From positions 1 through 64,000 of IMG/VR virus record IMGVR_UViG_3300047157_000162: a DNA stretch of 64,000 nucleotides, one strand, 5' to 3'. Shown here in pieces: positions 1-64,000 of this stretch. Below the pieces are notes generated by a model. It was given only the letters and a program-made list of their open reading frames with translations, had not been told where the DNA came from and did no database searches. Every line of letters starts with the position of its first letter. Within the stretch, counting starts at the first letter, position 1. A program made the translations under genes and the position numbers. This DNA is from a virus.

Positions 1-540
1 TTATAATAGTATTAATGTTTGAGTATTTGCAGAATTATTTGGTGAAGACGGTACAATATCTACAGTTGCACTTATTAAAGTAAACTTAAAGTAAACGGTT
101 GTATTATGTCCTCCTGACCCAAATGTAAATGGTTTATATTGATTAGCATTAAAAGAACTAGTAATTGTGGGTGTAACATAACCGGTAGACCTTGTCACTC
201 CTCCGTATTGTACATCAACTCCACTACCTCCCGATTGAGATACGTACTCCCAAGTGTATGAGATATTTTGAGAACTAGTACTTTGATTACCTAAATCCAC
301 GTGTGAAGAACCTCCACTTACAGGGCTTTGAGCAACTGTTAAAGTAGTTGTCTGTGTACCTCCATAGTTTCTAAAATTCAAAAGATTATTATCTGTACCG
401 TCTGAATTAGGGTTATAGTTCGTATCAAAACTACTTGAAGTAGCATCATCAAAGCAATCTTGCAAAGAGTCTCCATCGCCCAATCCTAGTTCTTGCAAAA
501 CATCATCAAGCGTAAACGTGTCTGTATTTGGTACTGCCAT
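1..540 (-). CDS. Putative tail-associated structural protein
   Basis: A 179-residue protein of unknown function. The N-terminus (MAVPNTDTFTLDDVLQELG) is followed by an acidic stretch and the phrase LLNFRNYG; the rest is Ser/Thr/Gly-rich and probably beta-structured. No catalytic motif, signal peptide or membrane segment is visible. Its start codon overlaps the stop of the S74 fibre gene upstream (TAATG-type overlap), so the two are probably translationally coupled, which supports a role in the tail or adsorption apparatus. The stop codon is at bases 1-3, so the gene is complete although it touches the window edge. Confidence 0.7.
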   Translation of the reverse strand: MAVPNTDTFTLDDVLQELGLGDGDSLQDCFDDATSSSFDTNYNPNSDGTDNNLLNFRNYGGTQTTTLTVAQSPVSGGSSHVDLGNQSTSSQNISYTWEYVSQSGGSGVDVQYGGVTRSTGYVTPTITSSFNANQYKPFTFGSGGHNTTVYFKFTLISATVDIVPSSPNNSANTQTLILL

Positions 541-3500
541 TATTTTTCTAGTTTTTCTAATCTTGCTTCTAACTCAGCAATTTTAGCAATTAGTAAATCT
601 ATATAAGCTACAGACTTAAATCCTTGACTGTCTTCTCTTACAAACTCAGGGTTAGTCTTTTCTAACTCTTGAGCTATAACACCATATCTTTTCTGTCCTT
701 TTTCTGTTTTTAACTCAAAAGTTTTCCAATCTGCTTTAACTCTATTATCACATACTTTTTCAATATTTTCTTTTAGTCTTTCATCAGAAGATAATATGAA
801 GTTTGTAGCTGTTACAGTGGAAGTAAAAGTTGTTGCTCCGTTATTTGCAATACGCATTTTTTCAGAAGTAGTGTATGGAGCACTAGGTAGAGACGTGCTA
901 AAAATAAAGTCGTTACTTGTATCTACAGTTATTTTGTTACCATAACCTGGTGCTGCACTGCCCGCAAAAATAATACCATCAGTTCTATTTACACCTAATG
1001 TACCATTTACTTCAAGTTTATAATCAGGACTCGTCGTCCCAATCCCGACGTTTTTACTTGTGTCTATAGTAACTGCAGTTGCATTGTTTTGAACAAGTAC
1101 GACTTGAGTATTTGAATCAGAACCTATCCTTGTAGTATTACCTTCTTGCTGGAATATACCAGCACCAGCATCTGTATCGTTTATATATATATAAGGGTTT
1201 GATGCGTTTGCAACTGTTACATTGGTTCCAGTTACAGCAACGCTCCCTGCAACTTCTAACTTTTGGCTAGGACTAGTAGTTCCAATCCCTACTTTACCGT
1301 CGGAAAGAATAGCTATTCTAGATATGCTATTAGTTAAAAGACTAAAAGGCTGAGCATCAGACGTTCCTATATTAAACTTCCCCGCTGTTGAAATTATATT
1401 ATTAAGACCACTACCCGTTGATGGCGCTACGAAATTAGTTGTTATATTCTGTGACCCACTTATTGCTTTTATAACGTCACCATAGTTTCCTTTAACATCT
1501 AACTTAGCACCTGGGTCATCATTTCCGATAGCAATATTACCTGCATGGTCTATTCTTAAACCTTCATTATAAGTACCTGAGTTAGCACTATAAAGCACCA
1601 TATCAAAACTGTTACTTGAGCCTTGACGTTCAGTTGCAATCTTCCCTAAATCCCAGTCGTATTGAGTATTTCTAAATGATATACCTGTTTTGGAATCAGC
1701 AACTGTTCCTCTTTGACTTAATTGTAAGTATGGATGAAAAGTTGTGATTTGTGGAGTTACTCTTGTAATATCAACAGCAGCTACAGGACTCGTCGTCCCG
1801 ATCCCAACGTTGCCGTCAGAAGCAATACGCATTTTTTCTGAGCCGCCTATAATAAATCCTAAAGGGTTTGCTGACGTTTGTGTCCCAATTTCCATTGAGT
1901 TTGAGGCTACATATATATTACCGTAAGCTGTTCCATTAGCGCCAAATGAAAGATTAGAAGAACTAGTACCGTTTATACTAAGTGTTTTTCTTGTTGTACT
2001 TGTGAAGAAGGGACTATCAGTTCCTATACCTACGTTACCTACATTGTTGACGGTCATAGCCGTTACGGGAGCATTACCATTGGTAGTCTGAAACTTAAGT
2101 CCTGATGACCTTAGTGCTGCTATTGAGTAATCGGCAGTACGGTACGCAATGACCTTTGGTGCAGAATCATTACTACTTAAACTACCATTAGATAAAATAA
2201 GTTCTGCGGTAGTTGTGGTATTCCCGGTTTGTCCGGATGCTTTTACAAGAATTGAAGGGCTGGTAGTGGCTGATTCAATGTTTAGCAGCTCTGTTGGACT
2301 AGTAGTTCCGATACCTACGTTACCACTGCTAGAACCAGTTCCACCTCTAACAGTTAAACCTACATCTCCAGCAGGCGCTATATTAATTCTATTTAAATCA
2401 GTTGAGCTTTGGTATCCAGTTGCTATTGTAAGTGTGTTTTGAGCTGCTTGATCAAATGTTATACTAGCATTCTGAGTAAGCCCATCATTATGTTCAAGTA
2501 ATATTTGAGCAGCACTACTACCTGTGCTTGGGGATTTAATTAATAATTGAGGTGCTGTATCAGAAGATACAACTAATTTTGCTGCTGTAGGACTAGTCGT
2601 ACCGATACCTATGTTACCCGCTTGAGTCATGGTAAAATTAGTTTGTGAACTACCACCTGGAGAAGATTTTAAATTGAATGATCCGGCATTTTGAGTTATT
2701 TGTATTTCACTCGTTAAATCATTGTTTTGACCAAACCATATATAATCACTACCTGACACGTCTCCATTAGAAGCATCTATATATAATCTAGAAACACCAT
2801 TACCAGTGTTACCAATACTCACGTCAGTTTGACTATTTGAGTCACTTACAACACTTAATTTTTGTAGAGGACTAGGCGTCCCGATCCCGACGTTGCCGTT
2901 AGCAAGAATACGCATTTTTTCTGTACCCTGTGCTGAATTATAATGGTTTCTCAAGACCATATCTCCTAAGCCTCCATTTGTTCTTAATGCTCCCCAAGAC
3001 CATCCATAATTAACGCTATCGCTTGTAGCAAATGTCATTCCCACAAACCCTGTATTATCTGTTGCATTTAACGCTGTTAAACTTAAATGAGGACTTGTAA
3101 ACGCAGTAGTAGTACCTGCTGTCATATTTTGCGCAACATCTAATTTGCCATCAGGACTAGTCGTTCCGATCCCGACGTTACCTCCATTAAAAAGTGTGTT
3201 TCCTGTTTCACCTTGAAAGACAGCCATTTCAACTCCGTCATTAGGCATTATTTTAAAATGACCTCCTACTGTTAGTAATCTAGTATACTTTGTATCGTCT
3301 TTTATTCTTATTTCAGATATTGAATCTGTAGATTCAAAAGTAGCTAAAATATTATCACTTGAATAAACATGCAATGGATTACTAGGCGTAGTCGTTCCAA
3401 TACCTACGTTGCCCGCGCTAGTGATACGCATTTTTTCTACACCACTTGTTAAAAATCTATGATACCCGCCAGTGTTATAGCCCATGTAACCATAAGTACC

Positions 3501-5531
3501 ACCTCCAAAAATCTTATAATTAGCGTCAGCAGTACCAAAGAATAAATTACCTTGGTTTGAGGCCGTTTTTAGATACAAATCACCTGTCAAAGGATAACTT
3601 GCCCCAGCTGAAAGTGGTAGATAAGGACCGCCGGGTAAAGTTTTTGTTGTAGTAACAATTTCAGCCCAGTCATTCCAAGTTCCGCTGTATCTACTTCTAT
3701 AATACATACCTGTATTATTGGTAGAGTAAGGAATAGCAAACTGCGTCATATTACCATCATTATCATAGCCAGCATATTCCCAAGAAAATGGGTGGTAATA
3801 TTCACCGCCAGCAGGTCCGTTAGTTGCGTTACCTCTTAACAACGTGTGACCATTACCAGACCTAGCATTTGTGCTATCGTTCCAGTCTAGAGTTCCGCTA
3901 GTTGTTAGTGCTCCAAAACCTCCGTATATTTGCCCATTAATAAAAGCTTTTCCATCCACATGTAGTTTCTCTCCAGGACTAGTCGTACCAATCCCGACGT
4001 TGCCGCCTCCTGGATTAAGTGCCAAAATCCCATACTGTCCACTTGTAAAAGTTTGTAAGCTTCCGTAACTTCCATTATGTGAAGATCTTAAAAGCGTGTT
4101 TGTTGAGCTCCAAACATCAATATCTCCCGCAACTACTAATTTAGCTGAAGTAGGACTAGTTGTCCCAATGCCGACGTTACCTGAAGTATCAATACGCATT
4201 CGTTCTGAACCATTTGTGCCAAATCTAATAGGGTCACCAGTAGTCGTAAACATTGCTAATTGATTATTCCCAGCATTAATAATCGCTTTAGTGTTGCTTG
4301 ATTCTAAAGCTAATAATCCTCCGCTTGTAGAATTTTTATAAAGGTGTAAAACTGTTGATGATTCATCCCATCCACTACCTCTTGGATTAGTCGTTCCAAT
4401 CCCGACGTTACCATTGTTTTTAACAAACATTGCATTGCTAATAATACCGCCAGCGTTATCACCTACATCAAATCCTAAACCACCATTATCTATTCCTTGT
4501 ATTCTACCTAAAGTTCCTCCAGGGTTTGTAAATGAAATTAATGCATCTAAACCATCTGTTGAATTATGTAATTTTAGTAAATCTTCAGATGTATTTTCCA
4601 CTACTAGTCTGTAACCTGTTGGACTAGTTGTACCGATCCCTACGTTACCGCCGTTGAAATATGAGTCTCCATTTGTATCTATTTTAACCTTTTGAACTTC
4701 ATCTCCGTCATACATTCCAAGATTAGCTGCATTACCACTTTGTCCAACTTTAAAATTAAAACGCTGCTCTCCATTATCAGCTCTAAATCTAATGTGCTTA
4801 TCAATATCACCATTTCCCGTAGCTGAGTTTGTTAAGATATCTAGTCTAGCTGTAGGACTATCAGTACCTATACCGACGTTGCCTGAGGATTGTACGTTAA
4901 ACAAGTTGCCTGCAGTTCCACCAAAAGATGTTACATTAACAAGGTTTGCTGTTTGCCCATTTTTTGAAAGGATTGATAAAGGTATATGTGATGTGGCTGA
5001 AGGATTAATTTCTAAAACTCCAGTTCCATTAAACCCGTAGCTGCTATTAATTTGAAATCCGTTATCACTAATTGCTCCACCGCCTCCTGATATTACAAGT
5101 TTAGCCCCAGGAGCAGTCGTCCCGATACCGACATTGCCGTTGTTTAGTATACGTATTCTATCACTACTACCTGTTTGAAAACTTAATTGTTGAGCTGATT
5201 GATTTGCTCCAATATAACCAATAGCTGAAGTTGGATCAACCCATAAGTCTAATCGTTTATTACTAGCGGAATCTTCTTCAATTCTTATCCAAGGTGCACT
5301 ACTTCTAACTACTAATTGTTTGGCAGGACTAGTCGTCCCAATCCCTACGTTACCCGAATTACTATTATATATACTGTTACCACTAGTAACCCAGAGACCT
5401 GTTCCAGGCACCGAGTTAGCGTCAACCCAGTCTATACCTGTTGAAGTTGTTGATAATATTTGACCTTCGCTTCCTCTATTATTATTACTGTCTAATAGGT
5501 ATTTAGTTGAATATGTTTTTCCTGTACTCAT
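540..5531 (-). CDS. Giant repeat-containing tail fibre with C-terminal S74 chaperone domain
   Basis: A 1663-residue fibre. About seventeen units of the form GNVGIGTTSP followed by a KLxV-like strand recur every 60-150 residues and probably build a long trimeric beta shaft. The last 83 residues, from about 1581, begin SSDERLKENIEK and contain RYGVIAQELEK and a terminal coiled coil; this is the peptidase S74 (endosialidase-type) intramolecular chaperone, which in known members trimerises the fibre and cleaves itself at the Ser of the SDERLK motif. It follows the other repeat fibre at 5532-10025 directly and precedes a small tail protein. The role is host-surface recognition. The family assignment is strong; the receptor cannot be read from sequence. 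Confidence 0.9.
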   Translation of the reverse strand: MSTGKTYSTKYLLDSNNNRGSEGQILSTTSTGIDWVDANSVPGTGLWVTSGNSIYNSNSGNVGIGTTSPAKQLVVRSSAPWIRIEEDSASNKRLDLWVDPTSAIGYIGANQSAQQLSFQTGSSDRIRILNNGNVGIGTTAPGAKLVISGGGGAISDNGFQINSSYGFNGTGVLEINPSATSHIPLSILSKNGQTANLVNVTSFGGTAGNLFNVQSSGNVGIGTDSPTARLDILTNSATGNGDIDKHIRFRADNGEQRFNFKVGQSGNAANLGMYDGDEVQKVKIDTNGDSYFNGGNVGIGTTSPTGYRLVVENTSEDLLKLHNSTDGLDALISFTNPGGTLGRIQGIDNGGLGFDVGDNAGGIISNAMFVKNNGNVGIGTTNPRGSGWDESSTVLHLYKNSTSGGLLALESSNTKAIINAGNNQLAMFTTTGDPIRFGTNGSERMRIDTSGNVGIGTTSPTSAKLVVAGDIDVWSSTNTLLRSSHNGSYGSLQTFTSGQYGILALNPGGGNVGIGTTSPGEKLHVDGKAFINGQIYGGFGALTTSGTLDWNDSTNARSGNGHTLLRGNATNGPAGGEYYHPFSWEYAGYDNDGNMTQFAIPYSTNNTGMYYRSRYSGTWNDWAEIVTTTKTLPGGPYLPLSAGASYPLTGDLYLKTASNQGNLFFGTADANYKIFGGGTYGYMGYNTGGYHRFLTSGVEKMRITSAGNVGIGTTTPSNPLHVYSSDNILATFESTDSISEIRIKDDTKYTRLLTVGGHFKIMPNDGVEMAVFQGETGNTLFNGGNVGIGTTSPDGKLDVAQNMTAGTTTAFTSPHLSLTALNATDNTGFVGMTFATSDSVNYGWSWGALRTNGGLGDMVLRNHYNSAQGTEKMRILANGNVGIGTPSPLQKLSVVSDSNSQTDVSIGNTGNGVSRLYIDASNGDVSGSDYIWFGQNNDLTSEIQITQNAGSFNLKSSPGGSSQTNFTMTQAGNIGIGTTSPTAAKLVVSSDTAPQLLIKSPSTGSSAAQILLEHNDGLTQNASITFDQAAQNTLTIATGYQSSTDLNRINIAPAGDVGLTVRGGTGSSSGNVGIGTTSPTELLNIESATTSPSILVKASGQTGNTTTTAELILSNGSLSSNDSAPKVIAYRTADYSIAALRSSGLKFQTTNGNAPVTAMTVNNVGNVGIGTDSPFFTSTTRKTLSINGTSSSNLSFGANGTAYGNIYVASNSMEIGTQTSANPLGFIIGGSEKMRIASDGNVGIGTTSPVAAVDITRVTPQITTFHPYLQLSQRGTVADSKTGISFRNTQYDWDLGKIATERQGSSNSFDMVLYSANSGTYNEGLRIDHAGNIAIGNDDPGAKLDVKGNYGDVIKAISGSQNITTNFVAPSTGSGLNNIISTAGKFNIGTSDAQPFSLLTNSISRIAILSDGKVGIGTTSPSQKLEVAGSVAVTGTNVTVANASNPYIYINDTDAGAGIFQQEGNTTRIGSDSNTQVVLVQNNATAVTIDTSKNVGIGTTSPDYKLEVNGTLGVNRTDGIIFAGSAAPGYGNKITVDTSNDFIFSTSLPSAPYTTSEKMRIANNGATTFTSTVTATNFILSSDERLKENIEKVCDNRVKADWKTFELKTEKGQKRYGVIAQELEKTNPEFVREDSQGFKSVAYIDLLIAKIAELEARLEKLEK

Positions 5532-8500
5532 TTAATATGTATTTCTTACTATGTTAACCCATTCGTATGTTGAACTACCTGTTTGCATACACATATCTGC
5601 GTAGCTTGCATCTTCTTCTGTTGCCTCTATTACTGATACGTTGTCTATTGAGCCTGTGAAAGATACACCACCATCAAAATATAATCTATCATCTCCTAAC
5701 GCTTCTATGTACTCTATGTATGTTCCATTAGCACTCCTTATACTGCCTACAGAAACATTCCCACTTCCTAGCTCTATCCTGACAGAACCACTAACGTAGT
5801 TTGATATAGTGTAAACCACCTTGTATATCTTACCTGACACCAATCCCGTATTTATTTGAAAAGCTGTTGAAGTTGTTGAGGAACCGTTAAGAGAACCTCC
5901 GCTAATTGTCCACCCTGCCCCTTTATTCCAATCACTATCAGTTGCAAAATCTCCATTAGTAACTAACTCTTCTCCATCAACCTCTACATACTCTGTATCA
6001 GTTCTATATCTCATTGTACCTACTTTATCTGCTGAAGCTGTATCTGTATCATCACCTATCTTTACTCCCCCATCTACATCTAATTTAGATTTAGGACTAG
6101 TCGTGCCGATACCTACGTTACCGCTTGAAGTAACACGCATTTTTTCTGTAAAAGTTGCGTTACCACTACTACCTGAAGGAGTTGTTCCAAAAGCAACATA
6201 CTGGTCGCTTAAGGTATTTGAAGCTTTTAATTTAATAGCTCCTCCTAATCCTAAATTAACATTGTCAGCTCTTAAAACGCCTTCAATAATAGCGTCTCCT
6301 TCTAAATGCAACTTAGCACTAGGACTAGTCGTCCCGATGCCTACGTTGCCATTTGTAAGAATACGCATTCTTTCACCGTTGCTGTATAACGACAAGCCAG
6401 AGGTATTATTCCCTAAAATTTGTTGATTACCATTGCCCCATTTAATGAATTTAGCGTCTCCTAAACTTACATTACCTGCAAAAGTTGCGGTAGTGTTTGT
6501 TAATATTAATCTATCATCACCTCCTGTTCTGAAGGTCTGTGTATCAGCTGTAAATCTTATATAAGTATTCGTATCTCCACTGTGATAAATATATTCAGGA
6601 ATATAAACATCCCCTGCAAAAGTTGCGTTTTGAGATTCGTCTAATCTTAATGTTTCTGCGTTACCTGAGTATAAAATATTTTTATCTGCCGCAACAATAT
6701 ATAAATCATCACTAATTACATCAATATAATCAGAAGAAGATGTAATCATTAATTTAGTACCAACAGTTACGCTCCCTGCAAAAGTTGTATCATTACCACT
6801 AACTGTTATTGGTGCGTTACCTAAAGTTTCTGAATCTGTAACAGAACCAGCGCCCTCCCATAAAGCTACAGTTTGACCTGTACCTACACCTGACAATACA
6901 GATGAGTTATCAATTTTTTGCCATTGACCTGTGCCACTAACATCGTTGTATATAACCCAGTCACCAGTTTCCCAAGTGTCAGGTTCAGTACCTGTACCGT
7001 TAGGCTCTGCGGTACCAGCAGCGCTACATATATAATAGTAACCAGATGTTTGAGTTACACCGCTTAAATCAGGTGAACCATATCCACCACCACTTGGATC
7101 CCAAGCACCTCTATATATTGTAGCTCCAGTAATTAAACCATCTACATAGCCTTTTGTTGTTAGGGTTGATGATGCGTCTCCAGAAGAGGTTGCTGTTGTT
7201 GCAAACGCTTGATCAGCAAAAGTTCCATTTCCAGCACTATCTAAGTTTAATAGAGTTCCGTTATTGTTTATAAAATCAAAACCTCTAACAGAACTGTTTA
7301 AATTAAATGTTGCTGCTGTAGAATTTGATTCTATTAAAAATGAATTAGTTCCTGAGACTGTTAAACCACCTGATACACTAACGCCCGAACTTTGAGTTTC
7401 AAACTTTTTTAAATCGTTATAATATAAATCAACTGAACCATTTTCTGTGGCTATTATCATGCTTTCTGCACCACCCGCGCTTCTTACTCTAAACTTACTC
7501 GTGTCAATTCTTAAATCTCCTGTTCCTGAATCTTTAATATAACTATCGTTACCATCGTGGTATATTTGTAGGTCATACGATGCACCCAGCAATAATTTTC
7601 CTGTATCTGTATTTATACCTACATTTCCGTTTGCTCCTGTTACAGTAATTGTTCCTGTTGAATCTATTGTTCCTGTGTTTATTGTGCCTCCTGCTGTAGT
7701 TTCAAACTTTTTAGCTCCATAATGATTTAATTCTACTGAGCCCTTAGAGCCATCTATTTGAATATATGTAGCAATACCACCACCACCATTATCACTTTGT
7801 AAAATAATATCTCTGTCCTGAAAATTACTTCTTATGTATAAATCTCCAGTATCATTTTCTATATAAGAATTTAAGCCATTATGGAATATATTAAAATCTC
7901 CTGAACCACCAAACTGTGCTTTTACATTATCATTTAATCTTGTATTTTTATTAAATAAAGTTCTTCCTTCACTACCGTCAATTTGTATATAGTTTTCAAC
8001 CCCGCCAGATCCATTATCTGACATAAAAACTATATCGCCATCGTTTTGGTCGTTTCTAATTTTTAAATCACCTGCTTGATTAAATATCTGCGAATCAGTA
8101 CCATCGTGAAAAATTAATAAATCCTCACTTGTACCTATTTTTAACCTAAAATTATCAGGCATCAAAACACCATTAGTCCCAGTCATTGTACCACCAGCAA
8201 GCGGTAAGTAAGGACCGCCAGCGCCACCGCCACTTGATACTGTGATATTACCAGAAGCATCTGATACTAATGTACCAGCTGTATACGTGTTTAGTTTTAA
8301 TGCTCCCGCCCCACTGAGCTCCATGCGCGTATTACTACCATTTTTCCAAGAGTAGTTGCCATTGTCTCCTGTAAATAAATTTACCGTACCTAGTAGTATA
8401 CTTCCATAAGCACCATTTGTAGTATGAGAAAACTTAGCAACTCCTACGTCTGCATTACCAACAACATCTAGTTTTTTACCAGGAGAGGTCGTCCCGATAC

Positions 8501-10025
8501 CTACGTTTCCACTGTTAAAGTATGAATTCCCGTTTGATGTTATAAAAACATCAGTATTGTTGCTTCCATCAATTAAAGATAACTCTCCACTGCTATTAGC
8601 AGATAAAGATATCTTAGCCTTTGCAATGTTGTTAGAGTTTGAGAAATGAGCTATATCTACGCTTGTAGTTACGCCCGCACTAACCTCTAACTTAGCACTA
8701 GGATTAGTCGTACCAATCCCGACGTTACCTGAACTAGCAATACGCATAAATTCATTAGGTCCATTCTCAAACTTAATAAAAGCACCATTAATTTCTACAT
8801 TTCCCCATTTAGCACCATTATAGCCTATATTAAGAGTAGAAGTGTTATCAGCTAAGGGAGCTAAGTAGTTTTCAGTTCTATTAAAAAACACCCCGTGTCC
8901 TCTGTAGTTTGCGTAAGAATCATCTGTATGTACTACTTTTATAATACCATCAACCTCTAACTTCTCACTAGGACTAGTGGTTCCTATACCTACGTTACCA
9001 GAGGAATGAGCTAAGGTTAATACATTATCAGAATTTAAACCTGAAGAACTAGAGAAAACAAAATTTTGCTGAGTATTATCTCTTCCTACCGACCACTTGG
9101 TTATTCCATTGTCTTGGAATCTAAACTGACCATCTCCGGTTGAACTATTTATATCAATAGTAACTCCACTAGCATCTTCTATATCTAAATTTGCACTAGG
9201 GTTTGTAGTGCCTATACCTACGTTGCCTCCGTTAAAGTACGAATTACCTGAGGAGTTTATTAAGCTTTTTGTTGTCCCTGAAGTATCTTTTACTTGTAAA
9301 GTTGTATTTCCAGCCGCATCTGAAGTTACTTCTAACATTCTAACTCCTCCAGAATCTTCTATGTGAAAAAAGTCTTGACTAGTTAATCCAGAACCTTTTA
9401 CTGTTAACTTAGCATTAGGACTAGTCGCTCCGATACCTAAGCGTTGATTATCGTGATCTATATATAAAGGAGTCGGTACATCGTTGCTCCTCATTATAGA
9501 AGATACAGTAAGTGATCCAGCGTTACCGCCAGATACTTTACCAACTAAACCTACGTTTTGTATAAAATTAACTCCTGTTGGTTTTGTAAGGGTAAGTCCA
9601 CCCCCTGGTTTTACATATATTGTATCTCCAGTTGTAGGTGTTACACCGTCTATAGGTGATGTTGTAAAGTTTAAAAGCTCACCTGTTATTACTACGTTAC
9701 CAAAATCATTGTTATCAATGTTAGTTTGTAATAACCCTATAGCAGCCATTTTATCTTCATCAGAAGCATCAGCTTCAGCTACTTCAATAACATCTGTAGC
9801 ACCAACTGTACCTGTTTGATAAACTGGAGTACCTTTGGTTATGGTTGCGCCTGAAGTATTTTTACAAGCTATTACAACTAATTTAGAAGCTGCTGAAATT
9901 ATAGCATCTTGGTCTATCCAGTCAACTTGACTGCCAGTTGAAGCTAATATCTGTCCACTGCTTCCCGTCTGACCGTCTTTATCTTTTATACCAGCCTGTA
10001 CTTCTATATCGCTTTTAAACTTCAT
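5532..10025 (-). CDS. Giant repeat-containing tail fibre with a carbohydrate-binding-like domain
   Basis: A 1497-residue virion protein. The N-terminal region contains GSSGQILASTG...DWIDQDA, a motif shared in variant form with the start of the S74 fibre next door, so the two probably dock to the same baseplate. The middle carries about eight GNVGIGTTSP-like repeats, and around residues 1030-1090 lies a Gly/Trp-rich segment beginning YRGAWDPSGGG. Residues about 1350-1465 start ELVTNGDFATDSDWNKGAGW, the usual opening of jelly-roll carbohydrate-binding modules. No S74 domain is present at its own C-terminus. Probable role: adsorption fibre that binds host polysaccharide. The carbohydrate-binding call rests on pattern recognition only. 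Confidence 0.85.
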   Translation of the reverse strand: MKFKSDIEVQAGIKDKDGQTGSSGQILASTGSQVDWIDQDAIISAASKLVVIACKNTSGATITKGTPVYQTGTVGATDVIEVAEADASDEDKMAAIGLLQTNIDNNDFGNVVITGELLNFTTSPIDGVTPTTGDTIYVKPGGGLTLTKPTGVNFIQNVGLVGKVSGGNAGSLTVSSIMRSNDVPTPLYIDHDNQRLGIGATSPNAKLTVKGSGLTSQDFFHIEDSGGVRMLEVTSDAAGNTTLQVKDTSGTTKSLINSSGNSYFNGGNVGIGTTNPSANLDIEDASGVTIDINSSTGDGQFRFQDNGITKWSVGRDNTQQNFVFSSSSGLNSDNVLTLAHSSGNVGIGTTSPSEKLEVDGIIKVVHTDDSYANYRGHGVFFNRTENYLAPLADNTSTLNIGYNGAKWGNVEINGAFIKFENGPNEFMRIASSGNVGIGTTNPSAKLEVSAGVTTSVDIAHFSNSNNIAKAKISLSANSSGELSLIDGSNNTDVFITSNGNSYFNSGNVGIGTTSPGKKLDVVGNADVGVAKFSHTTNGAYGSILLGTVNLFTGDNGNYSWKNGSNTRMELSGAGALKLNTYTAGTLVSDASGNITVSSGGGAGGPYLPLAGGTMTGTNGVLMPDNFRLKIGTSEDLLIFHDGTDSQIFNQAGDLKIRNDQNDGDIVFMSDNGSGGVENYIQIDGSEGRTLFNKNTRLNDNVKAQFGGSGDFNIFHNGLNSYIENDTGDLYIRSNFQDRDIILQSDNGGGGIATYIQIDGSKGSVELNHYGAKKFETTAGGTINTGTIDSTGTITVTGANGNVGINTDTGKLLLGASYDLQIYHDGNDSYIKDSGTGDLRIDTSKFRVRSAGGAESMIIATENGSVDLYYNDLKKFETQSSGVSVSGGLTVSGTNSFLIESNSTAATFNLNSSVRGFDFINNNGTLLNLDSAGNGTFADQAFATTATSSGDASSTLTTKGYVDGLITGATIYRGAWDPSGGGYGSPDLSGVTQTSGYYYICSAAGTAEPNGTGTEPDTWETGDWVIYNDVSGTGQWQKIDNSSVLSGVGTGQTVALWEGAGSVTDSETLGNAPITVSGNDTTFAGSVTVGTKLMITSSSDYIDVISDDLYIVAADKNILYSGNAETLRLDESQNATFAGDVYIPEYIYHSGDTNTYIRFTADTQTFRTGGDDRLILTNTTATFAGNVSLGDAKFIKWGNGNQQILGNNTSGLSLYSNGERMRILTNGNVGIGTTSPSAKLHLEGDAIIEGVLRADNVNLGLGGAIKLKASNTLSDQYVAFGTTPSGSSGNATFTEKMRVTSSGNVGIGTTSPKSKLDVDGGVKIGDDTDTASADKVGTMRYRTDTEYVEVDGEELVTNGDFATDSDWNKGAGWTISGGSLNGSSTTSTAFQINTGLVSGKIYKVVYTISNYVSGSVRIELGSGNVSVGSIRSANGTYIEYIEALGDDRLYFDGGVSFTGSIDNVSVIEATEEDASYADMCMQTGSSTYEWVNIVRNTY

Positions 10026-10044
10026 GTACTAAATTTTATTATTA

Positions 10045-10881
10045 CTACCCTATCTTCTGTACCAAAACTCTAACGCTATTAGTTGGTGTTGCAGCAAATG
10101 TAATTGTTGCCTCAGAAGTAGATCCTCTTTCAACATCTGCATAAACAGTTTCATCGGTTGTTACATCGTAAAGCTGTATAATAACATCCTTAGTACCTAA
10201 GCTATGAGTTATGGTTGCCGTATCTGTTATTGTTACCGCATATGTGTTTGAAGAATTTGTATCTGTGTTTGTTACAGTTGCCGTACCTGATGCATAAGCA
10301 ACACTTATTCCAGTACCGGCATTTACATTACCAATACCTACCGTTGTAAGATCCGCAAGGTCAATGTTATTTTGTACTGTTGTCCATTCTGCTAATGTGG
10401 TTGGTGCATTATTGTTAGCTATAAGCACATCACCTACTCTTACTTGCTCTGTGAAGAATAAACCATCTGCTGTAACCGTATATGTCCATCCAGTTTTAAT
10501 AGCTGAACTCGGTGAAGAATCTAAGTCTGGTGTATTTGTTGCCGCATCATATCCACCTTGATAACTCAATGCTCCTGTTACTGCTTGATCAACATAATGC
10601 TTTGAAGCCGCGTCTGTATCAGCTGACGGTACTTGTGGTATTGTTAACTGACCTGCAACACTTGATTGCCCGGTTCCAGACACTGTTAATTCGCCTGCTA
10701 GATCTATACTATCATCTAAATTTACTGTTACCGTATCGGTTGCACCTACAACTGTGGTTATATTAGTACCTCCGGCTATATCTAAAGTATTTCCGCTATC
10801 TATTGTTTGATCAGTTCCTGAATCAGCTGTTACACTAAATGTATAAGCTTCAGCGGAAGGGCATTGTAACTGTTTTAACAT
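10045..10881 (-). CDS. Tail fibre protein, C-terminal part (frame broken from the upstream gene)
   Basis: A 278-residue stretch that continues the protein at 10850-11401 in another frame. The upstream frame reads HITALNVKTVTMP then stops after two codons; this frame resumes with PSAEAYTFSVTADSGTD, the normal continuation of such fibre sequences. The break maps to a GGG run at 10859-10861 (CCC in the coding strand). The segment is Thr/Asp-rich beta-structured; its ADTDAASKHYVDQ motif is frequent in phage fibres, and it ends TNSVRVLVQKIG. The ATG at 10881 is probably not a true start. Probable role: fibre or appendage subunit. Confidence 0.7.
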   Translation of the reverse strand: MLKQLQCPSAEAYTFSVTADSGTDQTIDSGNTLDIAGGTNITTVVGATDTVTVNLDDSIDLAGELTVSGTGQSSVAGQLTIPQVPSADTDAASKHYVDQAVTGALSYQGGYDAATNTPDLDSSPSSAIKTGWTYTVTADGLFFTEQVRVGDVLIANNNAPTTLAEWTTVQNNIDLADLTTVGIGNVNAGTGISVAYASGTATVTNTDTNSSNTYAVTITDTATITHSLGTKDVIIQLYDVTTDETVYADVERGSTSEATITFAATPTNSVRVLVQKIG

Positions 10882-11401
10882 TTAAAGCAGTTATGTGACC
10901 TGTTGTATTTGTTGTTACAGAATCTACAACTGTAAACGTACCTGCGTAACCAGGAGAGCCTGTAGATGTTGTATCTGTTCTAGTTGTTAAATCATGATTA
11001 ACAATAGGTACTGGCCCTGTTTGATCTGTTACATTTATATAAGTACCTCCTTGTACTTCAGTTACATCTCCAAAAGGAATTGTTGCCCAGGTATTGTCTT
11101 TAGTTAAAAACCTAGACGCTGAAGTAGAGGTGCCATCAACCGCTGATAAGTCTACAGTATACGCTCTTTTTATCGATGTTCCTCCATTAGTCAGACTTAC
11201 AAATGTACCATTTGCAAAATCAGTTTGAACTAAACTTACCCAAGTGTCTGTTGCATTGGAATAGTACTTAGCTATTGTATCGCTACTGTCAAAGTATATC
11301 TGAGCCGCTGCAGCTGTTGGTGCCGTACCGGTGATATGTAGCTTAGCGTTCTGTAATTGATTATCGCTAAGATTAATGTTATTTAAAAAAGGTATTGCCA
11401 T
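10850..11401 (-). CDS. Tail fibre protein, N-terminal part
   Basis: A 183-residue N-terminal half of a fibre-like protein. It begins MAIPFLNNINLSDNQLQNAKLH, an N-terminus typical of phage fibres, followed by AAAAQIYFDSSDTIAKYYSN and TNTTGHITALNVKTVTMP. It then stops within a few codons where the frame is broken relative to the ORF at 10045-10881. Restored, the protein would be about 450 residues. It lies between another tail protein at 11404-12261 and the giant repeat fibres, which supports a role in the adsorption apparatus. Whether the break is a sequencing indel, a real mutation or recoding is not decided here. Confidence 0.7.
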   Translation of the reverse strand: MAIPFLNNINLSDNQLQNAKLHITGTAPTAAAAQIYFDSSDTIAKYYSNATDTWVSLVQTDFANGTFVSLTNGGTSIKRAYTVDLSAVDGTSTSASRFLTKDNTWATIPFGDVTEVQGGTYINVTDQTGPVPIVNHDLTTRTDTTSTGSPGYAGTFTVVDSVTTNTTGHITALNVKTVTMPFR

Positions 11402-11403
11402 AA

Positions 11404-12261
11404 TTAGTTCATATATGCTTTGCCTGATTCAGCAGAAGCGAAGGTTATTGTTAAATTGTTTTCATCGATGTATACTATATCTCCGTAACCTTTCTGCCCG
11501 GTGGACAAAACCATAGTTACAGAAGGAAATTTATCTAGGTTATGCTGAACAGTCCACGTTGCACTAGCTCCTGCTTGTACAAATGTATATGTTTCGTTCG
11601 CTCTAGCCCAAGAGTTATCTCCTCGTAGGAATTTAGTATTATCAGGCGTACCAGTAGCTGACAATGATGCTGTAATCTCTACGTTACCTGTTTGAGGCGT
11701 CGTAGGTGTCATATCTATAAACTCAGTATCAAGAGCCCTGACACTGTCAACACCTGTAGCACCGAGTTCTAGATAAAAGTTTACAAGAGTATAATAGTGA
11801 TCCATATCTATAGATCCATTACCTCCTAAATATTCTAATGTTAATGTATAAAAGTTAGTTGTACCAATTTGCGTGTACCCTCTCATTATATAATGCCCAA
11901 ATGAGCCTTTACCGGCTACATCTTGAAACAGTACTTGCTCATCTACTAAGTACTCTAAGAAAGGTGAAACAATTTGACCCGACAGGTCCATGTTTGATAT
12001 TACTATAGATGTAATACTTGACCAAGGTGTGTCATCACCGCTTCCGGCTGCAAAAGCAAAAGTACCTGCTTTAAATGAAGGGTCTTGAACAAACTGATAA
12101 TTCATTTGCCCTGCAATTGCCACCTTACCGTTTATATTCAAGTAGTCCGCCACTGCTTTAGCCGTGTATTGCTTAGTCTGTCTATTGACAGAGTCAGTTC
12201 CAACCCAAGCATCTGTATCAGTTATAGTCTGATCGTATGGATATGAATATATTATTGCCAT
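11404..12261 (-). CDS. Tail appendage protein
   Basis: A 285-residue putative virion protein beginning MAIIYSYPYDQTITDTDAWVGTDS, an opening shared by many fibre-region proteins of Bacteroidetes phages. The body is rich in Thr, Asp and aromatic residues with no membrane segment. The C-terminus (ATWTVQHNLDKFPSVTMVLSTGQKGYGDIVYIDENNLTITF) matches a compact beta domain common at the tips of phage fibres. The gene stands three bases from its neighbours on both sides in the minus-strand tail operon. The exact part it plays in the tail is unknown. Confidence 0.7.
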   Translation of the reverse strand: MAIIYSYPYDQTITDTDAWVGTDSVNRQTKQYTAKAVADYLNINGKVAIAGQMNYQFVQDPSFKAGTFAFAAGSGDDTPWSSITSIVISNMDLSGQIVSPFLEYLVDEQVLFQDVAGKGSFGHYIMRGYTQIGTTNFYTLTLEYLGGNGSIDMDHYYTLVNFYLELGATGVDSVRALDTEFIDMTPTTPQTGNVEITASLSATGTPDNTKFLRGDNSWARANETYTFVQAGASATWTVQHNLDKFPSVTMVLSTGQKGYGDIVYIDENNLTITFASAESGKAYMN

Positions 12262-12263
12262 GC

Positions 12264-12530
12264 TTATCTTTTGTTTTGTCTTCTTTCGGCCTTAGTACCG
12301 TCTTTTTTACTCTTATTCTGCGTTCCACCTCTGTTATGAGACGATGTAACACATTTTTTAGTATTATGGTCGTAGTCTTGACCTTTAGGACAGTCTATTC
12401 TTTGGCTTTCTGCTTTCATTTTTCTTCTTCTGTCTGTCATAGCGTATTTAAGGTCTCTTATTGCCTTAGCCTTCGCTGCTGCTGGACTTAATTTTTGCTT
12501 CGGTCCGCCTTTTCTTCTTGGTTTTGCCAT
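12264..12530 (-). CDS. Small highly basic protein, first gene of the left operon
   Basis: An 88-residue protein dominated by Lys and Arg, opening MAKPRRKGGPKQKLSPAAAKAKAIRDLKYA and closing KSKKDGTKAERRQNKR, with a short Cys-containing centre (IDCPKGQDYDHNTKKCV). No enzyme motif is seen. It is the promoter-proximal gene of the leftward tail operon. Similar small basic Cys proteins occur at 31451 and 60225, so this phage carries a set of them, possibly packaged with DNA. Function is unknown. Confidence 0.6.
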   Translation of the reverse strand: MAKPRRKGGPKQKLSPAAAKAKAIRDLKYAMTDRRRKMKAESQRIDCPKGQDYDHNTKKCVTSSHNRGGTQNKSKKDGTKAERRQNKR

Positions 12531-12609
12531 AATACCGTTTTAGTATACTCTATATACTTACTCGAAAACGCTTATTTTTACAAATTTAGCAGCATATACT
12601 TATATAGTG

Positions 12610-12651
12610 TGACAATAGCCTATTACTATCTAATATAACTAGCTAATGTCA
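12610..12651 (+). repeat. 42-bp imperfect inverted-repeat element, copy A
   Basis: Starts TGACAATAGCC and ends AGCTAATGTCA. The two arms pair except for one A·A mismatch and an unpaired inner base. Just inside the left arm is TATTACTATC, shared with the other two copies (13383-13425, and the reverse complement of 20010-20051). It lies in the divergent control region about 200 bases upstream of promoter motif 1. It is not followed by a T-run, so it does not look like an intrinsic terminator. Confidence 0.7.
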
Positions 12652-12849
12652 TAGTATCGATTTAAAAAGTTATTACAAATATAGGGCAAAGGTATTGCGC
12701 CTTGTCCAAACGGTGTACGCATTTTTCCCTTTTACGTTTTCAAAAGCCGGGGCCCCCCTTTTTTTTCAGAATCACGCGAATTTTTTCGATTTTTTACGTA
12801 CGTTTTACCGTAGAGGTTTTGACTTTATATTTTATGTATACTATTTTTA

Positions 12850-12883
12850 ATCAAACTTTATACAGAGATATTTAGATAATATA
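12850..12883 (+). promoter_or_regulatory. Phage promoter-like motif, copy 1
   Basis: ATCAAA at 12850-12855, TAC at 12861-12863, nine bases, then TAGATAATATA at 12873-12883. The spacing between the first hexamer and TAGATA is 17 bases, as in all ten copies. It drives rightward transcription toward the 77-aa gene at 12941 through an A/T-rich leader. This copy deviates from the others only in the first base of the upstream hexamer block. Confidence 0.7.
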
Positions 12884-12940
12884 TTTGTTATTAAAACTTA
12901 TAATAATTCAAACTAATATTAACTTAAATAATAAATAATT

Positions 12941-13174
12941 ATGTCAACAATGAAAAGTAAAAGATTCGTAGTAAGAAAGTCGTTAATCGGTAAGAACCAA
13001 GTAATAGAAGTTACTTTCAAAAATGGGAAAGACTCGCCAAGTATAATCATGATCGACGCCTTCGAGTGTATGAAAGAGAAACTTGAAAAAATGAACTGTT
13101 GGGAGAAGTACAAGAGTTACACAAGTAGTACAAGTATTCCAGTGAGTGTTAGATCTGTGTTAATCACAGACTAA
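12941..13174 (+). CDS. Small conserved protein, paralogue 1
   Basis: A 77-residue protein of unknown function, clearly paralogous to the gene at 13632: both share KSKRFVVRKSLIGKNQ, IEVTFK and CWEKYKSYTSSTS. No catalytic motif or membrane segment is seen; the sequence is basic with alternating hydrophobics and is likely a compact alpha/beta fold. The two paralogues differ heavily at silent positions, so the duplication is not recent or has been maintained under selection. It is the first gene of the early region, where host-takeover proteins are usually found; that role is inference only. Confidence 0.7.
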   Translation: MSTMKSKRFVVRKSLIGKNQVIEVTFKNGKDSPSIIMIDAFECMKEKLEKMNCWEKYKSYTSSTSIPVSVRSVLITD

Positions 13175-13178
13175 TACT

Positions 13179-13212
13179 TACAAATTGAGTACAAACTGAA
13201 TTAGATAATATA
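13179..13212 (+). promoter_or_regulatory. Phage promoter-like motif, copy 2
   Basis: TACAAA at 13179-13184, TAC at 13190-13192, nine bases, then TAGATAATATA at 13202-13212. It starts a few bases after the stop codon of the 12941 gene and points at the small gene starting at 13227. Confidence 0.75.
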
Positions 13213-13226
13213 ATAAATTAATAATT

Positions 13227-13376
13227 ATGCAAATTTCTTTTAAAATTGATCAAGACAATGATCTTTATGAATTGACAGTGGACAATAAAGTATATACAAT
13301 CTATAATGTGTATGATACAAAACAAACTGGAAAACTGTGGGATGATCTCAATATGTTGATTGATGAGCATCTGTAA
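13227..13376 (+). CDS. Small hypothetical protein (49 aa)
   Basis: A short acidic protein, MQISFKIDQDNDLYELTVDN at the N-terminus and ending LNMLIDEHL. No recognised family. It is supported as real by its own promoter-like motif 15 bases upstream, by the A/T-rich leader ending TAATTATG that other genes here share, and by codon use like its neighbours. Repeat element copy B starts seven bases after its stop codon. Confidence 0.6.
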   Translation: MQISFKIDQDNDLYELTVDNKVYTIYNVYDTKQTGKLWDDLNMLIDEHL

Positions 13377-13382
13377 AAACTA

Positions 13383-13425
13383 TGACAATAGCCTGTTACT
13401 ATCTTAACCTAATAGGCTAATGTCA
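13383..13425 (+). repeat. 43-bp imperfect inverted-repeat element, copy B
   Basis: Starts TGACAATAGCC and ends GGCTAATGTCA. The 11-base arms pair at ten positions with one A·A mismatch, and the inner left flank reads TGTTACTATC. Same orientation as copy A. It lies directly downstream of the 13227 gene and upstream of promoter motif 3, which precedes the second 77-aa paralogue. An RNA hairpin with an 11-bp stem could form, but no T-run follows the right arm immediately. Confidence 0.75.
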
Positions 13426-13563
13426 CACTTTTCTTGGCCTGATCCTGAAATAAGATCGGAAGAGTAGACTCCGTCCTACGCGACAGTTAAGTAAAACCCC
13501 CTCACCCCCTAAAAGTGTATAGCACTTTGTATAGCACCTCACTCCCCCGCCGTAGAGCACTTG
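13426..13563 (+). other. Non-coding spacer between element B and promoter motif 3
   Basis: No gene of useful length is visible. The stretch is unusually C-rich for this genome (runs of C near 13497-13516 and 13541-13550) and has two close copies of TATAGCAC at about 13520-13540. Together with element B and motif 3 it makes a gap of about 255 bases in an otherwise tightly packed region. Confidence 0.4.
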
Positions 13564-13597
13564 TACAAACTTTATACATTTCATTTCAGATAATATA
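13564..13597 (+). promoter_or_regulatory. Phage promoter-like motif, copy 3
   Basis: TACAAA at 13564-13569, TAC at 13575-13577, nine bases, then CAGATAATATA at 13587-13597. The leader that follows (ATATTAACTTAAATAAATAA) resembles the leader of the first paralogue, so promoter, leader and gene were duplicated together. Confidence 0.75.
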
Positions 13598-13631
13598 CAT
13601 GAAAATAAATATTAACTTAAATAAATAAATT

Positions 13632-13865
13632 ATGTCGCAAGTATTAAAAAGTAAAAGATTCGTAGTAAGAAAATCACTTATTGGTAAAAATCAAATCATT
13701 GAAGTAACATTCAAAAGTGGTAAAGTTGCAAAGTACAATCACGATCAAGTGTTCGAAGTAATGAAGAACAAATTAGAAGCAATGGCGTGCTGGGAAAAGT
13801 ATAAATCCTACACTTCAAGCACTTCAATGCCTGTAATAACAAGAGAACTACTTATAACTGAGTAG
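13632..13865 (+). CDS. Small conserved protein, paralogue 2
   Basis: A 77-residue paralogue of the 12941 gene. Shared blocks are KSKRFVVRKSLIGKNQ, IEVTFKxGK and CWEKYKSYTSSTS. They diverge mainly in the middle, where this copy has KVAKYNHDQVFEVMKNKLEAM. No family or function is recognised. Two maintained copies with separate promoters suggest either dosage or divergence of target. The gene is followed by a structured non-coding segment at 13878-13935. Confidence 0.7.
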   Translation: MSQVLKSKRFVVRKSLIGKNQIIEVTFKSGKVAKYNHDQVFEVMKNKLEAMACWEKYKSYTSSTSMPVITRELLITE

Positions 13866-13877
13866 TATCTTGTACAG

Positions 13878-13935
13878 AGAGGTGTAGTATAAAACTTCCC
13901 ATACTATTTCATGGAGTAAATAATAGTACACCTCT
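13878..13935 (+). ncRNA. Predicted structured RNA segment
   Basis: AGAGGTGTA (13878-13886) is perfectly complementary to TACACCTCT (13927-13935). Inside, GTAT/ATAC (13887-13890 with 13901-13904) and the partly competing TACTAT/ATAGTA (13903-13908 with 13923-13928) can form smaller hairpins, giving a branched structure of about 58 nt. It lies between a stop codon and promoter motif 4 and contains no plausible gene. It may be a 3'-UTR element, processing site or small RNA. Only complementarity is seen; expression is unknown. Confidence 0.4.
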
Positions 13936-13945
13936 AAAATCAAGT

Positions 13946-13979
13946 TTCAAAACTAATACAAGTCACTATAGATAATATC
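13946..13979 (+). promoter_or_regulatory. Phage promoter-like motif, copy 4
   Basis: TTCAAA at 13946-13951, TAC at 13957-13959, nine bases, then TAGATAATATC at 13969-13979. It precedes the chain of three small genes 14017-14496. Confidence 0.75.
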
Positions 13980-14016
13980 TATGTAACAATTAATAACTAT
14001 AATAAAAAGTAATACT

Positions 14017-14151
14017 ATGCAAGTAACATTAACATGCGATAATGGTAAAATAATAGATCTAACTAGCGATATCTTAGATCAAATGGAAGGTAAAGTAACT
14101 AGAAAAGACGTTCTTAACAGAATAGAATTTTATAAAGAAACAAACAGATGA
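14017..14151 (+). CDS. Small hypothetical protein (44 aa)
   Basis: MQVTLTCDNGKIIDLTSDIL at the N-terminus, ending VLNRIEFYKETNR. No family recognised. It begins after promoter-like motif 4 with an A-rich leader, and its stop overlaps the start of the next gene (ATGA), as expected of a translated chain. Confidence 0.55.
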   Translation: MQVTLTCDNGKIIDLTSDILDQMEGKVTRKDVLNRIEFYKETNR

Positions 14152-14246
14152 GAAGTTTAAATAAAAGAGTGTTGTTAACACTAGAGAAAGTAAACAGAGT
14201 ATTAACCGAGCTAGGTAGCGCTGCCGCCTTCGCGATAAGAAATTAA
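14148..14246 (+). CDS. Very small hypothetical protein (32 aa)
   Basis: A 32-residue basic amphipathic peptide (MRSLNKRVLLTLEKVNRVLT, then ELGSAAAFAIRN). It starts in a four-base overlap with the preceding gene and ends one base before the next start. Function is unknown; only position and coupling support it. Confidence 0.45.
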   Translation: MRSLNKRVLLTLEKVNRVLTELGSAAAFAIRN

Positions 14247-14247
14247 T

Positions 14248-14496
14248 ATGGAATATAAAGGATATACTTACGAGAAAATACAAGTAGAAAACTGGAAGGG
14301 TGAGATCAATACTATGTATCTATGTAGCGATAATGATCTACTACAACATGTGAAAACAAGTAGTTTTACTAAATTAACTTTGCAGAGAATGAAAGACGAG
14401 ATCGATTACTTAGTCGAGAACGCTAATCACCACGTAGAGCTTAATAAATTAGAGTACGAAGCAACTAAACACTTCTTACAATATAAATACGATTAA
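14248..14496 (+). CDS. Small hypothetical protein (82 aa)
   Basis: Begins MEYKGYTYEKIQVENWKGEIN and continues with a helical C-terminal half rich in Glu, Asn and His. The start fits the chain of the previous two genes. No motif or family is recognised. The gene is followed immediately by promoter motif 5, part of which overlaps its last codons. Confidence 0.65.
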   Translation: MEYKGYTYEKIQVENWKGEINTMYLCSDNDLLQHVKTSSFTKLTLQRMKDEIDYLVENANHHVELNKLEYEATKHFLQYKYD

Positions 14497-14510
14497 AGCG
14501 AGATAATATT
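14477..14510 (+). promoter_or_regulatory. Phage promoter-like motif, copy 5
   Basis: TACAAT at 14477-14482, TAC at 14488-14490, nine bases, then GAGATAATATT at 14500-14510. The upstream half lies inside the end of the 14248 gene, so the motif is kept even at the cost of coding constraint. Confidence 0.7.
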
Positions 14511-14531
14511 AATGTAAATAAATAATAAACT

Positions 14532-14744
14532 ATGCAGAATACTATTAAATTTTTCAAAGACAAAAAGAATCAAGCGCCAATGGCGAGACTAAACGATGTA
14601 ACTTACAAAGGTTATTTAATCGGTGAACTACCAAGTAAGTTTGCCTTCATGTACGATCAAGAACAAGAAAAAGAGGGTGTTATCGAGTGGTTTAACCACG
14701 AAGGTTTAACTTATATAGAAAAGTCTAATAATCCGTGGGCGTAA
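14532..14744 (+). CDS. Small hypothetical protein (70 aa)
   Basis: Starts MQNTIKFFKDKKNQAPMARL and contains DVTYKGYLIGELPSKFAFMYD. It looks like a compact alpha/beta protein. No family is recognised. It is the first gene behind promoter motif 5 and heads a run of four genes to 15348. Confidence 0.65.
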   Translation: MQNTIKFFKDKKNQAPMARLNDVTYKGYLIGELPSKFAFMYDQEQEKEGVIEWFNHEGLTYIEKSNNPWA

Positions 14745-14745
14745 T

Positions 14746-14925
14746 ATGAGTTTATTCCACTGGTCAGAAGAAACTATAAGTCACTTCGAATTTATGAGTA
14801 GTTACTTAAGTAAAGAGCAAACTATAGACAAAATAAAGCAATTTGTAGTAGTTGACTGTGTTCCTGCAGAAGAGGAAACTGAAGAAATGTTAGTAGAAGA
14901 TTTAATTAATATAATATACAAGTAG
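14746..14925 (+). CDS. Small acidic hypothetical protein (59 aa)
   Basis: MSLFHWSEETISHFEFMSSY followed by a Glu-rich C-terminal half (VPAEEETEEMLVEDLINIIY). It starts one base after the previous stop and ends one base before the next start. Function unknown; acidity and position fit an early host-interaction protein, without direct evidence. Confidence 0.55.
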   Translation: MSLFHWSEETISHFEFMSSYLSKEQTIDKIKQFVVVDCVPAEEETEEMLVEDLINIIYK

Positions 14926-14926
14926 T

Positions 14927-15109
14927 ATGAAGCTGACAAAGAATGAAATAAAGGGAATAGCGTATCAACTAGATGAAGTAATAAGTAATAACTTTCATAA
15001 CACTATATATAATACTGTATGGGAAAGAGAAATGCACTCTGACGAAGACATAGAAGTAGACGACGAAGATATATTAGCAATTAAACAAGAATTAAAAAGA
15101 ATACTATGA
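14927..15109 (+). CDS. Small acidic hypothetical protein (60 aa)
   Basis: MKLTKNEIKGIAYQLDEVIS then a strongly acidic segment EREMHSDEDIEVDDEDILAI and a terminal helix. No family recognised. The stop overlaps the start of the next gene by four bases (ATGA), showing coupling. Confidence 0.6.
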   Translation: MKLTKNEIKGIAYQLDEVISNNFHNTIYNTVWEREMHSDEDIEVDDEDILAIKQELKRIL

Positions 15110-15348
15110 TGACAATGAAAGAAATGTGTGCATACGTAGATCAGAAAAGAAAAGCTGATGCTATACACCATCGTAAAACTGTGACTAAAGGTGAATTTTG
15201 TAAACCTTTCACTGAAAAAGAGCACAAAATGGTGAAAACAAAGTCTAAAGGAGCGGGATCTAAAGGCAGGAAACACGCTCATACCAAGTTGTGGACTTAC
15301 CATAACTCAGGAGTGTCGTTCAAAACTAATACGAAAAAAGTAAGATAA
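15106..15348 (+). CDS. Small basic hypothetical protein (80 aa)
   Basis: MMTMKEMCAYVDQKRKADAI at the N-terminus and a very basic C-terminal half with KSKGAGSKGRKHAHTKLWTY. It may bind nucleic acid by charge, but no domain is recognised. Several in-frame ATG codons near the beginning leave the exact start open (15106, 15109 or 15115). Promoter motif 6 overlaps its last codons. Confidence 0.6.
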   Translation: MMTMKEMCAYVDQKRKADAIHHRKTVTKGEFCKPFTEKEHKMVKTKSKGAGSKGRKHAHTKLWTYHNSGVSFKTNTKKVR

Positions 15349-15352
15349 TATA
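15319..15352 (+). promoter_or_regulatory. Phage promoter-like motif, copy 6
   Basis: TTCAAA at 15319-15324, TAC at 15330-15332, nine bases, then AAGATAATATA at 15342-15352. It lies mostly inside the end of the 15106 gene and immediately precedes the small gene at 15356. Confidence 0.7.
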
Positions 15353-15355
15353 TAC

Positions 15356-15484
15356 ATGAAATCAACAGCAGATATATTACAAGAGCTATCAATGTACGCT
15401 AACCTCAACTATGAGGACGATTGGTATTTAAAAGATAAAATTAACGAGTTAAAAACTAGAATATATGAGCAAACAAATAGTTAA
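15356..15484 (+). CDS. Small hypothetical protein (42 aa)
   Basis: MKSTADILQELSMYANLNYE, continuing DDWYLKDKINELKTRIYEQTNS. The first ATG is only a few bases downstream of the promoter-like box, so the transcript could be nearly leaderless or translation could begin at the internal Met-13. Helical and acidic, no family recognised. It overlaps the next gene by 20 bases. Confidence 0.45.
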   Translation: MKSTADILQELSMYANLNYEDDWYLKDKINELKTRIYEQTNS

Positions 15485-15590
15485 AAGTCCATGGGATTTA
15501 GCCTATGAAGAGTATAAAGATGTATACAGCAGAGCAGAGATAGATGATATGCTTTTCTGTGAAATAGATGAACTAATAAATCAAGAATAG
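15465..15590 (+). CDS. Small acidic hypothetical protein (41 aa)
   Basis: MSKQIVKSPWDLAYEEYKDV then YSRAEIDDMLFCEIDELINQE. The KSPWD phrase recurs at the start of the 25231 gene (KKKSPWDMGDY), a chance match or a shared short motif. Starts inside the end of the 15356 gene; the next gene follows after two bases. Function unknown. Confidence 0.5.
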   Translation: MSKQIVKSPWDLAYEEYKDVYSRAEIDDMLFCEIDELINQE

Positions 15591-15592
15591 AA

Positions 15593-15787
15593 ATGAGTAT
15601 AACAAAGCAAATAGACGAAATAGCAGAAAGAATAGCTGAAATTACACTGCAACTAATAGAAGACAGTGTTGATTGGCAAATAGCGGATCAAGATTTAGAC
15701 GGTGATGAGTACAGTGAACTACATGACTACGTTGTTAGTGAGTCGATAGAAAAACTTTACAAAAACAATACGATTAACTCTAGATAA
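15593..15787 (+). CDS. Small acidic hypothetical protein (64 aa)
   Basis: MSITKQIDEIAERIAEITLQ followed by an acidic helical segment (SVDWQIADQDLDGDEYSEL) and a terminal ISRxx-like tail. Predominantly helical and possibly a small coiled coil. No family is recognised. Promoter motif 7 overlaps its 3' end. Confidence 0.6.
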   Translation: MSITKQIDEIAERIAEITLQLIEDSVDWQIADQDLDGDEYSELHDYVVSESIEKLYKNNTINSR

Positions 15788-15791
15788 TATA
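15758..15791 (+). promoter_or_regulatory. Phage promoter-like motif, copy 7
   Basis: TACAAA at 15758-15763, TAC at 15769-15771, nine bases, then TAGATAATATA at 15781-15791. Precedes the zinc-finger gene at 15815; the upstream half is inside the previous coding sequence. Confidence 0.75.
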
Positions 15792-15814
15792 TATGTAACA
15801 AAAAATAATAAACT

Positions 15815-16003
15815 ATGTACTGTAAATGCGGCGACGAGGTCCACCCTTACCGATTAAACTTAGGATATAAGACATGTCCACCCTGTTCTGAAGTAAAAAA
15901 ACATTCTTATGTTCCAATTACTTACCATAAAACAGGTAATACAATTCAAATAGTAAGTCAAGAGCTAAGTGCACTTGTACATAAATCACAAAGACGAAGA
16001 TAA
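15815..16003 (+). CDS. Small zinc-finger protein, DksA/TraR-like
   Basis: A 62-residue protein whose first half is a C4 finger: CKCG at residues 3-6, then HPYRLNLGYKTCPPCSE. The CxCG...RL...GYKTCPPC spacing resembles the TraR/DksA-type zinc finger, a family whose members bind RNA polymerase or act in translation and stress control. It lacks the long coiled coil of full DksA, so a regulatory peptide is more likely than a full DksA homologue. It sits behind promoter motif 7 with the 16005 gene directly after. Confidence 0.6.
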   Translation: MYCKCGDEVHPYRLNLGYKTCPPCSEVKKHSYVPITYHKTGNTIQIVSQELSALVHKSQRRR

Positions 16004-16004
16004 T

Positions 16005-16457
16005 ATGAATACACTAACACAATGGCAAGCTCGCCGAAAAGAGCTAGAAGACAAGTATGTAGAGTTAATGCTTGCTAAGTACCCACTACTAACTGATGTA
16101 ACTACAAATACACAACGTGAAAATGGTACTAGAACGTTCCAACTTAACCACAAAAAGTATGGTTTATGTAAATTTGCTACATACAAATCAGGTATGGTGC
16201 GTAAAATAATAAGAACTAGATTTAAAGATTTATCTTGCTATCAACTAAATCCTCAAAGATCAATAACTAATTATTATATGACACTTGGTGACAATAGCGA
16301 GTTAAATATGAGCTCTTATGTAGGTAAACAAAGAGTAAAAATAACTAACGGCCTTGCTAGATTAGTGTATCTAGAAAAATACTTAATAAAAAACTACGAC
16401 TTAGACTCAGTGCAAGACGTAATCGAGGTTGATGGTGTATTGTATAAAAGAATATAA
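16005..16457 (+). CDS. Hypothetical protein (150 aa)
   Basis: The preferred start is the ATG at 16005 (MNTLTQWQARRKELEDKYVE), two bases after the previous gene; an in-frame ATG at 15969 would overlap the finger gene by 35 bases. The protein is basic with a helical N-terminus and a beta-rich remainder including NHKKYGLCKFATYKSGMVRK. No family is recognised. The non-coding RNA-like region follows. Confidence 0.65.
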   Translation: MNTLTQWQARRKELEDKYVELMLAKYPLLTDVTTNTQRENGTRTFQLNHKKYGLCKFATYKSGMVRKIIRTRFKDLSCYQLNPQRSITNYYMTLGDNSELNMSSYVGKQRVKITNGLARLVYLEKYLIKNYDLDSVQDVIEVDGVLYKRI

Positions 16458-16720
16458 ACACGGTGGAGGGCTTAGTACGGCTACGGTATTTTAAGTAGTT
16501 AAGCTAACGAAGATCCTCTAATGTGTTTATTAGTCAGCGAATAAATAACGACCGCGACAAAGTGTGGGGAATGTCTGGCGAATAGTAGAGTTTTACGGTA
16601 TATAGCTCTCTCTAAATAAGAAAACCGACAACTAGGTCAGGCAAAACATTTACAAGTGCACTTGTTAGTGTGTATGGGCTACCGACGGGTATGAGGTTCG
16701 AATCCTCACTAGTTACAAAT
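16458..16720 (+). ncRNA. Non-coding, apparently structured region with a tRNA-like 3' end
   Basis: About 260 bases without a credible gene, just upstream of the tRNA. Near the beginning AACAC and GGAGG can pair with CCTCT and GTGTT about 60 bases on. Near the end, TGAGG-TTCGAAT-CCTCA (16692-16708) is a textbook tRNA T-arm, and AACTAG (16630-16635) pairs with CTAGTT (16709-16714) as an acceptor-like stem. The 57 bases between them do not fold into normal D and anticodon arms that I can recognise; a perfect palindrome ACAAGTGCACTTGT sits there. It could be a class II, intron-containing or degraded tRNA, or a different tRNA-like RNA. Confidence 0.4.
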
Positions 16721-16793
16721 GGCGCGGTGGAGAAGTTGGTTATCTCGCGAGTCTCATAAACTCGAGGTCGAAGGTTCGAATCCTTCCTGCGCA
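16721..16793 (+). tRNA. tRNA-Met or Ile2 (anticodon CAT)
   Basis: A cloverleaf can be drawn: acceptor strands 16721-16727 and 16787-16793 (with one G·A at the end and one G·U), a D-arm containing AGTTGGT, anticodon stem CGAGT/ACTCG around loop CTCATAA, and T-arm GAAGG-TTCGAAT-CCTTC. The CAT anticodon means elongator Met, initiator Met or, if modified to lysidine, Ile for AUA codons. The anticodon stem lacks the three G:C pairs of initiators. AUA is frequent in these genes, so an Ile2 role is attractive but unproven. CCA is not encoded. Confidence 0.85.
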
Positions 16794-16814
16794 CCTAATT
16801 TAAAATTAAATAAA

Positions 16815-17018
16815 ATGAGTAAAACTAAATTTAATGGATTTGAAAAGTATTTCATCCAAACAGCGTTAAACCACGCTATCAAACAAGCTGAAGAAGATGT
16901 TAAAGAACTAATAAGCGAAGGTAAAAGACCTCTCTATTCAGAAGGTTACTTTACTATGGTAGGTAATGAAATATTAGATAAAGTAAATAGTATGACACTT
17001 AAAAAATACCAAGATTAG
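16815..17018 (+). CDS. Small hypothetical protein (67 aa)
   Basis: MSKTKFNGFEKYFIQTALNH, largely helical and ending VNSMTLKKYQD. The start at 16815 is chosen because upstream in-frame codons lie inside the tRNA. No family recognised. It is expressed either with the tRNA or from an unrecognised signal, since the next promoter-like motif lies downstream. Confidence 0.6.
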   Translation: MSKTKFNGFEKYFIQTALNHAIKQAEEDVKELISEGKRPLYSEGYFTMVGNEILDKVNSMTLKKYQD

Positions 17019-17019
17019 T

Positions 17020-17053
17020 TACAAATTTAATACGATACACTACAGATAATATA
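17020..17053 (+). promoter_or_regulatory. Phage promoter-like motif, copy 8
   Basis: TACAAA at 17020-17025, TAC at 17031-17033, nine bases, then CAGATAATATA at 17043-17053. Precedes the gene at 17077 and the chain of tiny genes behind it. Confidence 0.75.
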
Positions 17054-17076
17054 TATGAATTTAAAATAACAATAGC

Positions 17077-17310
17077 ATGAGCAATTTACTACAATCAATT
17101 AAACCCAAGTACATCAAACTTATTAAACAAAGTGACTACAAGTTTACTTCGTCAAGAATTATTGCTAAACTAGAAAGCAGCAAGTGGTATGGTGAGCTAA
17201 CTATACAAGAGATCAGAGATATATATGACATGTGTAGTATCAACGCGTTAAGAGTATCAGCGTGGGACTACAGATTCGGCGATAACATTTTAATAGACGG
17301 CGATGACTAA
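17077..17310 (+). CDS. Small hypothetical protein (77 aa)
   Basis: MSNLLQSIKPKYIKLIKQSD with a central ASSKWYGELTIQEIRDIYDM-like segment (LESSKWYGELT) and acidic end ILIDGDD. Alpha-helical by appearance, no family recognised. The stop overlaps the start of the next small gene. Confidence 0.6.
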   Translation: MSNLLQSIKPKYIKLIKQSDYKFTSSRIIAKLESSKWYGELTIQEIRDIYDMCSINALRVSAWDYRFGDNILIDGDD

Positions 17311-17434
17311 GCAAGAATTACAACAACGAGCAAGCGACAAAGCTTTCGCTAGAATGTCTATGCTCTTGATTACAATCGAGCAAAACAAAGAAGATATACG
17401 TACAGGTAACTACGGAGGTGTTACATCACACTGA
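17303..17434 (+). CDS. Very small hypothetical protein (43 aa)
   Basis: MTKQELQQRASDKAFARMSM then LLITIEQNKEDIRTGNYGGVTSH. It overlaps the end of the preceding gene by eight bases. Support is limited to coupling, amino-acid composition and lack of an alternative gene in the interval. Confidence 0.45.
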   Translation: MTKQELQQRASDKAFARMSMLLITIEQNKEDIRTGNYGGVTSH

Positions 17435-17435
17435 G

Positions 17436-17519
17436 ATGGATATAGTATTAAATAGTAATAAAACAGAATTAAAGGTGTGGCAATACATCGCTAAATTAAT
17501 AGAAACAGATGAAGAATAA
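17436..17519 (+). CDS. Possible very small peptide (27 aa)
   Basis: MDIVLNSNKTELKVWQYIAK followed by LIETDEE. It begins one base after the previous stop and overlaps the next start. Too short for family recognition; it is listed because the chain of tight starts and stops continues through it. Confidence 0.35.
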   Translation: MDIVLNSNKTELKVWQYIAKLIETDEE

Positions 17520-17631
17520 ATATATAACCGACGAGTTAATAACTCAGAGAATGTCCGAGAAAGGTTGGATCGAAGGATGTGACGACGAGCATGCTAGAAA
17601 CCAAGTACTTGCACACTATGAATGTGAATAA
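17509..17631 (+). CDS. Very small hypothetical protein (40 aa)
   Basis: MKNKYITDELITQRMSEKGW followed by IEGCDDEHARNQVLAHYECE. Acidic with two Cys residues. It overlaps the previous tiny gene by 11 bases. The composition looks coding, but no homologous family is recognised. Confidence 0.45.
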   Translation: MKNKYITDELITQRMSEKGWIEGCDDEHARNQVLAHYECE

Positions 17632-17741
17632 CTGATCAATGGCGAAACCCAGACTTCAGTGTATACGAAGAGTCAACTGCTGACGGCTACTCTGTATGGA
17701 TAGCTGCCGCTGATACAACTCGTATAAACGTAAACGAAGAT

Positions 17742-18167
17742 GTGTACTACTATGAAAACGAACTTACAGACGCGTTATACGAAGTAATACCTGACTACAA
17801 TCAGATATACTGTGACAACTATGACTTTGTTGAAGATGCTATCACTAGACACTACGAAGATCTATTATGTAAAATGGAAGACGAAATTATAGATGAGTTA
17901 CTTAATGAAGGTTATAACCATAAAATAGTTAACCCTATAAACACGCTACAATATATAGAAATGATCTCTCAAGATTGTAGTTTTTTAGACGGTAGCTCAA
18001 GAGCTATAAATCTAACAGTAGATGAAGACTATAGGTATTTAAACTATGCTAGTCAAATAATTAAAGACAGAGCCAGGTATGAGATTGTAGCTAATCATTA
18101 TGGTCTAACTATCGAAAGAGCTGTTAAAGGTGAATTAATATTTAAAGAATTAAAAAATGAAAACTAA
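17742..18167 (+). CDS. Acidic hypothetical protein (141 aa or longer)
   Basis: The listed start is GTG at 17742 (GTG TAC TAC TAT). The same frame stays open upstream to about 17633 and reads well there (NPDFSVYEESTADGYSVW, then IAAADTTRINVNEDV), so the true protein probably begins near 17635 at a start lost to an indel or at an unusual codon; an ATG at 17640 exists one frame away. The protein is strongly acidic and Tyr-rich with long helices. No family is recognised. It overlaps the next gene by 11 bases. Confidence 0.6.
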   Translation: MYYYENELTDALYEVIPDYNQIYCDNYDFVEDAITRHYEDLLCKMEDEIIDELLNEGYNHKIVNPINTLQYIEMISQDCSFLDGSSRAINLTVDEDYRYLNYASQIIKDRARYEIVANHYGLTIERAVKGELIFKELKNEN

Positions 18168-18420
18168 AAAACAAACAGTACCTAAATGGTTTAAAGGAAC
18201 CATATATGGTGAAGGTGAAACAGTAACCAATCCGTTCAGTGGCGAATGCTATACACTCAACAGCCTCGAGCTCTCAATGTACGATTATATTATGGGTAGC
18301 CAATATATATTTGAAGTAGCACCTAAAACTGTTACACCTAAACAAGTCAGTGAGTTTCAAAAAGCGTTAAACTGGTTTCGTAAAAATAATACAGAAGCAT
18401 ACTTCGTGTTGCTTGATTAA
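18157..18420 (+). CDS. Small hypothetical protein (87 aa)
   Basis: Starts MKTKKQTVPKWFKGTIYGEG and contains NPFSGECYTLNSLELSMYDY. The overlap with the preceding gene fixes the start. It resembles small conserved phage proteins with a beta N-terminus and a helical end (QVSEFQKALNWFRKNN), but the family is not known to me. Promoter motif 9 begins one base after the stop codon. Confidence 0.65.
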   Translation: MKTKKQTVPKWFKGTIYGEGETVTNPFSGECYTLNSLELSMYDYIMGSQYIFEVAPKTVTPKQVSEFQKALNWFRKNNTEAYFVLLD

Positions 18421-18454
18421 TACAAACTAAATACGATCGCTAATAGATAATATA
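18421..18454 (+). promoter_or_regulatory. Phage promoter-like motif, copy 9
   Basis: TACAAA at 18421-18426, TAC at 18432-18434, nine bases, then TAGATAATATA at 18444-18454. This is the closest copy to the consensus and stands just before the GP88-family gene. Confidence 0.8.
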
Positions 18455-18464
18455 ATAAAAAATT

Positions 18465-19070
18465 ATGAACTTATTAACACAAAATTCTAAACTAAAAAAA
18501 ACATCAAAAGAACTCGGGTTCCGGGTCTTTAACTTCGGTATTCCTGCCTACAAATCTGCTAGCGGGAAACTGACGTGCCCAATGGCTGACAGTTGTGTTA
18601 AATTCTGTTATGCCAAGAAAGGAGCCTACATCTGGAGTAACGTAAAACCTGCGTTTGAAAAGCGTTATCAACTCAGCAAGACTGACATGTTTGTTGATGC
18701 TATGAACGCTGAAATACGTAAGAAGAAACCTGATTACGTCAGAGTCCATGATAGCGGCGATTATTATTCTCGCGCATATCTAAAAAAGTGGATCGACATT
18801 GCTAATAGCAATCCTAACGTACGGTTTTACAGTTACACCAACATGATTGATATGATGTTAAAAACCTCATTACCAAGTAATTACGATATAATATTCAGTG
18901 ACTCTGGAAAACAAAAACATTTAATAGATGAGACAAAGCATAGACACACTAAAATTTTCTCAAGCCATGCTGATCTTGATAGGGCTTCGTATACTGATGC
19001 CAGCTCTATTGATTTAATGGCTACTAAGTGGTTTAATAACACTAATAAAGTAGGTTTAGTATTTCACTAG
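18465..19070 (+). CDS. GP88-family phage protein
   Basis: A 201-residue protein with the pattern of the phage gene product 88 family: LTQNSKLKKTSKELGFRVFN, then the conserved block LTCPMADSCVKFCYAKKGAY with three Cys, then YVRVHDSGDYYSRAYLKKW. The family is widespread in phages and plasmids; its biochemical role is unknown, though the Cys cluster suggests metal binding. The length is close to usual for the family. It has its own promoter-like motif ten bases upstream and another directly after the stop. Confidence 0.75.
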   Translation: MNLLTQNSKLKKTSKELGFRVFNFGIPAYKSASGKLTCPMADSCVKFCYAKKGAYIWSNVKPAFEKRYQLSKTDMFVDAMNAEIRKKKPDYVRVHDSGDYYSRAYLKKWIDIANSNPNVRFYSYTNMIDMMLKTSLPSNYDIIFSDSGKQKHLIDETKHRHTKIFSSHADLDRASYTDASSIDLMATKWFNNTNKVGLVFH

Positions 19071-19104
19071 TACAAACTAAATACAATTAACTATAGATAA
19101 TATA
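19071..19104 (+). promoter_or_regulatory. Phage promoter-like motif, copy 10
   Basis: TACAAA at 19071-19076, TAC at 19082-19084, nine bases, then TAGATAATATA at 19094-19104. It is the last copy seen and heads the repair, regulator and sigma genes. A seven-codon ATG frame (19121-19144) lies between it and the 19144 gene. Confidence 0.75.
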
Positions 19105-19143
19105 ATAAACAAAAAACTTATGAACACATTTAAAAAGCAATAA

Positions 19144-19425
19144 ATGACAGAAAAAGATATTACTAAAATAGCCGAACTAGCAGCTAAAATTATTATAGAT
19201 CACTTAGAAGCAAAGCAAGACGAATGGAATCAAGACTTTCAAATATCAATGGAGAATATTAAACAAGACGGCTTTGGTAATATGCGTATGATGTCTGAGC
19301 AAGAAATAATACACATGCAGATAGACGAATTACAGCAAGAATTAGACAAAGCTGTTGAAGATCAAAACTTCACGTTAGCTAGTAAAATAAATAGCAAAAT
19401 AATAGATTTAAAAGCAAAATTATGA
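19144..19425 (+). CDS. Small protein with a UVR-like motif
   Basis: A 93-residue helical protein. Its C-terminal 35 residues (MQIDELQQELDKAVEDQNFT then LASKINSKIIDLKAKL) match the layout of the UVR motif of UvrB and UvrC: paired helices with L...L..A....(F)..A..(I)...I..L. In bacteria this motif lets UvrB and UvrC dock. Its stop overlaps the start of the next gene, which looks like a pyrimidine-dimer excision protein, so a DNA-repair role is plausible. The short length makes the match tentative. Confidence 0.55.
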   Translation: MTEKDITKIAELAAKIIIDHLEAKQDEWNQDFQISMENIKQDGFGNMRMMSEQEIIHMQIDELQQELDKAVEDQNFTLASKINSKIIDLKAKL

Positions 19426-19907
19426 ATATATTTTATTTAAATTCTGATCCTAAAAAAGCTGCAGTCATACAATATAACAAGCACGTCGTAAAGATGATCT
19501 TAGAATCAGCCCAGATGCTCTGTACGGCACATCATCATTATGCCGAACTTAATTATCCGATGGTTAAAGTGCCTTATAAGAAAGCGCATTACAATCATCC
19601 GTCTACTATATGGTGTAGACAAAACGCAAAGCAATACATGTGGTTGTATAATCATATGATAGCACTAGGCGAAGAGTATACTAAAAGATATAATAAAATA
19701 CACTTAACAATAACTAAATGCAAAGAACCTTTAAAACAATTACCATTAGGAATACCGGACAATACTTTTACAGAACCACCACAATGTATGCCAGAAGAGT
19801 ACAAAGTACAAGGTGACAGTGTATCAGCATACTGGAATTATTATGAAAACGAAAAACACACTGTAAAAAGCGCAAGCGAACAAATAATAACTAGAAATAA
19901 TGGGTAG
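19422..19907 (+). CDS. Pyrimidine-dimer glycosylase-like protein
   Basis: A 161-residue protein in a family common in marine phages. Visible marks are MNIFYLNSDPKKAAVIQYNK, HVVKMILESAQML, TAHHHY, a KKAHYNHPSTIWCRQ block and LGEEYTKRYNKIH. This HVVKM...ESAQ...NHP...W pattern is usually assigned to the pyrimidine dimer DNA glycosylase (T4 endonuclease V-like) superfamily, though biochemistry for this branch is lacking to my knowledge. It starts in a four-base overlap with the UVR-motif gene. Role inferred: repair or processing of phage DNA. Confidence 0.55.
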   Translation: MNIFYLNSDPKKAAVIQYNKHVVKMILESAQMLCTAHHHYAELNYPMVKVPYKKAHYNHPSTIWCRQNAKQYMWLYNHMIALGEEYTKRYNKIHLTITKCKEPLKQLPLGIPDNTFTEPPQCMPEEYKVQGDSVSAYWNYYENEKHTVKSASEQIITRNNG

Positions 19908-20046
19908 AACTAAACAATTATTCGAGGAAATGAGGCTAGAACAAAAAGATTTTTTTAATGAAAAAAATATAATATACCAAACATTAGGTTATTGTGAAAG
20001 TGTAGACTGTGACAATAGGCCTTTAGATATAATAGTAACTGGCTAA
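19900..20046 (+). CDS. Small hypothetical protein (48 aa)
   Basis: MGRTKQLFEEMRLEQKDFFN followed by EKNIIYQTLGYCESVDCDNR and PLDIIVTG. Starts in an overlap with the previous gene and ends in TAATG, the ATG being the start of the HTH gene at 20046. Its last 12 codons lie inside repeat element copy C, so the element is tolerated within coding sequence. Function unknown. Confidence 0.55.
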   Translation: MGRTKQLFEEMRLEQKDFFNEKNIIYQTLGYCESVDCDNRPLDIIVTG

Positions 20047-20051
20047 TGTCA
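20010..20051 (-). repeat. 42-bp imperfect inverted-repeat element, copy C (reverse orientation)
   Basis: On the plus strand it starts TGACAATAGGC and ends GGCTAATGTCA. Its reverse complement aligns with copies A and B along the whole length, including AGTTACTAT inside the arm, so this copy is inverted relative to A and B. It spans the end of the 19900 gene and supplies the start codon of the 20046 gene (TAATGTCA). Confidence 0.7.
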
Positions 20052-20666
20052 TACAATAGAAAATTAGACTTTTTTAATAAGCATCGTATTATATATAGAA
20101 GAGATCCCATTAATGATATTCCAACAGAGGTATATGATTGGGGTAGTTACTATGAGAACGGTACAAACGAATGCTATACATTGTTCCGCAGTAAGGCTAA
20201 AATAAATACTTATAAAAGCTTGAAGTGGCACATGCTAGTTATATGGTACTTAAACCCTCAATTAACTCACGATAAATTCTCTGATATATGTATTTTCATA
20301 TGTAACAAGATAAATGGCTTTGTAACATTTGAAATAAGTAGTTGGCATTTTGAGCAAATGGTATACGATGTTTTGATGTCTGATCTTGAACAACCACCTA
20401 AAAATAAATCACGTAAAATTATATTTAAAGAATACACAGGATTAACATTAAGTGAAAAAATGAAAATAGTAGGTAAATTAGTAGGTAGATCATCTGTAAT
20501 AGATGAAGAATCAATATATCAATGCATGCTAGATCTTCACGACGATGGTAATAAAATAACAATAACTAGAATAGCAGGTCTATTAGATTGCTCTGCTAGA
20601 ACTATATATAGAAATATGGGTAATGAATTAAAAAAAGAAAAAGAATTATTAAATCAGCAATTATGA
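20046..20666 (+). CDS. HTH-containing putative transcription regulator
   Basis: A 206-residue protein with a basic N-terminus (MSYNRKLDFFNKHRIIYRRD), a hydrophobic/aromatic middle, and a C-terminal helix-turn-helix around residues 165-200: ITITRIAGLLDCSARTIYRN. The order of A, G and hydrophobic residues fits a resolvase- or sigma-type HTH. It is chained between two tiny genes, 94 bases upstream of the sigma-factor gene, so it likely works in the same control circuit. DNA target unknown. Confidence 0.65.
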   Translation: MSYNRKLDFFNKHRIIYRRDPINDIPTEVYDWGSYYENGTNECYTLFRSKAKINTYKSLKWHMLVIWYLNPQLTHDKFSDICIFICNKINGFVTFEISSWHFEQMVYDVLMSDLEQPPKNKSRKIIFKEYTGLTLSEKMKIVGKLVGRSSVIDEESIYQCMLDLHDDGNKITITRIAGLLDCSARTIYRNMGNELKKEKELLNQQL

Positions 20667-20773
20667 GACAAAACTTTAATGAGTGGATGGCTAGTATAGG
20701 TAATATATACTATGCAAACGATAACTTAATGGCAAAAGCATTTGAAAAAATAGATCAATATGAAGAAATATAA
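20663..20773 (+). CDS. Very small hypothetical protein (36 aa)
   Basis: MRQNFNEWMASIGNIYYAND followed by NLMAKAFEKIDQYEEI. Its start overlaps the stop of the HTH gene (ATGA) and its end overlaps the sigma gene start by 14 bases, so it is likely translated as part of the chain. Function unknown. Confidence 0.5.
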   Translation: MRQNFNEWMASIGNIYYANDNLMAKAFEKIDQYEEI

Positions 20774-21527
20774 TATACAAAATTACATAAGGTATAAAGC
20801 AGATGTTAAAAAATCTATAGCTAATCTTGATGGTAAATTTTGGGATGAATATACTAGAGATGAACTTATAGTAAAATTTATACCACTAGTTGAGAACTTA
20901 GCTAGAAAGTTTTCAACATCTGATCAAGCTTCAGGTGTATTAAGTATTAATGATCTTATACAATGTGGTTGCGAAGGACTAGTTAGAGCTGTCGACAGGT
21001 TAGACTGGACTGTTTTACACGAATCTGAAGACGTTGAAAAAACTTTAAAATCGTTTTTAAGTAAAAGAATCAAAGGAGCTATAAGAAGACGTATAGATAT
21101 ATGTAGAGGTAATATTAGAATACCAGAGCATAAGCTAAACGAAATACGTAAAAATCCTGATGACAAAAAAGCAGTTGCTTTGTTTTTTAATTCAGTGTTC
21201 TTAAGTCTTGATAAACCGCATGAGGATGATAATGAAAACGGTGAGTCTTGGAGTAATTCAATACCTGATAAATCTGAGGTTTATAATATAAATTTACTAA
21301 ACTCTTATCTGTTAAGTATACTAAATAAATATTTATCTGAAAAAGAAGCAGACGTTATTAGACTTTCTTATGGTTTAGACTGTGACAAGCATTCAGGAAA
21401 ACAAATAGCAGCTAAACTAGGAATAACTGGAGCACGTGATTATGTGACTGTATCTGAGATAAAAAAGCAAGCTATTAACAAGCTTATAGAAAACGTAGAT
21501 CACTCACAAGTGATTGACTTACTGTAA
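20760..21527 (+). CDS. Phage-encoded sigma-70 family RNA polymerase sigma factor
   Basis: A 255-residue sigma factor. Region 2 spans about residues 28-110: LIVKFIPLVENLARKF, then NDLIQCGCEGLVRAVDRLDW, then FLSKRIKGAIRRRID and IRIPEHKLNEIRK, the last matching the IRIPVH-type segment of primary sigma factors. Region 4 covers about 190-250: LSEKEADVIRLSYGL, then KQIAAKLGITGA and VTVSEIKKQAINKLIENV (recognition helix). Region 1.1 and most of region 3 are missing. It should direct host RNA polymerase to phage promoters; the ten-copy motif at 12.85-19.1 kb is the obvious candidate target. The gene ends a TAATG/ATGA-coupled chain. Confidence 0.85.
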   Translation: MKKYNIQNYIRYKADVKKSIANLDGKFWDEYTRDELIVKFIPLVENLARKFSTSDQASGVLSINDLIQCGCEGLVRAVDRLDWTVLHESEDVEKTLKSFLSKRIKGAIRRRIDICRGNIRIPEHKLNEIRKNPDDKKAVALFFNSVFLSLDKPHEDDNENGESWSNSIPDKSEVYNINLLNSYLLSILNKYLSEKEADVIRLSYGLDCDKHSGKQIAAKLGITGARDYVTVSEIKKQAINKLIENVDHSQVIDLL

Positions 21528-21600
21528 GTTAGGTGATAAAACTAACGTAAAAAAATACGTATATATGTAATTATAATAATAACTAAAACAATTAAAGCCT

Positions 21601-22146
21601 ATGACTTTAAATGAAAAACTAGCAACAATTCAAACTGAATTAAAAGCTAAGAAATCAAGATTTAATTCTTTCGGTAGATACAACTATCGATCAGCTGAAG
21701 ATATATTAGAAGCTGTAAAACCATTTTTATTAAAACTAAAAGTAAATGTAACTATCAACGAAACACTAAAAGAAATAGCAGGTATACCAGTAATGGAGTC
21801 TCAAGCTGTATTAAGCGATGGACAATCTGAAATAATTGCTCAAGCTATAGTAGGTGTAGATATGAATCAAAAAGGTATGAATGTACCTCAGCAATTTGGT
21901 AGTGCTTCTAGTTATGGCAAAAAATATGCTCTCGGAAATTTATTTCTGATTGATGACACTGCGGACAGTGATGCTACTAATACACACGGTACTACAAGTA
22001 AGAAAACAAAAAGTACTTTAACCTCAGAAAAAGATCCAGCGTTTCCAAAAGCTGTAGACTTTATTAAAAAAGGTGGTAAATTAGAAACCATAAAGGCCAA
22101 ATATGATCTATCAAGTGAGATAGAAACTAAACTTAAAACATTATAA
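21601..22146 (+). CDS. erf: ERF-family single-strand annealing protein
   Basis: A 181-residue recombinase. LNEKLATIQTELKAKKSRFN, YNYRSAEDILEAVKPFLLKL and the Gly-rich PQQFGSASSYGKKYALGNLF are the marks of the ERF superfamily (SASSYGKRYAL is diagnostic). A Thr/Ser/Lys-rich linker (130-145) leads to a small helical C-terminal part. ERF proteins anneal complementary single strands during phage recombination and replication. The RecE-like nuclease gene begins directly after its stop, the standard annealase-exonuclease pairing. The start at 21601 follows an A-rich leader. Confidence 0.9.
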   Translation: MTLNEKLATIQTELKAKKSRFNSFGRYNYRSAEDILEAVKPFLLKLKVNVTINETLKEIAGIPVMESQAVLSDGQSEIIAQAIVGVDMNQKGMNVPQQFGSASSYGKKYALGNLFLIDDTADSDATNTHGTTSKKTKSTLTSEKDPAFPKAVDFIKKGGKLETIKAKYDLSSEIETKLKTL

Positions 22147-22887
22147 ATGGATAAAAAAGTTTTAAATGATGCTATTGAGAGACTTAGAAACGATGAGGAC
22201 TACTACGGAGAATTTGGTAGACAATTTAGAAGTAACTCTGATATATCAACATTATTAACTAATCCATTAGCGCTAAGCGCAGAGCAAAAGCCTAACATTA
22301 ATTTCTTAATAGGTGGTTATTTTCACACAGCAATACTTGAGCCAGATAAGCTTAAAAAGTATAGGATAATAGAATCATCAACAAGAAATACAAAGCTCTA
22401 TAAAGAAATATCAGGTGGCGAGATGTGTTTACTGCAACATGAGGTTGACAAGTTAGAACTAATGATAGATACGATGCTATCTAACGATGCTTGTAATGAT
22501 CTTATAAACGGTATAGACGTCGAGTATGAAAAACCAGGTATAAAAGAAATAGAGGGTTTGTTGTGGAAAGGTAAAGCTGATATTGTAAATCATGATGAGA
22601 AGTACGTAGTAGATTTGAAGACTACATCTAATCTTCATAACTTTAGAAGCTCAGCTTATAAATATAATTATGACAGTCAAGCTTATATATATAGAAAGCT
22701 TTTTGGTTATGATCTTATTTTTCTAGCAATAGATAAGGTTACAAGGCAGATAGGTATATTCGACTGTTCTGATAAGTTCTATGACAGCGGTAAGGAAAAA
22801 GTTAAACAAGCAGTAGAGCAATGGAAATTGTTTTACGAAAACCCGGATTTTGATCCAAAAAATTATTTTATTAATTCAACACTTTAA
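22147..22887 (+). CDS. RecE/exonuclease VIII-like PD-(D/E)XK nuclease
   Basis: A 246-residue nuclease of the RecE-like/DUF3799 type. GGYFHTAILEPDKLKKY at about 57-73 is the conserved HxxxLEP motif, and the catalytic core is LWKGKADIVNHDEKYVVDLK then TTSNLHNF (D and E/D-x-K around residues 140-156), followed by YDSQAYIYRKL. It should degrade one strand of duplex ends to create tails for the ERF annealase encoded immediately upstream. No frame break or missing catalytic residue is seen. Confidence 0.85.
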   Translation: MDKKVLNDAIERLRNDEDYYGEFGRQFRSNSDISTLLTNPLALSAEQKPNINFLIGGYFHTAILEPDKLKKYRIIESSTRNTKLYKEISGGEMCLLQHEVDKLELMIDTMLSNDACNDLINGIDVEYEKPGIKEIEGLLWKGKADIVNHDEKYVVDLKTTSNLHNFRSSAYKYNYDSQAYIYRKLFGYDLIFLAIDKVTRQIGIFDCSDKFYDSGKEKVKQAVEQWKLFYENPDFDPKNYFINSTL

Positions 22888-22891
22888 TCAA

Positions 22892-23059
22892 ATGGCAAGA
22901 AGTAAAAAAAGAGTATGCACAGTAACAGGTATGAGAACAAATGAATCAAACTTTTACAGGAATCAAACACATGTAAAAGCAGTAGATAATGTTCGGCGAA
23001 CAACTGGTGCAACTAAAGAACAATTAACAAGAATGTTTAATCAATTAAATACATACTAA
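22892..23059 (+). CDS. Small basic protein (55 aa)
   Basis: Start chosen at 22892 (MARSKKRVCTVTGMRTNESN), four bases after the exonuclease stop; an in-frame ATG at 22850 would overlap that gene. The sequence is basic with one Cys and a helical C-terminus. It lies inside the recombination and replication cassette and may bind nucleic acid; no family recognised. Confidence 0.6.
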   Translation: MARSKKRVCTVTGMRTNESNFYRNQTHVKAVDNVRRTTGATKEQLTRMFNQLNTY

Positions 23060-23063
23060 AATT

Positions 23064-23375
23064 ATGGCTAGTATTATCAAAGCAAATATTAATTTGAACG
23101 AGATCCCTAAGGATAAAATATACAAAGGGAAAAAAGGATCTTATTTACCAATTACAATCACAATAAACGATGAGGTTGATAACTATGGTAATCAAGGCCC
23201 TGTGGTAGTAGAACAATCAAAAGAAGAACGAGAGGCTAAAGCTCCTAAGGTTTATTTAGGTAATGTTAAAGTTGTATGGACTAACGGTGATAATGTTGCC
23301 GCTGCTCCTAGAGAAGGTCAACCTCAACAGGCTGCCCCTGCTTTAACCCCTCAAGAAGATGACTTACCGTTTTAA
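23064..23375 (+). CDS. Putative single-stranded DNA-binding protein
   Basis: A 103-residue protein. The body (ASIIKANINLNEIPKDKIYK, then KVYLGNVKVVW) looks like a short OB-type beta barrel, and residues 80-98 are a Pro/Gln/Ala-rich linker. It ends EDDLPF, the acidic D-D-x-P-F tip used by bacterial SSB proteins to recruit partners. It is shorter than usual bacterial SSB. Its position between the nuclease and the primase-helicase supports the call. The tail is clear; the fold assignment is inferred. Confidence 0.75.
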   Translation: MASIIKANINLNEIPKDKIYKGKKGSYLPITITINDEVDNYGNQGPVVVEQSKEEREAKAPKVYLGNVKVVWTNGDNVAAAPREGQPQQAAPALTPQEDDLPF

Positions 23376-23482
23376 TGTATAAGAATAACGGAGAAACAGC
23401 GTGCCAAATATGTCATGCTGGTATGACTATAGAGGAATTTGAATTTTGTGACATATGTCCTCATTGTAGAGACGGAGAATAA
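23375..23482 (+). CDS. Tiny zinc-ribbon peptide (35 aa)
   Basis: MYKNNGETACQICHAGMTIE followed by EFEFCDICPHCRDGE. Five Cys as CxxC (10, 13), then CxxC (26, 29) and C32 make a zinc-ribbon or rubredoxin-like knuckle likely. It starts in a TAATG-type overlap with the SSB stop. Possibly an accessory of the replisome; function not known. Confidence 0.6.
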   Translation: MYKNNGETACQICHAGMTIEEFEFCDICPHCRDGE

Positions 23483-23503
23483 TTAAATTAAATTAAATAA
23501 CCT

Positions 23504-25231
23504 ATGCAAATAGAGACTACAGAGATCAATGGATTTGCGATTGACACGTTTAATCAGCATGGTCTAGAAGAGGGTAAAAAACAGGGTATATGCCCTAATT
23601 GTTCTCATAATAGAAAACCCGCGAATAAAAAAGCCAAGTGTGCTTCTTATGACTGGGAACGGGGTCTCGGTACTTGTCACAATTGTAATACATCATTCCA
23701 ACTGCATACTTACAAACGTAAGGGTAAAGCTGAAAAGGTGTATGTTAAACCTGATATAAAAATAAATCTAGACAAACCTGAGTTTGTTAGTGATAAAGTT
23801 ATTGAATGGTTTGGAACAAGAGGTATATCATCTCAGACTCTTATTGATCTAAAGATCAGTGAGGGTCCTGAGTGGATGCCACAGACCGGTAAAACCGAGA
23901 ATGTAATAAAGTTCAATTATTTTATGGGCGGCGAATTAACTAACGTTAAATACCGAGATGGAAGAAAGAACTTTAAATTATATAAGGGTGCTGAGAAAGT
24001 ATTTTATAATATAGATAGTATTGTAGGATATGAGTACTGTGTTATTGTTGAAGGTGAAATGGATGTATTAGCACTGTATGAAGCTGGTATAACAAACGCT
24101 ATATCAGTTCCTAATGGAGCAACACTTAATTCTAATAACTTAGACTACTTAGATAGTTGTATTGATTACTTTGAAGACAAAGAAAAGATTATATTAGCCG
24201 TAGACTCTGATGAAGCTGGACAAGCTTTACAAACAGAGTTAATTAGAAGGCTTGGATCTGAAGTTTGTTTTCTATCAACATTTGAAGACTGTAAAGATGC
24301 AAATGAATACTTACAAAAATATGGTAAAGAAAAACTTACAGAGAGAATCGTTGAAGCAAGGCCCGTACCTCTTGAAAACGTTACTACGTTCAGAGATATC
24401 GAGGATGAAGTCACTGACTTTGTTCGCAATGGTTTTAAGCCTGGCTTTCAAATTGGTTTACAGAACTTTGACGATATATTTTCTACGTATACTGGTCAAT
24501 TTATTACTGTCACTGGAATACCTTCTTCAGGGAAGTCGGATTTCGTGGATCAAATGGTTGTTGGGTATAACGCGAACTACGGTTGGAAAACAGCTTTCGC
24601 ATCTCCAGAGAATGTACCGACATATCTACACGCTCATAAATTAATGCGTAAGACTTGGCAGGGTATGCCAACGAAAGAAGATATCGGTGGGGATAAATGG
24701 AATCAAATAGCAGATCATTGTAATAGTAATTACTTTCACATTGATATGGAACGTTATACTTTAGAGTCAGTGCTTAAAAAAGCTGCTGAGCTAGTTAAAC
24801 GTAAAGGTATTAAATGCCTAGTTATTGATCCATTTAATAAAGTTAGAGACGTAGACTGTAAGACAGAGGATGTTAACCGTTATACAATGGAGTATCTTAC
24901 TAAGATAGAAACATTCGCTAAGAAGTTTGATGTACTTGTATTTATTGTAGCTCACCCAACTAAAATGTATAAAGACAAAGATGGTAAGATTGAAGAGCCT
25001 ACAATGTACAACATTAAAGGTGGTGGTGAATGGTACGATGCTTCTTATCACGGTTTATTAGTACATAGAGATTATGAGAACAAAACAGTTAAAGCTAAGG
25101 TACTTAAAATAAAGTTTCAAAACCTCGGTGAAAACGGAGCTGAAGCACATTTTAAATGGGAGCCTAGATCAGGTTGTTTTCTTCCTCATGAGCCATTAGA
25201 TGTATCAGCAGATAAAATGCCTTGGGAGTAA
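23504..25231 (+). CDS. T7 gp4-like primase-helicase
   Basis: A 575-residue bifunctional replication enzyme. A zinc-binding domain lies at about residues 29-66 (CPNC ... CHNC). The Toprim primase core follows, with VIVEGEMDVLALYEAG near 180 and ILAVDSDEAGQAL near 230. After a linker comes the RecA-like DnaB-type helicase: Walker A GIPSSGKSDF near 339, Walker B CLVIDPFN near 438, and VFIVAHPTK near 485. It unwinds DNA 5' to 3' and primes the lagging strand in the T7 model. No DNA polymerase gene is found in this window to accompany it. Confidence 0.92.
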   Translation: MQIETTEINGFAIDTFNQHGLEEGKKQGICPNCSHNRKPANKKAKCASYDWERGLGTCHNCNTSFQLHTYKRKGKAEKVYVKPDIKINLDKPEFVSDKVIEWFGTRGISSQTLIDLKISEGPEWMPQTGKTENVIKFNYFMGGELTNVKYRDGRKNFKLYKGAEKVFYNIDSIVGYEYCVIVEGEMDVLALYEAGITNAISVPNGATLNSNNLDYLDSCIDYFEDKEKIILAVDSDEAGQALQTELIRRLGSEVCFLSTFEDCKDANEYLQKYGKEKLTERIVEARPVPLENVTTFRDIEDEVTDFVRNGFKPGFQIGLQNFDDIFSTYTGQFITVTGIPSSGKSDFVDQMVVGYNANYGWKTAFASPENVPTYLHAHKLMRKTWQGMPTKEDIGGDKWNQIADHCNSNYFHIDMERYTLESVLKKAAELVKRKGIKCLVIDPFNKVRDVDCKTEDVNRYTMEYLTKIETFAKKFDVLVFIVAHPTKMYKDKDGKIEEPTMYNIKGGGEWYDASYHGLLVHRDYENKTVKAKVLKIKFQNLGENGAEAHFKWEPRSGCFLPHEPLDVSADKMPWE

Positions 25232-25485
25232 TGGGTAAGAAAAAGTCACCGTGGGATATGGGTGATTATACTCCGACAAACGAAGAGGCTGAAGCTATGA
25301 GATGGTGTGTAAGAAATCAAATATACATATCACCAGTAGCTATAAGGGAGTCTAGATGGACTATAGAGATACTAAATAACGGTAAGACTAGTACAGACCC
25401 AGCTGACTATAAAAAGTTAGATATATGGATTAAGATGTACAGCTACTATAAATATTATTACGACAAATATGAAAACAAGATTTAA
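25231..25485 (+). CDS. Hypothetical protein downstream of helicase (84 aa)
   Basis: The start at 25231 (MGKKKSPWDMGDYTPTNEEA) overlaps the helicase stop as TAATG and is preferred over an in-frame ATG at 25222. The C-terminal half is Tyr/Lys-rich and helical (WIKMYSYYKYYYDKYENK). It overlaps the next gene by 17 bases. No family is recognised; tight coupling to helicase and nucleotide enzymes suggests a replication role. Confidence 0.65.
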   Translation: MGKKKSPWDMGDYTPTNEEAEAMRWCVRNQIYISPVAIRESRWTIEILNNGKTSTDPADYKKLDIWIKMYSYYKYYYDKYENKI

Positions 25486-26110
25486 TAATGCTAATGAAGC
25501 ATATGAAGGTGTTATAGATGAAATACTACAAAAAGGTGTAGACTTTGGTGATACAAAGGCTATATTCAATTGTGGTTTTTATATAGATAATCCTTCAGAC
25601 AAGGTTATAACAAACGTTGAGCGTAAGTGGAATGAAAAATATGCTGCAGCTGAATGGGCTTGGTATTTATCTGGCGATCCTAGTATTAACAAATTAGGAG
25701 AACTATACGGTAGTATACCACCTATATGGGAACGTATGGCCGACAAGTACGGTTTAGTTAATTCTAACTACGGTTATCAATGGCAAAGAAATAACCAACT
25801 AGATTATGTAGTTGATAAACTAAGAGAAGACACAGACACAAGGCAAGCAGCTATAAGTATATATGATGCTAAAGAGCATAACAGGTTTACATACGATACG
25901 CCTTGTACTTATGCTATACAGTTTTCTATAATTGATGAAAAGCTTTGTATGTCTGTCTATATGCGTTCTAATGACGTCTGGTATGGTTTCTGTAATGATC
26001 AGTATCAATTTGCATCATTACAAGAATTAGTTGCAGATATGTTATCTATTGAGACTGGTTGGTATTACCACCACGCTCATAACATGCACTTATATAATAA
26101 TAAATTATAA
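25469..26110 (+). CDS. Thymidylate synthase superfamily enzyme, possibly dCMP hydroxymethylase
   Basis: A 213-residue member of the thymidylate synthase fold, shorter than the usual 264. The nucleophile is Cys146 in DTPCTYAIQF; MRSNDVWYGFCNDQYQF contains the phosphate-binding R-S-x-D, and the end HHAHNMHLYN contains the H-x-Y region. At the position of the dUMP-reading Asn (PFN of ThyA) this protein has Asp177 (FCND). In T4-type dCMP hydroxymethylases Asp at that site switches the substrate to dCMP. The product is therefore either dTMP or 5-hydroxymethyl-dCMP. It sits with MazG-like and RNR genes. Confidence 0.8.
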   Translation: MKTRFNNANEAYEGVIDEILQKGVDFGDTKAIFNCGFYIDNPSDKVITNVERKWNEKYAAAEWAWYLSGDPSINKLGELYGSIPPIWERMADKYGLVNSNYGYQWQRNNQLDYVVDKLREDTDTRQAAISIYDAKEHNRFTYDTPCTYAIQFSIIDEKLCMSVYMRSNDVWYGFCNDQYQFASLQELVADMLSIETGWYYHHAHNMHLYNNKL

Positions 26111-26112
26111 TT

Positions 26113-26937
26113 ATGAAAGAGATATTTTATTTATACCATATTCCAGGTAAAAAAATAGGAATAACACGTAATCTTAAGGATAGAGTTACGCGGCAACAAG
26201 GTTATACCGCAGATGAATACGAAGTTCTACTTACTAGCGATGATATAGATTATATATCTGACAAGGAAATAGAACTTCAAAAGTCTTATGGCTATAAGGT
26301 AGACAGGCAAAAATATAATTCTTTAACTAAAAAAAATAATGACAATATGAAGATAAACGTAACAGAGCAAACAACAACTTTTCCTGTTCCAATAGCTAAA
26401 CTTAGAGGTAGGCTAATGGATAATATAGGTTTAAAATGGAAGCATCCAGAGTTTGGTACATTTGAGATAACTAAAGATAATATACCTTGGATATTAAGTA
26501 ATGCTAAAATATCTATGTACAATACGCAAAGGTGTTATATATATAACAAAGCTTTTTATGCTAGTGAAAAACCAAGTACAGTTAATTCTACTTATACAGA
26601 AAAATCTTTTTCCTATAACAATACCGAAAGTGTGTATGATCTAATTAGATCTTGGGCTACTGATAAAGGAATATATAGATCTGGCGATGCTAGAACTCAG
26701 TTTGTAAAACTTATGGAAGAAGCAGGAGAGTTAGCTCAAGCTATATTAAAAAACGACGAACCAGAAGTGATAGATGCTATCGGTGATATGGTTGTTGTGT
26801 TAACTAATTTAGCTAAACTAAGAGGTCATAATATAGAAGACTGTATAACAAGTGCTTACGATGTTATATCTAACAGAACAGGTAAAATGATAAATGGCAC
26901 GTTTGTAAAACAAGAAAGTTTAAGTGAAACACTATGA
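26113..26937 (+). CDS. GIY-YIG-like domain fused to MazG-like NTP pyrophosphohydrolase
   Basis: A 274-residue two-part protein. Residues 1-65 (FYLYHIPGKKIGITRNLKDR, then VTRQQGYTADEYEVL) resemble a reduced GIY-YIG nuclease domain: paired strands, GKKIGITxNLxxR, with the usual G-I-Y changed. Residues about 190-265 hold the MazG core QFVKLMEEAGELAQAILK, EVIDAIGDMVVVLTNLA and a closing CITSAYDVISNRTGKM. MazG enzymes hydrolyse NTPs, including ppGpp-related or modified nucleotides. The middle region (75-185) is not recognised. The gene starts two bases after the TS-like gene. Confidence 0.75.
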   Translation: MKEIFYLYHIPGKKIGITRNLKDRVTRQQGYTADEYEVLLTSDDIDYISDKEIELQKSYGYKVDRQKYNSLTKKNNDNMKINVTEQTTTFPVPIAKLRGRLMDNIGLKWKHPEFGTFEITKDNIPWILSNAKISMYNTQRCYIYNKAFYASEKPSTVNSTYTEKSFSYNNTESVYDLIRSWATDKGIYRSGDARTQFVKLMEEAGELAQAILKNDEPEVIDAIGDMVVVLTNLAKLRGHNIEDCITSAYDVISNRTGKMINGTFVKQESLSETL

Positions 26938-27050
26938 TAACAAAAACAGAAACAAGGTTACAAAAAACTAAAGAACGTATTAGTAAAAAACCTATTAACA
27001 AACACCTTAGCTGGAGAAACAAAAGAGTAACTGGCTTTGATAAAAACTAA
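26934..27050 (+). CDS. Small basic peptide (38 aa)
   Basis: MITKTETRLQKTKERISKKP followed by INKHLSWRNKRVTGFDKN. Very basic, starting in an ATGA overlap with the MazG gene and ending six bases before the next start. No family recognised. Confidence 0.5.
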   Translation: MITKTETRLQKTKERISKKPINKHLSWRNKRVTGFDKN

Positions 27051-27056
27051 AATTAT

Positions 27057-27380
27057 ATGCTTATAAAAACAAAAGACAAGATAGTTCAAAAAGTTTTAGC
27101 TAAAATGGATCAACGTAGTTTAGTAGGTCAAAAAAAGTACGGAGCTACAATGATGGAAGAGATTGAAGGTCAAAAGAAAGATCTTAATAGATTCTTAATA
27201 GATGTACAAGAAGAGCTAATGGATGCTTTACTATATATAGAAGCTGCTAAAACTTGTTTAGCTGACGAGGTTGAAGAAGCTATGATCAATAGAATAAATA
27301 TAGTAGCTCAAAACGGTAATGATGGTTTACATTATGATAATTTAGGAGATCTAGATGTTGAGTATGAAAAAATTATTTAA
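27057..27380 (+). CDS. Putative all-alpha NTP pyrophosphohydrolase-like protein
   Basis: A 107-residue helical protein. GQKKYGATMMEE and RFLIDVQEELMDALLYIEAA resemble the ExxED/EExxD metal-binding layout of the MazG/dUTPase-like all-alpha superfamily found in many phages, in a shortened form. Position between the MazG fusion and the nuclease fits a nucleotide clean-up role. The match is weak, since one of the usual helices cannot be recognised. It overlaps the next gene by 26 bases. Confidence 0.5.
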   Translation: MLIKTKDKIVQKVLAKMDQRSLVGQKKYGATMMEEIEGQKKDLNRFLIDVQEELMDALLYIEAAKTCLADEVEEAMINRINIVAQNGNDGLHYDNLGDLDVEYEKII

Positions 27381-27822
27381 AAGAAAAAGCAGAAAGCGTG
27401 GACCTGTAAGATCGAAGAAGGTATCATATGATGGTATCGACTTCGCTTCTGGTCTTGAGAAATATATGTATATAGCTTTGAGAAAAGCAAAGATAAAAGC
27501 TAAGTACGAAGGAGAGACGTTTGTTTTATTAAATGGTTTTCATTTTGAAAATGAAGTTTACGAAAGACAATCCAATGGTAAGGGTGATTACAAAAATAGA
27601 GGATGCAAACGTATTCTACCTATTAAGTATACACCTGATTTTATTGGTGAAGATTTTATAATTGAGACTAAAGGTAGAGCAAACGAGTCGTTTCCTATGA
27701 GATGGAAGTTGTTCAAGCAACTTATAGTCAGGCAATTCCCAAATGTAACATTATACAAACCACAAAATCAAAAAGAATGCGACAAGACCGTAGAGTTAAT
27801 CCTTTCGAAGCAAAGAGGATAG
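27355..27822 (+). CDS. Endonuclease, PD-(D/E)XK Holliday-junction resolvase-like
   Basis: A 155-residue basic nuclease. The N-terminus is Lys/Arg-rich; YDGIDFASGLEKYMYIALRK supplies the conserved SxLE glutamate, and IKYTPDFIGEDFIIETKGRA supplies the D...E-x-K core, followed by MRWKLFKQLIVRQFP. This is the layout of T7 endonuclease I-type and related phage resolvases that cut branched DNA before packaging. The start may be 27355 or 27364; the overlap with the preceding gene favours coupling. Confidence 0.75.
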   Translation: MLSMKKLFKRKSRKRGPVRSKKVSYDGIDFASGLEKYMYIALRKAKIKAKYEGETFVLLNGFHFENEVYERQSNGKGDYKNRGCKRILPIKYTPDFIGEDFIIETKGRANESFPMRWKLFKQLIVRQFPNVTLYKPQNQKECDKTVELILSKQRG

Positions 27823-27947
27823 CAAGACAAAAATACGCAGAGCGCCAGATTGACAAGTTTGTTAAATGGAGCTGGGAGGCAAAAGGCAAAGTGAGATCAA
27901 TAGATATAGAACAATTACACAAAAGACATAATATAAAATGTACATGA
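27777..27947 (+). CDS. Small basic hypothetical protein (56 aa)
   Basis: MRQDRRVNPFEAKRIARQKY, then AERQIDKFVKWSWEAKGKVR. The preferred start at 27777 overlaps the nuclease gene by 46 bases; a longer in-frame start at 27702 would lie deeper within it. Helical and basic, no family recognised. Confidence 0.5.
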   Translation: MRQDRRVNPFEAKRIARQKYAERQIDKFVKWSWEAKGKVRSIDIEQLHKRHNIKCT

Positions 27948-28096
27948 AAGAAAACGAAAACGAAACAGCTTGGGTTATAGAAGTAGGGTTTTATCCTGGA
28001 GTACTATTTGGATTTAGATCTTATATAGAAGAGGATATTGCTATACACGTCTTGTATCTACCATTTTTTGATATAGCTTTGAAAATATTCAAATAA
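27938..28096 (+). CDS. Small hydrophobic hypothetical protein (52 aa)
   Basis: MYMKENENETAWVIEVGFYP then GVLFGFRSYIEEDIAIHVLY and LPFFDIALKIFK. Hydrophobic but without a clean transmembrane segment. This layout is typical of small proteins found next to phage RNR genes. It ends in TAATG overlapping the next gene. Confidence 0.55.
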   Translation: MYMKENENETAWVIEVGFYPGVLFGFRSYIEEDIAIHVLYLPFFDIALKIFK

Positions 28097-28263
28097 TGGA
28101 TGATAACTTAGAAAGCGTAGTGGCTTCGGTAGGCTTATTTATAGACAATATATTGAATGATATGAAGAATGTATCTAAGTCTACAACAAAGCCTGTTATA
28201 CTAGCTCATATAGATGCCTGGAAGAACGAATTAGAAACAATAAAACAATTTACAAAAACATAA
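28096..28263 (+). CDS. Small hypothetical protein (55 aa)
   Basis: MDDNLESVVASVGLFIDNIL, then NDMKNVSKSTTKPVILAHID and AWKNELETIKQFTKT. Helical, no family recognised. Start and stop both lie in TAATG overlaps (with the 27938 gene and nrdB), so it is probably translated in the same chain. Confidence 0.55.
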   Translation: MDDNLESVVASVGLFIDNILNDMKNVSKSTTKPVILAHIDAWKNELETIKQFTKT

Positions 28264-29231
28264 TGGGATTATTTGATAAAAGAATACCTTATAAGCCTTT
28301 TGAGTACCCTGAGTATTATACTGAGGGTTGGTTAAAACAAGCTCAAGCTTTTTGGTTGCATACAGAAATATCGATGCAAAGCGATGTTAAAGACTGGAAA
28401 GAAAAATTAAATGAAAAAGAAAAAAACTTAGTAGGTAATATACTACTAGGGTTTGCTCAAACCGAATGTGCAGTATCTGATTATTGGACACAAAAAGTAG
28501 TTGGTTGGTTTCCTAAACATGAAATACAACAAATGGCAATGATGTTTGGATCGCAAGAAACTATACACGCGGTTGCTTATAGCTACTTAAATGAAACTTT
28601 AAAACTAGAAGATTATGAAGCGTTTTTACACGAGCCTGCTACAGCAGAAAGATTTGATAATCTTGTATCTTATAGTGGGACTAGCTCAATTGGTATTGCT
28701 AAGTCTCTCGCTGTATTTTCTGCATTTGCCGAAGGAGTTTCTTTATATTCTGCCTTTGCAGTACTTTATTCTTTTCAACTTAGAAATTTGCTTAAAGGTA
28801 TTGGGCAACAAATGAAGTGGTCAGTAAGGGATGAATCATTGCATAGCAAAATGGGTTGTACTTTATTTCGTCATATGTGCGAAGAAGATAATCAATTACT
28901 GAGTTTATGTCGAGAAGATATAATAAAAGCTGCAGAAACAATGGTTAATCTTGAAGTTAAATATATCGACAAAATGTTTGAAATGGGCGATATAGAAGGT
29001 ATATCATCTAATGATCTAAAACACTTTATAAAGAAAAGAACAAATGAAAAACTTGTGGAGCTCGGTTACGTCGATCTTGGAAACTATTTCGCGTATAACG
29101 ACAAAGCAGCTAGTAATCTTGATTGGTTTTACCATCTTACCGGGGGCGTCACTCATACTGATTTTTTCGCTATTAGGCCAACTGATTATTCAAAAGCTGG
29201 AGAAAATGAGGACTATGAAGACATGTGGTAA
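28263..29231 (+). CDS. nrdB: Ribonucleotide reductase, class I small subunit
   Basis: A 322-residue beta subunit. The metal-binding carboxylates and histidines can be followed in order: HTEISMQSDVKDW near 33, FAQTECAVSDYW near 65, SQETIHAVAYSYL near 96, AFAEGVSLYSAFA near 155 and VRDESLHSKMG near 188. It houses the metal/radical cofactor that starts catalysis in the alpha subunit. The gene is coupled by TAATG to the small gene upstream and followed 21 bases on by nrdA. The length is usual for phage NrdB. Confidence 0.93.
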   Translation: MGLFDKRIPYKPFEYPEYYTEGWLKQAQAFWLHTEISMQSDVKDWKEKLNEKEKNLVGNILLGFAQTECAVSDYWTQKVVGWFPKHEIQQMAMMFGSQETIHAVAYSYLNETLKLEDYEAFLHEPATAERFDNLVSYSGTSSIGIAKSLAVFSAFAEGVSLYSAFAVLYSFQLRNLLKGIGQQMKWSVRDESLHSKMGCTLFRHMCEEDNQLLSLCREDIIKAAETMVNLEVKYIDKMFEMGDIEGISSNDLKHFIKKRTNEKLVELGYVDLGNYFAYNDKAASNLDWFYHLTGGVTHTDFFAIRPTDYSKAGENEDYEDMW

Positions 29232-29252
29232 TAATAAAAACAAATAACAAAT

Positions 29253-30971
29253 ATGTGGAATAATGATTGGAAAAAAGGAGAAGATTACCCTGCGTGGGGT
29301 AATAACGACGTATACAAGAAGACAATATCCGGGGGATATTTATTCGACGGAGAAACACCTAAAGAAGCATACTATAGGGTCGCTAAAACGGTTGCTCGTA
29401 GATTATATAAACCGGAAATGGCAGAAACTTTCTTCGAGTACATATGGAATGGTTGGCTATGTCTCGCTTCCCCGGTATTATCTAATACAGGTACTGATCG
29501 CGGCTTGCCTATTAGCTGTTTCGGGATTGATGTTGCTGATAGCATACAAGATATAGGTAGTAAAAATTTAGAGATGATGCTACTCGCTAAGCACGGCGGT
29601 GGAGTTGGTATCGGTGTAAATCAAATTAGACCCGCTGGCGCTAAAATAACAGGTAATGGAACATCAGACGGAGTCGTACCTTTCTGCAAGATATATGACT
29701 CAACAATTCTTGCAACTAATCAAGGGAGTGTCCGTCGTGGAGCTGCCTCAGTTAATATCAACATTGAACATGGCGACTTTGAGGACTGGCTTGAAATCAG
29801 GGAACCTAAAGGAGATGTTAACAGACAATCGCTTAACCTTCATCAGTGCGCAATTGTTGGTGATAAGTTTATGCGAAAGCTTGAACAAGGAGATAAGGAA
29901 GCAAGATCTAGATGGGGTAAATTACTTAGAAAACGAAAAGGAACTGGAGAACCGTATATTATGTTTAAAGGAAATGTTAACAAAGCAAATCCAGAAGCAT
30001 ATAAAGAAAACGGATTAAAAGTACATATGACCAACATATGTTCAGAAATTACATTACACACAGATGAAAACCATAGTTTTGTATGTTGTTTATCATCATT
30101 AAATTTAGCAAAATATGAAGAATGGAAAGACACTAATCTTATATATGACGCCACTTTCTTTCTTGACGGAGTTATGGAGGAATTTATTCAAAGAGCCAAG
30201 GGACTTCGCGGGTTTGAAAATGCTGTTCGGTCTGCGCAGAAAGGGAGAGCATTGGGACTTGGTGTACTCGGATGGCACACCTATCTCCAAGAAAATGGTA
30301 TTCCTTTCGAAGGTTTACTATCTCAGTTTGAAACTAGGAAAATATTTTCGCAAATTAAAATTGAAAGTGAAAGAGCCTCAATGGACTTGGCTGAAATTTA
30401 CGGCGAGCCTTTATGGTGTGTTGGGACGGGTATGCGTAATACTCATCTCCGTGCTATTGCTCCTACTGTTTCTAATAGCAAGCTTAGCGGTAATGTTTCT
30501 CCTGGTGTTGAGCCGTGGGCTGCGAATGTTTTTACAGAGCAGAGTGCAAAGGGGACTTTCATTAGGAAAAACCCGACGTTAGTTAAACTATTAAAGAAAC
30601 ATAAACTAAATACAAATGAAACATGGAATAAAATATTGGCTGACGGAGGCAGCATACAGGATATCGATGCTTTGGATAATATCACTATGGGTCATGACAT
30701 TCCAGTTAAAGAAGTTTTTAAAACTTTTAAAGAGATTAATCAACTAGAATTAGTTAACCAAGCTGGTCTTAGACAGCAATATGTAGACCAGTCGGTTAGT
30801 TTAAACTTAGCTTTTCCATCTGAAGCTACACCTAAGTGGTTGAACAAAGTTCATTTTGAAGCTTGGAAGAAAGGTGTTAAAACCTTATATTATACTAGAA
30901 CAGAATCTGTTTTACGTGGTGATATAGCTCAGCAAGCTATGAATGAAGATTGTTTAGCTTGTGATGGCTAA
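29253..30971 (+). CDS. nrdA: Ribonucleotide reductase, class I large subunit (compact)
   Basis: A 572-residue alpha subunit, shorter than bacterial NrdA (about 760) because the N-terminal ATP-cone is absent. Catalytic marks: LASPVLSNTGT and the first redox Cys in LPISCFG near 90; the thiyl-radical site N-x-C-x-E in MTNICSEITL near 259; the radical-transfer pair in KTLYYTRTESV near 545; and the C-terminal CLACDG redox tail. It converts NDPs to dNDPs with NrdB. Loss of the cone predicts loss of overall activity control by ATP/dATP. It is the last gene before the bidirectional terminator. Confidence 0.93.
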   Translation: MWNNDWKKGEDYPAWGNNDVYKKTISGGYLFDGETPKEAYYRVAKTVARRLYKPEMAETFFEYIWNGWLCLASPVLSNTGTDRGLPISCFGIDVADSIQDIGSKNLEMMLLAKHGGGVGIGVNQIRPAGAKITGNGTSDGVVPFCKIYDSTILATNQGSVRRGAASVNINIEHGDFEDWLEIREPKGDVNRQSLNLHQCAIVGDKFMRKLEQGDKEARSRWGKLLRKRKGTGEPYIMFKGNVNKANPEAYKENGLKVHMTNICSEITLHTDENHSFVCCLSSLNLAKYEEWKDTNLIYDATFFLDGVMEEFIQRAKGLRGFENAVRSAQKGRALGLGVLGWHTYLQENGIPFEGLLSQFETRKIFSQIKIESERASMDLAEIYGEPLWCVGTGMRNTHLRAIAPTVSNSKLSGNVSPGVEPWAANVFTEQSAKGTFIRKNPTLVKLLKKHKLNTNETWNKILADGGSIQDIDALDNITMGHDIPVKEVFKTFKEINQLELVNQAGLRQQYVDQSVSLNLAFPSEATPKWLNKVHFEAWKKGVKTLYYTRTESVLRGDIAQQAMNEDCLACDG

Positions 30972-31043
30972 AGGCTAAAAGTTATGACTTTTTTATACAT
31001 ATAATAATTAATATGTATAAATAATTAAATAATTTATATATAT

Positions 31044-31080
31044 TAAAAAAAGGGGTCTCATAATGAGGCCCCTTTCTTTT
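31044..31080. terminator. Bidirectional intrinsic terminator
   Basis: GGGGTCTCA (31052-31060), loop TAA, TGAGGCCCC (31064-31072): a nine-base stem with one G·U-type wobble. A T-tract (TTTCTTTT) follows on the plus strand, and the seven A before the stem give a T-tract on the minus strand. It sits between the convergent ends of the nrdA operon and the late minus-strand operon, so it can stop transcription from both sides. About 150 bases here hold no gene. Confidence 0.9.
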
Positions 31081-31120
31081 ATAGGAATTGCAGGTATGGT
31101 ACGCCTGATAATTTTTATTC

Positions 31121-31405
31121 CTATTTATACTTTTTTGCAATATTTTTATAATAAGCTCTAGAAGCTTTTAAACTACCGTGTTTTTTAATGGCATTTTTCT
31201 TATAGCTACTAGCTTTTTTAAAGTCATACCCTGGAGTTACAGAATTTCCTCCATCATCTTGAATAAATTCATGAGTCATACCTGTTGCGGCATTATAGTT
31301 TCTAGTAAATTTATTTGGATCTTTTTTAGGTTTAGGATCTTTGTTTTGAAAAGGAGATTGTTTAGTTAAATATTGTGCACAGTGTTTTGATGTAAATGGT
31401 TTCAT
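31121..31405 (-). CDS. Small basic hypothetical protein (94 aa)
   Basis: MKPFTSKHCAQYLTKQSPFQ, then Lys/Pro-rich NKDPKPKKDPNKF and a helical basic C-terminus (KASRAYYKNIAKKYK). The SPF/SPL phrase also occurs near the starts of the 31451 and 60225 products, hinting at a shared N-terminal signal. No family recognised. It is the last gene of the late operon before the terminator. Confidence 0.6.
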   Translation of the reverse strand: MKPFTSKHCAQYLTKQSPFQNKDPKPKKDPNKFTRNYNAATGMTHEFIQDDGGNSVTPGYDFKKASSYKKNAIKKHGSLKASRAYYKNIAKKYK

Positions 31406-31450
31406 TTTTATTAGTTGTTTTTGGTTTATATTTGCTATTATTATTTACTT

Positions 31451-31720
31451 TTATGATACATTACTAGATGAAGATCTTCTTCTACCCATACCAACCTTCT
31501 TTTTAGCTTTTATAACTTTTTGTTTTTCTTCTGGACTCATATTGCTCCAGGTTTTTGGAGATTTAGAGTTTACTTTTTTCGAAGGTCTACAAACTTTAGT
31601 ATTCTTATTTTTAGACGATCCGCATGGATTTCCTTTTTCATCTTTCCACTCTTCCTTAAACCATCGTTTTAAAGAAGCTCCTTTTTCTGTTTTTCTAACG
31701 AACAACGGTGATTGTCTCAT
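31451..31720 (-). CDS. DUF5872-like small basic protein
   Basis: An 89-residue protein with the pattern SLKRWFKEEWKDEKGNPCGS, then NTKVCRPSKKVNSKSPKTW. This WFKEKW...PCG...CRPSKR..SKTP layout is that of DUF5872, found in marine phages and giant viruses; its role is unknown. Two Cys flank the basic patch and may bind metal. The C-terminus is Ser/Arg-rich. It overlaps the previous gene by one base. Confidence 0.65.
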   Translation of the reverse strand: MRQSPLFVRKTEKGASLKRWFKEEWKDEKGNPCGSSKNKNTKVCRPSKKVNSKSPKTWSNMSPEEKQKVIKAKKKVGMGRRRSSSSNVS

Positions 31721-31857
31721 TATTTCTTACCTTTATTTTTTCTACACTTAGCAATCATACCACTAGCATAAGCTGAAGGAAATACTTTGTGTGCTTTTTT
31801 AGCCTTGTAATAACAGTCGTCTTTTAATTGAAATGGTGTTCCTTTTGTTAGTTTCAT
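31720..31857 (-). CDS. Small Cys-containing protein with KxxKVxPSAYASG motif (45 aa)
   Basis: MKLTKGTPFQLKDDCYYKAK then KAHKVFPSAYASGMIAKCRK. The KVFPSAYASGMIAKCR phrase is a recurring motif in short proteins of marine phages. It starts between the endolysin gene and the DUF5872-like gene, with a TAATG overlap with the latter. Possible virion or DNA-associated peptide; role unknown. Confidence 0.6.
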   Translation of the reverse strand: MKLTKGTPFQLKDDCYYKAKKAHKVFPSAYASGMIAKCRKNKGKK

Positions 31858-31867
31858 AATTTTATTT

Positions 31868-32227
31868 TTAATAAGTCCATAATACGTTTTGTGCTTTATC
31901 TTTATCTATATCAGCGTGAATAAAAGTTTTAGCAATACCAATTCTTTTAAATCCAACTTCTTTTAATATACCTGTTAATTTAAATCTGTCAGTAGAGTTA
32001 TTACATGCAATATCAACTGCTAAACCTTTTGTGTGAGATGATTCAGGTGTACCTCCTACTTTAGCATTATGCTCTATAGTTCTGTAGCCTGAATTAATAA
32101 CAATAGATTTACCATACTTTTTCCTAACAATATCAAGCATGTTAAGTAACTCTTCATTCATTAATTGACCACTACCTTGAACATCTGGTGAGTCAAACTC
32201 TTCGTGCGTAAAGTATTTTAATTTCAT
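31868..32227 (-). CDS. Endolysin, peptidase M15 family
   Basis: A 119-residue zinc peptidase. SGYRTIEHNAKVGGTPESSH, then TKGLAVDI around residues 46-73, contains the SxHxxGxAxD zinc motif, and FIHADID near 103 gives the third histidine. Members cut D-Ala or L-Ala-D-Glu bonds of peptidoglycan. The size matches compact phage lysins without a cell-wall-binding domain, as expected for a Gram-negative host. No signal peptide is visible, so the holin must release it. Confidence 0.88.
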   Translation of the reverse strand: MKLKYFTHEEFDSPDVQGSGQLMNEELLNMLDIVRKKYGKSIVINSGYRTIEHNAKVGGTPESSHTKGLAVDIACNNSTDRFKLTGILKEVGFKRIGIAKTFIHADIDKDKAQNVLWTY

Positions 32228-32238
32228 ATATATAAATG

Positions 32239-35200
32239 TTAATTTAGTACTCTTCTCTTACTGCTTTTTCCTCTTACGTTCTTTCTACTTTTGGATTTTT
32301 TAGATTTTTTAATACCTAACTGCCATTCAGACCATCCAGCTAGTAAAGCTACTCTCTGCGCTACAGATATATTTTCTTGAGTAGATGCTGTTACATTATT
32401 TATTTTCTTAACAACTCTATCTAGAGGTACGTTTGTCGTAGCTGATATAACATTAGCTCCCGCTAAGTAAGCCGGGTTGTCTAAACTAAAACCTTTTTCT
32501 TTTATTTCTTTTTCATCCCAAGAAAAAGACCTACCAGCGGCTTTTAATTTACTTATTTTAGAAGATATTGGTGGTGATAATTTTAATAACTCTGAAGCAG
32601 CATTTTCGTACTTAGGATTATCTTTAGCACTCTCTTTAGCTAGTTTTATACCAGCGTTTTTAATCACAGTAAAAACCGCTCCACCTATACCCGTACCTCT
32701 AAGTATTGAATCAAGCATACCGTTTGCGATACCAACTACTTTCTTTTCGTCTTCTTCTTCATCTTCTCCAAATGTTATAGCAAATAAAGCTTGCTGCAAC
32801 GCATTAAATATTAAGTTTTGTGCTACACCATAATATATAATCTTAGATATATTTGTTTTAGCATCACCTCGACCATTCTTGAGATCACTAGCGGCTTTTT
32901 TAATTAATCTAGCGTATTGCGCTGGTGTGTTAGCGAAAGCTAGTATAATACGCCCTAATGGACCCGCTTGTTGTTGACTTATTCTATCAGGTCTACTTGA
33001 CTGTTGAGATTCTTCTGCTATCTCTCTAAAGTCTCTTAAAGCTTCTCTTTCAGCTGCCATACTGCTTTTACCTTGTTTCATAAGAGATTTAACTCTATTT
33101 CTATAAAAAGTTGCACCACCAGATGCAATAGCAAAACTATCAGCTATTTGAGTTGGCGTAAATCCTAATTTTAATAGTTTGTTTATAACACCTCTAACAC
33201 CTCTTTCTTTAGCTATATCAGCAATATCAGCTTCATTAACATTCATCTTTAATCCATCACGTCTCTCGATTAAGAACTCAGAGTTAAATAGTTTTTTGAA
33301 GTCTGTCCAATATTGTTTTTGATTAGCAAAAGCTTTACCTGCAGCTAGTATATTATTGTCTCCAAAATTTATAAAGTTTACAGCAGACAATGTTTGTAAC
33401 ACGGCTGATCTAGTGTTAAAAAACATTATAGCACCAATACTACCTGTTAACCAGTCAGTTACTCTGGTTGTTAAAGAATCTACACCTGTAGATCTATTTC
33501 TACCAGTCTTCATTCTTTTTAATATATTCTCCATAGCCATACGATATTGTTTACCATATATAGCCTCTAGTTTATTTAAGTTTTTCTCTGAAAATATAAT
33601 ATCAACATTTTGTTGCCAAAGTTCTAAGTACTTTTTTCTTTTATTTGTATTTAAAGTTTCTAATAAATCAGTCGTTATGGTACCTGTATTCCAAGAGTCA
33701 GTAGGTGATATATAGCCAGTACCTTTGTTAAGTTTCATTATTTCTGTACCAAATACTTTTAGATCTGGGTTTGAGTCAACGTATTTAACTAAACTATCTA
33801 TATCGCTTTTGTCTAAACCAGGAACATCTTCACCTATTTGATTCCATATCCAAACACGAACAGCTTGCTCTTTAGTGAAAGAATCTCCAGGTATCTTCTT
33901 TTTTAAATCTTTTGGAACTATTTTAAGTTTCTTTTTTAACTCTCTAAAATCCCTACCTAAAGCATTTCTATCTCTAGATATGTTTTCCATAGCTCTAGCA
34001 AATGGGTTTAGTAAATTTTTCTTATACCAAGCCATTTGAGCGTCTCCTGTCCTACCCTTACCTAATGTAGCATATAACAAACCTACAAAATCTTCAGCTG
34101 AAGGTGGTATAAAGAATTTAAATCTACCTTTACTAGCTCCAACAGTCTCTGCTTTTACTCGCTTATATTCTTTATCAGAAGCTATACCAGACTTTTTCTC
34201 TAATATATCGTTAAAATCTTTATCTAAGTTTTGAATATTACTGAACTGTATACCAGCTTCTGATTGCTGATCATCTAAGCTTTTCATTTCATCTAAAACT
34301 TGATCCATAGTAAAATTACCTTTTAATCTTTTAGATTTAGGTAACGTGTCATTATTAGATTTAGACGCTTGCAGTGTTGACTTGTATAATTCTTTTATAC
34401 TTTTTACATTTTTACTTTCACTAAAATCAAGTATTGGTGTCAAAGATATATTAGCACCGTTATTTTCATTAGCATATTTGTATCTAGTAGGAAAACCTTT
34501 TTCGTCTGGATATATTAAATCAAGAGAATAATCACTTTTAGAATCGCCTTTCCTAGGACCATTCATTTTGTTTGTTTTGTTTACTATAGAGTCTTGATCC
34601 TTAGGTATAATAGCAACATCGAAGTTCTTCATTATTTTATCGAACATGCTGTTAAATTCAGCCTCTGTTTTACTATTGTATAAAGCTTTCATCAATTCAA
34701 CAGAAGTGTCCGAAGCTGTTTGAGAATGTTCGTACACGTAATCAGAGTCACTTAATCCGTTTACATACATTATCCACTTAGGTATAGCCGCTGTTCTAAT
34801 TAAGGAATCAGTATTACTATTCATCATAGTAAAAATCATAGGTATAAAAGTCTTGTCATTAGGATTTTTTTTGTTATACTTTATTAATGTTTTTAGTATT
34901 TTCTTTAATCCTTTTCTTTGATCTTTGGCTATGTTAATTCTTTCCTTTATTGTTTCAAAAAACTTACCAGAGTTAATACCTTCTGACGATTGTTTTTTAA
35001 GAACAGATAGCTTTATTTTTTTACTGTTACCATCTATATCTGTATACTCAACAAGTCTATCACCTTTTTCATGAGTTATTTGTTTTAATCCCTTTTTCTC
35101 TCTGTGTTCGTTATAAGACTTAAAAAAATCAGATCTTCCTTCGAAAGCGATATTTCTAACGTTTTTAAAATCTTCAGAGTAAACACTTTTGCCGTTAACT

Positions 35201-38200
35201 GTTTTCCATTTATAGTTGTAACCCTTGCTAGCTGTTGGTAATATGTACTTCACAAAATCATCTTCACTGAAGCTATCAAATACATCAAATATATCTTTTT
35301 TAAATTTATTTACTTTTTGCTCATCATTAAAGTCTACATTAGCCTCTTTATTAGTTGTAGCTTTATATGCGTTTGATATTTTACTAAATTGAATATCAGA
35401 TTTACCTGCTTGTATGTTCTGCTTTTGTACGTCGGTGACATTATCTAACTGCCTTATTTCTGTGTTAGTAGCTAGTTTACCGAACAGCATTGTTATAGCT
35501 TTTAGTCTTTGACCTATTTTTCTGTCATACTTATTAGCTTCACCTTTCTTAATACCTAAGTCTTCTAAAAACTGCTCGTATGTAAGATCTTTTTTAAGTT
35601 CTTTAATAACAACTTGAGATGTAACACCTTTACTTCTTTTACCGGTAGCTTCGTAAAAAGCTTTCATTAAGCTTGTAGGTATCTTTAAGCCTGTACCTTT
35701 AACACTCTTATAAGCTTGGGCATCTACAGTGGCTAACTCAGGAGCTACGTTGTTTGGTGGCATTAACTTAAACAAGTCAGGACCCATAGACTTTATTATG
35801 TCTTGTATTTTACTTGACTCTGATTTTATAATCATACCAACCTTAGCTTCAGGGTAGTATTTTTTAATACTTTCTATATTCTTATTATCTACTACAACGT
35901 CTTTAAAAGCTAAGTTATCTGCAGGATCTGTAACTTTTAATACGGGTATATCAAATATTTCTGCAGTAACTTCAGCTGCTAAATCTTTTAAATTACCAAA
36001 AGTAGATCCGTCTATAGTTGCTTTACCAGATTCAACCATACTTTTAACAGCATCCCTGTATTTTTTCTGTAAACCTAAATCTCTTATTAATTCTATAGGT
36101 TTTATCTTTCTAGACGGTTTTTTAGTAGTTTCTACAGACTTTGTATCTGTTGTCGATGCAACTTCAGCTACTGAACCTACTTCACCAGCTTTAACATCTA
36201 GACTTTTATCTGCTATTTTTCTAAACTTCTCGTAAGTTTGTTGAGCTTTTGGAGCTATATTATTATACACCCAAGTAGAAAACTTAGATTCATCTGGTTT
36301 ATAAGATTCAATTATCTTAGGTAAAAATTGTCTAAGATAATCTCTTACTTCGGTTCTATCTAAATCTCCTTTTCTAGTGTCATATTTTATAGCTTTTAAA
36401 GCCATCGTATCGAAAGACTCTACTAATTCAGACTCTGCAGCTGCTTTATCTTTTCTAGTAGTTTCTTTTGATTTTATAGTCTCAACTAAAGCCTCGTTAT
36501 CATAAGTCTTTTTAGTAGTTTCTTCTTTTTCTGCTTTTTCTTTTTTAACTACAGGTTTTTTTACAGGTGCTTTTTTAGCTTGTATTATTTTATATTGCAG
36601 GTTAGATCTTAAAGCATCAAACTCGTCTGGATCATATTCAAACTCGTTTTCATCTAGTGTTTCAAGCTCTTGCTCTAAAGACTGAATTTTCTCTTGATTA
36701 ACATTAGAAAAATCTGATTGTTTTGTTTTAGAAAAATCAGTAGTTACACCTAACTTAGGAGCAACAAACTGCTTAATGTCTTTGCTTATAGCGCCTTTTT
36801 CCGCAGACTTACTATACTCTCGCATAAAGTTGTAAACATCTTTACCGGTGTCAAAATTTAGTTTGCTAAAACCTAGTGATCTAAATAAAGGCATTAACAT
36901 GTCACCTATCTTGGTAAATAAAGTTTCATTATATTTTATCTCTTTATCAGCAATAGCGTCAGAAAAAACAGTTAGGTATTCTTTATTATAAGTATCTTTA
37001 TTAACAATACCGGTTTCCTTATCTGTGTATCTAGCCTCCATCATGCGCTCCATGAAGTCTAATTGATCTTTAGATAACTGATTTTTAAACTCTTCAACTA
37101 CAGCACCTTGTTGATCTGCATCACCTACAATTGCGTTTAGTATAGGGTGTAATGTTTCGTGAGCACCAACATTTAATTGATTTAATTCCACAAGTCTATC
37201 CTTGTTCATAAAAAACTCGCCATTAGCAAAAAACCCACCGCTGTTATCACTGTAATTAGTGTTGTTTATTTTATTTGTTTTTTCAGCTATTTTAGATTTA
37301 TCTAATTTTTTATCTATATTGTTTATCTCAAGCTCTCTAGCTTTTTTATTAAAATCTTCAGGGCTTAGAGCAGTACTTTTTATACCAATACTAGCAGCAT
37401 CCTTAGCAAAGCTTAATGTTTTTTCTTTTCTATCTTTTTTTATTTCTAGATCCTGCTCTTTATTTATAGCATCTAGTCTTTCTGATTGTGTACCTGTTAG
37501 GGCTTTGTCGTTTATTTCTTTTATTTGAGCTTCTAAGTCTGATTTTTCTTTTTGTAACTCAACAATTTTAATCTCTGCTTTTTCGCTAAGGTTTAACGAT
37601 TTTACTTTATTTACAGTTCCTTGAGTCTTTATAAAATTCTTTTTTATAGCATCACCTTCCTCTTTTGTTATCTCAGCTCTTTTCACTTGAGCATCAACTT
37701 TTTCGTCTAGTATTTTTCTAGAGTTTTTTATTTTAGATATTTTAATTTCTGCATCATCAGTTTTAGTCTCTGGCTTAAAAACATCTACTATGTTTCCATA
37801 CTCAGTTCTATTAATCTCTTTGTTAACTTTAATTCTATCTAGGTTTGTTTGAATATTCAAAGCTTGCTTACCTAAAGTTAAAGGAGCACTACCTAACCCA
37901 GCAACTGCTTCAAAACCAATTTCAGCAACATCCATTTCTTGGTCAGCAACATACCTTCCAGCTACTTCACCTAAACCACCACCAGCTATTTCAACACCAC
38001 CGGTAACGCCAGCAGCAACCATAGGTGCTCTTTTAAATCCAGCAGTTGCTAGTTTACCACCAACACCTTTAGCTATTCCTAATGTAGCCATTTCAACAGC
38101 AGCGATAGCTACACCTCTATTTAAAGCTCTATTTTTTAAATCGGCTAGTTTTTCTGGATCTTGAAGTATTTTCTTTATTTTATCTGGATCTAAACCTCCT

Positions 38201-39102
38201 GCTTCTTCTTGAAGCAATTCAGCAAAAGTTAAACCAGTTTCCATAGCTCCCATAGTACCAGCCATACCACCAGCAACAGCTCCACCTAATGTAGATACTC
38301 CTGGTAAAGGTATTGCAGAACCAGCAACAGCTCCTGTAGCAGCAGCAGCAGCACCAGCTGCCCTAACTTCATCAGAGCGTAATGAGCTTATTTGATTAGA
38401 AATAGAACTAACTAGCATTGTAGATAGCGTTGAAGGATTGTTAACAACACCTTTTATGAAACCCCAAAAACCACCACCTTCTTCTTCATATATTCTATTA
38501 AAATCTTGCATCTCTGCAGATCCTAAGTTTTTTCTAGCTATTTCTTTGTTTTTGTTTACGAAGTTTAAAACATCTTCGTCAGTAGCTTTATCACCAAGCT
38601 TATATAACTCATATGATGGATCTACTAATTCACCTTGTCTCCAACCTTCTTTAGCCGCTGTAGCTATATCGCTAAAAAAATCAACAAAACCTGTAGCTGA
38701 AAAAAAGCTTTCATCTTCTTCTAAAACATCTCTTTCAGCTAAATCTTTTTGATATTCTTTAAATTCTTTTTCACTTACTGGCTCCCCGTTTATCACAAAC
38801 GGATCCATTGATTGTGATTCCAAAGAAGTATCTACCGGCGCTAATTCCGTATCTTTTAGTGCAATTTCCCCTTCCTGCGACTCTGCAACTGCACTTGGTA
38901 CATCGTCTGTCGGAAAATCTTCTGCAGAAGAAAAACCAAACTGTGTATTAAATTCATCTATAGATTTAGTGTACTCTCCGTTGTCGTTCAAGGCTTTGTA
39001 AAGTACTTTTGACTTTTCTTCGTTTCCAAATTGTTCTTTAAAATCTTCAAAAGACCCAGTATAATCACCGGCTTCAAATAAACTATTATATAATTCTTCC
39101 AT
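32239..39102 (-). CDS. Giant internal virion protein (2287 aa)
   Basis: A 2287-residue virion protein, probably ejected with DNA. The N-terminus has two related segments (LFEAGDYTGSFEDFKEQFG and ALNDNGEYTKSIDEFNTQFG). Residues about 245-290 are Ala/Gly-rich and membrane-seeking. A long coiled coil follows at 400-600, then NVGAHETLHPIL near 647, an HExxH zinc-peptidase-like motif. A segment near 950 (STWVYNNIAPKAQQTYEKF) recalls polyvalent phage proteins, and the C-terminal third has membrane-seeking helices and ends in a Lys/Arg tail. It corresponds functionally to T7 gp16-type proteins; this is inferred from size, place and architecture. Confidence 0.8.
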   Translation of the reverse strand: MEELYNSLFEAGDYTGSFEDFKEQFGNEEKSKVLYKALNDNGEYTKSIDEFNTQFGFSSAEDFPTDDVPSAVAESQEGEIALKDTELAPVDTSLESQSMDPFVINGEPVSEKEFKEYQKDLAERDVLEEDESFFSATGFVDFFSDIATAAKEGWRQGELVDPSYELYKLGDKATDEDVLNFVNKNKEIARKNLGSAEMQDFNRIYEEEGGGFWGFIKGVVNNPSTLSTMLVSSISNQISSLRSDEVRAAGAAAAATGAVAGSAIPLPGVSTLGGAVAGGMAGTMGAMETGLTFAELLQEEAGGLDPDKIKKILQDPEKLADLKNRALNRGVAIAAVEMATLGIAKGVGGKLATAGFKRAPMVAAGVTGGVEIAGGGLGEVAGRYVADQEMDVAEIGFEAVAGLGSAPLTLGKQALNIQTNLDRIKVNKEINRTEYGNIVDVFKPETKTDDAEIKISKIKNSRKILDEKVDAQVKRAEITKEEGDAIKKNFIKTQGTVNKVKSLNLSEKAEIKIVELQKEKSDLEAQIKEINDKALTGTQSERLDAINKEQDLEIKKDRKEKTLSFAKDAASIGIKSTALSPEDFNKKARELEINNIDKKLDKSKIAEKTNKINNTNYSDNSGGFFANGEFFMNKDRLVELNQLNVGAHETLHPILNAIVGDADQQGAVVEEFKNQLSKDQLDFMERMMEARYTDKETGIVNKDTYNKEYLTVFSDAIADKEIKYNETLFTKIGDMLMPLFRSLGFSKLNFDTGKDVYNFMREYSKSAEKGAISKDIKQFVAPKLGVTTDFSKTKQSDFSNVNQEKIQSLEQELETLDENEFEYDPDEFDALRSNLQYKIIQAKKAPVKKPVVKKEKAEKEETTKKTYDNEALVETIKSKETTRKDKAAAESELVESFDTMALKAIKYDTRKGDLDRTEVRDYLRQFLPKIIESYKPDESKFSTWVYNNIAPKAQQTYEKFRKIADKSLDVKAGEVGSVAEVASTTDTKSVETTKKPSRKIKPIELIRDLGLQKKYRDAVKSMVESGKATIDGSTFGNLKDLAAEVTAEIFDIPVLKVTDPADNLAFKDVVVDNKNIESIKKYYPEAKVGMIIKSESSKIQDIIKSMGPDLFKLMPPNNVAPELATVDAQAYKSVKGTGLKIPTSLMKAFYEATGKRSKGVTSQVVIKELKKDLTYEQFLEDLGIKKGEANKYDRKIGQRLKAITMLFGKLATNTEIRQLDNVTDVQKQNIQAGKSDIQFSKISNAYKATTNKEANVDFNDEQKVNKFKKDIFDVFDSFSEDDFVKYILPTASKGYNYKWKTVNGKSVYSEDFKNVRNIAFEGRSDFFKSYNEHREKKGLKQITHEKGDRLVEYTDIDGNSKKIKLSVLKKQSSEGINSGKFFETIKERINIAKDQRKGLKKILKTLIKYNKKNPNDKTFIPMIFTMMNSNTDSLIRTAAIPKWIMYVNGLSDSDYVYEHSQTASDTSVELMKALYNSKTEAEFNSMFDKIMKNFDVAIIPKDQDSIVNKTNKMNGPRKGDSKSDYSLDLIYPDEKGFPTRYKYANENNGANISLTPILDFSESKNVKSIKELYKSTLQASKSNNDTLPKSKRLKGNFTMDQVLDEMKSLDDQQSEAGIQFSNIQNLDKDFNDILEKKSGIASDKEYKRVKAETVGASKGRFKFFIPPSAEDFVGLLYATLGKGRTGDAQMAWYKKNLLNPFARAMENISRDRNALGRDFRELKKKLKIVPKDLKKKIPGDSFTKEQAVRVWIWNQIGEDVPGLDKSDIDSLVKYVDSNPDLKVFGTEIMKLNKGTGYISPTDSWNTGTITTDLLETLNTNKRKKYLELWQQNVDIIFSEKNLNKLEAIYGKQYRMAMENILKRMKTGRNRSTGVDSLTTRVTDWLTGSIGAIMFFNTRSAVLQTLSAVNFINFGDNNILAAGKAFANQKQYWTDFKKLFNSEFLIERRDGLKMNVNEADIADIAKERGVRGVINKLLKLGFTPTQIADSFAIASGGATFYRNRVKSLMKQGKSSMAAEREALRDFREIAEESQQSSRPDRISQQQAGPLGRIILAFANTPAQYARLIKKAASDLKNGRGDAKTNISKIIYYGVAQNLIFNALQQALFAITFGEDEEEDEKKVVGIANGMLDSILRGTGIGGAVFTVIKNAGIKLAKESAKDNPKYENAASELLKLSPPISSKISKLKAAGRSFSWDEKEIKEKGFSLDNPAYLAGANVISATTNVPLDRVVKKINNVTASTQENISVAQRVALLAGWSEWQLGIKKSKKSKSRKNVRGKSSKRRVLN

Positions 39103-39127
39103 GTAATTCTATTTAATACTATTTATT

Positions 39128-40594
39128 TTATAAGTTATCGTACTTACCACCATTCTTTTTGCTAAGTATTTTTCTAATAGCTTCTAGCTTAGCATTTTTC
39201 TCAGATGAACTTCCTTCACCAGCTTTTATCATAGCTTTAGCGTATTGCATCATGCCATCTTTAGTGTCTAAGTCTATAGTTCTTTCTAAGTCTTCAAATT
39301 CACCAGCTTTTTGACCTGACTTTGTTGTAGTAAATATTTTAACTTTACCCATACCACCTTCTTCTGCTGGATCTTCAAATATAGTGCTAGTAATTTCTTC
39401 TACGCCTTGACCAAAGTTAACAGCTGCGTTAGGCAGTTTTCTTTCTCTAGCGTATCTTCTTAAATCATCTACAATTAATTTTGCAGATTCTCTACTACTA
39501 GCAGCTTTTTTATCAAAAGACGTTGGTTTATAATCGCTAGGTTTAGTTGTTCCAAAGTTTTTACTTGTATTGAACTTAGCGTTAGTATCTACAACATAGT
39601 TTAAATAAGCTTCTTGAATTTTAACTAAATCAGGATCAGGTATTAAATTACCTTCTTTATCTCTTTGCTGGGACCAAGAGCTTTTTTGCTCCATCTCCAT
39701 ATTACCTTTAGACAATACATCATTGTAAAAGGTTATTGCTTCGTTTGTTGGTAACCCAACTATAACGGCATTAACGTCTTCTTTAGCTTGCTTTTTAATG
39801 TATTCTTTATCTGGAAGTCTAGTGTAATAAATTGTCCCGTTTTCAGCTCTAAATTGTTTTGGCTCTGAGTTAGCATATACCATTGAAGTAACAGCATTTA
39901 AATCTAATTTATCTTCTAGTAATTTTTGAGTATCTGTTGTTTGTTTAGATAGGTTAGGTACGTAATCAGGTTGAGCTATACTACTCATGTCTTTGTTTAT
40001 AATACTACCAATTAGTTTGTCGTCTTCGTTATAAACGTCTATGTATACAACTGGTCCATCAGGTCCAGACATGTCATATCTAGCTTCTTTTCTACCAGGT
40101 GCGTCTTTAAAGCCATATAATATATCAAGTGCTTCTAAGTTCTCAGGTTTATTAGCTAAAGAAAAACCACCTTGATTACCCATAGGTATAGATCTTTTTT
40201 CTAAATATTCTTGCTGACCAGCCGAAGTATTTTGTAGTACGTCACCTATATGAGTACCTGCATATTGCATATTTCTTATAAAGTTCTTATCTTCTTGAGA
40301 TCTTTCGTTTGCAGGTATTTTATATATAGAGTTAAGTATATCTATTTGTTCGTTTAAACCATTAAAGTTTATTGACTTATTTTTAGACTGAGCTTGATAT
40401 ATAGATTGAGCAGCTGCTTCAGATCTTTTCTCAGCTTCTCTAATCATTATTTCATTTTTCCTAGCTCTTTCTTTATTATCAGCTGATATTTTATTTGCTA
40501 ATTTTTCAAATGAACTAGCTACAGACTGTTGCATTTGCCTAATGTACTGGCCTGATTGTCTATCTACAACCTGTTCTGGATTTCTATAACTCAT
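39128..40594 (-). CDS. Internal virion / structural protein (488 aa)
   Basis: MSYRNPEQVVDRQSGQYIRQ, then a long Ala/Glu/Lys-rich helical segment to about residue 80, followed by a mixed domain. No enzyme motif is seen. Place between the giant ejection protein and the Ala/Gln-rich protein at 40610 suggests it is part of the internal or ejection complex. Function inferred from neighbourhood only. Confidence 0.65.
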   Translation of the reverse strand: MSYRNPEQVVDRQSGQYIRQMQQSVASSFEKLANKISADNKERARKNEIMIREAEKRSEAAAQSIYQAQSKNKSINFNGLNEQIDILNSIYKIPANERSQEDKNFIRNMQYAGTHIGDVLQNTSAGQQEYLEKRSIPMGNQGGFSLANKPENLEALDILYGFKDAPGRKEARYDMSGPDGPVVYIDVYNEDDKLIGSIINKDMSSIAQPDYVPNLSKQTTDTQKLLEDKLDLNAVTSMVYANSEPKQFRAENGTIYYTRLPDKEYIKKQAKEDVNAVIVGLPTNEAITFYNDVLSKGNMEMEQKSSWSQQRDKEGNLIPDPDLVKIQEAYLNYVVDTNAKFNTSKNFGTTKPSDYKPTSFDKKAASSRESAKLIVDDLRRYARERKLPNAAVNFGQGVEEITSTIFEDPAEEGGMGKVKIFTTTKSGQKAGEFEDLERTIDLDTKDGMMQYAKAMIKAGEGSSSEKNAKLEAIRKILSKKNGGKYDNL

Positions 40595-40609
40595 GTTTTA
40601 TTTTTTTTA

Positions 40610-41411
40610 TTAACTTTCAAATGCTCCTCCTGCTACCGCTGATCCAAAAGTAGAAGCAAGTCCACCAATCATACCTGTCAAAGCACCTGTTCTATCAGCG
40701 CCTGCTTGTGCTTGTCTAGCTTCAGCTCCTGATATTTGAGCAGAAACTCTATCTAGTTGTTGCATTTCTCTTTCTTCTTTAGCTCCAAAAGTAAACGCAG
40801 CTCCTTGAGCTCTAGCTCCTTGAACTCTTTGACCTTCACTTATTTGAATACCTTGCAGTCTTTGTTGCTCAGCCATTTTTTGGTCTTGAAGTTGTTGCTC
40901 TCCTTGAGCTCTTAGTTTTTCGTTTTGAGCTTCTTGTTGTTCAATACTAGCTGATACACCTTTTTTACTTGATAAAGCTGCTTGAGCTAAAGCAGTTGCC
41001 CACCGGCACCAGCTCCAGTAGATCTTATAGTGTCTAAAGTATTAGCTAATGATATATCAGCTTGCTCTATTTCCATTTCAGCCGCTTGAGTAGCTACACT
41101 TAAGTTAGCATATGGATTAGTTAATTGACTACTAAGATCTTGAGCTAAACCAGCTTAAATTACTTACACCAGCGTAAGGATCGGTTATAGGTTGTCTACT
41201 AGTTTTCTAATGTACTTAATTTTCTATTAAGTTTTGCTTTTTTCTCTGCTAGCTTGCTCTTTTCTCTTCTTTTTAGCAGCTTCCACCGCCGAATAAGACC
41301 GCTATAATCTGAACACCTCCTGATATTAAAGCAACAGCCATAGCTGTTAAGGGTTCTAGCCATTTGAACATTGCCTTGTCCAAAGAAAAATATTTCTAAA
41401 AATTCTATCAT
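40610..41411 (-). pseudogene. Internal virion protein gene with several frame breaks
   Basis: Pieces in different frames join into one sensible protein of about 265 residues: MIEFLEIFFFGQG, MFKWLEPLTAMAVALISGGV (membrane segment), KKKRKEQAS, KLNRKLSTLEN, RQPITDPYAGVSNL, then AQDLSSQLTNPYANLSVATQ, TIRSTGAGAGG, ATALAQAALSSKKGVSASIE, and the intact end from MAEQQRLQGIQISEGQR (40876-40610). At least five single-base indels are needed, one near 41000 in a G-run. Family marks (ITDPYxGVSNLS, NTLDTIRSTGAGAGG) are those of a conserved flavophage virion protein. Whether it is truly broken or mis-sequenced is open. Confidence 0.65.
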
Positions 41412-41429
41412 GTTGTTTGTTTTTTATCT

Positions 41430-41834
41430 TCCATAAGTTGCAGCCTACTGCAAATAATTCTTTTAATCCACCTGGATCCGTTGTAGCATCTGTTTTCATA
41501 GTTACTGTAGCATAGTAGGCTTTTATACCTGTACTGCTAGGCCCCATTATTACCTGTCCAGCTATAGGTGTAGGTGAATTGTTTGGTATCGCTGCTACAT
41601 ATCTGTTTTGTTTTCTATCAAATCCTGCTCTATATTGGACATTATTATCTAAGTAAGCGCCTTCATCATAGCTATATATTTTAGTATAAGCGTTAGGAGT
41701 ACTAACATCTACTGTTGCCTGATTAACATTATTAGTCCAGTTGCCATTTAATTCGTCTGCACCGGTTTCATCAGAAACTAAAGATATAACTTCCCATCCA
41801 TTGCTACCTTCGTAATTAATTGTTTTAAAAGTTT
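41430..41834 (-). CDS. C-terminal part of the 41835 structural gene in a shifted frame
   Basis: Directly after the stop of the 41835-42833 gene another frame reads KIKTFKTINYEGSNGWEVIS, then YSYDEGAYLDNNVQYRAGFD, RKQNRYVAAIP and a C-terminus near LKELFAVG. The sequence is virion-like and without its own credible start, so it is the tail end of the upstream protein cut off by an indel near 41837-41845. A second shift near 41440 would let it end AATYGR. No separate gene is supported here. Confidence 0.6.
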
Positions 41835-42833
41835 TTATCTTGTAGGCTCTGGATTTAAAACAAACTTAACAGAAGCATCATTATTTACCCCGTAGAATTG
41901 ACCTCTTGGTATAGGATTATTGCTATTATCAGTTAAAGAGTAATGCTTATATCCAGAATCTAAATTAGTTGTATAAAATTGTCCCTGAGAGCCAAACATA
42001 AAACTAGGTTTATATGTGTAAAAACTATTCCATCCATTTATATTTTCACTAAATGACAATGTTTTATAGTCTCCATTTGATTGCTGTAAAGACATTGTAT
42101 AACTTTTATTATATATATCATAACCACCTATAATCTTACCTGTTGATGAAACTAAACCAGATTGATCTCTGAAAAAATCAACCATACCATAGTTAGATAT
42201 TTCGGTTATTCCATCCATAGATAATCTAAGTACAGCATTTCTATTTCTGTCAGCAAAGTACTTTTGATAACCATAAACAGCAAAAGATTCAGGATTTGTA
42301 GATATACCAAATTCACCGGCATAGGCTATTATTTGACCTATAACTAATTTAGCAGATGTTGTTATAGCACCGCCTTCAGCAGAGTATATAGCGTCTTTAT
42401 CTATTAAAGCTCTATTTACTTTTCTTTCTTGAAATATAATTAAGTTAGTATCTTCAGCATAAAGCTTTTGTATACTACCATTAATAGGATCTACACTCCT
42501 AGTTATTTCTTCTGCAACACTAAACTCATTAGTTCTATTTATACCTGTTCTTGAATTTAATACACCTGAATATATTAATGAATTTGAAAGCCTTGATTGA
42601 TTATCGTTATCTTCAACTAAATAAGCTTTAACCCCGTAATCAGTGGATGTATTATTGTAACCTCCCCTAATTCTAGATTCCTCAATATACCAGTCTTGAT
42701 CAGCGTCTTCTACTTGAGGAGCTGACCATGGTAACGATGTAATAGTATTATCCACCAAATCTTCATAAGGTACATCAGATATCTTTTTAACCGCGTAAGC
42801 GTTAAAGTATGGTACTTCAAGTGTTATAGACAT
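41835..42833 (-). CDS. Structural protein paired with the stabilisation protein
   Basis: A 332-residue beta-rich protein: MSITLEVPYFNAYAVKKISD, then IQKLYAEDTNLIIFQERKVN, AYAGEFGISTNPESFAVYGY and YFADRNRNAVLRLSMDGITE. These phrases (NLIIFQERKVSR, GISKNPESFA, DRNRNAVLRLS) recur in podovirus tail-hub or stabilisation proteins of Bacteroidetes phages. It is probably the second half of a bipartite protein whose first half is the 1392-aa product just upstream, and its own C-terminus continues in a shifted frame to about 41430. Confidence 0.7.
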   Translation of the reverse strand: MSITLEVPYFNAYAVKKISDVPYEDLVDNTITSLPWSAPQVEDADQDWYIEESRIRGGYNNTSTDYGVKAYLVEDNDNQSRLSNSLIYSGVLNSRTGINRTNEFSVAEEITRSVDPINGSIQKLYAEDTNLIIFQERKVNRALIDKDAIYSAEGGAITTSAKLVIGQIIAYAGEFGISTNPESFAVYGYQKYFADRNRNAVLRLSMDGITEISNYGMVDFFRDQSGLVSSTGKIIGGYDIYNKSYTMSLQQSNGDYKTLSFSENINGWNSFYTYKPSFMFGSQGQFYTTNLDSGYKHYSLTDNSNNPIPRGQFYGVNNDASVKFVLNPEPTR

Positions 42834-42863
42834 ATTGTATTTATTACTTGTTTTTTAATTTTA

Positions 42864-45800
42864 TTACGGTCCACAGCTGCTACCTGGGCCTTGCGAATAT
42901 ACAGCATCTCCAAATTTTACATGGAAAATTCCTGCATTAGTACTACCATTACAGTTAGCACCTGCCATTTTAGAAGCAATAACCCTGTATTCTCCAACAG
43001 CATCAAATTCCCAATAATCCTCAACAAAAGTAGGTCCGCTATTATCGATTGATATTCTTTTATATCCTATAGGTGATCCAAAAGTATTACCATTTGCTAA
43101 TTGAGCTGTAGCCCAAGAAGAACTACTTGTTGCTCTGTATTGAACTAAATAATCAACATATACATCATCACTTAAAACTGTTTCTCTTTGTAAGTAAGGT
43201 TTTATATACATTTTACCTTGTGTTAAAGCACCTGTTGTTTTAGGGTTAAAAGTAGATCTGTATTTAGCATTATATATTTTATTTGGAGGGTATGCCGTAT
43301 TAAATGGTGTCCCTGCATAAGTACCACTAACTTGCTCATTAGTTCCGTAAGCAAGGAATTGATATTCTATATTTTCATTACACTCAGCGTTCGTGCCTCC
43401 TTGTCTTCCCGCGCATATAGTTTGCGGTACCGGATCTGTACCAACAGTAAATGAAATAGTACACGTATTTGATAAGCCGAAGCCGTTAGCATCTGTAACT
43501 TTAACAATTATGCTATACACATTTTCGTTAACCAAAGTACCTGAGTTTGCCGTTAAAGCACCTGAAGAACTTATACTAAATCCATTTAATATAGCTTGAG
43601 CGTTGCTTGAATCTAGCTCAAAAATTAACTGACTTTCTTCGTTTCCACCTGCAACATTGCTTCCGTTTTCAGCTTCAAAGCTATAAATAGCAGTAGTTCC
43701 TGTAGTTATTCCTGTTAAAGTAAGAGGGCAACTAGCAGGTAAAATGAAAGAAGGTTGAACATTGGTAAGCGTTGCAGTGTATGTTGTATTATCAGTGTAT
43801 TCTTCTCCAGCAGTTGGTTCGTATACTGTTTGAAAAGTTAAATTATAAACATCATTTGAAGGATTACTAGTTGAACTTTCACTGTACCAGAAATATGATC
43901 CAGCGGCTGTTTTTAATTGGTACTCCGCATCTATATTTGAATAGACTAATTGAAATTGATTGGCTATATTGTTATTTTGTCCTACATCACTAGCTCTATA
44001 AGCTGATAATATAGCAGGTGAAGATGTAAACAAAGCATTATTTGTTATATTAACACCAGAACCATCTTTCCATATTATATTACTACCGCCTATTTGACTT
44101 CCAGGAGCAAGACTTTCTGGGAAAGAAGCAAAGTTATTTCCATCAATACCTATAATTCCTGAATATTGACTATTTATTATTTCATTCAAAACACCGACCT
44201 TACCCTGTAGTGAAGTTTCGTAGAATAATTCTAGAACTGACTCAAATGGTTTTGTTTCAGCTATTGATAAAAATGGCTGCATACTTACTATAAGTCCATT
44301 AGCTGTTGTTCTATCTCTGTCTGTTGTGTAAGCACCTATAGGGCCAGGATTAGTTGGTGTTATTCCAGTTTTAGGTGTTTTTCCATTTTGTGTAGTGCTT
44401 ATTTGCACTATAAAGGGGTTAGAATCTGAATCGTATAATGGCTGTAGCTTTGGTGCTTGCCCCCAAGGTATAGAACCAACAAACCTTGTAACTTCTTCAT
44501 TAGGTGTTACTGTAACGTCAGTAAATTGCACAGTAGCTCCGTATTCTCCCTCGGGAGCATCTGCAACAAAAGGAATAGCTGAAATTTCTAAATCTCTAAC
44601 TGTTGATATAGTAGTTACTCTTTGACTTAATAAATCTGGGTAATACTGTTTATTCCAAGGTGTAAATTTTTGAGGATATCCATAAGGTCTATTACCAGCT
44701 GTTGCATTTGTATTTATAGCTGGATTATTTACTCTTATAAAAAGAGTTTCACTACTACTATATTCTCTATCATTAGGCCCTACTTCGTTTAAATCTCTAG
44801 GTACTTTATTTATATTGTCACTAAGTAATACAGAGAAAGATGTTTTATCTTTTTCTGTTGAATTTAGTATAGGATAACCGTTTACAAAACCAGGCAGATA
44901 TACATTGTAGTATTCTTGCTCTTGTTGTTTAACAACTATTTTGTATGAATACCAACCTAAAGGATTATAAGCACTAGATGTAGGGTCACCATTGTATACC
45001 CCGGGCTGACCTCCTGTGTTTTCAGTACCTATAGCAGAATCTATCCTAACGCTTAAAGCATCACCTAGCCAATCTATAACCTTAGAGTTGTTTTCTTGTT
45101 GAGCATACGTTTTGTATGGTGCATATACGGTTGATCCACCTTCTTCATTTTCATTGTAGTCATGTGAAGATAATACAACATTTGATTGCCTACCGTATCT
45201 ATCAACCAATATAAAACCTACTTGATAAGTTCTGTTTTGTTTTAAAGTGTGAGCTGGATATTCTACTGTATTAGTACTATAAGCATCTCTATCTTTTACT
45301 ATAGCAGCATAAGGTATATTAGGTGGACTTGAATGTTTATCTATGTAATTACCATAAACAACCCTATTTCCTATAATTTCTTGTGACAATGCTTTCACAG
45401 GTACTTTGTCATATACCCTAGTAATGTCGTCGCCGGGAAGTGTTTTATATGGCTTACTAGAAGCATAGTTGTAAGGGTAGTAATAAGTGTCATTATCCCC
45501 GTGAACAGGATCATACCACTCTATATATTCTAAAGCGGTTGACTTGTTAGGCAGGTTTATTATATCTACAGTATTTAAAACCTTTACAGCTAGAGCATCA
45601 GACTCTTTATAAAGTATATCTATATCTTTTATTAAAAGATTATCTATGTTTTGTTGTAGCGTATTATAAGGAAGAGGTATTTTTAATAGTATATTTTGAA
45701 CATTGTTTTCAAACCATGCAATTATAGTTGATTTGTAAGCATCATCCATGTCCTCGGTTAAAGATTTTCCTCCTCCACCAAAGTTACTAAATTGTTTAGG

Positions 45801-47042
45801 TATAAATATAGGTTGTGTAAAAGGAGCCATTAAAGAATGTTCATTATCTTCAAACTTAAACCTGTAACTAAATCTAACAAATTTATCTTCTAAGAATTTA
45901 GAATTAGAGTCTTGTTGAGACCACAAAGGATCGTAGTCTTTATTAACACCTAGCTTAATAAAAGCAGATGCGGGTATCGGTAAATTTATAGGCGCATTAG
46001 ATAACGTAATTTGCCAATCCAGAGTGTCTCCCCCGAAACCTGTCGCTGTGGTTGCGCTTGTTATAGAGGTATTATTTGGTAGATAATTAACTGCGCCAGC
46101 TACATCAGTTATCACGACTAAATCACCTAATTTAGGTATAACAGATGCTTCTCCGTTTAAAGCCGGTAAAGTTACTTGATAAATAGTAGCAACACCGGTG
46201 CCTGATGTAGTAAAAGATTGTATCTTAATACCGTTAGAATTATATTCGTTTGTTTTGTTAGTAGCTGTTGACCTTGTTATAGATAATTTTTCACCAAGAC
46301 TAACAGTCACTGACTTTGATAAAGTTATTGTATTAGCTACTCCTCCTGGATTTACCGATACAACGTATACTCTATTGTCCCATCCACTAGGCACTGTTAT
46401 TGTTTCTAATGGAAACACTGCATCACCTGGATTTATACCAGTAGAGTCACTTACACTTACAGTACTAGATGTTACTGCAGATGACGCTGTAACAACAATT
46501 CTATCTATAGTTATAATAGGCTCACAAGGAGCATACTTAGCTACGGATATTTGATCTTCTTTTGTATAATGATTAGTATTTTTAGCTAGCGTTACGTTTA
46601 TTTTACGAGGTTGGTTTAAGTTATCTGTGAAAAATAAAAGATCTTCCACTAAGTTAACTCCAATTACTGGAAACGACTGATTAAAATTTAAAAAAGCACC
46701 ACTTACTAGTGTTTCTTTGTTATAATTACCAGATAAAGATAACTCGTATATATAATTATTTGAAGAACTGTTGTATGTTCCACTTGCATCATTGTGATCA
46801 GTTGCAAAAATAAACACCCTATTGTTAGATTCGTCTACATAAAAACCTATTATAATAGCTGAATTTTCTGTTTGTGATATTGATTTATTACCTAAAATAT
46901 TTTCAAATTCACCAACGGTAGAACCCTCTGATCTGCTTAAGCAAAGGTTAATAGCTTCTCTATATTCACCGTTAGGTAATATACGAGAGTCAAGATCTTG
47001 ATTCATCTTGCCTTTAAGAAATGTATTTTTAATTTCAGCCAT
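42864..47042 (-). CDS. Tail stabilisation / tubular protein, crAss-like type (1392 aa)
   Basis: Begins MAEIKNTFLKGKMNQDLDSR, then ILPNGEYREAINLCLSRSEG and TVGEFENILGN. The opening GKMNxDLDxRxxPNGEYRxA is the mark of the stabilisation proteins of crAss-like and related marine podoviruses, which sit at the portal-tail junction. The body is a large beta protein. Near residue 1100-1220 there is a cadherin-like segment (NSNAQAILNGFSISSSGALT-like) and a Cys-containing C-terminal beta domain. No frame break is visible over 4.2 kb. Confidence 0.8.
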   Translation of the reverse strand: MAEIKNTFLKGKMNQDLDSRILPNGEYREAINLCLSRSEGSTVGEFENILGNKSISQTENSAIIIGFYVDESNNRVFIFATDHNDASGTYNSSSNNYIYELSLSGNYNKETLVSGAFLNFNQSFPVIGVNLVEDLLFFTDNLNQPRKINVTLAKNTNHYTKEDQISVAKYAPCEPIITIDRIVVTASSAVTSSTVSVSDSTGINPGDAVFPLETITVPSGWDNRVYVVSVNPGGVANTITLSKSVTVSLGEKLSITRSTATNKTNEYNSNGIKIQSFTTSGTGVATIYQVTLPALNGEASVIPKLGDLVVITDVAGAVNYLPNNTSITSATTATGFGGDTLDWQITLSNAPINLPIPASAFIKLGVNKDYDPLWSQQDSNSKFLEDKFVRFSYRFKFEDNEHSLMAPFTQPIFIPKQFSNFGGGGKSLTEDMDDAYKSTIIAWFENNVQNILLKIPLPYNTLQQNIDNLLIKDIDILYKESDALAVKVLNTVDIINLPNKSTALEYIEWYDPVHGDNDTYYYPYNYASSKPYKTLPGDDITRVYDKVPVKALSQEIIGNRVVYGNYIDKHSSPPNIPYAAIVKDRDAYSTNTVEYPAHTLKQNRTYQVGFILVDRYGRQSNVVLSSHDYNENEEGGSTVYAPYKTYAQQENNSKVIDWLGDALSVRIDSAIGTENTGGQPGVYNGDPTSSAYNPLGWYSYKIVVKQQEQEYYNVYLPGFVNGYPILNSTEKDKTSFSVLLSDNINKVPRDLNEVGPNDREYSSSETLFIRVNNPAINTNATAGNRPYGYPQKFTPWNKQYYPDLLSQRVTTISTVRDLEISAIPFVADAPEGEYGATVQFTDVTVTPNEEVTRFVGSIPWGQAPKLQPLYDSDSNPFIVQISTTQNGKTPKTGITPTNPGPIGAYTTDRDRTTANGLIVSMQPFLSIAETKPFESVLELFYETSLQGKVGVLNEIINSQYSGIIGIDGNNFASFPESLAPGSQIGGSNIIWKDGSGVNITNNALFTSSPAILSAYRASDVGQNNNIANQFQLVYSNIDAEYQLKTAAGSYFWYSESSTSNPSNDVYNLTFQTVYEPTAGEEYTDNTTYTATLTNVQPSFILPASCPLTLTGITTGTTAIYSFEAENGSNVAGGNEESQLIFELDSSNAQAILNGFSISSSGALTANSGTLVNENVYSIIVKVTDANGFGLSNTCTISFTVGTDPVPQTICAGRQGGTNAECNENIEYQFLAYGTNEQVSGTYAGTPFNTAYPPNKIYNAKYRSTFNPKTTGALTQGKMYIKPYLQRETVLSDDVYVDYLVQYRATSSSSWATAQLANGNTFGSPIGYKRISIDNSGPTFVEDYWEFDAVGEYRVIASKMAGANCNGSTNAGIFHVKFGDAVYSQGPGSSCGP

Positions 47043-47048
47043 TTAATT

Positions 47049-48251
47049 CTAGTGTTTTATCCATTTAGATTTACCTCTCATTACTTGAACTATTTCATCA
47101 AGTTTTATATTTGATAATCTTAATTTAGCATTTCTTAATTTAGCGCTTCTCTCTTGCTTTAATCTTCTAACTATATATTCAGGTTGGTTTATTCTAGAAG
47201 CTACGATAGCGTGGCTTATATGAGCATATAGAGCCTCTTCTGCTAACTTAGGAACTTGAGTGTCCATATCGTAAGCTAATCCGTCAGATATATACTCTAA
47301 AACTATAAGTGCACCAGCTAAATTACTCGAGAAAGACATCTTGCCTTCTCTGTGGTTTATAGTAAACCATCCGTTTACTTGAGCATACTGAGGATCTAAT
47401 CCGTAGTTTTGACCTAAAAGCTGTTCATCCCATCCCCAATTGTCATATCCTTCGTTATATAAATCTTCTACATTATCTTGATTTATCAAAGTATCATCTG
47501 CTGTTCGCCATCTTTCTTCTGTTATCGATGTTCCCTCAACGTTGTTACCAAAGTTATCTTGTGTTGGTACACCTTTAGAGTCTTGTATTGGGTTTTCAAA
47601 TGGGTTTGTAGTTAAATTGTTTGCAGGATATATAGGTCTTTTAACACCTAATTGATCTATCCAAGATACAGCTGTGTAGTTTACATAATCTTGCGGTATC
47701 ACAACACTTAATTCAGGGGGTATATTTAATTCTTGTGACTTTATACTTTTTAATGTATCATAGCTAAATTCCTGCATTCCACGTTTAGCGTGAAATATTA
47801 TATCAGTTCTTTTACAACTAGGTATTAATTTACCTGTTCCAACATAAGCTATTTGAAAGTTATTTATTACATCTTCTAAAGATATGTAACTGTAACTACC
47901 GTAATTTTCTTCAACAGTATTACCATAAGCATCTCTGTTTCCGTATTCACCACCGCTTAATATTTTTAATTGAACAACAATACTTGTATTAGCTGCTAAA
48001 TTACCTGTAAATGTTATTGTATTACCTGATACAGTATAAGCTGAAGTGTATTCTGTATATGTTAAAACACCGGCGTTTGCGGTGTATAACTTAAAATTAT
48101 TTAAAGCGTAGTTTTGCTGAAGAGGATCATAACTACCAAATACTAGTTCAGTATCAAATGTAGTTGTGAAGGCTTGCCCAGCACCAGCTGCAGATAAGAA
48201 CTTTTGTACACCTGCGTAATATTGCTGATTATTTTCTGTAATTAAGCCCAT
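47049..48251 (-). CDS. Ring / head-tail connector protein (400 aa)
   Basis: The N-terminal ~120 residues form a beta domain (MGLITENNQQYYAGVQKFLS). The rest holds the conserved connector core CKRTDIIFHAKRGMQEFSYD and ISDGLAYDMDTQVPKLAEEA, then RNAKLRLSNIKLDEIVQVMR and GKSKWIKH at the C-terminus. These are the marks of the ring proteins next to the stabilisation protein in crAss-like and flavobacterial podoviruses. The N-terminal beta domain appears to be an addition to the shorter family core. Role: neck assembly below the portal. Confidence 0.75.
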   Translation of the reverse strand: MGLITENNQQYYAGVQKFLSAAGAGQAFTTTFDTELVFGSYDPLQQNYALNNFKLYTANAGVLTYTEYTSAYTVSGNTITFTGNLAANTSIVVQLKILSGGEYGNRDAYGNTVEENYGSYSYISLEDVINNFQIAYVGTGKLIPSCKRTDIIFHAKRGMQEFSYDTLKSIKSQELNIPPELSVVIPQDYVNYTAVSWIDQLGVKRPIYPANNLTTNPFENPIQDSKGVPTQDNFGNNVEGTSITEERWRTADDTLINQDNVEDLYNEGYDNWGWDEQLLGQNYGLDPQYAQVNGWFTINHREGKMSFSSNLAGALIVLEYISDGLAYDMDTQVPKLAEEALYAHISHAIVASRINQPEYIVRRLKQERSAKLRNAKLRLSNIKLDEIVQVMRGKSKWIKH

Positions 48252-48257
48252 GTATTA

Positions 48258-48953
48258 TTAAGATTTTTCGTTTATGTCTTCTTGTTGTATTTTTTGAGCT
48301 GCTACTTGTATTATAGTAGGATCTTGTATTATAACACCTGAGTATAATAATATACCTGTAACAACATCAACTTGCTCAGATGGATGTAGTTCAAAGTTTA
48401 CTGAAGAACTAGCGTCATAGATATATTGCCCTAAGCTACCAACTGAATATCCCCAATTTATCATTGAAGGTTGTTTCAAGTAAGATACTTGAATATTAGA
48501 TGTTATGCTTGTTGGATATACACTTATTTTAGTGTCTTCGTATAAAAATACAGGTTGTTTTTTAGTTGGTGCAAGTAATGGTGCTTTCTTTATTTTGTAC
48601 CATTTGTTTCTTTCTACCATTTGAGCTTCAATAGTATCGTCGTAGATAACAGTACCTAGCCTATAAAAGTTTGGCAATGAAGCAGTTGTGAAGTGATCTA
48701 CTGAAAAAGTAGGTGTAGCTATTGTTTTAAATATATCTAGTTTTTCTTCTAGGTTTTTAACTCTGTTAGCATACTCGTTGTCATTTTCAGGTATACGTAA
48801 CTGTTGATTCAGATCACTCATATATTTTTCAAATATACCTTGCTGAACTTGATTACCTACTTTATTAAACTCGTCTGGAGTTATATAACCTCTTTGCTGT
48901 TGGTTAAGTATTAATAAGACAGTTTTATAAACTAAATCTACATTTATAGCCAT
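48258..48953 (-). CDS. Ring / neck protein (231 aa)
   Basis: MAINVDLVYKTVLLILNQQQ then RGYITPDEFNKVGNQVQQGI; later YLKQPSMINWGYS and ASSSVNFELHPSEQVDVVTG. The N-terminal GYITPDEFN and C-terminal FELHPSEQ marks identify a conserved neck protein of marine Bacteroidetes phages encoded between the capsid and connector genes. It is helical at both ends and probably forms a ring at the head-tail joint. The exact ring layer is not known. Confidence 0.7.
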   Translation of the reverse strand: MAINVDLVYKTVLLILNQQQRGYITPDEFNKVGNQVQQGIFEKYMSDLNQQLRIPENDNEYANRVKNLEEKLDIFKTIATPTFSVDHFTTASLPNFYRLGTVIYDDTIEAQMVERNKWYKIKKAPLLAPTKKQPVFLYEDTKISVYPTSITSNIQVSYLKQPSMINWGYSVGSLGQYIYDASSSVNFELHPSEQVDVVTGILLYSGVIIQDPTIIQVAAQKIQQEDINEKS

Positions 48954-49019
48954 TATTTATTTTTTTATTATAATACCAGCCAGCCACGTTAAGTGACCAG
49001 CTAATATTAATATTACATG

Positions 49020-49088
49020 TTATTCTAAGTTTTTCTCTACTGACCTATAAACTTCTACGCCTTCATCGGTTTTAAAGTAAGCTGCCAT
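49020..49088 (-). CDS. Possible very small peptide (22 aa)
   Basis: MAAYFKTDEGVEVYRSVEKN followed by LE. It starts inside the end of the 49072 gene. It reads like a protein N-terminus that has been cut short, so it may be a remnant or the start of a gene lost by an indel. Weak evidence. Confidence 0.25.
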   Translation of the reverse strand: MAAYFKTDEGVEVYRSVEKNLE

Positions 49089-49863
49089 TGCAGAGTATGG
49101 GATTTTCATCAAAAGGTACAGTCATTAACTTTCTACCGTTTGATCCCCAAGTAAATGTTCTTTGATCTTGTGACAATTTAATAATACCCATTTCGGAAGC
49201 TTTTATAGCTATGTTTCTTAATTGTACATTATCGTCATTTGCTAATTCCATAAACAAATCTGGTTGTCTTTTAGCAAACAATAATAGATCTCTCTTTAGT
49301 TCTTTAGTTGTCATGGTTGAAACTTTAGACCCTAACTCAACGCGAAGTATTGCTTCAGCATCATCAACATCCATAGTTCTTGCAGCCATCATTGCATCTA
49401 TTTGAACTTCTAAATCTTCTAATTCATCTTCGGCTATAGCTACTGGATTATGCTCGTAGTATTTATTACCTAATAATGGATGATATAAAGATAGTAATTT
49501 TTGTAAGTTTTGTTGTTCCTTTTTAACATAAAGAGCACCATCTTTAAACATTATATGCCCTAATGTTGCTTGACCGTTTTGTTCATCTATAAAAGGAGAG
49601 TTTTGATTGGTTGCATACCTAATCTCTCTTTGAATACCTTTTTCTTTATCAAAATATAACAAAGGATGTCTTGATGTATGTTTTGATGAAATTGTAAGAG
49701 TTAGAGGCGCTTGACCTATAACTATATACATTCTATCTTTTATTTCCCAACTTGGTTTTGCTGGTTCTTGTTTTTTTGGAGCAGTCATTACTTCTTGCTC
49801 TTGTACTATTTCTTTATTTGCTACAGGCTTTTTAGCTGTAGGCTTTTTTGCATTTGCTGCCAT
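49072..49863 (-). CDS. Capsid-cluster protein of unknown function (263 aa)
   Basis: The first 35 residues are Lys/Pro/Ala-rich (MAANAKKPTAKKPVANKEIV). A beta domain follows (SWEIKDRMYIVIGQAPLTLT, then DKEKGIQREIRYATNQNSPF), with an acidic helical part (AIAEDELEDLEVQIDAMMAA) and the end GRKLMTVPFDENPI. It lies immediately downstream of the major capsid gene where head-decoration or head-completion proteins are usually encoded. No family is recognised with confidence. Confidence 0.6.
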   Translation of the reverse strand: MAANAKKPTAKKPVANKEIVQEQEVMTAPKKQEPAKPSWEIKDRMYIVIGQAPLTLTISSKHTSRHPLLYFDKEKGIQREIRYATNQNSPFIDEQNGQATLGHIMFKDGALYVKKEQQNLQKLLSLYHPLLGNKYYEHNPVAIAEDELEDLEVQIDAMMAARTMDVDDAEAILRVELGSKVSTMTTKELKRDLLLFAKRQPDLFMELANDDNVQLRNIAIKASEMGIIKLSQDQRTFTWGSNGRKLMTVPFDENPILCNGSLL

Positions 49864-49949
49864 AATATAATATAATAAAATTTTTAATAAGAGTAATAAT
49901 TACCCCTGTCAGTTCAACAAGGGTAACTACTACATTAATTTAATCGGTA

Positions 49950-50915
49950 CTAGTCTGTGAATAACACAAAGTTGTTAGCCGCTTGAGTCACTAAACATCT
50001 TTCAGATAAGAAGTGAACCTCCATAGCATCTAAATCAGAAGTAGCAGCGCCACCTACAGATCCAGTGATCCAGTTTTTCATTCTTCTATCATCAGCTTGA
50101 GAAGCTCTATATCTTACGTGTAAGAAAGGTCTTCTGATGTTAGTTCCTAATATTTGATCGTAAACTGTAGAAGTTCCAGCAGGTACTAATACTCCTTCGA
50201 TTCCAGCATCAGCAACACCTCCACGAGTAGAAGCATCGTTTAAGTATTTCCAGTCAGTTTTGTAGAAGTCATAAGAACCTCTTCTGAATCCAGAGAAACC
50301 TAAGTTCAATGCCATTTCTTCAGAATTTTCGAATACACCAAAAGAACTACCACCGTTGTAAGCAGCTGTTCCAGCTTGTTGTCCAACTCCAGCTAACATA
50401 TCATCAAAGTCTAGAGAAGTTTCTCTATTTAAGAATAACATGTTTTCTTCGATAGCTCCTTGAGTATCTAAGTTTTTAAGAATTGAATCAAACTGAGCTA
50501 AACCAGTTGCTGCAGTAAAGTCTACTAATACATTTCCACGGCTTTTAACAGCAGCGAAAAGACCTTCAGTACCTTTAGCGGTTGTAGTTGAACTTCCAGA
50601 TTTTAATTCACCTTCTACCATAGACATTTCTAAGTAGTCTTCAAAACGTAATCTTGTTTCAGATTCAGCTTTTAAGTACCATAAGAAACCTCCTTGACCA
50701 GACTCAGTAGCTACTTCAACCCATCCAATCTGAGCAGTGTCAGATCCGTTGATTGCATACTTGTCTTTAATGATAATAGGAGAGTTAGAATATTGAGTGA
50801 AAGAAGGTGTTACAGAAATTCTGTTAGCATCTCCAGTTCCTTTTCCGTACTCAGATCCATATACAAAGATTTTAAGATTTGGTGCACCAGTTACTAAATC
50901 AACATCAGTTCCACG
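49950..50915 (-). CDS. Major capsid protein, C-terminal two-thirds (frame broken)
   Basis: This frame is open from about 50915. It reads RGTDVDLVTGAPNLKIFVYG, then QYSNSPIIIKDKYAINGSD, GGFLWYLKAESETRLRFEDY, MSMVEGELKSG and onward to FLSERCLVTQAANNFVLFTD. It is the direct continuation of the N-terminal part at 50894-51421. The join lies at a T4 run at 50916-50919 (AAAA in the coding strand), where one extra A would restore a single protein of about 490 residues. Content and place identify the HK97-fold major capsid protein. The first ATG in this piece is at 50627, which is not a likely true start. Confidence 0.8.
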   Translation of the reverse strand, partial: RGTDVDLVTGAPNLKIFVYGSEYGKGTGDANRISVTPSFTQYSNSPIIIKDKYAINGSDTAQIGWVEVATESGQGGFLWYLKAESETRLRFEDYLEMSMVEGELKSGSSTTTAKGTEGLFAAVKSRGNVLVDFTAATGLAQFDSILKNLDTQGAIEENMLFLNRETSLDFDDMLAGVGQQAGTAAYNGGSSFGVFENSEEMALNLGFSGFRRGSYDFYKTDWKYLNDASTRGGVADAGIEGVLVPAGTSTVYDQILGTNIRRPFLHVRYRASQADDRRMKNWITGSVGGAATSDLDAMEVHFLSERCLVTQAANNFVLFTD

Positions 50916-51421
50916 TTTTGATCTACTGCTTCTTGAGTATAAGGTGCTACAGTTAATTCACCAGCTGCTAAAGAGCTACCAGGAGTTGCTCCAGAAGCAA
51001 CAACGTAACAGTTTAATTCTGCCCCATTTGCTGGATTCATCACTACAATTGTAGAACCAGGAGATACAACATTTTGAATAAGAGTTGCTCCAGATCCTCC
51101 AACAGGAATAGTTAAAGTAGAAACTTTAGATGGAGTTGTACCTGTTACAGCGGCTGTTACATTCTCGTAAGAGATGTGTAATCTATTTTGCTCAGACCAT
51201 ACTACTTGATCAGAAGTCATTGGCATTTCAGCTCCTACCATTCTTAAGAAACCACCTAAGGTTCTGTTTCCATAACGCTCTACTTCAGCTTCATAGATTT
51301 CTGGTAAGTACTGTTGTGCGAAATCATTCGTACCATCAGTAAAGTTTAAATAATTGCCTTCTAAGGCTTGCTTTTTTTGCGTTGGGATTAAGCTTCCAAA
51401 CGCTGGGCTTACATTTGCCAT
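50894..51421 (-). CDS. Major capsid protein, N-terminal part
   Basis: A 175-residue piece beginning MANVSPAFGSLIPTQKKQAL and containing NDFAQQYLPEIYEAEVERYG and RTLGGFLRMVGAEMPMTSDQ, marks of the HK97-type capsid proteins of marine Bacteroidetes phages. It ends EAVDQNVELMLI only because the frame is lost near 50917; the neighbouring frame continues EAVDQ-xRGTDVDLV. It follows the scaffold gene, as expected. No canonical slippery heptamer is present at the junction, so a homopolymer error or true mutation is likelier than programmed frameshifting. Confidence 0.8.
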   Translation of the reverse strand: MANVSPAFGSLIPTQKKQALEGNYLNFTDGTNDFAQQYLPEIYEAEVERYGNRTLGGFLRMVGAEMPMTSDQVVWSEQNRLHISYENVTAAVTGTTPSKVSTLTIPVGGSGATLIQNVVSPGSTIVVMNPANGAELNCYVVASGATPGSSLAAGELTVAPYTQEAVDQNVELMLI

Positions 51422-51436
51422 AATTTTTTAATTTTT

Positions 51437-52564
51437 TTAGTTAAATTTTTTTGTTTTAATTCTAAGTTTAGAAGAATCATAACCGCTTATTGACTTAACT
51501 TTTATTCCGTTCACAAACTCACTAGAGCTAGTTTGCCTTGGCTCTGTACTTGGATTTTTAGAATTGCTAACTATTTCTTTAGTAGCATCTGTTCTTCCTT
51601 GTTCATAAAAATGATTAATAATCTTGTCAGCATTTGAAGCGATATAAATAGCTTTGTGATAACCTTTCGTGTCTTTTATATTACCGCTTTCGTCAAGAAA
51701 CTTTCCTACGAAATTGTTAATGCTTGATTGGTTCTCTGCAACTTTATTAGGATCTTGTAAACCATATCTAAACTTCTTTTTACCTACATTGAAGTCAAAA
51801 CCTTTGAATTCATTAGTAAAGTAATCATTTGTTTTTGATTTAAAGTCCGAATGCTGTTGCTCAGCTATCTTCTGATCTTCTTGATATCGGTTGAAAAACT
51901 CTGTTGCTTTTTGTTGTTCCTGAGTAACGCCGGGTCTCAACTTGATTTCGTCGTAATATTTACTCTTGGTTTTTTCCAAAAAGCTTTTAGCTTTTCCAAC
52001 TTCTTCTTTAAACGCAATTTTCTTTTTGCGTATATCTCTTTCCTCATCTATGTCTTCATCATAATCGTAGTCTTCTAATAGTAGGCTAACGTCATCTGAT
52101 TCTAAATAAGGTTTTGTTTGTTTGTAATATTCTTTTAATAGTGTTTTATCATCAACACTTGAGTAGTCTGCGTTTAATCTAACGTAGTCTTCCACTGATC
52201 CACCTGTCTCTTCCATAAAAGTAACAAGCTTATCTATGTTTTCCGGTAGCACTCTTTGTTCAGCTACTGGCTGAGGTTGTTGTTCAATAACTTTTTCAGG
52301 CTCTTGAGTAGGCTCTTCATCTACAATTTCTATAATACCATCTTGTGCCGTATTCTCTGGTGTATCGTTAACAACCACTACAGGTTCCTCTGTTACATCT
52401 TCTTTTACCTCTGGTATTACTACCTTAGCAACTTCTTCAGCTACTGGTTCTTTTACTTCATCTATGTTAACCTTTATAGGTTCATTAGATTGATTGCCTA
52501 ATTTTTTAGGACTTGTTTTCTTGGATTTAATTTTAAAATCCCCTTCTTGTTTTACTTCTGACAT
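51437..52564 (-). CDS. Putative capsid scaffolding protein
   Basis: A 375-residue acidic protein. Residues 30-100 are a Glu/Val/Pro-rich disordered stretch (EPVAEEVAKVVIPEVKEDVT). The middle is helical with DYDYDEDIDEERDIRKKKIA and KAKSFLEKTKSKYYDEIK, and a compact C-terminal part follows. Acidic, helical and placed between portal and major capsid genes, it matches scaffold proteins of many tailed phages. There is no protease motif in or near it. Confidence 0.7.
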   Translation of the reverse strand: MSEVKQEGDFKIKSKKTSPKKLGNQSNEPIKVNIDEVKEPVAEEVAKVVIPEVKEDVTEEPVVVVNDTPENTAQDGIIEIVDEEPTQEPEKVIEQQPQPVAEQRVLPENIDKLVTFMEETGGSVEDYVRLNADYSSVDDKTLLKEYYKQTKPYLESDDVSLLLEDYDYDEDIDEERDIRKKKIAFKEEVGKAKSFLEKTKSKYYDEIKLRPGVTQEQQKATEFFNRYQEDQKIAEQQHSDFKSKTNDYFTNEFKGFDFNVGKKKFRYGLQDPNKVAENQSSINNFVGKFLDESGNIKDTKGYHKAIYIASNADKIINHFYEQGRTDATKEIVSNSKNPSTEPRQTSSSEFVNGIKVKSISGYDSSKLRIKTKKFN

Positions 52565-52594
52565 AATATAATATAATTAAATAATTGTTTAGTA

Positions 52595-53020
52595 TCACCT
52601 AGGCTCGAACTGTTCTAGTCCAAAACCACCTAGATTATCATTACCAGCGGATTCAAAATCCGTAGGTAGCAAATCATTTTGTCTTTGATTTATTAACTCT
52701 GATTGTTGTGTTCCTTGTATTCTAACTCTTTTATCTTTTCTATCTTCTGTAGCAGCTTCTTTCTGCTTTTGAACATCAGCTTGAGCTTTAGCTAATTGAA
52801 GCTGGTAGTTAAACTCTTCAGCCATTAACTCTCTTTTTATTTGAGCTTCAGTTTGCATTCTTTGTATTTCAAACTGCGACTTAGCTTGCTCTATGCTTAC
52901 CTTCTCTTGAGTGAGTGCTTGTTGTTTTTGTACTTCAGCCATAGCGGCTTTTTCCGCAGACTCTGCATTTGCTTGTGCTTGTGCTTGAATATTAGCTTGT
53001 TGCTGTTCTTGTTCTCTTTT
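52595..53020 (-). CDS. Portal protein C-terminal coiled-coil extension (frame broken)
   Basis: This frame is open from about 53020 and reads KREQEQQQANIQAQAQANAE then SAEKAAMAEVQKQQALTQEK, EQAKSQFEIQRMQTEAQIKR and the end NDNLGGFGLEQFEPR. It is a long Gln/Ala/Lys helix, just the tail that related portal proteins carry. The portal frame itself runs into unrelated SKNKKRTRTATS and stops at 52992. One base fewer in the T-runs at 53017-53028 would fuse them. The ATG at 52942 gives a 115-aa stand-alone frame but is probably internal. Confidence 0.65.
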   Translation of the reverse strand, partial: KREQEQQQANIQAQAQANAESAEKAAMAEVQKQQALTQEKVSIEQAKSQFEIQRMQTEAQIKRELMAEEFNYQLQLAKAQADVQKQKEAATEDRKDKRVRIQGTQQSELINQRQNDLLPTDFESAGNDNLGGFGLEQFEPR

Positions 53021-55004
53021 TATTTTTTGACTTTTGTCTCATCTTTAAGAACTGATTAGCTAGCTTTATGTTCTTAATATCTCTAATATCTATAGCGTCA
53101 GATAAAGCAATTGCTTGTGTTTGTAAAGCAACTTGTATGTTTTGTTCTAATAAAGCTTTTTCTTCATCCTCTGGTTCTAGTTCTAAGTAAATACCAAAAT
53201 CATGAAGCTGCAAATTAATTAATTCTTCTAGAGTTTTTGTATTAAACGTGCTTATAGCGTTTGTCAAAGCATTTTCAGTTAAAGGGTTTTCAATAACATC
53301 AGCTACTTTTAAACTTATATTTTCACAAGTTCTAACTGTTAAGTATAACAAAGAATCTAATACATGCTTAGTTGCAATATTAGAAGCGTTAGCAGCCATT
53401 TTTTGCAAACCTAGCAATGAATCTTTATTTGGAGCGCTACCATCTCTAGCTTCGTTTAATCCGGTCACGTCCCTTATCATTTGTAAATAGTACTGATATG
53501 TACCTATTAAACTTTGTATTTTTGCTTGACCGCTTGAAGATGATAATTCTTGTACAGGCACTTTACCTCTATTCAATTCACCATCTTGTGTAAGTGATCT
53601 ACCTACAACAGAACCTGTTTGAAAATACATGTTTAATGCTTCAGCTGGATTGTATGTTGTGCCATTACCCAAGTCGACTTCTGCTAAACCATCCATATCT
53701 AAGAATACACCATCTGGTACTATTCTAGACATCACTTGTTGTAATTTAAGGTGCGTTATTTGGATCATATCAGCAAAGCTAGTAATTTTACTAACTATAG
53801 ACTCTATACGTCCCTTATACATTCTAGGTGCTGATATACAGTAATTCATCATTACTTTTGTAGTATCAGCTGTTGGTCTAGTCATATTTTCAGCCAACTT
53901 CCATTCTAGCATCATATTTGTACCTAGTACTTTTGCCCCAGTGTATAAAACTTCTATTGTTCTAGATATTCTTTCAAAGTTATCGTTAACTGGTGGATTA
54001 AATGTGTCAGGCTTTTCTAAAGTTTTTTCTAACCCTTGATCTGTTTTCTTTATTTTAAATACCTGATCTGAGTATGTTTTGTATTCAAAGTATAAAACTT
54101 GAATAGTATTTTCATCGTAATTACCCCAGTTTGTTACATACTGAGAATTACCAGGCATATCCTGTATCTTTTCCAACTCTGATGCCGATAATGATGGAAA
54201 TTGTTTTTTAAGTTCTGCTAAAGATATAGATTTCACCTCACCTACATAATATATATCTTCAAAGTTTGGATCTTCTGTATATGAATAAATCATATTAGCA
54301 GGGTCAACATAGTCAGTAACTATACCCTCTGACTTATTAAATGATGTTTTAACAGCTCCAATACCTATAGTTGTTAAATCGTGTGCTAAACGTTTTTTCG
54401 TCTCATTGTACTTGTTAAATGAAAGAACATTGTTTATAACCTCTTCTTCAGCTATCTCCACGTTCTGCTTGTAAGTCATCTGCATATGTATATCAAGCTC
54501 TTCCTTGCTTTGAGGTAAAGCTTCTAAGTCACCTGTCATAGAAAAGTCCATGCCTAAGTTTTGCTGTATGTTTTGTAGAGCTTCTTTAGTATTCATGTCT
54601 CTCTCAACAGCTGCAGCGTAATCAGTTCTACTTTTAACAGAAAAAGGATCTTGAGCAAATGCACTTATTTCATAAGTTTTATTTGACATTCCATTTACAA
54701 CAATGTCAACAAATTTTGATATAACTGGTATTGGTTTCCAATCTAAATTAAGATAAGATAAATCGCCATTTATAGACAACTCATCTTTGTACTTTTGTAT
54801 TGATTGCTCTCCTCTAGCATATAATCGTAGTGAGTGAAAGCTATTCCAATTATTTAAGTATCTATTACCGTTACCTCTTCCTTGATTGAACCATTCTTGT
54901 TCAATAGCTCTAGAGACTTGCAAGCCGTAATCGTAACTAGCTTTTACTTCGTCGCTAACAACCTGGTTAGGGAAAGAACTATCGGTATTTGTTTGTATTT
55001 TCAT
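52992..55004 (-). CDS. Portal protein
   Basis: A 670-residue portal. NNWNSFHSLRLYARGEQSIQ, then LDWKPIPVISKFVDIVVNGM, DPANMIYSYTEDPNFEDIYY and MIRDVTGLNEARDGSAPNKD are marks of the portal family of marine Bacteroidetes and crAss-like podoviruses. It forms the dodecameric DNA gate that binds terminase and neck proteins. It is adjacent to the terminase gene. The last dozen residues are probably out of frame (see the coiled-coil extension), so the native protein would be about 800 residues. Confidence 0.88.
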   Translation of the reverse strand: MKIQTNTDSSFPNQVVSDEVKASYDYGLQVSRAIEQEWFNQGRGNGNRYLNNWNSFHSLRLYARGEQSIQKYKDELSINGDLSYLNLDWKPIPVISKFVDIVVNGMSNKTYEISAFAQDPFSVKSRTDYAAAVERDMNTKEALQNIQQNLGMDFSMTGDLEALPQSKEELDIHMQMTYKQNVEIAEEEVINNVLSFNKYNETKKRLAHDLTTIGIGAVKTSFNKSEGIVTDYVDPANMIYSYTEDPNFEDIYYVGEVKSISLAELKKQFPSLSASELEKIQDMPGNSQYVTNWGNYDENTIQVLYFEYKTYSDQVFKIKKTDQGLEKTLEKPDTFNPPVNDNFERISRTIEVLYTGAKVLGTNMMLEWKLAENMTRPTADTTKVMMNYCISAPRMYKGRIESIVSKITSFADMIQITHLKLQQVMSRIVPDGVFLDMDGLAEVDLGNGTTYNPAEALNMYFQTGSVVGRSLTQDGELNRGKVPVQELSSSSGQAKIQSLIGTYQYYLQMIRDVTGLNEARDGSAPNKDSLLGLQKMAANASNIATKHVLDSLLYLTVRTCENISLKVADVIENPLTENALTNAISTFNTKTLEELINLQLHDFGIYLELEPEDEEKALLEQNIQVALQTQAIALSDAIDIRDIKNIKLANQFLKMRQKSKNKKRTRTATS

Positions 55005-57215
55005 TTATCTTAATATTTTAGACGTAGAACCTCTATTGTCATATCTTTTAATTCCTAAATCGTAAACCTTTTTTTGCACTGGACTGACCGGTGAATATAA
55101 GTTTTTGTTACAAGCCATTATTGCTAACCCTGAACTTATAGAAGCATCATGCTTTGTTCTATTGTTTATATTGAATTTGCCCCAGTCTTCTAATGTTCTT
55201 TGAAAGTACATATCTCCATAACCAGCTTCTGTTCGTCCAACACAAGTTTCTATATATGATTCTATAGCTGCAGCGTGTGCCTGCTTTATATCTTCACTGG
55301 AGTTTGGTATACCACCTATTTCTCTTTCAGTTACAGATAATTTGTTTAATCTTTTATCAGGTCTGTTCATTGAGAAGCCTCTATAACCTCTTCTTTTAAA
55401 ATGATACAGTAATCTAGGTTTATTATTTTCCGCAAGTAATGGCATACCGTAAAATATGCAAGCCATCAATACATCTTCAAAAAATATCTCAGCAGTTTGA
55501 GGTCTAGCTATATATTCTAAAAAGAATCTATTAGGCGGAACATCTTCCATACTAAACTTAGTTAAACCGTGCAAAGCTCCGTTAGAACCTCTTTTATCAA
55601 CCGTACCTGATATATCATAACTGTCACACCCAAAAGCGCCACAGTGTTCGTTACCTGGATATTTTGTATTACCTTTTACTATAACTCTATTTTGCATTTG
55701 TACAGGTGGTACCCAACTAACGTTGAACCTACCGTTTTTATTTGGTACAAATATCACCTTAGTGTCTTTTATACCGTTCTCCCACATAAAACTTCCAGTG
55801 GTTATTATCGATGTATTTCTAAGGTCTTCGTTATAATCTATTTGTTCGTATATCTTTGTTAAGTTAAACAGAGATTGTTTTGCTTCATCCCTAAAAGCGT
55901 GTTGCTCTGTTCTTGGAAACTGACGGTAGTATTCGTTTAAACCATCTTGATCTCCTTTTAATCCTTCAACTTCATTGTTCCAGTATTCAATTACACCTTG
56001 TCTTATAGGTGATCCGTCAGGACCTTCAACTGGTTTTTTTGGCGTTTCAAATACAGGAAATCCATAAGAATCAATGTATCCCTCGTAGTTCCATTCCATA
56101 GGAATGAACAAGCTATAGAGTCCCGAACGAGTCTGTCCATTTGCATTTCTTTTTGTTGCGTCGGAGTCATAGTATAGTTTTTTAAAGTTCTCACCACCTT
56201 TGTCTAAAGCATTTGATGTACTACCCATCATACACTTACCTATAATTTTTGAACCTAATCTCAAACAAGTTTTTGTAACTCTCCAGTTATTTAATATGTT
56301 TGTAGGTCTTTCCCATTTACCACTTTCATCGTGGACTAATAGTTTTAATTTTTCCCCGTCGTACGAGTTGTCTCCGGTGTTTTTCCAGTCGATCGTGGTA
56401 TCGAGACCGGTAATTTCTTGTAGCTTTTCATTGGTATCAAGCTTTTTTCTCGTAAATTTAGAGGCCGGGACTCTGTACGCGAGCTCCGTTTTTGGCCTGT
56501 CCATACCGTCCTGGATTGGTTTGAAGAAGAACGGGTAATTAACTGAGATGGGTACAACTTTATCTGTAAACATCTTTTTTGCATCTGGACCAGACTTTGA
56601 TAAAATGCCGAATCTGGAGTCTGTTGATATTGTAGCTTGATTAACCGTTTCGCCTGAGGCCATGAAAGAAAACCCTGACCGTCTGTTCTTAAGATAGCAC
56701 ATTCCGTAACAACGAACATCTGATTTACAAGCTTCCCAGAATATAAAGAATAATCTGTTTGACTCCCTAAAGTCTGCTGCCCCAACATCAATTTTGGACC
56801 ACTGCAAGTACATGTAGTGAGTACCAGTAATATAAGAAGGCTTGTCTTTATTAAAAAACCAAAAACCTTCTTCACGCCTTTTAAATTCTGTATCAATATA
56901 GTCATACCACTTTTCTTTAAATTGTGAAGGGTATTCGTCCCAATCAAATACCGATTTTATCTTTGAAAGCTCTTTTGGGTATTCCGTGTGTTTCCACTTG
57001 TCTCCTTCAAATTTAATAACATCATCTTTCTTTGGCAATGCTATTTTTACTCCTTGTATTTCGTAAACCTCTCCTATCTGCCCGGTCTTACTGATTACAA
57101 CTACGTCGTATTCTTCGTTATAACCGTACTCCCATTTCTTATACCTGTTTAACCTTTTTAATATCTTAGGTTTGATATAGTCTTTTAATACTGCTACTAA
57201 GGTTTGTTCGTACAT
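55005..57215 (-). CDS. terL: Terminase large subunit
   Basis: A 736-residue packaging motor. The atypical Walker A is near residues 174-182 (LKNRRSGFSFMASGE), Walker B near 293 (LKLLVHDESGKW), and a coupling motif GSTSNALDKGGENF lies near 335. The nuclease domain has FGCDSYDISG near 533 as its first metal ligand, plus YRQFPRTEQHAFRDEAKQSL, a strong mark of crAss-like and flavophage terminases. It pumps DNA into the prohead through the portal and cuts it. The stop and the portal start are adjacent. Confidence 0.9.
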   Translation of the reverse strand: MYEQTLVAVLKDYIKPKILKRLNRYKKWEYGYNEEYDVVVISKTGQIGEVYEIQGVKIALPKKDDVIKFEGDKWKHTEYPKELSKIKSVFDWDEYPSQFKEKWYDYIDTEFKRREEGFWFFNKDKPSYITGTHYMYLQWSKIDVGAADFRESNRLFFIFWEACKSDVRCYGMCYLKNRRSGFSFMASGETVNQATISTDSRFGILSKSGPDAKKMFTDKVVPISVNYPFFFKPIQDGMDRPKTELAYRVPASKFTRKKLDTNEKLQEITGLDTTIDWKNTGDNSYDGEKLKLLVHDESGKWERPTNILNNWRVTKTCLRLGSKIIGKCMMGSTSNALDKGGENFKKLYYDSDATKRNANGQTRSGLYSLFIPMEWNYEGYIDSYGFPVFETPKKPVEGPDGSPIRQGVIEYWNNEVEGLKGDQDGLNEYYRQFPRTEQHAFRDEAKQSLFNLTKIYEQIDYNEDLRNTSIITTGSFMWENGIKDTKVIFVPNKNGRFNVSWVPPVQMQNRVIVKGNTKYPGNEHCGAFGCDSYDISGTVDKRGSNGALHGLTKFSMEDVPPNRFFLEYIARPQTAEIFFEDVLMACIFYGMPLLAENNKPRLLYHFKRRGYRGFSMNRPDKRLNKLSVTEREIGGIPNSSEDIKQAHAAAIESYIETCVGRTEAGYGDMYFQRTLEDWGKFNINNRTKHDASISSGLAIMACNKNLYSPVSPVQKKVYDLGIKRYDNRGSTSKILR

Positions 57216-57490
57216 TATCTAGATCTTCCTTCTGCAAAACCTTTAAAAGCTTTTTCTTCCTTAGCTTCTTTTGGGTTTTCATTTAATCTTTCATCCTCCT
57301 CTTCTATTCTAGCAAGTATTTCAAAAGCATCGAATATAGCTAATTTTTTAGTTGCGGCAGCATTTTTAAGTCTGTCAGCTGATAAATCATCTTCTGAGTC
57401 AACGATCTTTTCTTCTGCCACTTTAATTAACTCCTTAACTGCTTTTTGCCCAGCTAGGATTATATTCTTCTTGGTTTCTTTTGTATTCAT
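57215..57490 (-). CDS. Small protein upstream of terminase, possible small terminase subunit
   Basis: A 91-residue helical protein (MNTKETKKNIILAGQKAVKE, EIVDSEDDLSADRLKNAAAT-like core, end KAFKGFAEGRSR). It overlaps the terminase start by one base. Size, helical content and place fit a small terminase subunit or a terminase cofactor, but no DNA-binding HTH is recognised. Confidence 0.5.
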   Translation of the reverse strand: MNTKETKKNIILAGQKAVKELIKVAEEKIVDSEDDLSADRLKNAAATKKLAIFDAFEILARIEEEDERLNENPKEAKEEKAFKGFAEGRSR

Positions 57491-58040
57491 ACTTAATTAC
57501 AATATCATTAGATTTCATACAATAAACTCTTTGATCGTCTATTATAAAATCCCATTCACTGCCGGGTGTAAACCCTACTGTGTCCCCTGGATTGATATTA
57601 AGCGCTTTTAAAGAACTATTACCTATTTTTAATATACCAATAAGGTCTTGCTCTTTTTGTGATCTTAAAGTGTCTTTGTTTTTTAAAGGCATTACAAAGC
57701 ATCTGTCTCCAAATGATTTCCAATCCCCTGTATTTTTATACAAATATATTTGATCTGCCGAACAAAAGTGTAAGTCATCTTTAAAATGAGATCTACTTCT
57801 TTTCTTATTACCTCGGATATCATAAAAAACTCTAAATACATTATGATGTATTACTATGATATCGCCTTTTTTTATACTTGTTTTAAAAGCTTTTGGTGTT
57901 TCAACAACTATAGCTAAATTGTTTACAGACTTAAAGTCTTCAATTTTAGTGTTTAGTATTAATGTAACGTCGCCTAGCTTTACCTTGTTATCGTATCTAT
58001 CGCCAATAGGTTTGACGATAAAATCGTATAGACTTCTCAT
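57435..58040 (-). CDS. Conserved beta protein, possibly GroES-like fold (201 aa)
   Basis: Two similar halves can be seen, each with a control-of-flow beta pattern: KKGDIIVIHHNVFRVFYDIR in the first, and NINPGDTVGFTPGSEWDFII then DDQRVYCMKSNDIVIKYEY in the second. The GD-V-x-x plus DGQ..Y.......DI.. pattern resembles GroES-type co-chaperonin barrels, and the phage also encodes GroEL and a clear GroES. This is suggestive only. It overlaps the 57215 gene by 56 bases and lies in the packaging cluster. Confidence 0.45.
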   Translation of the reverse strand: MRSLYDFIVKPIGDRYDNKVKLGDVTLILNTKIEDFKSVNNLAIVVETPKAFKTSIKKGDIIVIHHNVFRVFYDIRGNKKRSRSHFKDDLHFCSADQIYLYKNTGDWKSFGDRCFVMPLKNKDTLRSQKEQDLIGILKIGNSSLKALNINPGDTVGFTPGSEWDFIIDDQRVYCMKSNDIVIKYEYKRNQEEYNPSWAKSS

Positions 58041-58268
58041 TTAATATTCTAAATCATACTCAACGGATATTGCCATGTTAGAATTAAACTTCTTCCATGG
58101 CATCACCTCATTTCCTTTCTTTATGTAAATACTGTAAGAATTAGATTGTGTGTCATGTAGTATGCAATCTATAGTATGTCCACCATAAACGTTTTGCCCT
58201 ACTGAATAGTGCATAGCGTCATTCTTATAGTCAGAACCTATACTTATTTTTCTTACAACAGAACTCAT
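58041..58268 (-). CDS. Small hypothetical protein (75 aa)
   Basis: MSSVVRKISIGSDYKNDAMH, then YSVGQNVYGGHTIDCILHDT and a terminal PWKKFNSNMAISVEYDLEY. Beta-rich. It starts in an overlap with the preceding gene and runs up to the 57435 gene. No family recognised; conserved place beside packaging genes suggests a virion role. Confidence 0.6.
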   Translation of the reverse strand: MSSVVRKISIGSDYKNDAMHYSVGQNVYGGHTIDCILHDTQSNSYSIYIKKGNEVMPWKKFNSNMAISVEYDLEY

Positions 58269-58528
58269 TATTCCGCTATCTCAAGAGTTTTTGTTTCTTC
58301 TTCTTGCTTAGCTTCTTCATAAGTACCATCAGCTAAGTTTACAGTGATGTCACCATACTCTTCTCTGATTTCAGCCTTAATACCATCTAATTCTTTTACA
58401 GCTTCAAAATGTGCTGATAGGTATTCTGCTTTTCTTGCCTCTAAAAATCCTACTTCTGTAAGTATAGAGTTCATTTTTCCTGTTGCGTCTTTAATAGACT
58501 TTAATTGTTCATCTGTTAATTTTCCCAT
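58268..58528 (-). CDS. Small coiled-coil hypothetical protein (86 aa)
   Basis: MGKLTDEQLKSIKDATGKMN, followed by helical EYLSAHFEAVKELDGIKAEI and a short beta segment DITVNLADGTY, ending in an acidic tail. Such small helical proteins are common among phage structural clusters. Its stop overlaps the next start by one base. Function unknown. Confidence 0.6.
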   Translation of the reverse strand: MGKLTDEQLKSIKDATGKMNSILTEVGFLEARKAEYLSAHFEAVKELDGIKAEIREEYGDITVNLADGTYEEAKQEEETKTLEIAE

Positions 58529-58583
58529 TTTATTTAATTTAATTGGTTACTGTTATTACTATTATTACTTGTTTTTAATCTTT

Positions 58584-58985
58584 TTACTTTTTAAATAAAG
58601 GTCCTAGCTTATCTACTATTTTCTCACCACTTCTACCAATTACATAACCTCCAATACCTATTTCTAGTAATTGCCAAAACTCAGGCTCTAAAACAGGTGT
58701 TACAAGTCTTGTAGATAACTGTGATATAAACTTAGTGTATATGATTATAAAACCAAATGAAAGCATTAGTATTGGTCTCCAGCTTCTCTGCAACCAATTA
58801 CCCTTAGCTTCTGCTACAATAATCTCAGTTTGCATTTTTTGAAGCTCTAATTGGGCATCTTGTAATACTTTAAATATTTCATTTCTAGCATTTAACCTTT
58901 CTTCTTCGCTGGTAAATAAGCTATCAACTACATCACCAACTTGTTTAAAGACTTTAGTACTGAAAAATTCTAATATCTTTTTCAC
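58584..58985 (-). CDS. Holin, GTA_holin_3TM-like
   Basis: A 133-residue protein with an N-terminal amphipathic part, a helix with EEERLNARNEIFKVLQDAQL, then KGNWLQRSWRPILMLSFGFI (first membrane segment) and LEIGIGGYVIGRSGEKIVDK (second). The WLQRSWRPxxM and GGYVIGRSxEK blocks are those of the three-transmembrane holin family first described for gene transfer agents. It should open the inner membrane and release the M15 endolysin, whose gene lies 26 kb away in the same orientation. Confidence 0.8.
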   Translation of the reverse strand: MKKILEFFSTKVFKQVGDVVDSLFTSEEERLNARNEIFKVLQDAQLELQKMQTEIIVAEAKGNWLQRSWRPILMLSFGFIIIYTKFISQLSTRLVTPVLEPEFWQLLEIGIGGYVIGRSGEKIVDKLGPLFKK

Positions 58986-58989
58986 TTTT

Positions 58990-59721
58990 TTAAGAATTAC
59001 CTTTACGTTTAGCTCTTTTAGCTAGTCTTTCTGATTTAGCTGTTAATTGAGCTCTATAAGAAGGATTTTTAGATTTTTTTGCTTTTGCTGAAGCTGCTTC
59101 AGATTTAGATTTAGCTTTGTTAGCTCTCATCTGTGATTTAGATACACCTGCTGCTTTATCTGCTTTCTTTCTTTTTCTTATAGCTTTTCTAGAGTTGTCT
59201 TTAGGCGCGGTTTTTACAGTAGGTTTTTTACTAACATTTACATCAGAAGCTTTAGGTGCTTCAATTGTCCTTTCTATCTTCTTAGCTTTTGGCGCTTGTA
59301 TTGTTTTAGCTTTTGCTCTAGTTCTTGGCGGGGTTTTAGTGTTTGAAGTAGTTGTTTTTCTTTTCTTAACCTCTTCAACTGCTTTTTTACCAGTAACAAA
59401 ATCAGTTCCAGATTTTCCAAAACCTGTATCGAATTCAATATTTTGCTTTGGTCCTTGTATAGGTTTAGAAGGGTCTATTGGTGCAGGAGTTGTTTTTTTA
59501 ACTGTACTTAATCTACCTTGAGCAGATTTGTATTTATTTTCTGCAAGATAATTTCTAACTCTAGAATGTTCTTTTGGATTATAACTACTGTAGTCTGATA
59601 CTATTTTAGTATCTTTCTCAGGGCTGTACTTAGATTTATTACCTCTATTGTTAGCATAAGGATTTTTTGGGTCAAAATTAAGCGGTGACTCTGATATGAA
59701 TTTTTTTATTTTAAATGCCAT
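58990..59721 (-). CDS. Lys-rich disordered protein (243 aa)
   Basis: MAFKIKKFISESPLNFDPKN, followed by long Lys/Ala/Thr/Pro-rich repeats (KTIQAPKAKKIERTIEAPKA) and a histone-like basic end (KSERLAKRAKRKGNS). Low complexity, no folded domain expected. It may neutralise packaged DNA or be an internal head protein; this is inference from charge and context. It lies four bases from the holin gene. Confidence 0.55.
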   Translation of the reverse strand: MAFKIKKFISESPLNFDPKNPYANNRGNKSKYSPEKDTKIVSDYSSYNPKEHSRVRNYLAENKYKSAQGRLSTVKKTTPAPIDPSKPIQGPKQNIEFDTGFGKSGTDFVTGKKAVEEVKKRKTTTSNTKTPPRTRAKAKTIQAPKAKKIERTIEAPKASDVNVSKKPTVKTAPKDNSRKAIRKRKKADKAAGVSKSQMRANKAKSKSEAASAKAKKSKNPSYRAQLTAKSERLAKRAKRKGNS

Positions 59722-59726
59722 GATTT

Positions 59727-60044
59727 TTATTTATTTTTTGTTTTTGTATATGCTTCTTTTTCCCAGGGTAAGTTTTTAGCTCCTTCCTGCATTTTAGCTC
59801 TTGAATATTTTTTACCTTTCCAGTAAACATTGTTATCGTCGTAATCTAAATCACCACGTTTCATTTGGTCTATGTGCACCATTTCATGAGATATAACATG
59901 CTCTCTTTTGTTTGGATCTAGGTCTTTACTTATAATTATAGTACCATTGTTATTAGCTTTACCTAAAACACCTTGCTCCATATCTACGCTGTAAATAGGA
60001 GTGTTATCACAATTATAAGGTGGGTTGTTTAGTTTAAAAGCCAT
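59727..60044 (-). CDS. Putative HExxH metalloprotease-like protein (105 aa)
   Basis: MAFKLNNPPYNCDNTPIYSV and then REHVISHEMVHIDQMKRGDL: HEMVH is an HExxH zinc site, and LPWEKEAYTKTKNK at the end supplies a glutamate in the P-W-E-x-E-A form seen in minimal metallopeptidases. The protein is very small for an active enzyme. The MAFK(L/I) start is shared with the 58990 product. Possible virion-associated peptidase. Confidence 0.6.
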   Translation of the reverse strand: MAFKLNNPPYNCDNTPIYSVDMEQGVLGKANNNGTIIISKDLDPNKREHVISHEMVHIDQMKRGDLDYDDNNVYWKGKKYSRAKMQEGAKNLPWEKEAYTKTKNK

Positions 60045-60057
60045 ACAAAAACTTATA

Positions 60058-60201
60058 TTAGCAGTTGCAATGTTTAGACATCCAAGAACCCTTCATAGCT
60101 AATGGGCTTTTGCTTTTACATCCTTTTTTATCTAATGGACTTCCGTAATTTGCCATTGATTCTTTACTTTCGTTTTTTGGTTTTTTGTTGTAATTTTTCA
60201 T
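60058..60201 (-). CDS. Small Cys-containing hypothetical protein (47 aa)
   Basis: MKNYNKKPKNESKESMANYG, then SPLDKKGCKSKSPLAMKGSW and MSKHCNC. Basic with three Cys at the end and two SPL phrases like those in neighbouring small proteins. It stands between the HExxH gene and the 60225 gene. Probable member of the small virion-associated basic set; role unknown. Confidence 0.5.
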   Translation of the reverse strand: MKNYNKKPKNESKESMANYGSPLDKKGCKSKSPLAMKGSWMSKHCNC

Positions 60202-60224
60202 TGTTATGTTTATTTATTAATTGT

Positions 60225-60515
60225 TTAAAACCTACTACAGCACCATCTTTTTCTAGCTGCTTTACCTCTCTCACCTTTCCAGCTTTTTGATCTAGAGCAA
60301 AATGCTTTTTGTCTTTTATAAGCTTTAGTTCCAGGTTTTACATCACATTTAGTAACAGCTGTTTTAAGTTTACTACCTGGGTTTTGCTTTCTATATTTTT
60401 TAACACCAGCGGCTGTCATACCAGCTCCTTCGCTAGTTGTTCTAAAATTTCTTCCTTTACCTTTTGTTGTTTTTCTAACTCTAAGTAGAGGAGATTCTCT
60501 TTGAACATAAGCCAT
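60225..60515 (-). CDS. DUF6321-like small basic protein (96 aa)
   Basis: MAYVQRESPLLRVRKTTKGK at the N-terminus; then GAGMTAAGVKKYRKQNPGSK, LKTAVTKCDVKPGTKAYKRQ and KAFCSRSKSW, ending RKRWCCSRF. The (L/M)TAxGxxKYRxxNPGSxLKTAVT...KRxxxFCxRSxxW layout is that of small proteins (DUF6321-like) seen in many marine phages. Charge suggests DNA contact; several Cys may bind metal. Confidence 0.65.
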   Translation of the reverse strand: MAYVQRESPLLRVRKTTKGKGRNFRTTSEGAGMTAAGVKKYRKQNPGSKLKTAVTKCDVKPGTKAYKRQKAFCSRSKSWKGERGKAARKRWCCSRF

Positions 60516-60518
60516 ATC

Positions 60519-60665
60519 TTATTCTTTTAATTTAACCCACTTAGATAACGTATAACCTATAGTTACCAGTAGTAATAATATCTTTAAGTATACTTCTATA
60601 TTAGTCATAGTTACTGCCATTGTGGCAAGGTTTATTGCGTATAATTTTACATCCTGAGCTAGCAT
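60519..60665 (-). CDS. Small membrane protein (48 aa)
   Basis: MLAQDVKLYAINLATMAVTM, then TNIEVYLKILLLLVTIGYTL and SKWVKLKE. One strong transmembrane helix (about residues 25-40) with a basic C-terminal tail. It could be a lysis accessory (pinholin or spanin-like) in the same operon as the holin, but no family is recognised. Confidence 0.5.
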   Translation of the reverse strand: MLAQDVKLYAINLATMAVTMTNIEVYLKILLLLVTIGYTLSKWVKLKE

Positions 60666-60671
60666 AGCTTA

Positions 60672-60848
60672 CTATTTAGCTCGTTGTGTGATAGGTCCTT
60701 TCATAGAGCTACACCCGCAGTGTGCTTTAGAAATTTCCATTCCGTATTTACCTGAACTAGATCCTTTACCTTTTGGTAGTGCGTCTAAATCTAATGGTCC
60801 ATCCCATATAGCGTTTTGACCTGATGCTTTTTTATTAATGTTATCCAT
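60672..60848 (-). CDS. Small hypothetical protein (58 aa)
   Basis: MDNINKKASGQNAIWDGPLD, then LDALPKGKGSSSGKYGMEIS and KAHCGCSSMKGPITQRAK. Gly/Ser-rich with a CGC pair. Starts after an A/T leader and stops seven bases before the next gene. No family recognised. Confidence 0.5.
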   Translation of the reverse strand: MDNINKKASGQNAIWDGPLDLDALPKGKGSSSGKYGMEISKAHCGCSSMKGPITQRAK

Positions 60849-60866
60849 ATCTTTATTTTTTTTATT

Positions 60867-61133
60867 TTATTTTTTATACCCTTCAACTCTAGCCTTTATA
60901 ACATCAGCTCTAGTAATTTCACCATCTCCATTTTGATCTTCAAAATATAAAGGTGTTATTTCTCTTTGTGGCATGCTTTTAGCTCTTTGATCTGGTGTTC
61001 CAAATACATACTGAGCGTTTGCAGCTTGATTTGGATTAAACACAGGTTTAGCATTCCCCATCTCATTTGAAGGTACAGGCGCTCCCGGATTTTGGAATAT
61101 TGGTTGACCCAATAAGTTTTCATCTTGTTTCAT
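60867..61133 (-). CDS. Small protein with an EF-hand-like calcium loop (88 aa)
   Basis: The first 60 residues are Pro/Asn-rich and probably unfolded (MKQDENLLGQPIFQNPGAPV). Near the end, DQNGDGEITRADV matches the DxNxDGxIxxxD calcium-binding loop of EF-hand or dockerin-type repeats, followed by one helix. A single loop is unusual and may bind calcium in the virion or be a docking peptide. It overlaps the 61120 gene by 14 bases. Confidence 0.5.
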   Translation of the reverse strand: MKQDENLLGQPIFQNPGAPVPSNEMGNAKPVFNPNQAANAQYVFGTPDQRAKSMPQREITPLYFEDQNGDGEITRADVIKARVEGYKK

Positions 61134-61560
61134 CTTTATTGACGTTTTTTATAGACACACTTAATACTTTATCTGTATAAGTATCTCCTTTCATTATTCT
61201 GTTTCTACTACTCGTAGGTATATCATCTTGACCTAGCATTATTCTATAAATTCTATTTATAAGTTGCTTGCCCTTGAATGATACTTTATATATATGATAC
61301 TTTTGAGTAGTTCTATTTCTTTTTCGCCAAACAGAAATCCAGTCTTCCTTCAATAATTTATTCCATCTTCTATTATCCCAACTGTATGAAAACGTACCTG
61401 TTTTAAAATCTTGCTTAGTAAACATGTCTAAACAATCTAAATAAATTAATAGTTCTAGATCAGCGTCGTTTAAGTCATTATTTCTACATGCCCATTTTCG
61501 TATGATTCTGTAGTGTTTCAATAACCCTAACTTTTTAACATCACTAGCATCTATTCTCAT
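61120..61560 (-). CDS. Putative winged-helix DNA-binding protein (146 aa)
   Basis: MRIDASDVKKLGLLKHYRII then NDADLELLIYLDCLDMFTKQ, DNRRWNKLLKEDWISVWRKR and a beta wing YHIYKVSFKGKQLINRIYRI. The order helix-helix-helix-wing and basic patch resemble MarR/PadR-like winged helices. Its place between groES and small virion proteins does not point to a target. Function inferred from pattern only. Confidence 0.55.
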   Translation of the reverse strand: MRIDASDVKKLGLLKHYRIIRKWACRNNDLNDADLELLIYLDCLDMFTKQDFKTGTFSYSWDNRRWNKLLKEDWISVWRKRNRTTQKYHIYKVSFKGKQLINRIYRIMLGQDDIPTSSRNRIMKGDTYTDKVLSVSIKNVNKDETR

Positions 61561-61823
61561 AAAACTACAACTATATCTTGCATTTTTATAACTTGATACG
61601 GATCACCTTCTATTTCTATTGTGTGACCAGCGTGTCTATCGTAGTAAATTAAATCACCTTCATTTAGACCTGCTTTGGTTGCTTCTTCTCCAGGAGATAT
61701 TACAGATGCTTTAATGTATCTTATATCTTCCCTTTGTTTTTCGGCAAGAAGTAAACCGCCTTTAGTAGCGGCCACTCCTTCTTTTTGTTTCTTTATTATT
61801 AAGTTTCTACCTATCGCCTTCAT
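61557..61823 (-). CDS. groES: GroES-like co-chaperonin
   Basis: An 88-residue co-chaperonin: MKAIGRNLIIKKQKEGVAAT, a mobile-loop-like segment KGGLLLAEKQREDIRYIKAS, then VISPGEEATKAGLNEGDLIY and a C-terminal EIEGDPYQVIKMQDIVVVL. The order of strands and the closing Q-D-I-V-x-V match GroES. It caps the GroEL chamber, here probably for folding phage virion proteins. It overlaps groEL by 17 bases at one end and the 61120 gene by four at the other. Confidence 0.85.
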   Translation of the reverse strand: MKAIGRNLIIKKQKEGVAATKGGLLLAEKQREDIRYIKASVISPGEEATKAGLNEGDLIYYDRHAGHTIEIEGDPYQVIKMQDIVVVL

Positions 61824-63360
61824 TTGCTCTTAAATTATTAATTACACAATCAGTTGATAATATTGTAGTAGCTACAGATGCAGCGTTTCTTAATGCACTT
61901 TTGGTTACCATTAACGGATCAATTATACCGTGTTTAACCATATCTACAGGTTCTCCTGTTATTGCATTCAAACCAACACCTTTATCTTGTGGCTGTGACG
62001 CTGTGATACCTGCATTTTCTAATATTGTAAAGTAAGGGGCTTTTATAGCTTTTAATAAAACTTCTTCACCTAATCCTTCACTTTTAATATATGTTGAAGC
62101 ATTTAATAATGCAACGCCTCCGCCTGGTACAATACCTTCTTTTACGGCTGCTTTTGTTGCACAGATAGCATCTTCAACTCTATCAGTTTTTTCTTTTAAC
62201 TCTACTTCAGAGTTTGCACCAACTTTAACCACCGCAATTTTAGCGGTTAACATGGATAATCTTTTTTCAAGCTTTATAACCTCCCAGCTTTTTAGCGTGT
62301 TATTTGTAAGCTTTTCTTTTATACTACGTATTACATCCTTTATTTTTTCGGATGCCTCAGAGACCGTTATAACAGTGTCCTCGTGTGAGGTAACACTTTT
62401 TAAACAAGATCCTAAATACTCTACGTCAATTGAATCAAGGTCATCACCTAAATCTTCGTTGACTATTGTAGCGCCAGTTAGTAAAGAAAGATCTTCAAGT
62501 ACTTCTCGTTTGCTAATACCATAAGTAGGAGCATTGATTACATTTACTTTTAGATTACCTTTCTTTTTATTGGTGGCCAGAGTTGATAAAACACCTTGTT
62601 CTAAATCGCCTATAATAAGCAAAGGTTTATTGTTTTTTATTACGTACTCCAGCACTTTTTGTATATCTCTTATAGTATTAACTGGGGATTCCATAATTAA
62701 TACTAGTGGATTTTCTAATTCCGCTGTTTTTGTTTGTTCGTTTGTAATGAAATGAGAGTTTGTTAAACCTTTGTCGTAAGGTACACCTTCAATTAATTCA
62801 GAAACAGTTTTACCGTCACCGGCAGTTTCCATCATTACAATACCTGTGTTATCTACAGATCTAAACGCATCAGCTATAATAGAACCTAATTCATTGTCGT
62901 TGTTAACGGATATAGAAGCTATATTATCTAGCATGTCTCCTTTCACGTCAACCGCTAGCTTTTCTAAATACTTAATTACTTTTTCAACTGCAGAATTTAT
63001 ACCATCTTTTATTTCTCTGGCATTTTTCTTTTCTGAAACAGCATAAGCTTCTTTTAATATAGCGTGAGCTAAAACAGTTGCGGTAGTTGTACCGTCACCT
63101 GCTTCTTGAACAGTTTTTCTAGCAGCTTCCTTTAACAATGTAGATCCCATGTTTTCAACTGGATCAAACAATATTATAGAATCAGCTACAGTAACACCGT
63201 CTTTTGTTATCACGGGTTTACCCGTACCGTCTTCTAGCATCACGCATTTACCGCCAGCTCCTAATGTAGAGCTGACAGCATTTGCTAACTTTTCTATTCC
63301 TTTAAATACTTGATCTCTAGCATCGTCACCAAAGTTCAAGTTTTTGACAATTCCGTTCAT
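61807..63360 (-). CDS. groEL: Phage-encoded GroEL chaperonin
   Basis: A 517-residue group I chaperonin. Nucleotide-binding marks: LGAGGKCVMLEDG, ITKDGVTVADSI and EAGDGTTTATVLAHAI near 87-103; the later EGIVPGGGVALLNAS is also present. The apical and equatorial domains are full, but the C-terminal GGM tail of bacterial GroEL is absent (ends NNLRANEGDR). It partners with the adjacent GroES. Phage chaperonins are known but uncommon; this pair suggests the capsid or fibres need dedicated folding. No host-like flanking genes are present. Confidence 0.93.
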   Translation of the reverse strand: MNGIVKNLNFGDDARDQVFKGIEKLANAVSSTLGAGGKCVMLEDGTGKPVITKDGVTVADSIILFDPVENMGSTLLKEAARKTVQEAGDGTTTATVLAHAILKEAYAVSEKKNAREIKDGINSAVEKVIKYLEKLAVDVKGDMLDNIASISVNNDNELGSIIADAFRSVDNTGIVMMETAGDGKTVSELIEGVPYDKGLTNSHFITNEQTKTAELENPLVLIMESPVNTIRDIQKVLEYVIKNNKPLLIIGDLEQGVLSTLATNKKKGNLKVNVINAPTYGISKREVLEDLSLLTGATIVNEDLGDDLDSIDVEYLGSCLKSVTSHEDTVITVSEASEKIKDVIRSIKEKLTNNTLKSWEVIKLEKRLSMLTAKIAVVKVGANSEVELKEKTDRVEDAICATKAAVKEGIVPGGGVALLNASTYIKSEGLGEEVLLKAIKAPYFTILENAGITASQPQDKGVGLNAITGEPVDMVKHGIIDPLMVTKSALRNAASVATTILSTDCVINNLRANEGDR

Positions 63361-63442
63361 ATTTAATTTAATTTGATTTGATTTAATTCACCTTTTTCAG
63401 GTATACGAGTATTATTACTCGTTTTCTTCGATTTTTACCTAA
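63361..63442 (-). promoter_or_regulatory. Spacer and hairpin upstream of groEL
   Basis: A CGAGTA-TTAT-TACTCG hairpin lies at about 63406-63421. It is between the stop of the DUF7936 gene and the groEL start. On the minus strand no T-run follows it, so it is not a clear terminator for this operon; it could be an attenuator, processing site or stability element. The groEL leader is a repeated TTAAAT-type A/T tract without Shine-Dalgarno. Confidence 0.35.
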
Positions 63443-63840
63443 TTAATCTTCAGTCTCAGGCTCTTGCGGCTCTTCAACCTCAGGTGTTGGTGGTACAGGC
63501 TCTCCGATAGTTAGTGTAACACTTGTAGGTGTAATCAAACTATCTATTTGACTTTGTATGCTTGCTTCAATGCTAGCAACTTGTTCGTCACCCATTGCTC
63601 CTTTAGTCCAAGCAACTACTTCATCATTTGTTAATTGATCAAACGGTATGAATTCTGTTATCTGACTTGTGTCTAGAGTTTGTGTTCCAATGTTTGTAGC
63701 TGAGTAAGCTTTTCCTTCAGAATCTACCTCATCTGAGGTACACCTGTTACAATCCAGTGCACATTGTACACTACATCCGCTTCGTTGTTTTGTTCTGGGT
63801 AGCAATCTACTGTTTTGCAATTCCAATTGTAAGTTGTCAT
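63443..63840 (-). CDS. DUF7936-like phage protein, frame broken
   Basis: Read from ATG at 63840 the protein begins MTTYNWNCKTVDCYPEQNNE, then ADVVYNVHWIVTG and goes out of frame; another frame continues TSDEVDSEGKAYSATNIGTQ, then FIPFDQLTNDEVVAWTKGAM and IDSLITPTSVTLTIGEPVPP. Together they match the DUF7936 family common in marine phages (YNVHWxVTG ... GTQxL ... LTNEQVVxWTKxALG). One base is missing near 63736-63742. The alternative in-frame ATG at 63826 yields an unrelated Cys-rich N-terminus and is unlikely. Role unknown. Confidence 0.65.
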
Positions 63841-63874
63841 AATTTTTGTTTTTAATTTTGGTTTATTTATTTAT

Positions 63875-64000
63875 TTATTTATTGAAAACTGTTGCACTGT
63901 TAAACATTTCAGACATATTAATCACATTACTCACATCCCAATTTCCTATAGCCGCATTGAAAGAGACTGCACTTTTAAACATACTGCTCATATAAACAAC
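63875..64000 (-). CDS. Partial BspA-like/DUF285 repeat protein
   Basis: Cut by the window edge. The last 41 residues read MSSMFKSAVSFNAAIGNWDV then SNVINMSEMFNSATVFNK. The MFxxAxxFNxxIGNWDVSNVxNMxxMF unit is the DUF285/BspA-like surface repeat, a leucine-rich-repeat-like adhesion module. The upstream part lies beyond position 64000. In a phage it may act in adsorption. Confidence 0.75.
   Translation of the reverse strand, partial: VVYMSSMFKSAVSFNAAIGNWDVSNVINMSEMFNSATVFNK

Follow-up and report, generated by a model that had tools for sequence, protein, structure and literature searches.

The repeated unit between positions 12610 and 13865 of the window (the whole 64,000-nucleotide stretch analysed, part of the 129,537-base virus record G000) is real, and it is more than a local duplication: its two near-palindromic elements belong to a set of likely control sites that recurs phage-wide. 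With moderate confidence, and judging from sequence comparison, we favor the reading that these elements, E-A and E-B, are copies of a phage-wide operator that would most likely be bound by an HTH protein, and that the 77-aa genes beside them are cassettes that have been swapped.

The two near-palindromes are 42 to 43 bp long and start at 12610 (E-A) and 13383 (E-B). Using a repeat search and a sequence model, E-A was placed at 12610 to 12651 on the plus strand (42 bp, TGACAATAGCC...GCTAATGTCA; about 12603 to 12657 with its symmetric A/T-rich flanks), and E-B at 13383 to 13425 on the same strand (43 bp; about 13376 to 13432 with flanks). The repeat search found both arms to be common to the two. 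E-A is followed by promoter-like motif 1 (CAAACTTTATAC ... AGATAATATATTTG, 12852 to 12886), leader 1 (AATATTAACTTAAATAATAAATAATT, 12915 to 12940) and copy 1 of the 77-aa gene (family G, 12941 to 13174), and E-B is followed by promoter-like motif 2 (ACAAACTTTATAC ... AGATAATATACATG, about 13565 to 13599), leader 2 (AATATTAACTTAAATAAATAAATT, 13608 to 13631) and copy 2 of the same family (13632 to 13865). All of these are on the plus strand, the motifs and leaders having come from the repeat search and the genes from the ORFs; the leader AATATTAACTTAAATAA is present twice, at 12915 and 13608. The first-pass annotation had described element, promoter-like motif, leader and gene as recurring in the same order with one small gene between the units, and both points were borne out. 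The intervening gene is a 49-aa ORF (13227 to 13376), which together with a small promoter-like motif occupies 13181 to 13376 on the plus strand. A GC-rich stretch followed by a T run was noted by eye between E-A and promoter 1 (12746 to 12768, no strand assigned); it was absent from the terminator scan output.

The left-arm pattern matched the window five times with at most 3 mismatches, compared with 0.48 matches expected, and five were reached in none of 100 shuffles. The sequence model of E scored on both strands at three window sites (12603, 13376 and 20004) and gave one much weaker partial match at 16288 (E-value 0.029). The promoter had been described as part of the copied unit, but GATAATAT promoter-like sites are not peculiar to the two units: there are 11 on the plus strand, from 12875 to 19096, and the promoter is therefore a feature of the early region and not of the cassette. 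The spacing from E to GATAATAT is 224 bp for E-A and 164 bp for E-B.

The two encoded proteins were said to share most residues while many silent sites differ, and this proved correct. Fifty-two of 76 aligned residues are identical, 139 of 228 bases agree, and 48 of the 89 DNA differences fall at third codon positions. The synonymous and nonsynonymous comparison proposed at that time gave a dN of 0.34 for the window pair (0.27 when codons 29 to 40 were left out) and an NG86 dS that was undefined because it was saturated. The pair of the same two genes in L012 has 57 of 76 identical residues, and its dS was again undefined. Compared with its close relative in L012, gene 12941 carries a compensated shift (+2 and +1 bases) at about codons 31 to 40; this frameshift patch is absent from L012, and part of the amino acid difference between the copies is thus local. 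Between the window and L012, copy 1 has a dN of 0.08 and a dS of 0.15, patch included, and copy 2 differs by five silent changes and zero amino acid changes. Synonymous saturation indicates that the pair is old, or that the copies were acquired separately or joined from different sources. The pair is best read as old or re-sorted and not as the product of a recent single-block copying event.

Scanning with the 77-aa protein yielded 39 viral loci, and a DNA scan for E yielded 92 contigs. The 25 records examined comprise G000 and 24 others (11 fetched via the 77-aa protein and 13 via E). Copy number in related phages, which had been put forward as a check, was assessed by profile: the family was found in 24 of the 25 records, with one copy in 14 and two in G001, G002, G004, G005, G010, G017 and G018. 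In G000, two copies lie in the first half of the record and a third in the second half. The family matches of G012 are broken, and its two places could be opposite ends of a single permuted assembly; one of the two G015 matches also is broken. The profile found no family gene in G021, one of whose E sites is at a contig end.

The proposal that a whole control-plus-gene cassette had been copied held up only in part. What stands is the shared order and the recurrence of E-gene-E-gene, which was seen in 7 of 25 records (the first half of G000, G001, G002, G004, G005, G010 and G017). Other observations speak against the copying of the unit as a whole: the DNA between E and promoter is unrelated in the two units, and E flanks a single family gene in nine genomes (the second half of G000, G003, G007, G016, G019, G020, G022, G023 and G024). 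The order in G018 is E-gene-gene-E. In the repeat search of the window, E, promoter, leader and gene came out as separate repeats, and no repeat was found between E and promoter across the two units; this stretch carries a further motif, M2, in unit B and not in unit A. The idea that E is tied to the second gene copy was rejected, as the nine genomes carry E on both sides of one gene. Relatives with the two genes in unrelated places and with different upstream elements, which the annotation had named as the contrary case, were not encountered, yet 4 of 51 family genes were without E in the upstream sequence examined.

Comparison of close relatives revealed how these genes turn over. A tree of 94 family rows contains several separate paralog pairs, and many of its forks are unresolved. 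The nearest relative of window gene 13632 is the first gene of L013 (87%, versus 69% for the second gene there), and E-B and M2 hold their place in both the window and L013, which indicates that the genes have been re-sorted relative to the elements. Compared with L012, the window has an extra 188 bp (13186 to 13373) that contains the 49-aa ORF and its promoter-like motif and that stops a few bases before E-B. L015 is without the second family gene of L013, the breakpoint lying in the promoter repeat. On the best reading, the 77-aa genes form cassettes that can be exchanged next to copies of the operator.

The E pattern was present in 24 of the 25 records, and a reversed control was present in 0 of 25; a sequence model of E (R2), built partly from sites that it later finds, matched 25 of 25. 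Among the matches listed, with strands merged by hand and weak rows such as G006:5983 left out, there are at least 75 E sites in the 25 records. Twenty-five of these listed 75 are at the start of the HTH gene (24 of them overlapping its ATG), 34 are within 2.5 kb upstream of a gene of the 77-aa family, 12 are within 1 kb downstream of one, and 4 are elsewhere. Of the last group, G009:27105 lies between a capsid-like gene and the next gene, G006:39838 is near-identical to it in sequence, and the remaining two (in G013 and G021) are near contig ends. Viewed from the genes, 33 of the 35 family genes in the 25 records have E within 2.5 kb upstream among the matches listed, the others being one G015 gene and the G013 gene near a contig end; should the two places in G012 be one, the site and gene counts would each drop by one. 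Spacing between E and the family gene varies widely, from 93 to 1728 bp among the matches listed, and in this respect E is unlike an operator that overlaps its promoter.

At the loci fetched via the protein, E was found within 1 kb upstream of 47 of 51 family genes, compared with 0 of 51 for the reversed motif and a mean of 0.1 in 20 base shuffles. It was absent within 1 kb upstream of both L022 genes and of the L041 gene; the fourth exception, L039 copy 1, has an upstream sequence of only 433 bp, without E. E also was found within 1 kb downstream of 17 of 36 protein-fetched family genes, and in 2 of 37 stretches lying 2 to 3 kb upstream of such genes. Each genome has two to four E sites. When contigs of bacterial and archaeal genomes were scanned by DNA pattern only, we obtained 8 E matches: seven came from MAGs whose titles name Bacteroidota groups, and the eighth from an Aliivibrio MAG. 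Two are at an HTH gene start, three are upstream of a family gene (the Aliivibrio contig among these), one is near the end of its stretch (R2 E-value of 5e-16), and two are probably chance matches. With 8 genome-contig matches, 5 of them on contigs with the HTH or family gene, E was discarded as a general host element. No paper on E or its phages was present among the literature matches listed, which were unrelated by title.

The sequence of E was derived from 122 distinct elements, taken with at most 3 mismatches overall to the 10-base arms. Flank included, the consensus reads AAAAGTGTGACANTAGC. From outer end to outer end, the two arms span 41 to 44 bp; arm bases 2 to 4 and 9 are invariant, and the center is not conserved. 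In full, E is about 58 bp long; its arms are near 18 bp each and are separated by about 20 nt, and its A-run and T-run flanks are symmetric around the element. Arm position 6 forms a Watson-Crick pair in 8 of 109 orientable distinct elements (it is nonpalindromic in 101 of 109), a feature that a simple symmetric dimer site would not be expected to show. The left and right arms both have A here in 45 of the 56 rows beside protein-fetched family genes, a less biased set in which some sites are counted for two genes. Both orientations of E with respect to genes were seen, and at one homologous place in the late operon, after the capsid gene, the site points one way in L052 and the other way in L074. 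Arm covariation in alignment A4 was 0.076, compared with 0.115 in shuffles, 498 of 500 of which scored at least as high; on this measure, E was rejected as an RNA stem. It also was rejected as an intrinsic terminator, as none was reported at E by a scan of 12500 to 14200 limited to loops of 3 to 8. The one terminator-like site in that scan is on the minus strand inside M2 (13473 to 13457). The missing covariation, the invariant bases and the occurrence in both orientations indicate that a DNA site with two half-sites fits better than an RNA stem.

The third window element, E-C (20010 to 20051, plus strand), has a right arm, GGCTAATGTCA, that includes the ATG of the gene for the HTH protein (20046 to 20666, plus strand, 206 aa), the putative E-binding regulator. 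The HTH gene starts inside E-C (GGCTA ATG TCA), which is inside an operon and not at a recognised promoter, and a gene for a phage sigma-70-like factor lies 3' of both (20760 to 21527, plus strand). Forty homolog rows represent 31 distinct copies of the HTH gene, and E is at the start of 31 of 31. Its register is identical in 30 of them (L181 being read from the aligned start); in L175, E lies 16 bp upstream of the gene and the ATG has been lost from it. Since 19 of the 31 copies are on contigs fetched via E patterns and 2 are in G000, the fairer figure is that from the 11 records fetched via the 77-aa protein: 10 have the HTH gene, and E is at its start in 10 of 10. Pfam analysis of the HTH protein gave HTH_23 and HTH_7 matches below the cutoffs; PHROGs, NCBIfam and PADLOC gave no match, and a profile search against solved structures gave E-values of 0.036 or worse. 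The C-terminal residues 148 to 205 of the HTH protein model (pLDDT of 87) had VIA Z scores of about 5 to 6 with DtxR, IdeR, TetR and sigma domains (under 8), and the model had no Foldseek match at an E-value of 0.001.

M2 lies directly 3' of E-B (13431 to 13487, plus strand). This conserved RNA-like motif, about 50 bases long, lies in the interval from E-B to promoter 2; it has a covarying stem and the form GCCTG-stem-CGGAAGAGTAGACTCCG-YCCTAC. We found 39 distinct copies, of which 38 were aligned. The covariation score was 0.225, compared with 0.123 in shuffles (0 of 500 as high), the structure having been derived from the same alignment that was scored. Two pairs change on both sides in 25 cells, which was seen in 0 of 500 shuffles; the count of such pairs, taken by itself, is unremarkable (322 of 500). 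M2 is present in 11 of the 25 records at 13 sites, 11 of them within 100 bp of E, and also is found directly 3' of GATAATA in L067, L069 and L079-type phages. No Rfam family matched M2 in the window copy or the three loci searched: Rfam gave only tRNA in window positions 12000 to 21600 and one chance-level match in L079, L069 and L045. We regard M2 as a candidate for a new family of RNAs.

Pfam, PHROGs, NCBIfam and PADLOC revealed nothing above noise for the 77-aa protein and no match to a DNA-binding family, and its profile gave E-values of 0.1 or worse only against solved structures. The protein model (pLDDT of 89) had no Foldseek match at an E-value of 0.001 and a VIA Z of 3.6 at best; such weak structural matches are no evidence of a new fold. 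Neither the 77-aa and HTH proteins (tblastn) nor window positions 12300 to 14000 (blastn) matched the GenBank phage collection. The late genes of the window match PHROG portal, terminase, GroEL and GroES families; the Pfam P22_portal match belongs to the relative L052. Relatives of the terminase were found in 87 records, including Flavobacterium elemo phages, Cellulophaga phages and MW202828. Identity was 64.7% to MW202828 and 45.4% in the 14 other rows among the best 15 of 87, and the hosts, where given, are Flavobacterium, Cellulophaga, Tenacibaculum and Maribacter. The source phage is marine, and its host is probably a member of the Bacteroidota. The Elemovirus and Cellulophaga podoviruses thus resemble the window phage in having a related terminase but differ in that no match to the 77-aa or HTH protein was found for them in the phage collection; neither E (at an E-value of 0.1) nor M2 was found in all of MW202828 or in 42,142 of the 61,691 bases of MT497017.

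Several other explanations could account for these observations. The most serious of them, although we consider it unlikely, is that E is bound by a protein other than the HTH protein (the 77-aa protein, a host factor or a replication or segregation protein), the HTH and 77-aa genes being mere neighbours. E adjoins 77-aa genes nearly everywhere, and two to four loosely spaced sites per genome would suit a chromosome-organising site equally well; nevertheless, E keeps a fixed register at the HTH gene only (30 of 31 copies), and the 77-aa protein, itself without a DNA-binding family match, is encoded at a variable distance from E. Somewhat less probable still is the tandem duplication of a single block of element, promoter, leader and gene, with both copies diverging under purifying selection. 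The identical order of parts in the two units, the seven E-gene-E-gene records and the paralog pairs in several tree lineages agree with such an event, but the units have no E-to-promoter repeat in common, nine genomes carry E around a single gene, window copy 2 is nearest to copy 1 of L013, and silent sites are saturated. Moreover, a copy of E is found at the start of the HTH gene as well and, in certain relatives, behind the capsid gene, and the tree, many of whose forks are unresolved, leans toward same-genome copies not pairing up.

It is very improbable, in our view, that E is a recombination site exchanging small gene cassettes in the manner of integron attC sites. The variable gene content between two E sites, the imperfect palindrome with its conserved mismatch and polarity, and the presence or absence of the stretch with gene 13227 just upstream of E-B are in keeping with this notion. 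However, the breakpoints fall in promoter repeats (L013 versus L015) or a few bases outside E, the center of E is not conserved, and E at the HTH start is kept in 31 of 31 copies. Nor was an E-linked recombinase found among the ORFs scanned; specifically, there was no integrase among the PHROGs matches of the ORFs scanned, which were 21 of the 30 that reach 180 aa or more in the window, the first half of the record. We find it equally hard to believe that E works as RNA, whether as a bidirectional terminator or as a hairpin over the start codon that controls translation. Symmetric A-run and T-run flanks around the stem and an HTH start codon within the right arm would fit an RNA, but arm changes are uncompensated and below the shuffled expectation, arm bases 2 to 4 and 9 do not vary in 122 elements, orientation relative to genes is not fixed, and the arms are about 20 nt apart with no terminator reported at E for loops of 3 to 8.

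Autoregulators and their operators typically look like this: the regulator gene starts in a conserved palindrome, and the palindrome recurs at a small number of further units in the genome. On the reading we favor, that of E as the operator of the HTH protein, this protein would bind E as a dimer or higher oligomer and would repress its own gene at E-C. At E-A and E-B, it would control the transcription units starting there; these would include both small genes, read from phage promoters, and the 77-aa genes would be paralogs, each carried with a promoter in a cassette that can be acquired, lost or exchanged next to operator copies. More speculatively, and with low confidence, E could define a phage-wide control circuit of uncultivated Bacteroidota phages in which the HTH protein reads a 58-bp near-palindrome whose symmetry is kept broken at one position, so that the protein may sense polarity or an extruded hairpin. 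It is a similarly tentative suggestion that this circuit might act at the regulator's own start codon, at exchangeable small-gene cassettes by M2 and, in some phages, within the capsid operon. What had appeared to be a local duplication becomes a testable regulon of uncultivated marine phages, with one candidate regulator and one defined DNA site, and with a small-gene family whose place beside E is kept although the genes turn over. One regulator-site pair would give a function to sites in many metagenomic genomes.

In the lambda-type arrangement, an autoregulated phage repressor has several operators. As in that arrangement, a conserved site recurs here at the gene for a phage HTH protein and at a small number of further units of the same genome. 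E differs from lambda-type operators in its length (about 58 bp, each arm being near 18 bp), in its overlap with the start codon at one constant register, and in having an arm position that stays nonpalindromic. Integron attC sites are imperfect palindromes with a conserved mismatch beside variable small genes. E shares this description but differs in its conserved arms and in that, in the pairs compared, the breakpoints are outside the site. A third comparison is with the promoter early stem-loop cassettes (PeSLs) of T4-type phages, reportedly described by Arbiol et al. in 2010 and Comeau et al. in 2014 and cited in PMC4503421. PeSLs and the units here both have small early genes that each carry a repeated regulatory unit, and gene gain and loss meets at the repeats, as it does here between L013 and L015 and at gene 13227 with its promoter. 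In contrast to PeSLs, the palindrome here is upstream of the promoter and apart from it by variable lengths, so that there is no composite unit; E also behaves like a DNA site, not a stem-loop, and is linked to one regulator gene.

The record from which the window is taken (G000) is 129,537 b long, and the terminase gene is found in it at two places, window positions 55005-57215 and G000:118485-120691. Between the two halves of the record, the terminase copies are 97 to 99% identical, in two pieces. The helix-turn-helix (HTH) protein of one half shares 59% identity with that of the other, and the 77-aa family gene shows approximately 50% identity between the halves. Judged from sequence, G000 looks like an end-to-end join of two related phage genomes, each of about 62 to 65 kb. 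The halves probably represent two coassembled strains that have their late genes in common and differ in their early regions. The early region of the window also carries a tRNA-Met (cat) gene (16721-16795). In the second half of G000 (L008:2827-4301), the order is E-gene-E, E being the near-palindromic putative operator, as is seen elsewhere in the phage group; the sole family gene there is longer (112 aa), and other small ORFs follow the second E.

Inspection of the family genes revealed several frame changes. Compared with L012, the window gene at 12941-13174 is shifted by +2 and +1 bases at approximately codons 31 to 40; this compensated frameshift patch is either real or an assembly error. 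Family genes are broken by frame changes in two further records, at G015:65893-66093 and at positions 5843-6116 and 69534-69807 of G012; G012 may be a single permuted assembly whose ends overlap at these two places.

A frame change, placed by eye near position 50900, interrupts the major capsid-like gene of the window (49950-51421, minus strand); in relatives L052 and L074, this gene is in a single frame. In some relatives, an E separates the capsid gene from the late gene that comes next (L052:10684, L074:6840, and L154:1501), and its orientation in L052 is opposite to that in L074. The corresponding stretch of the window (49864-49950) has no E.

Just downstream of the second window E lies M2 (13431-13487), an RNA-like motif that is conserved and whose stem covaries; the alignment comprises 38 distinct copies. 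Rfam searches with the window copy and three loci returned no match to M2. Twelve bases of M2 resemble the first bases of a widely used sequencing adapter. These adapter-like bases vary among relatives, which indicates that M2 is not an artefact.
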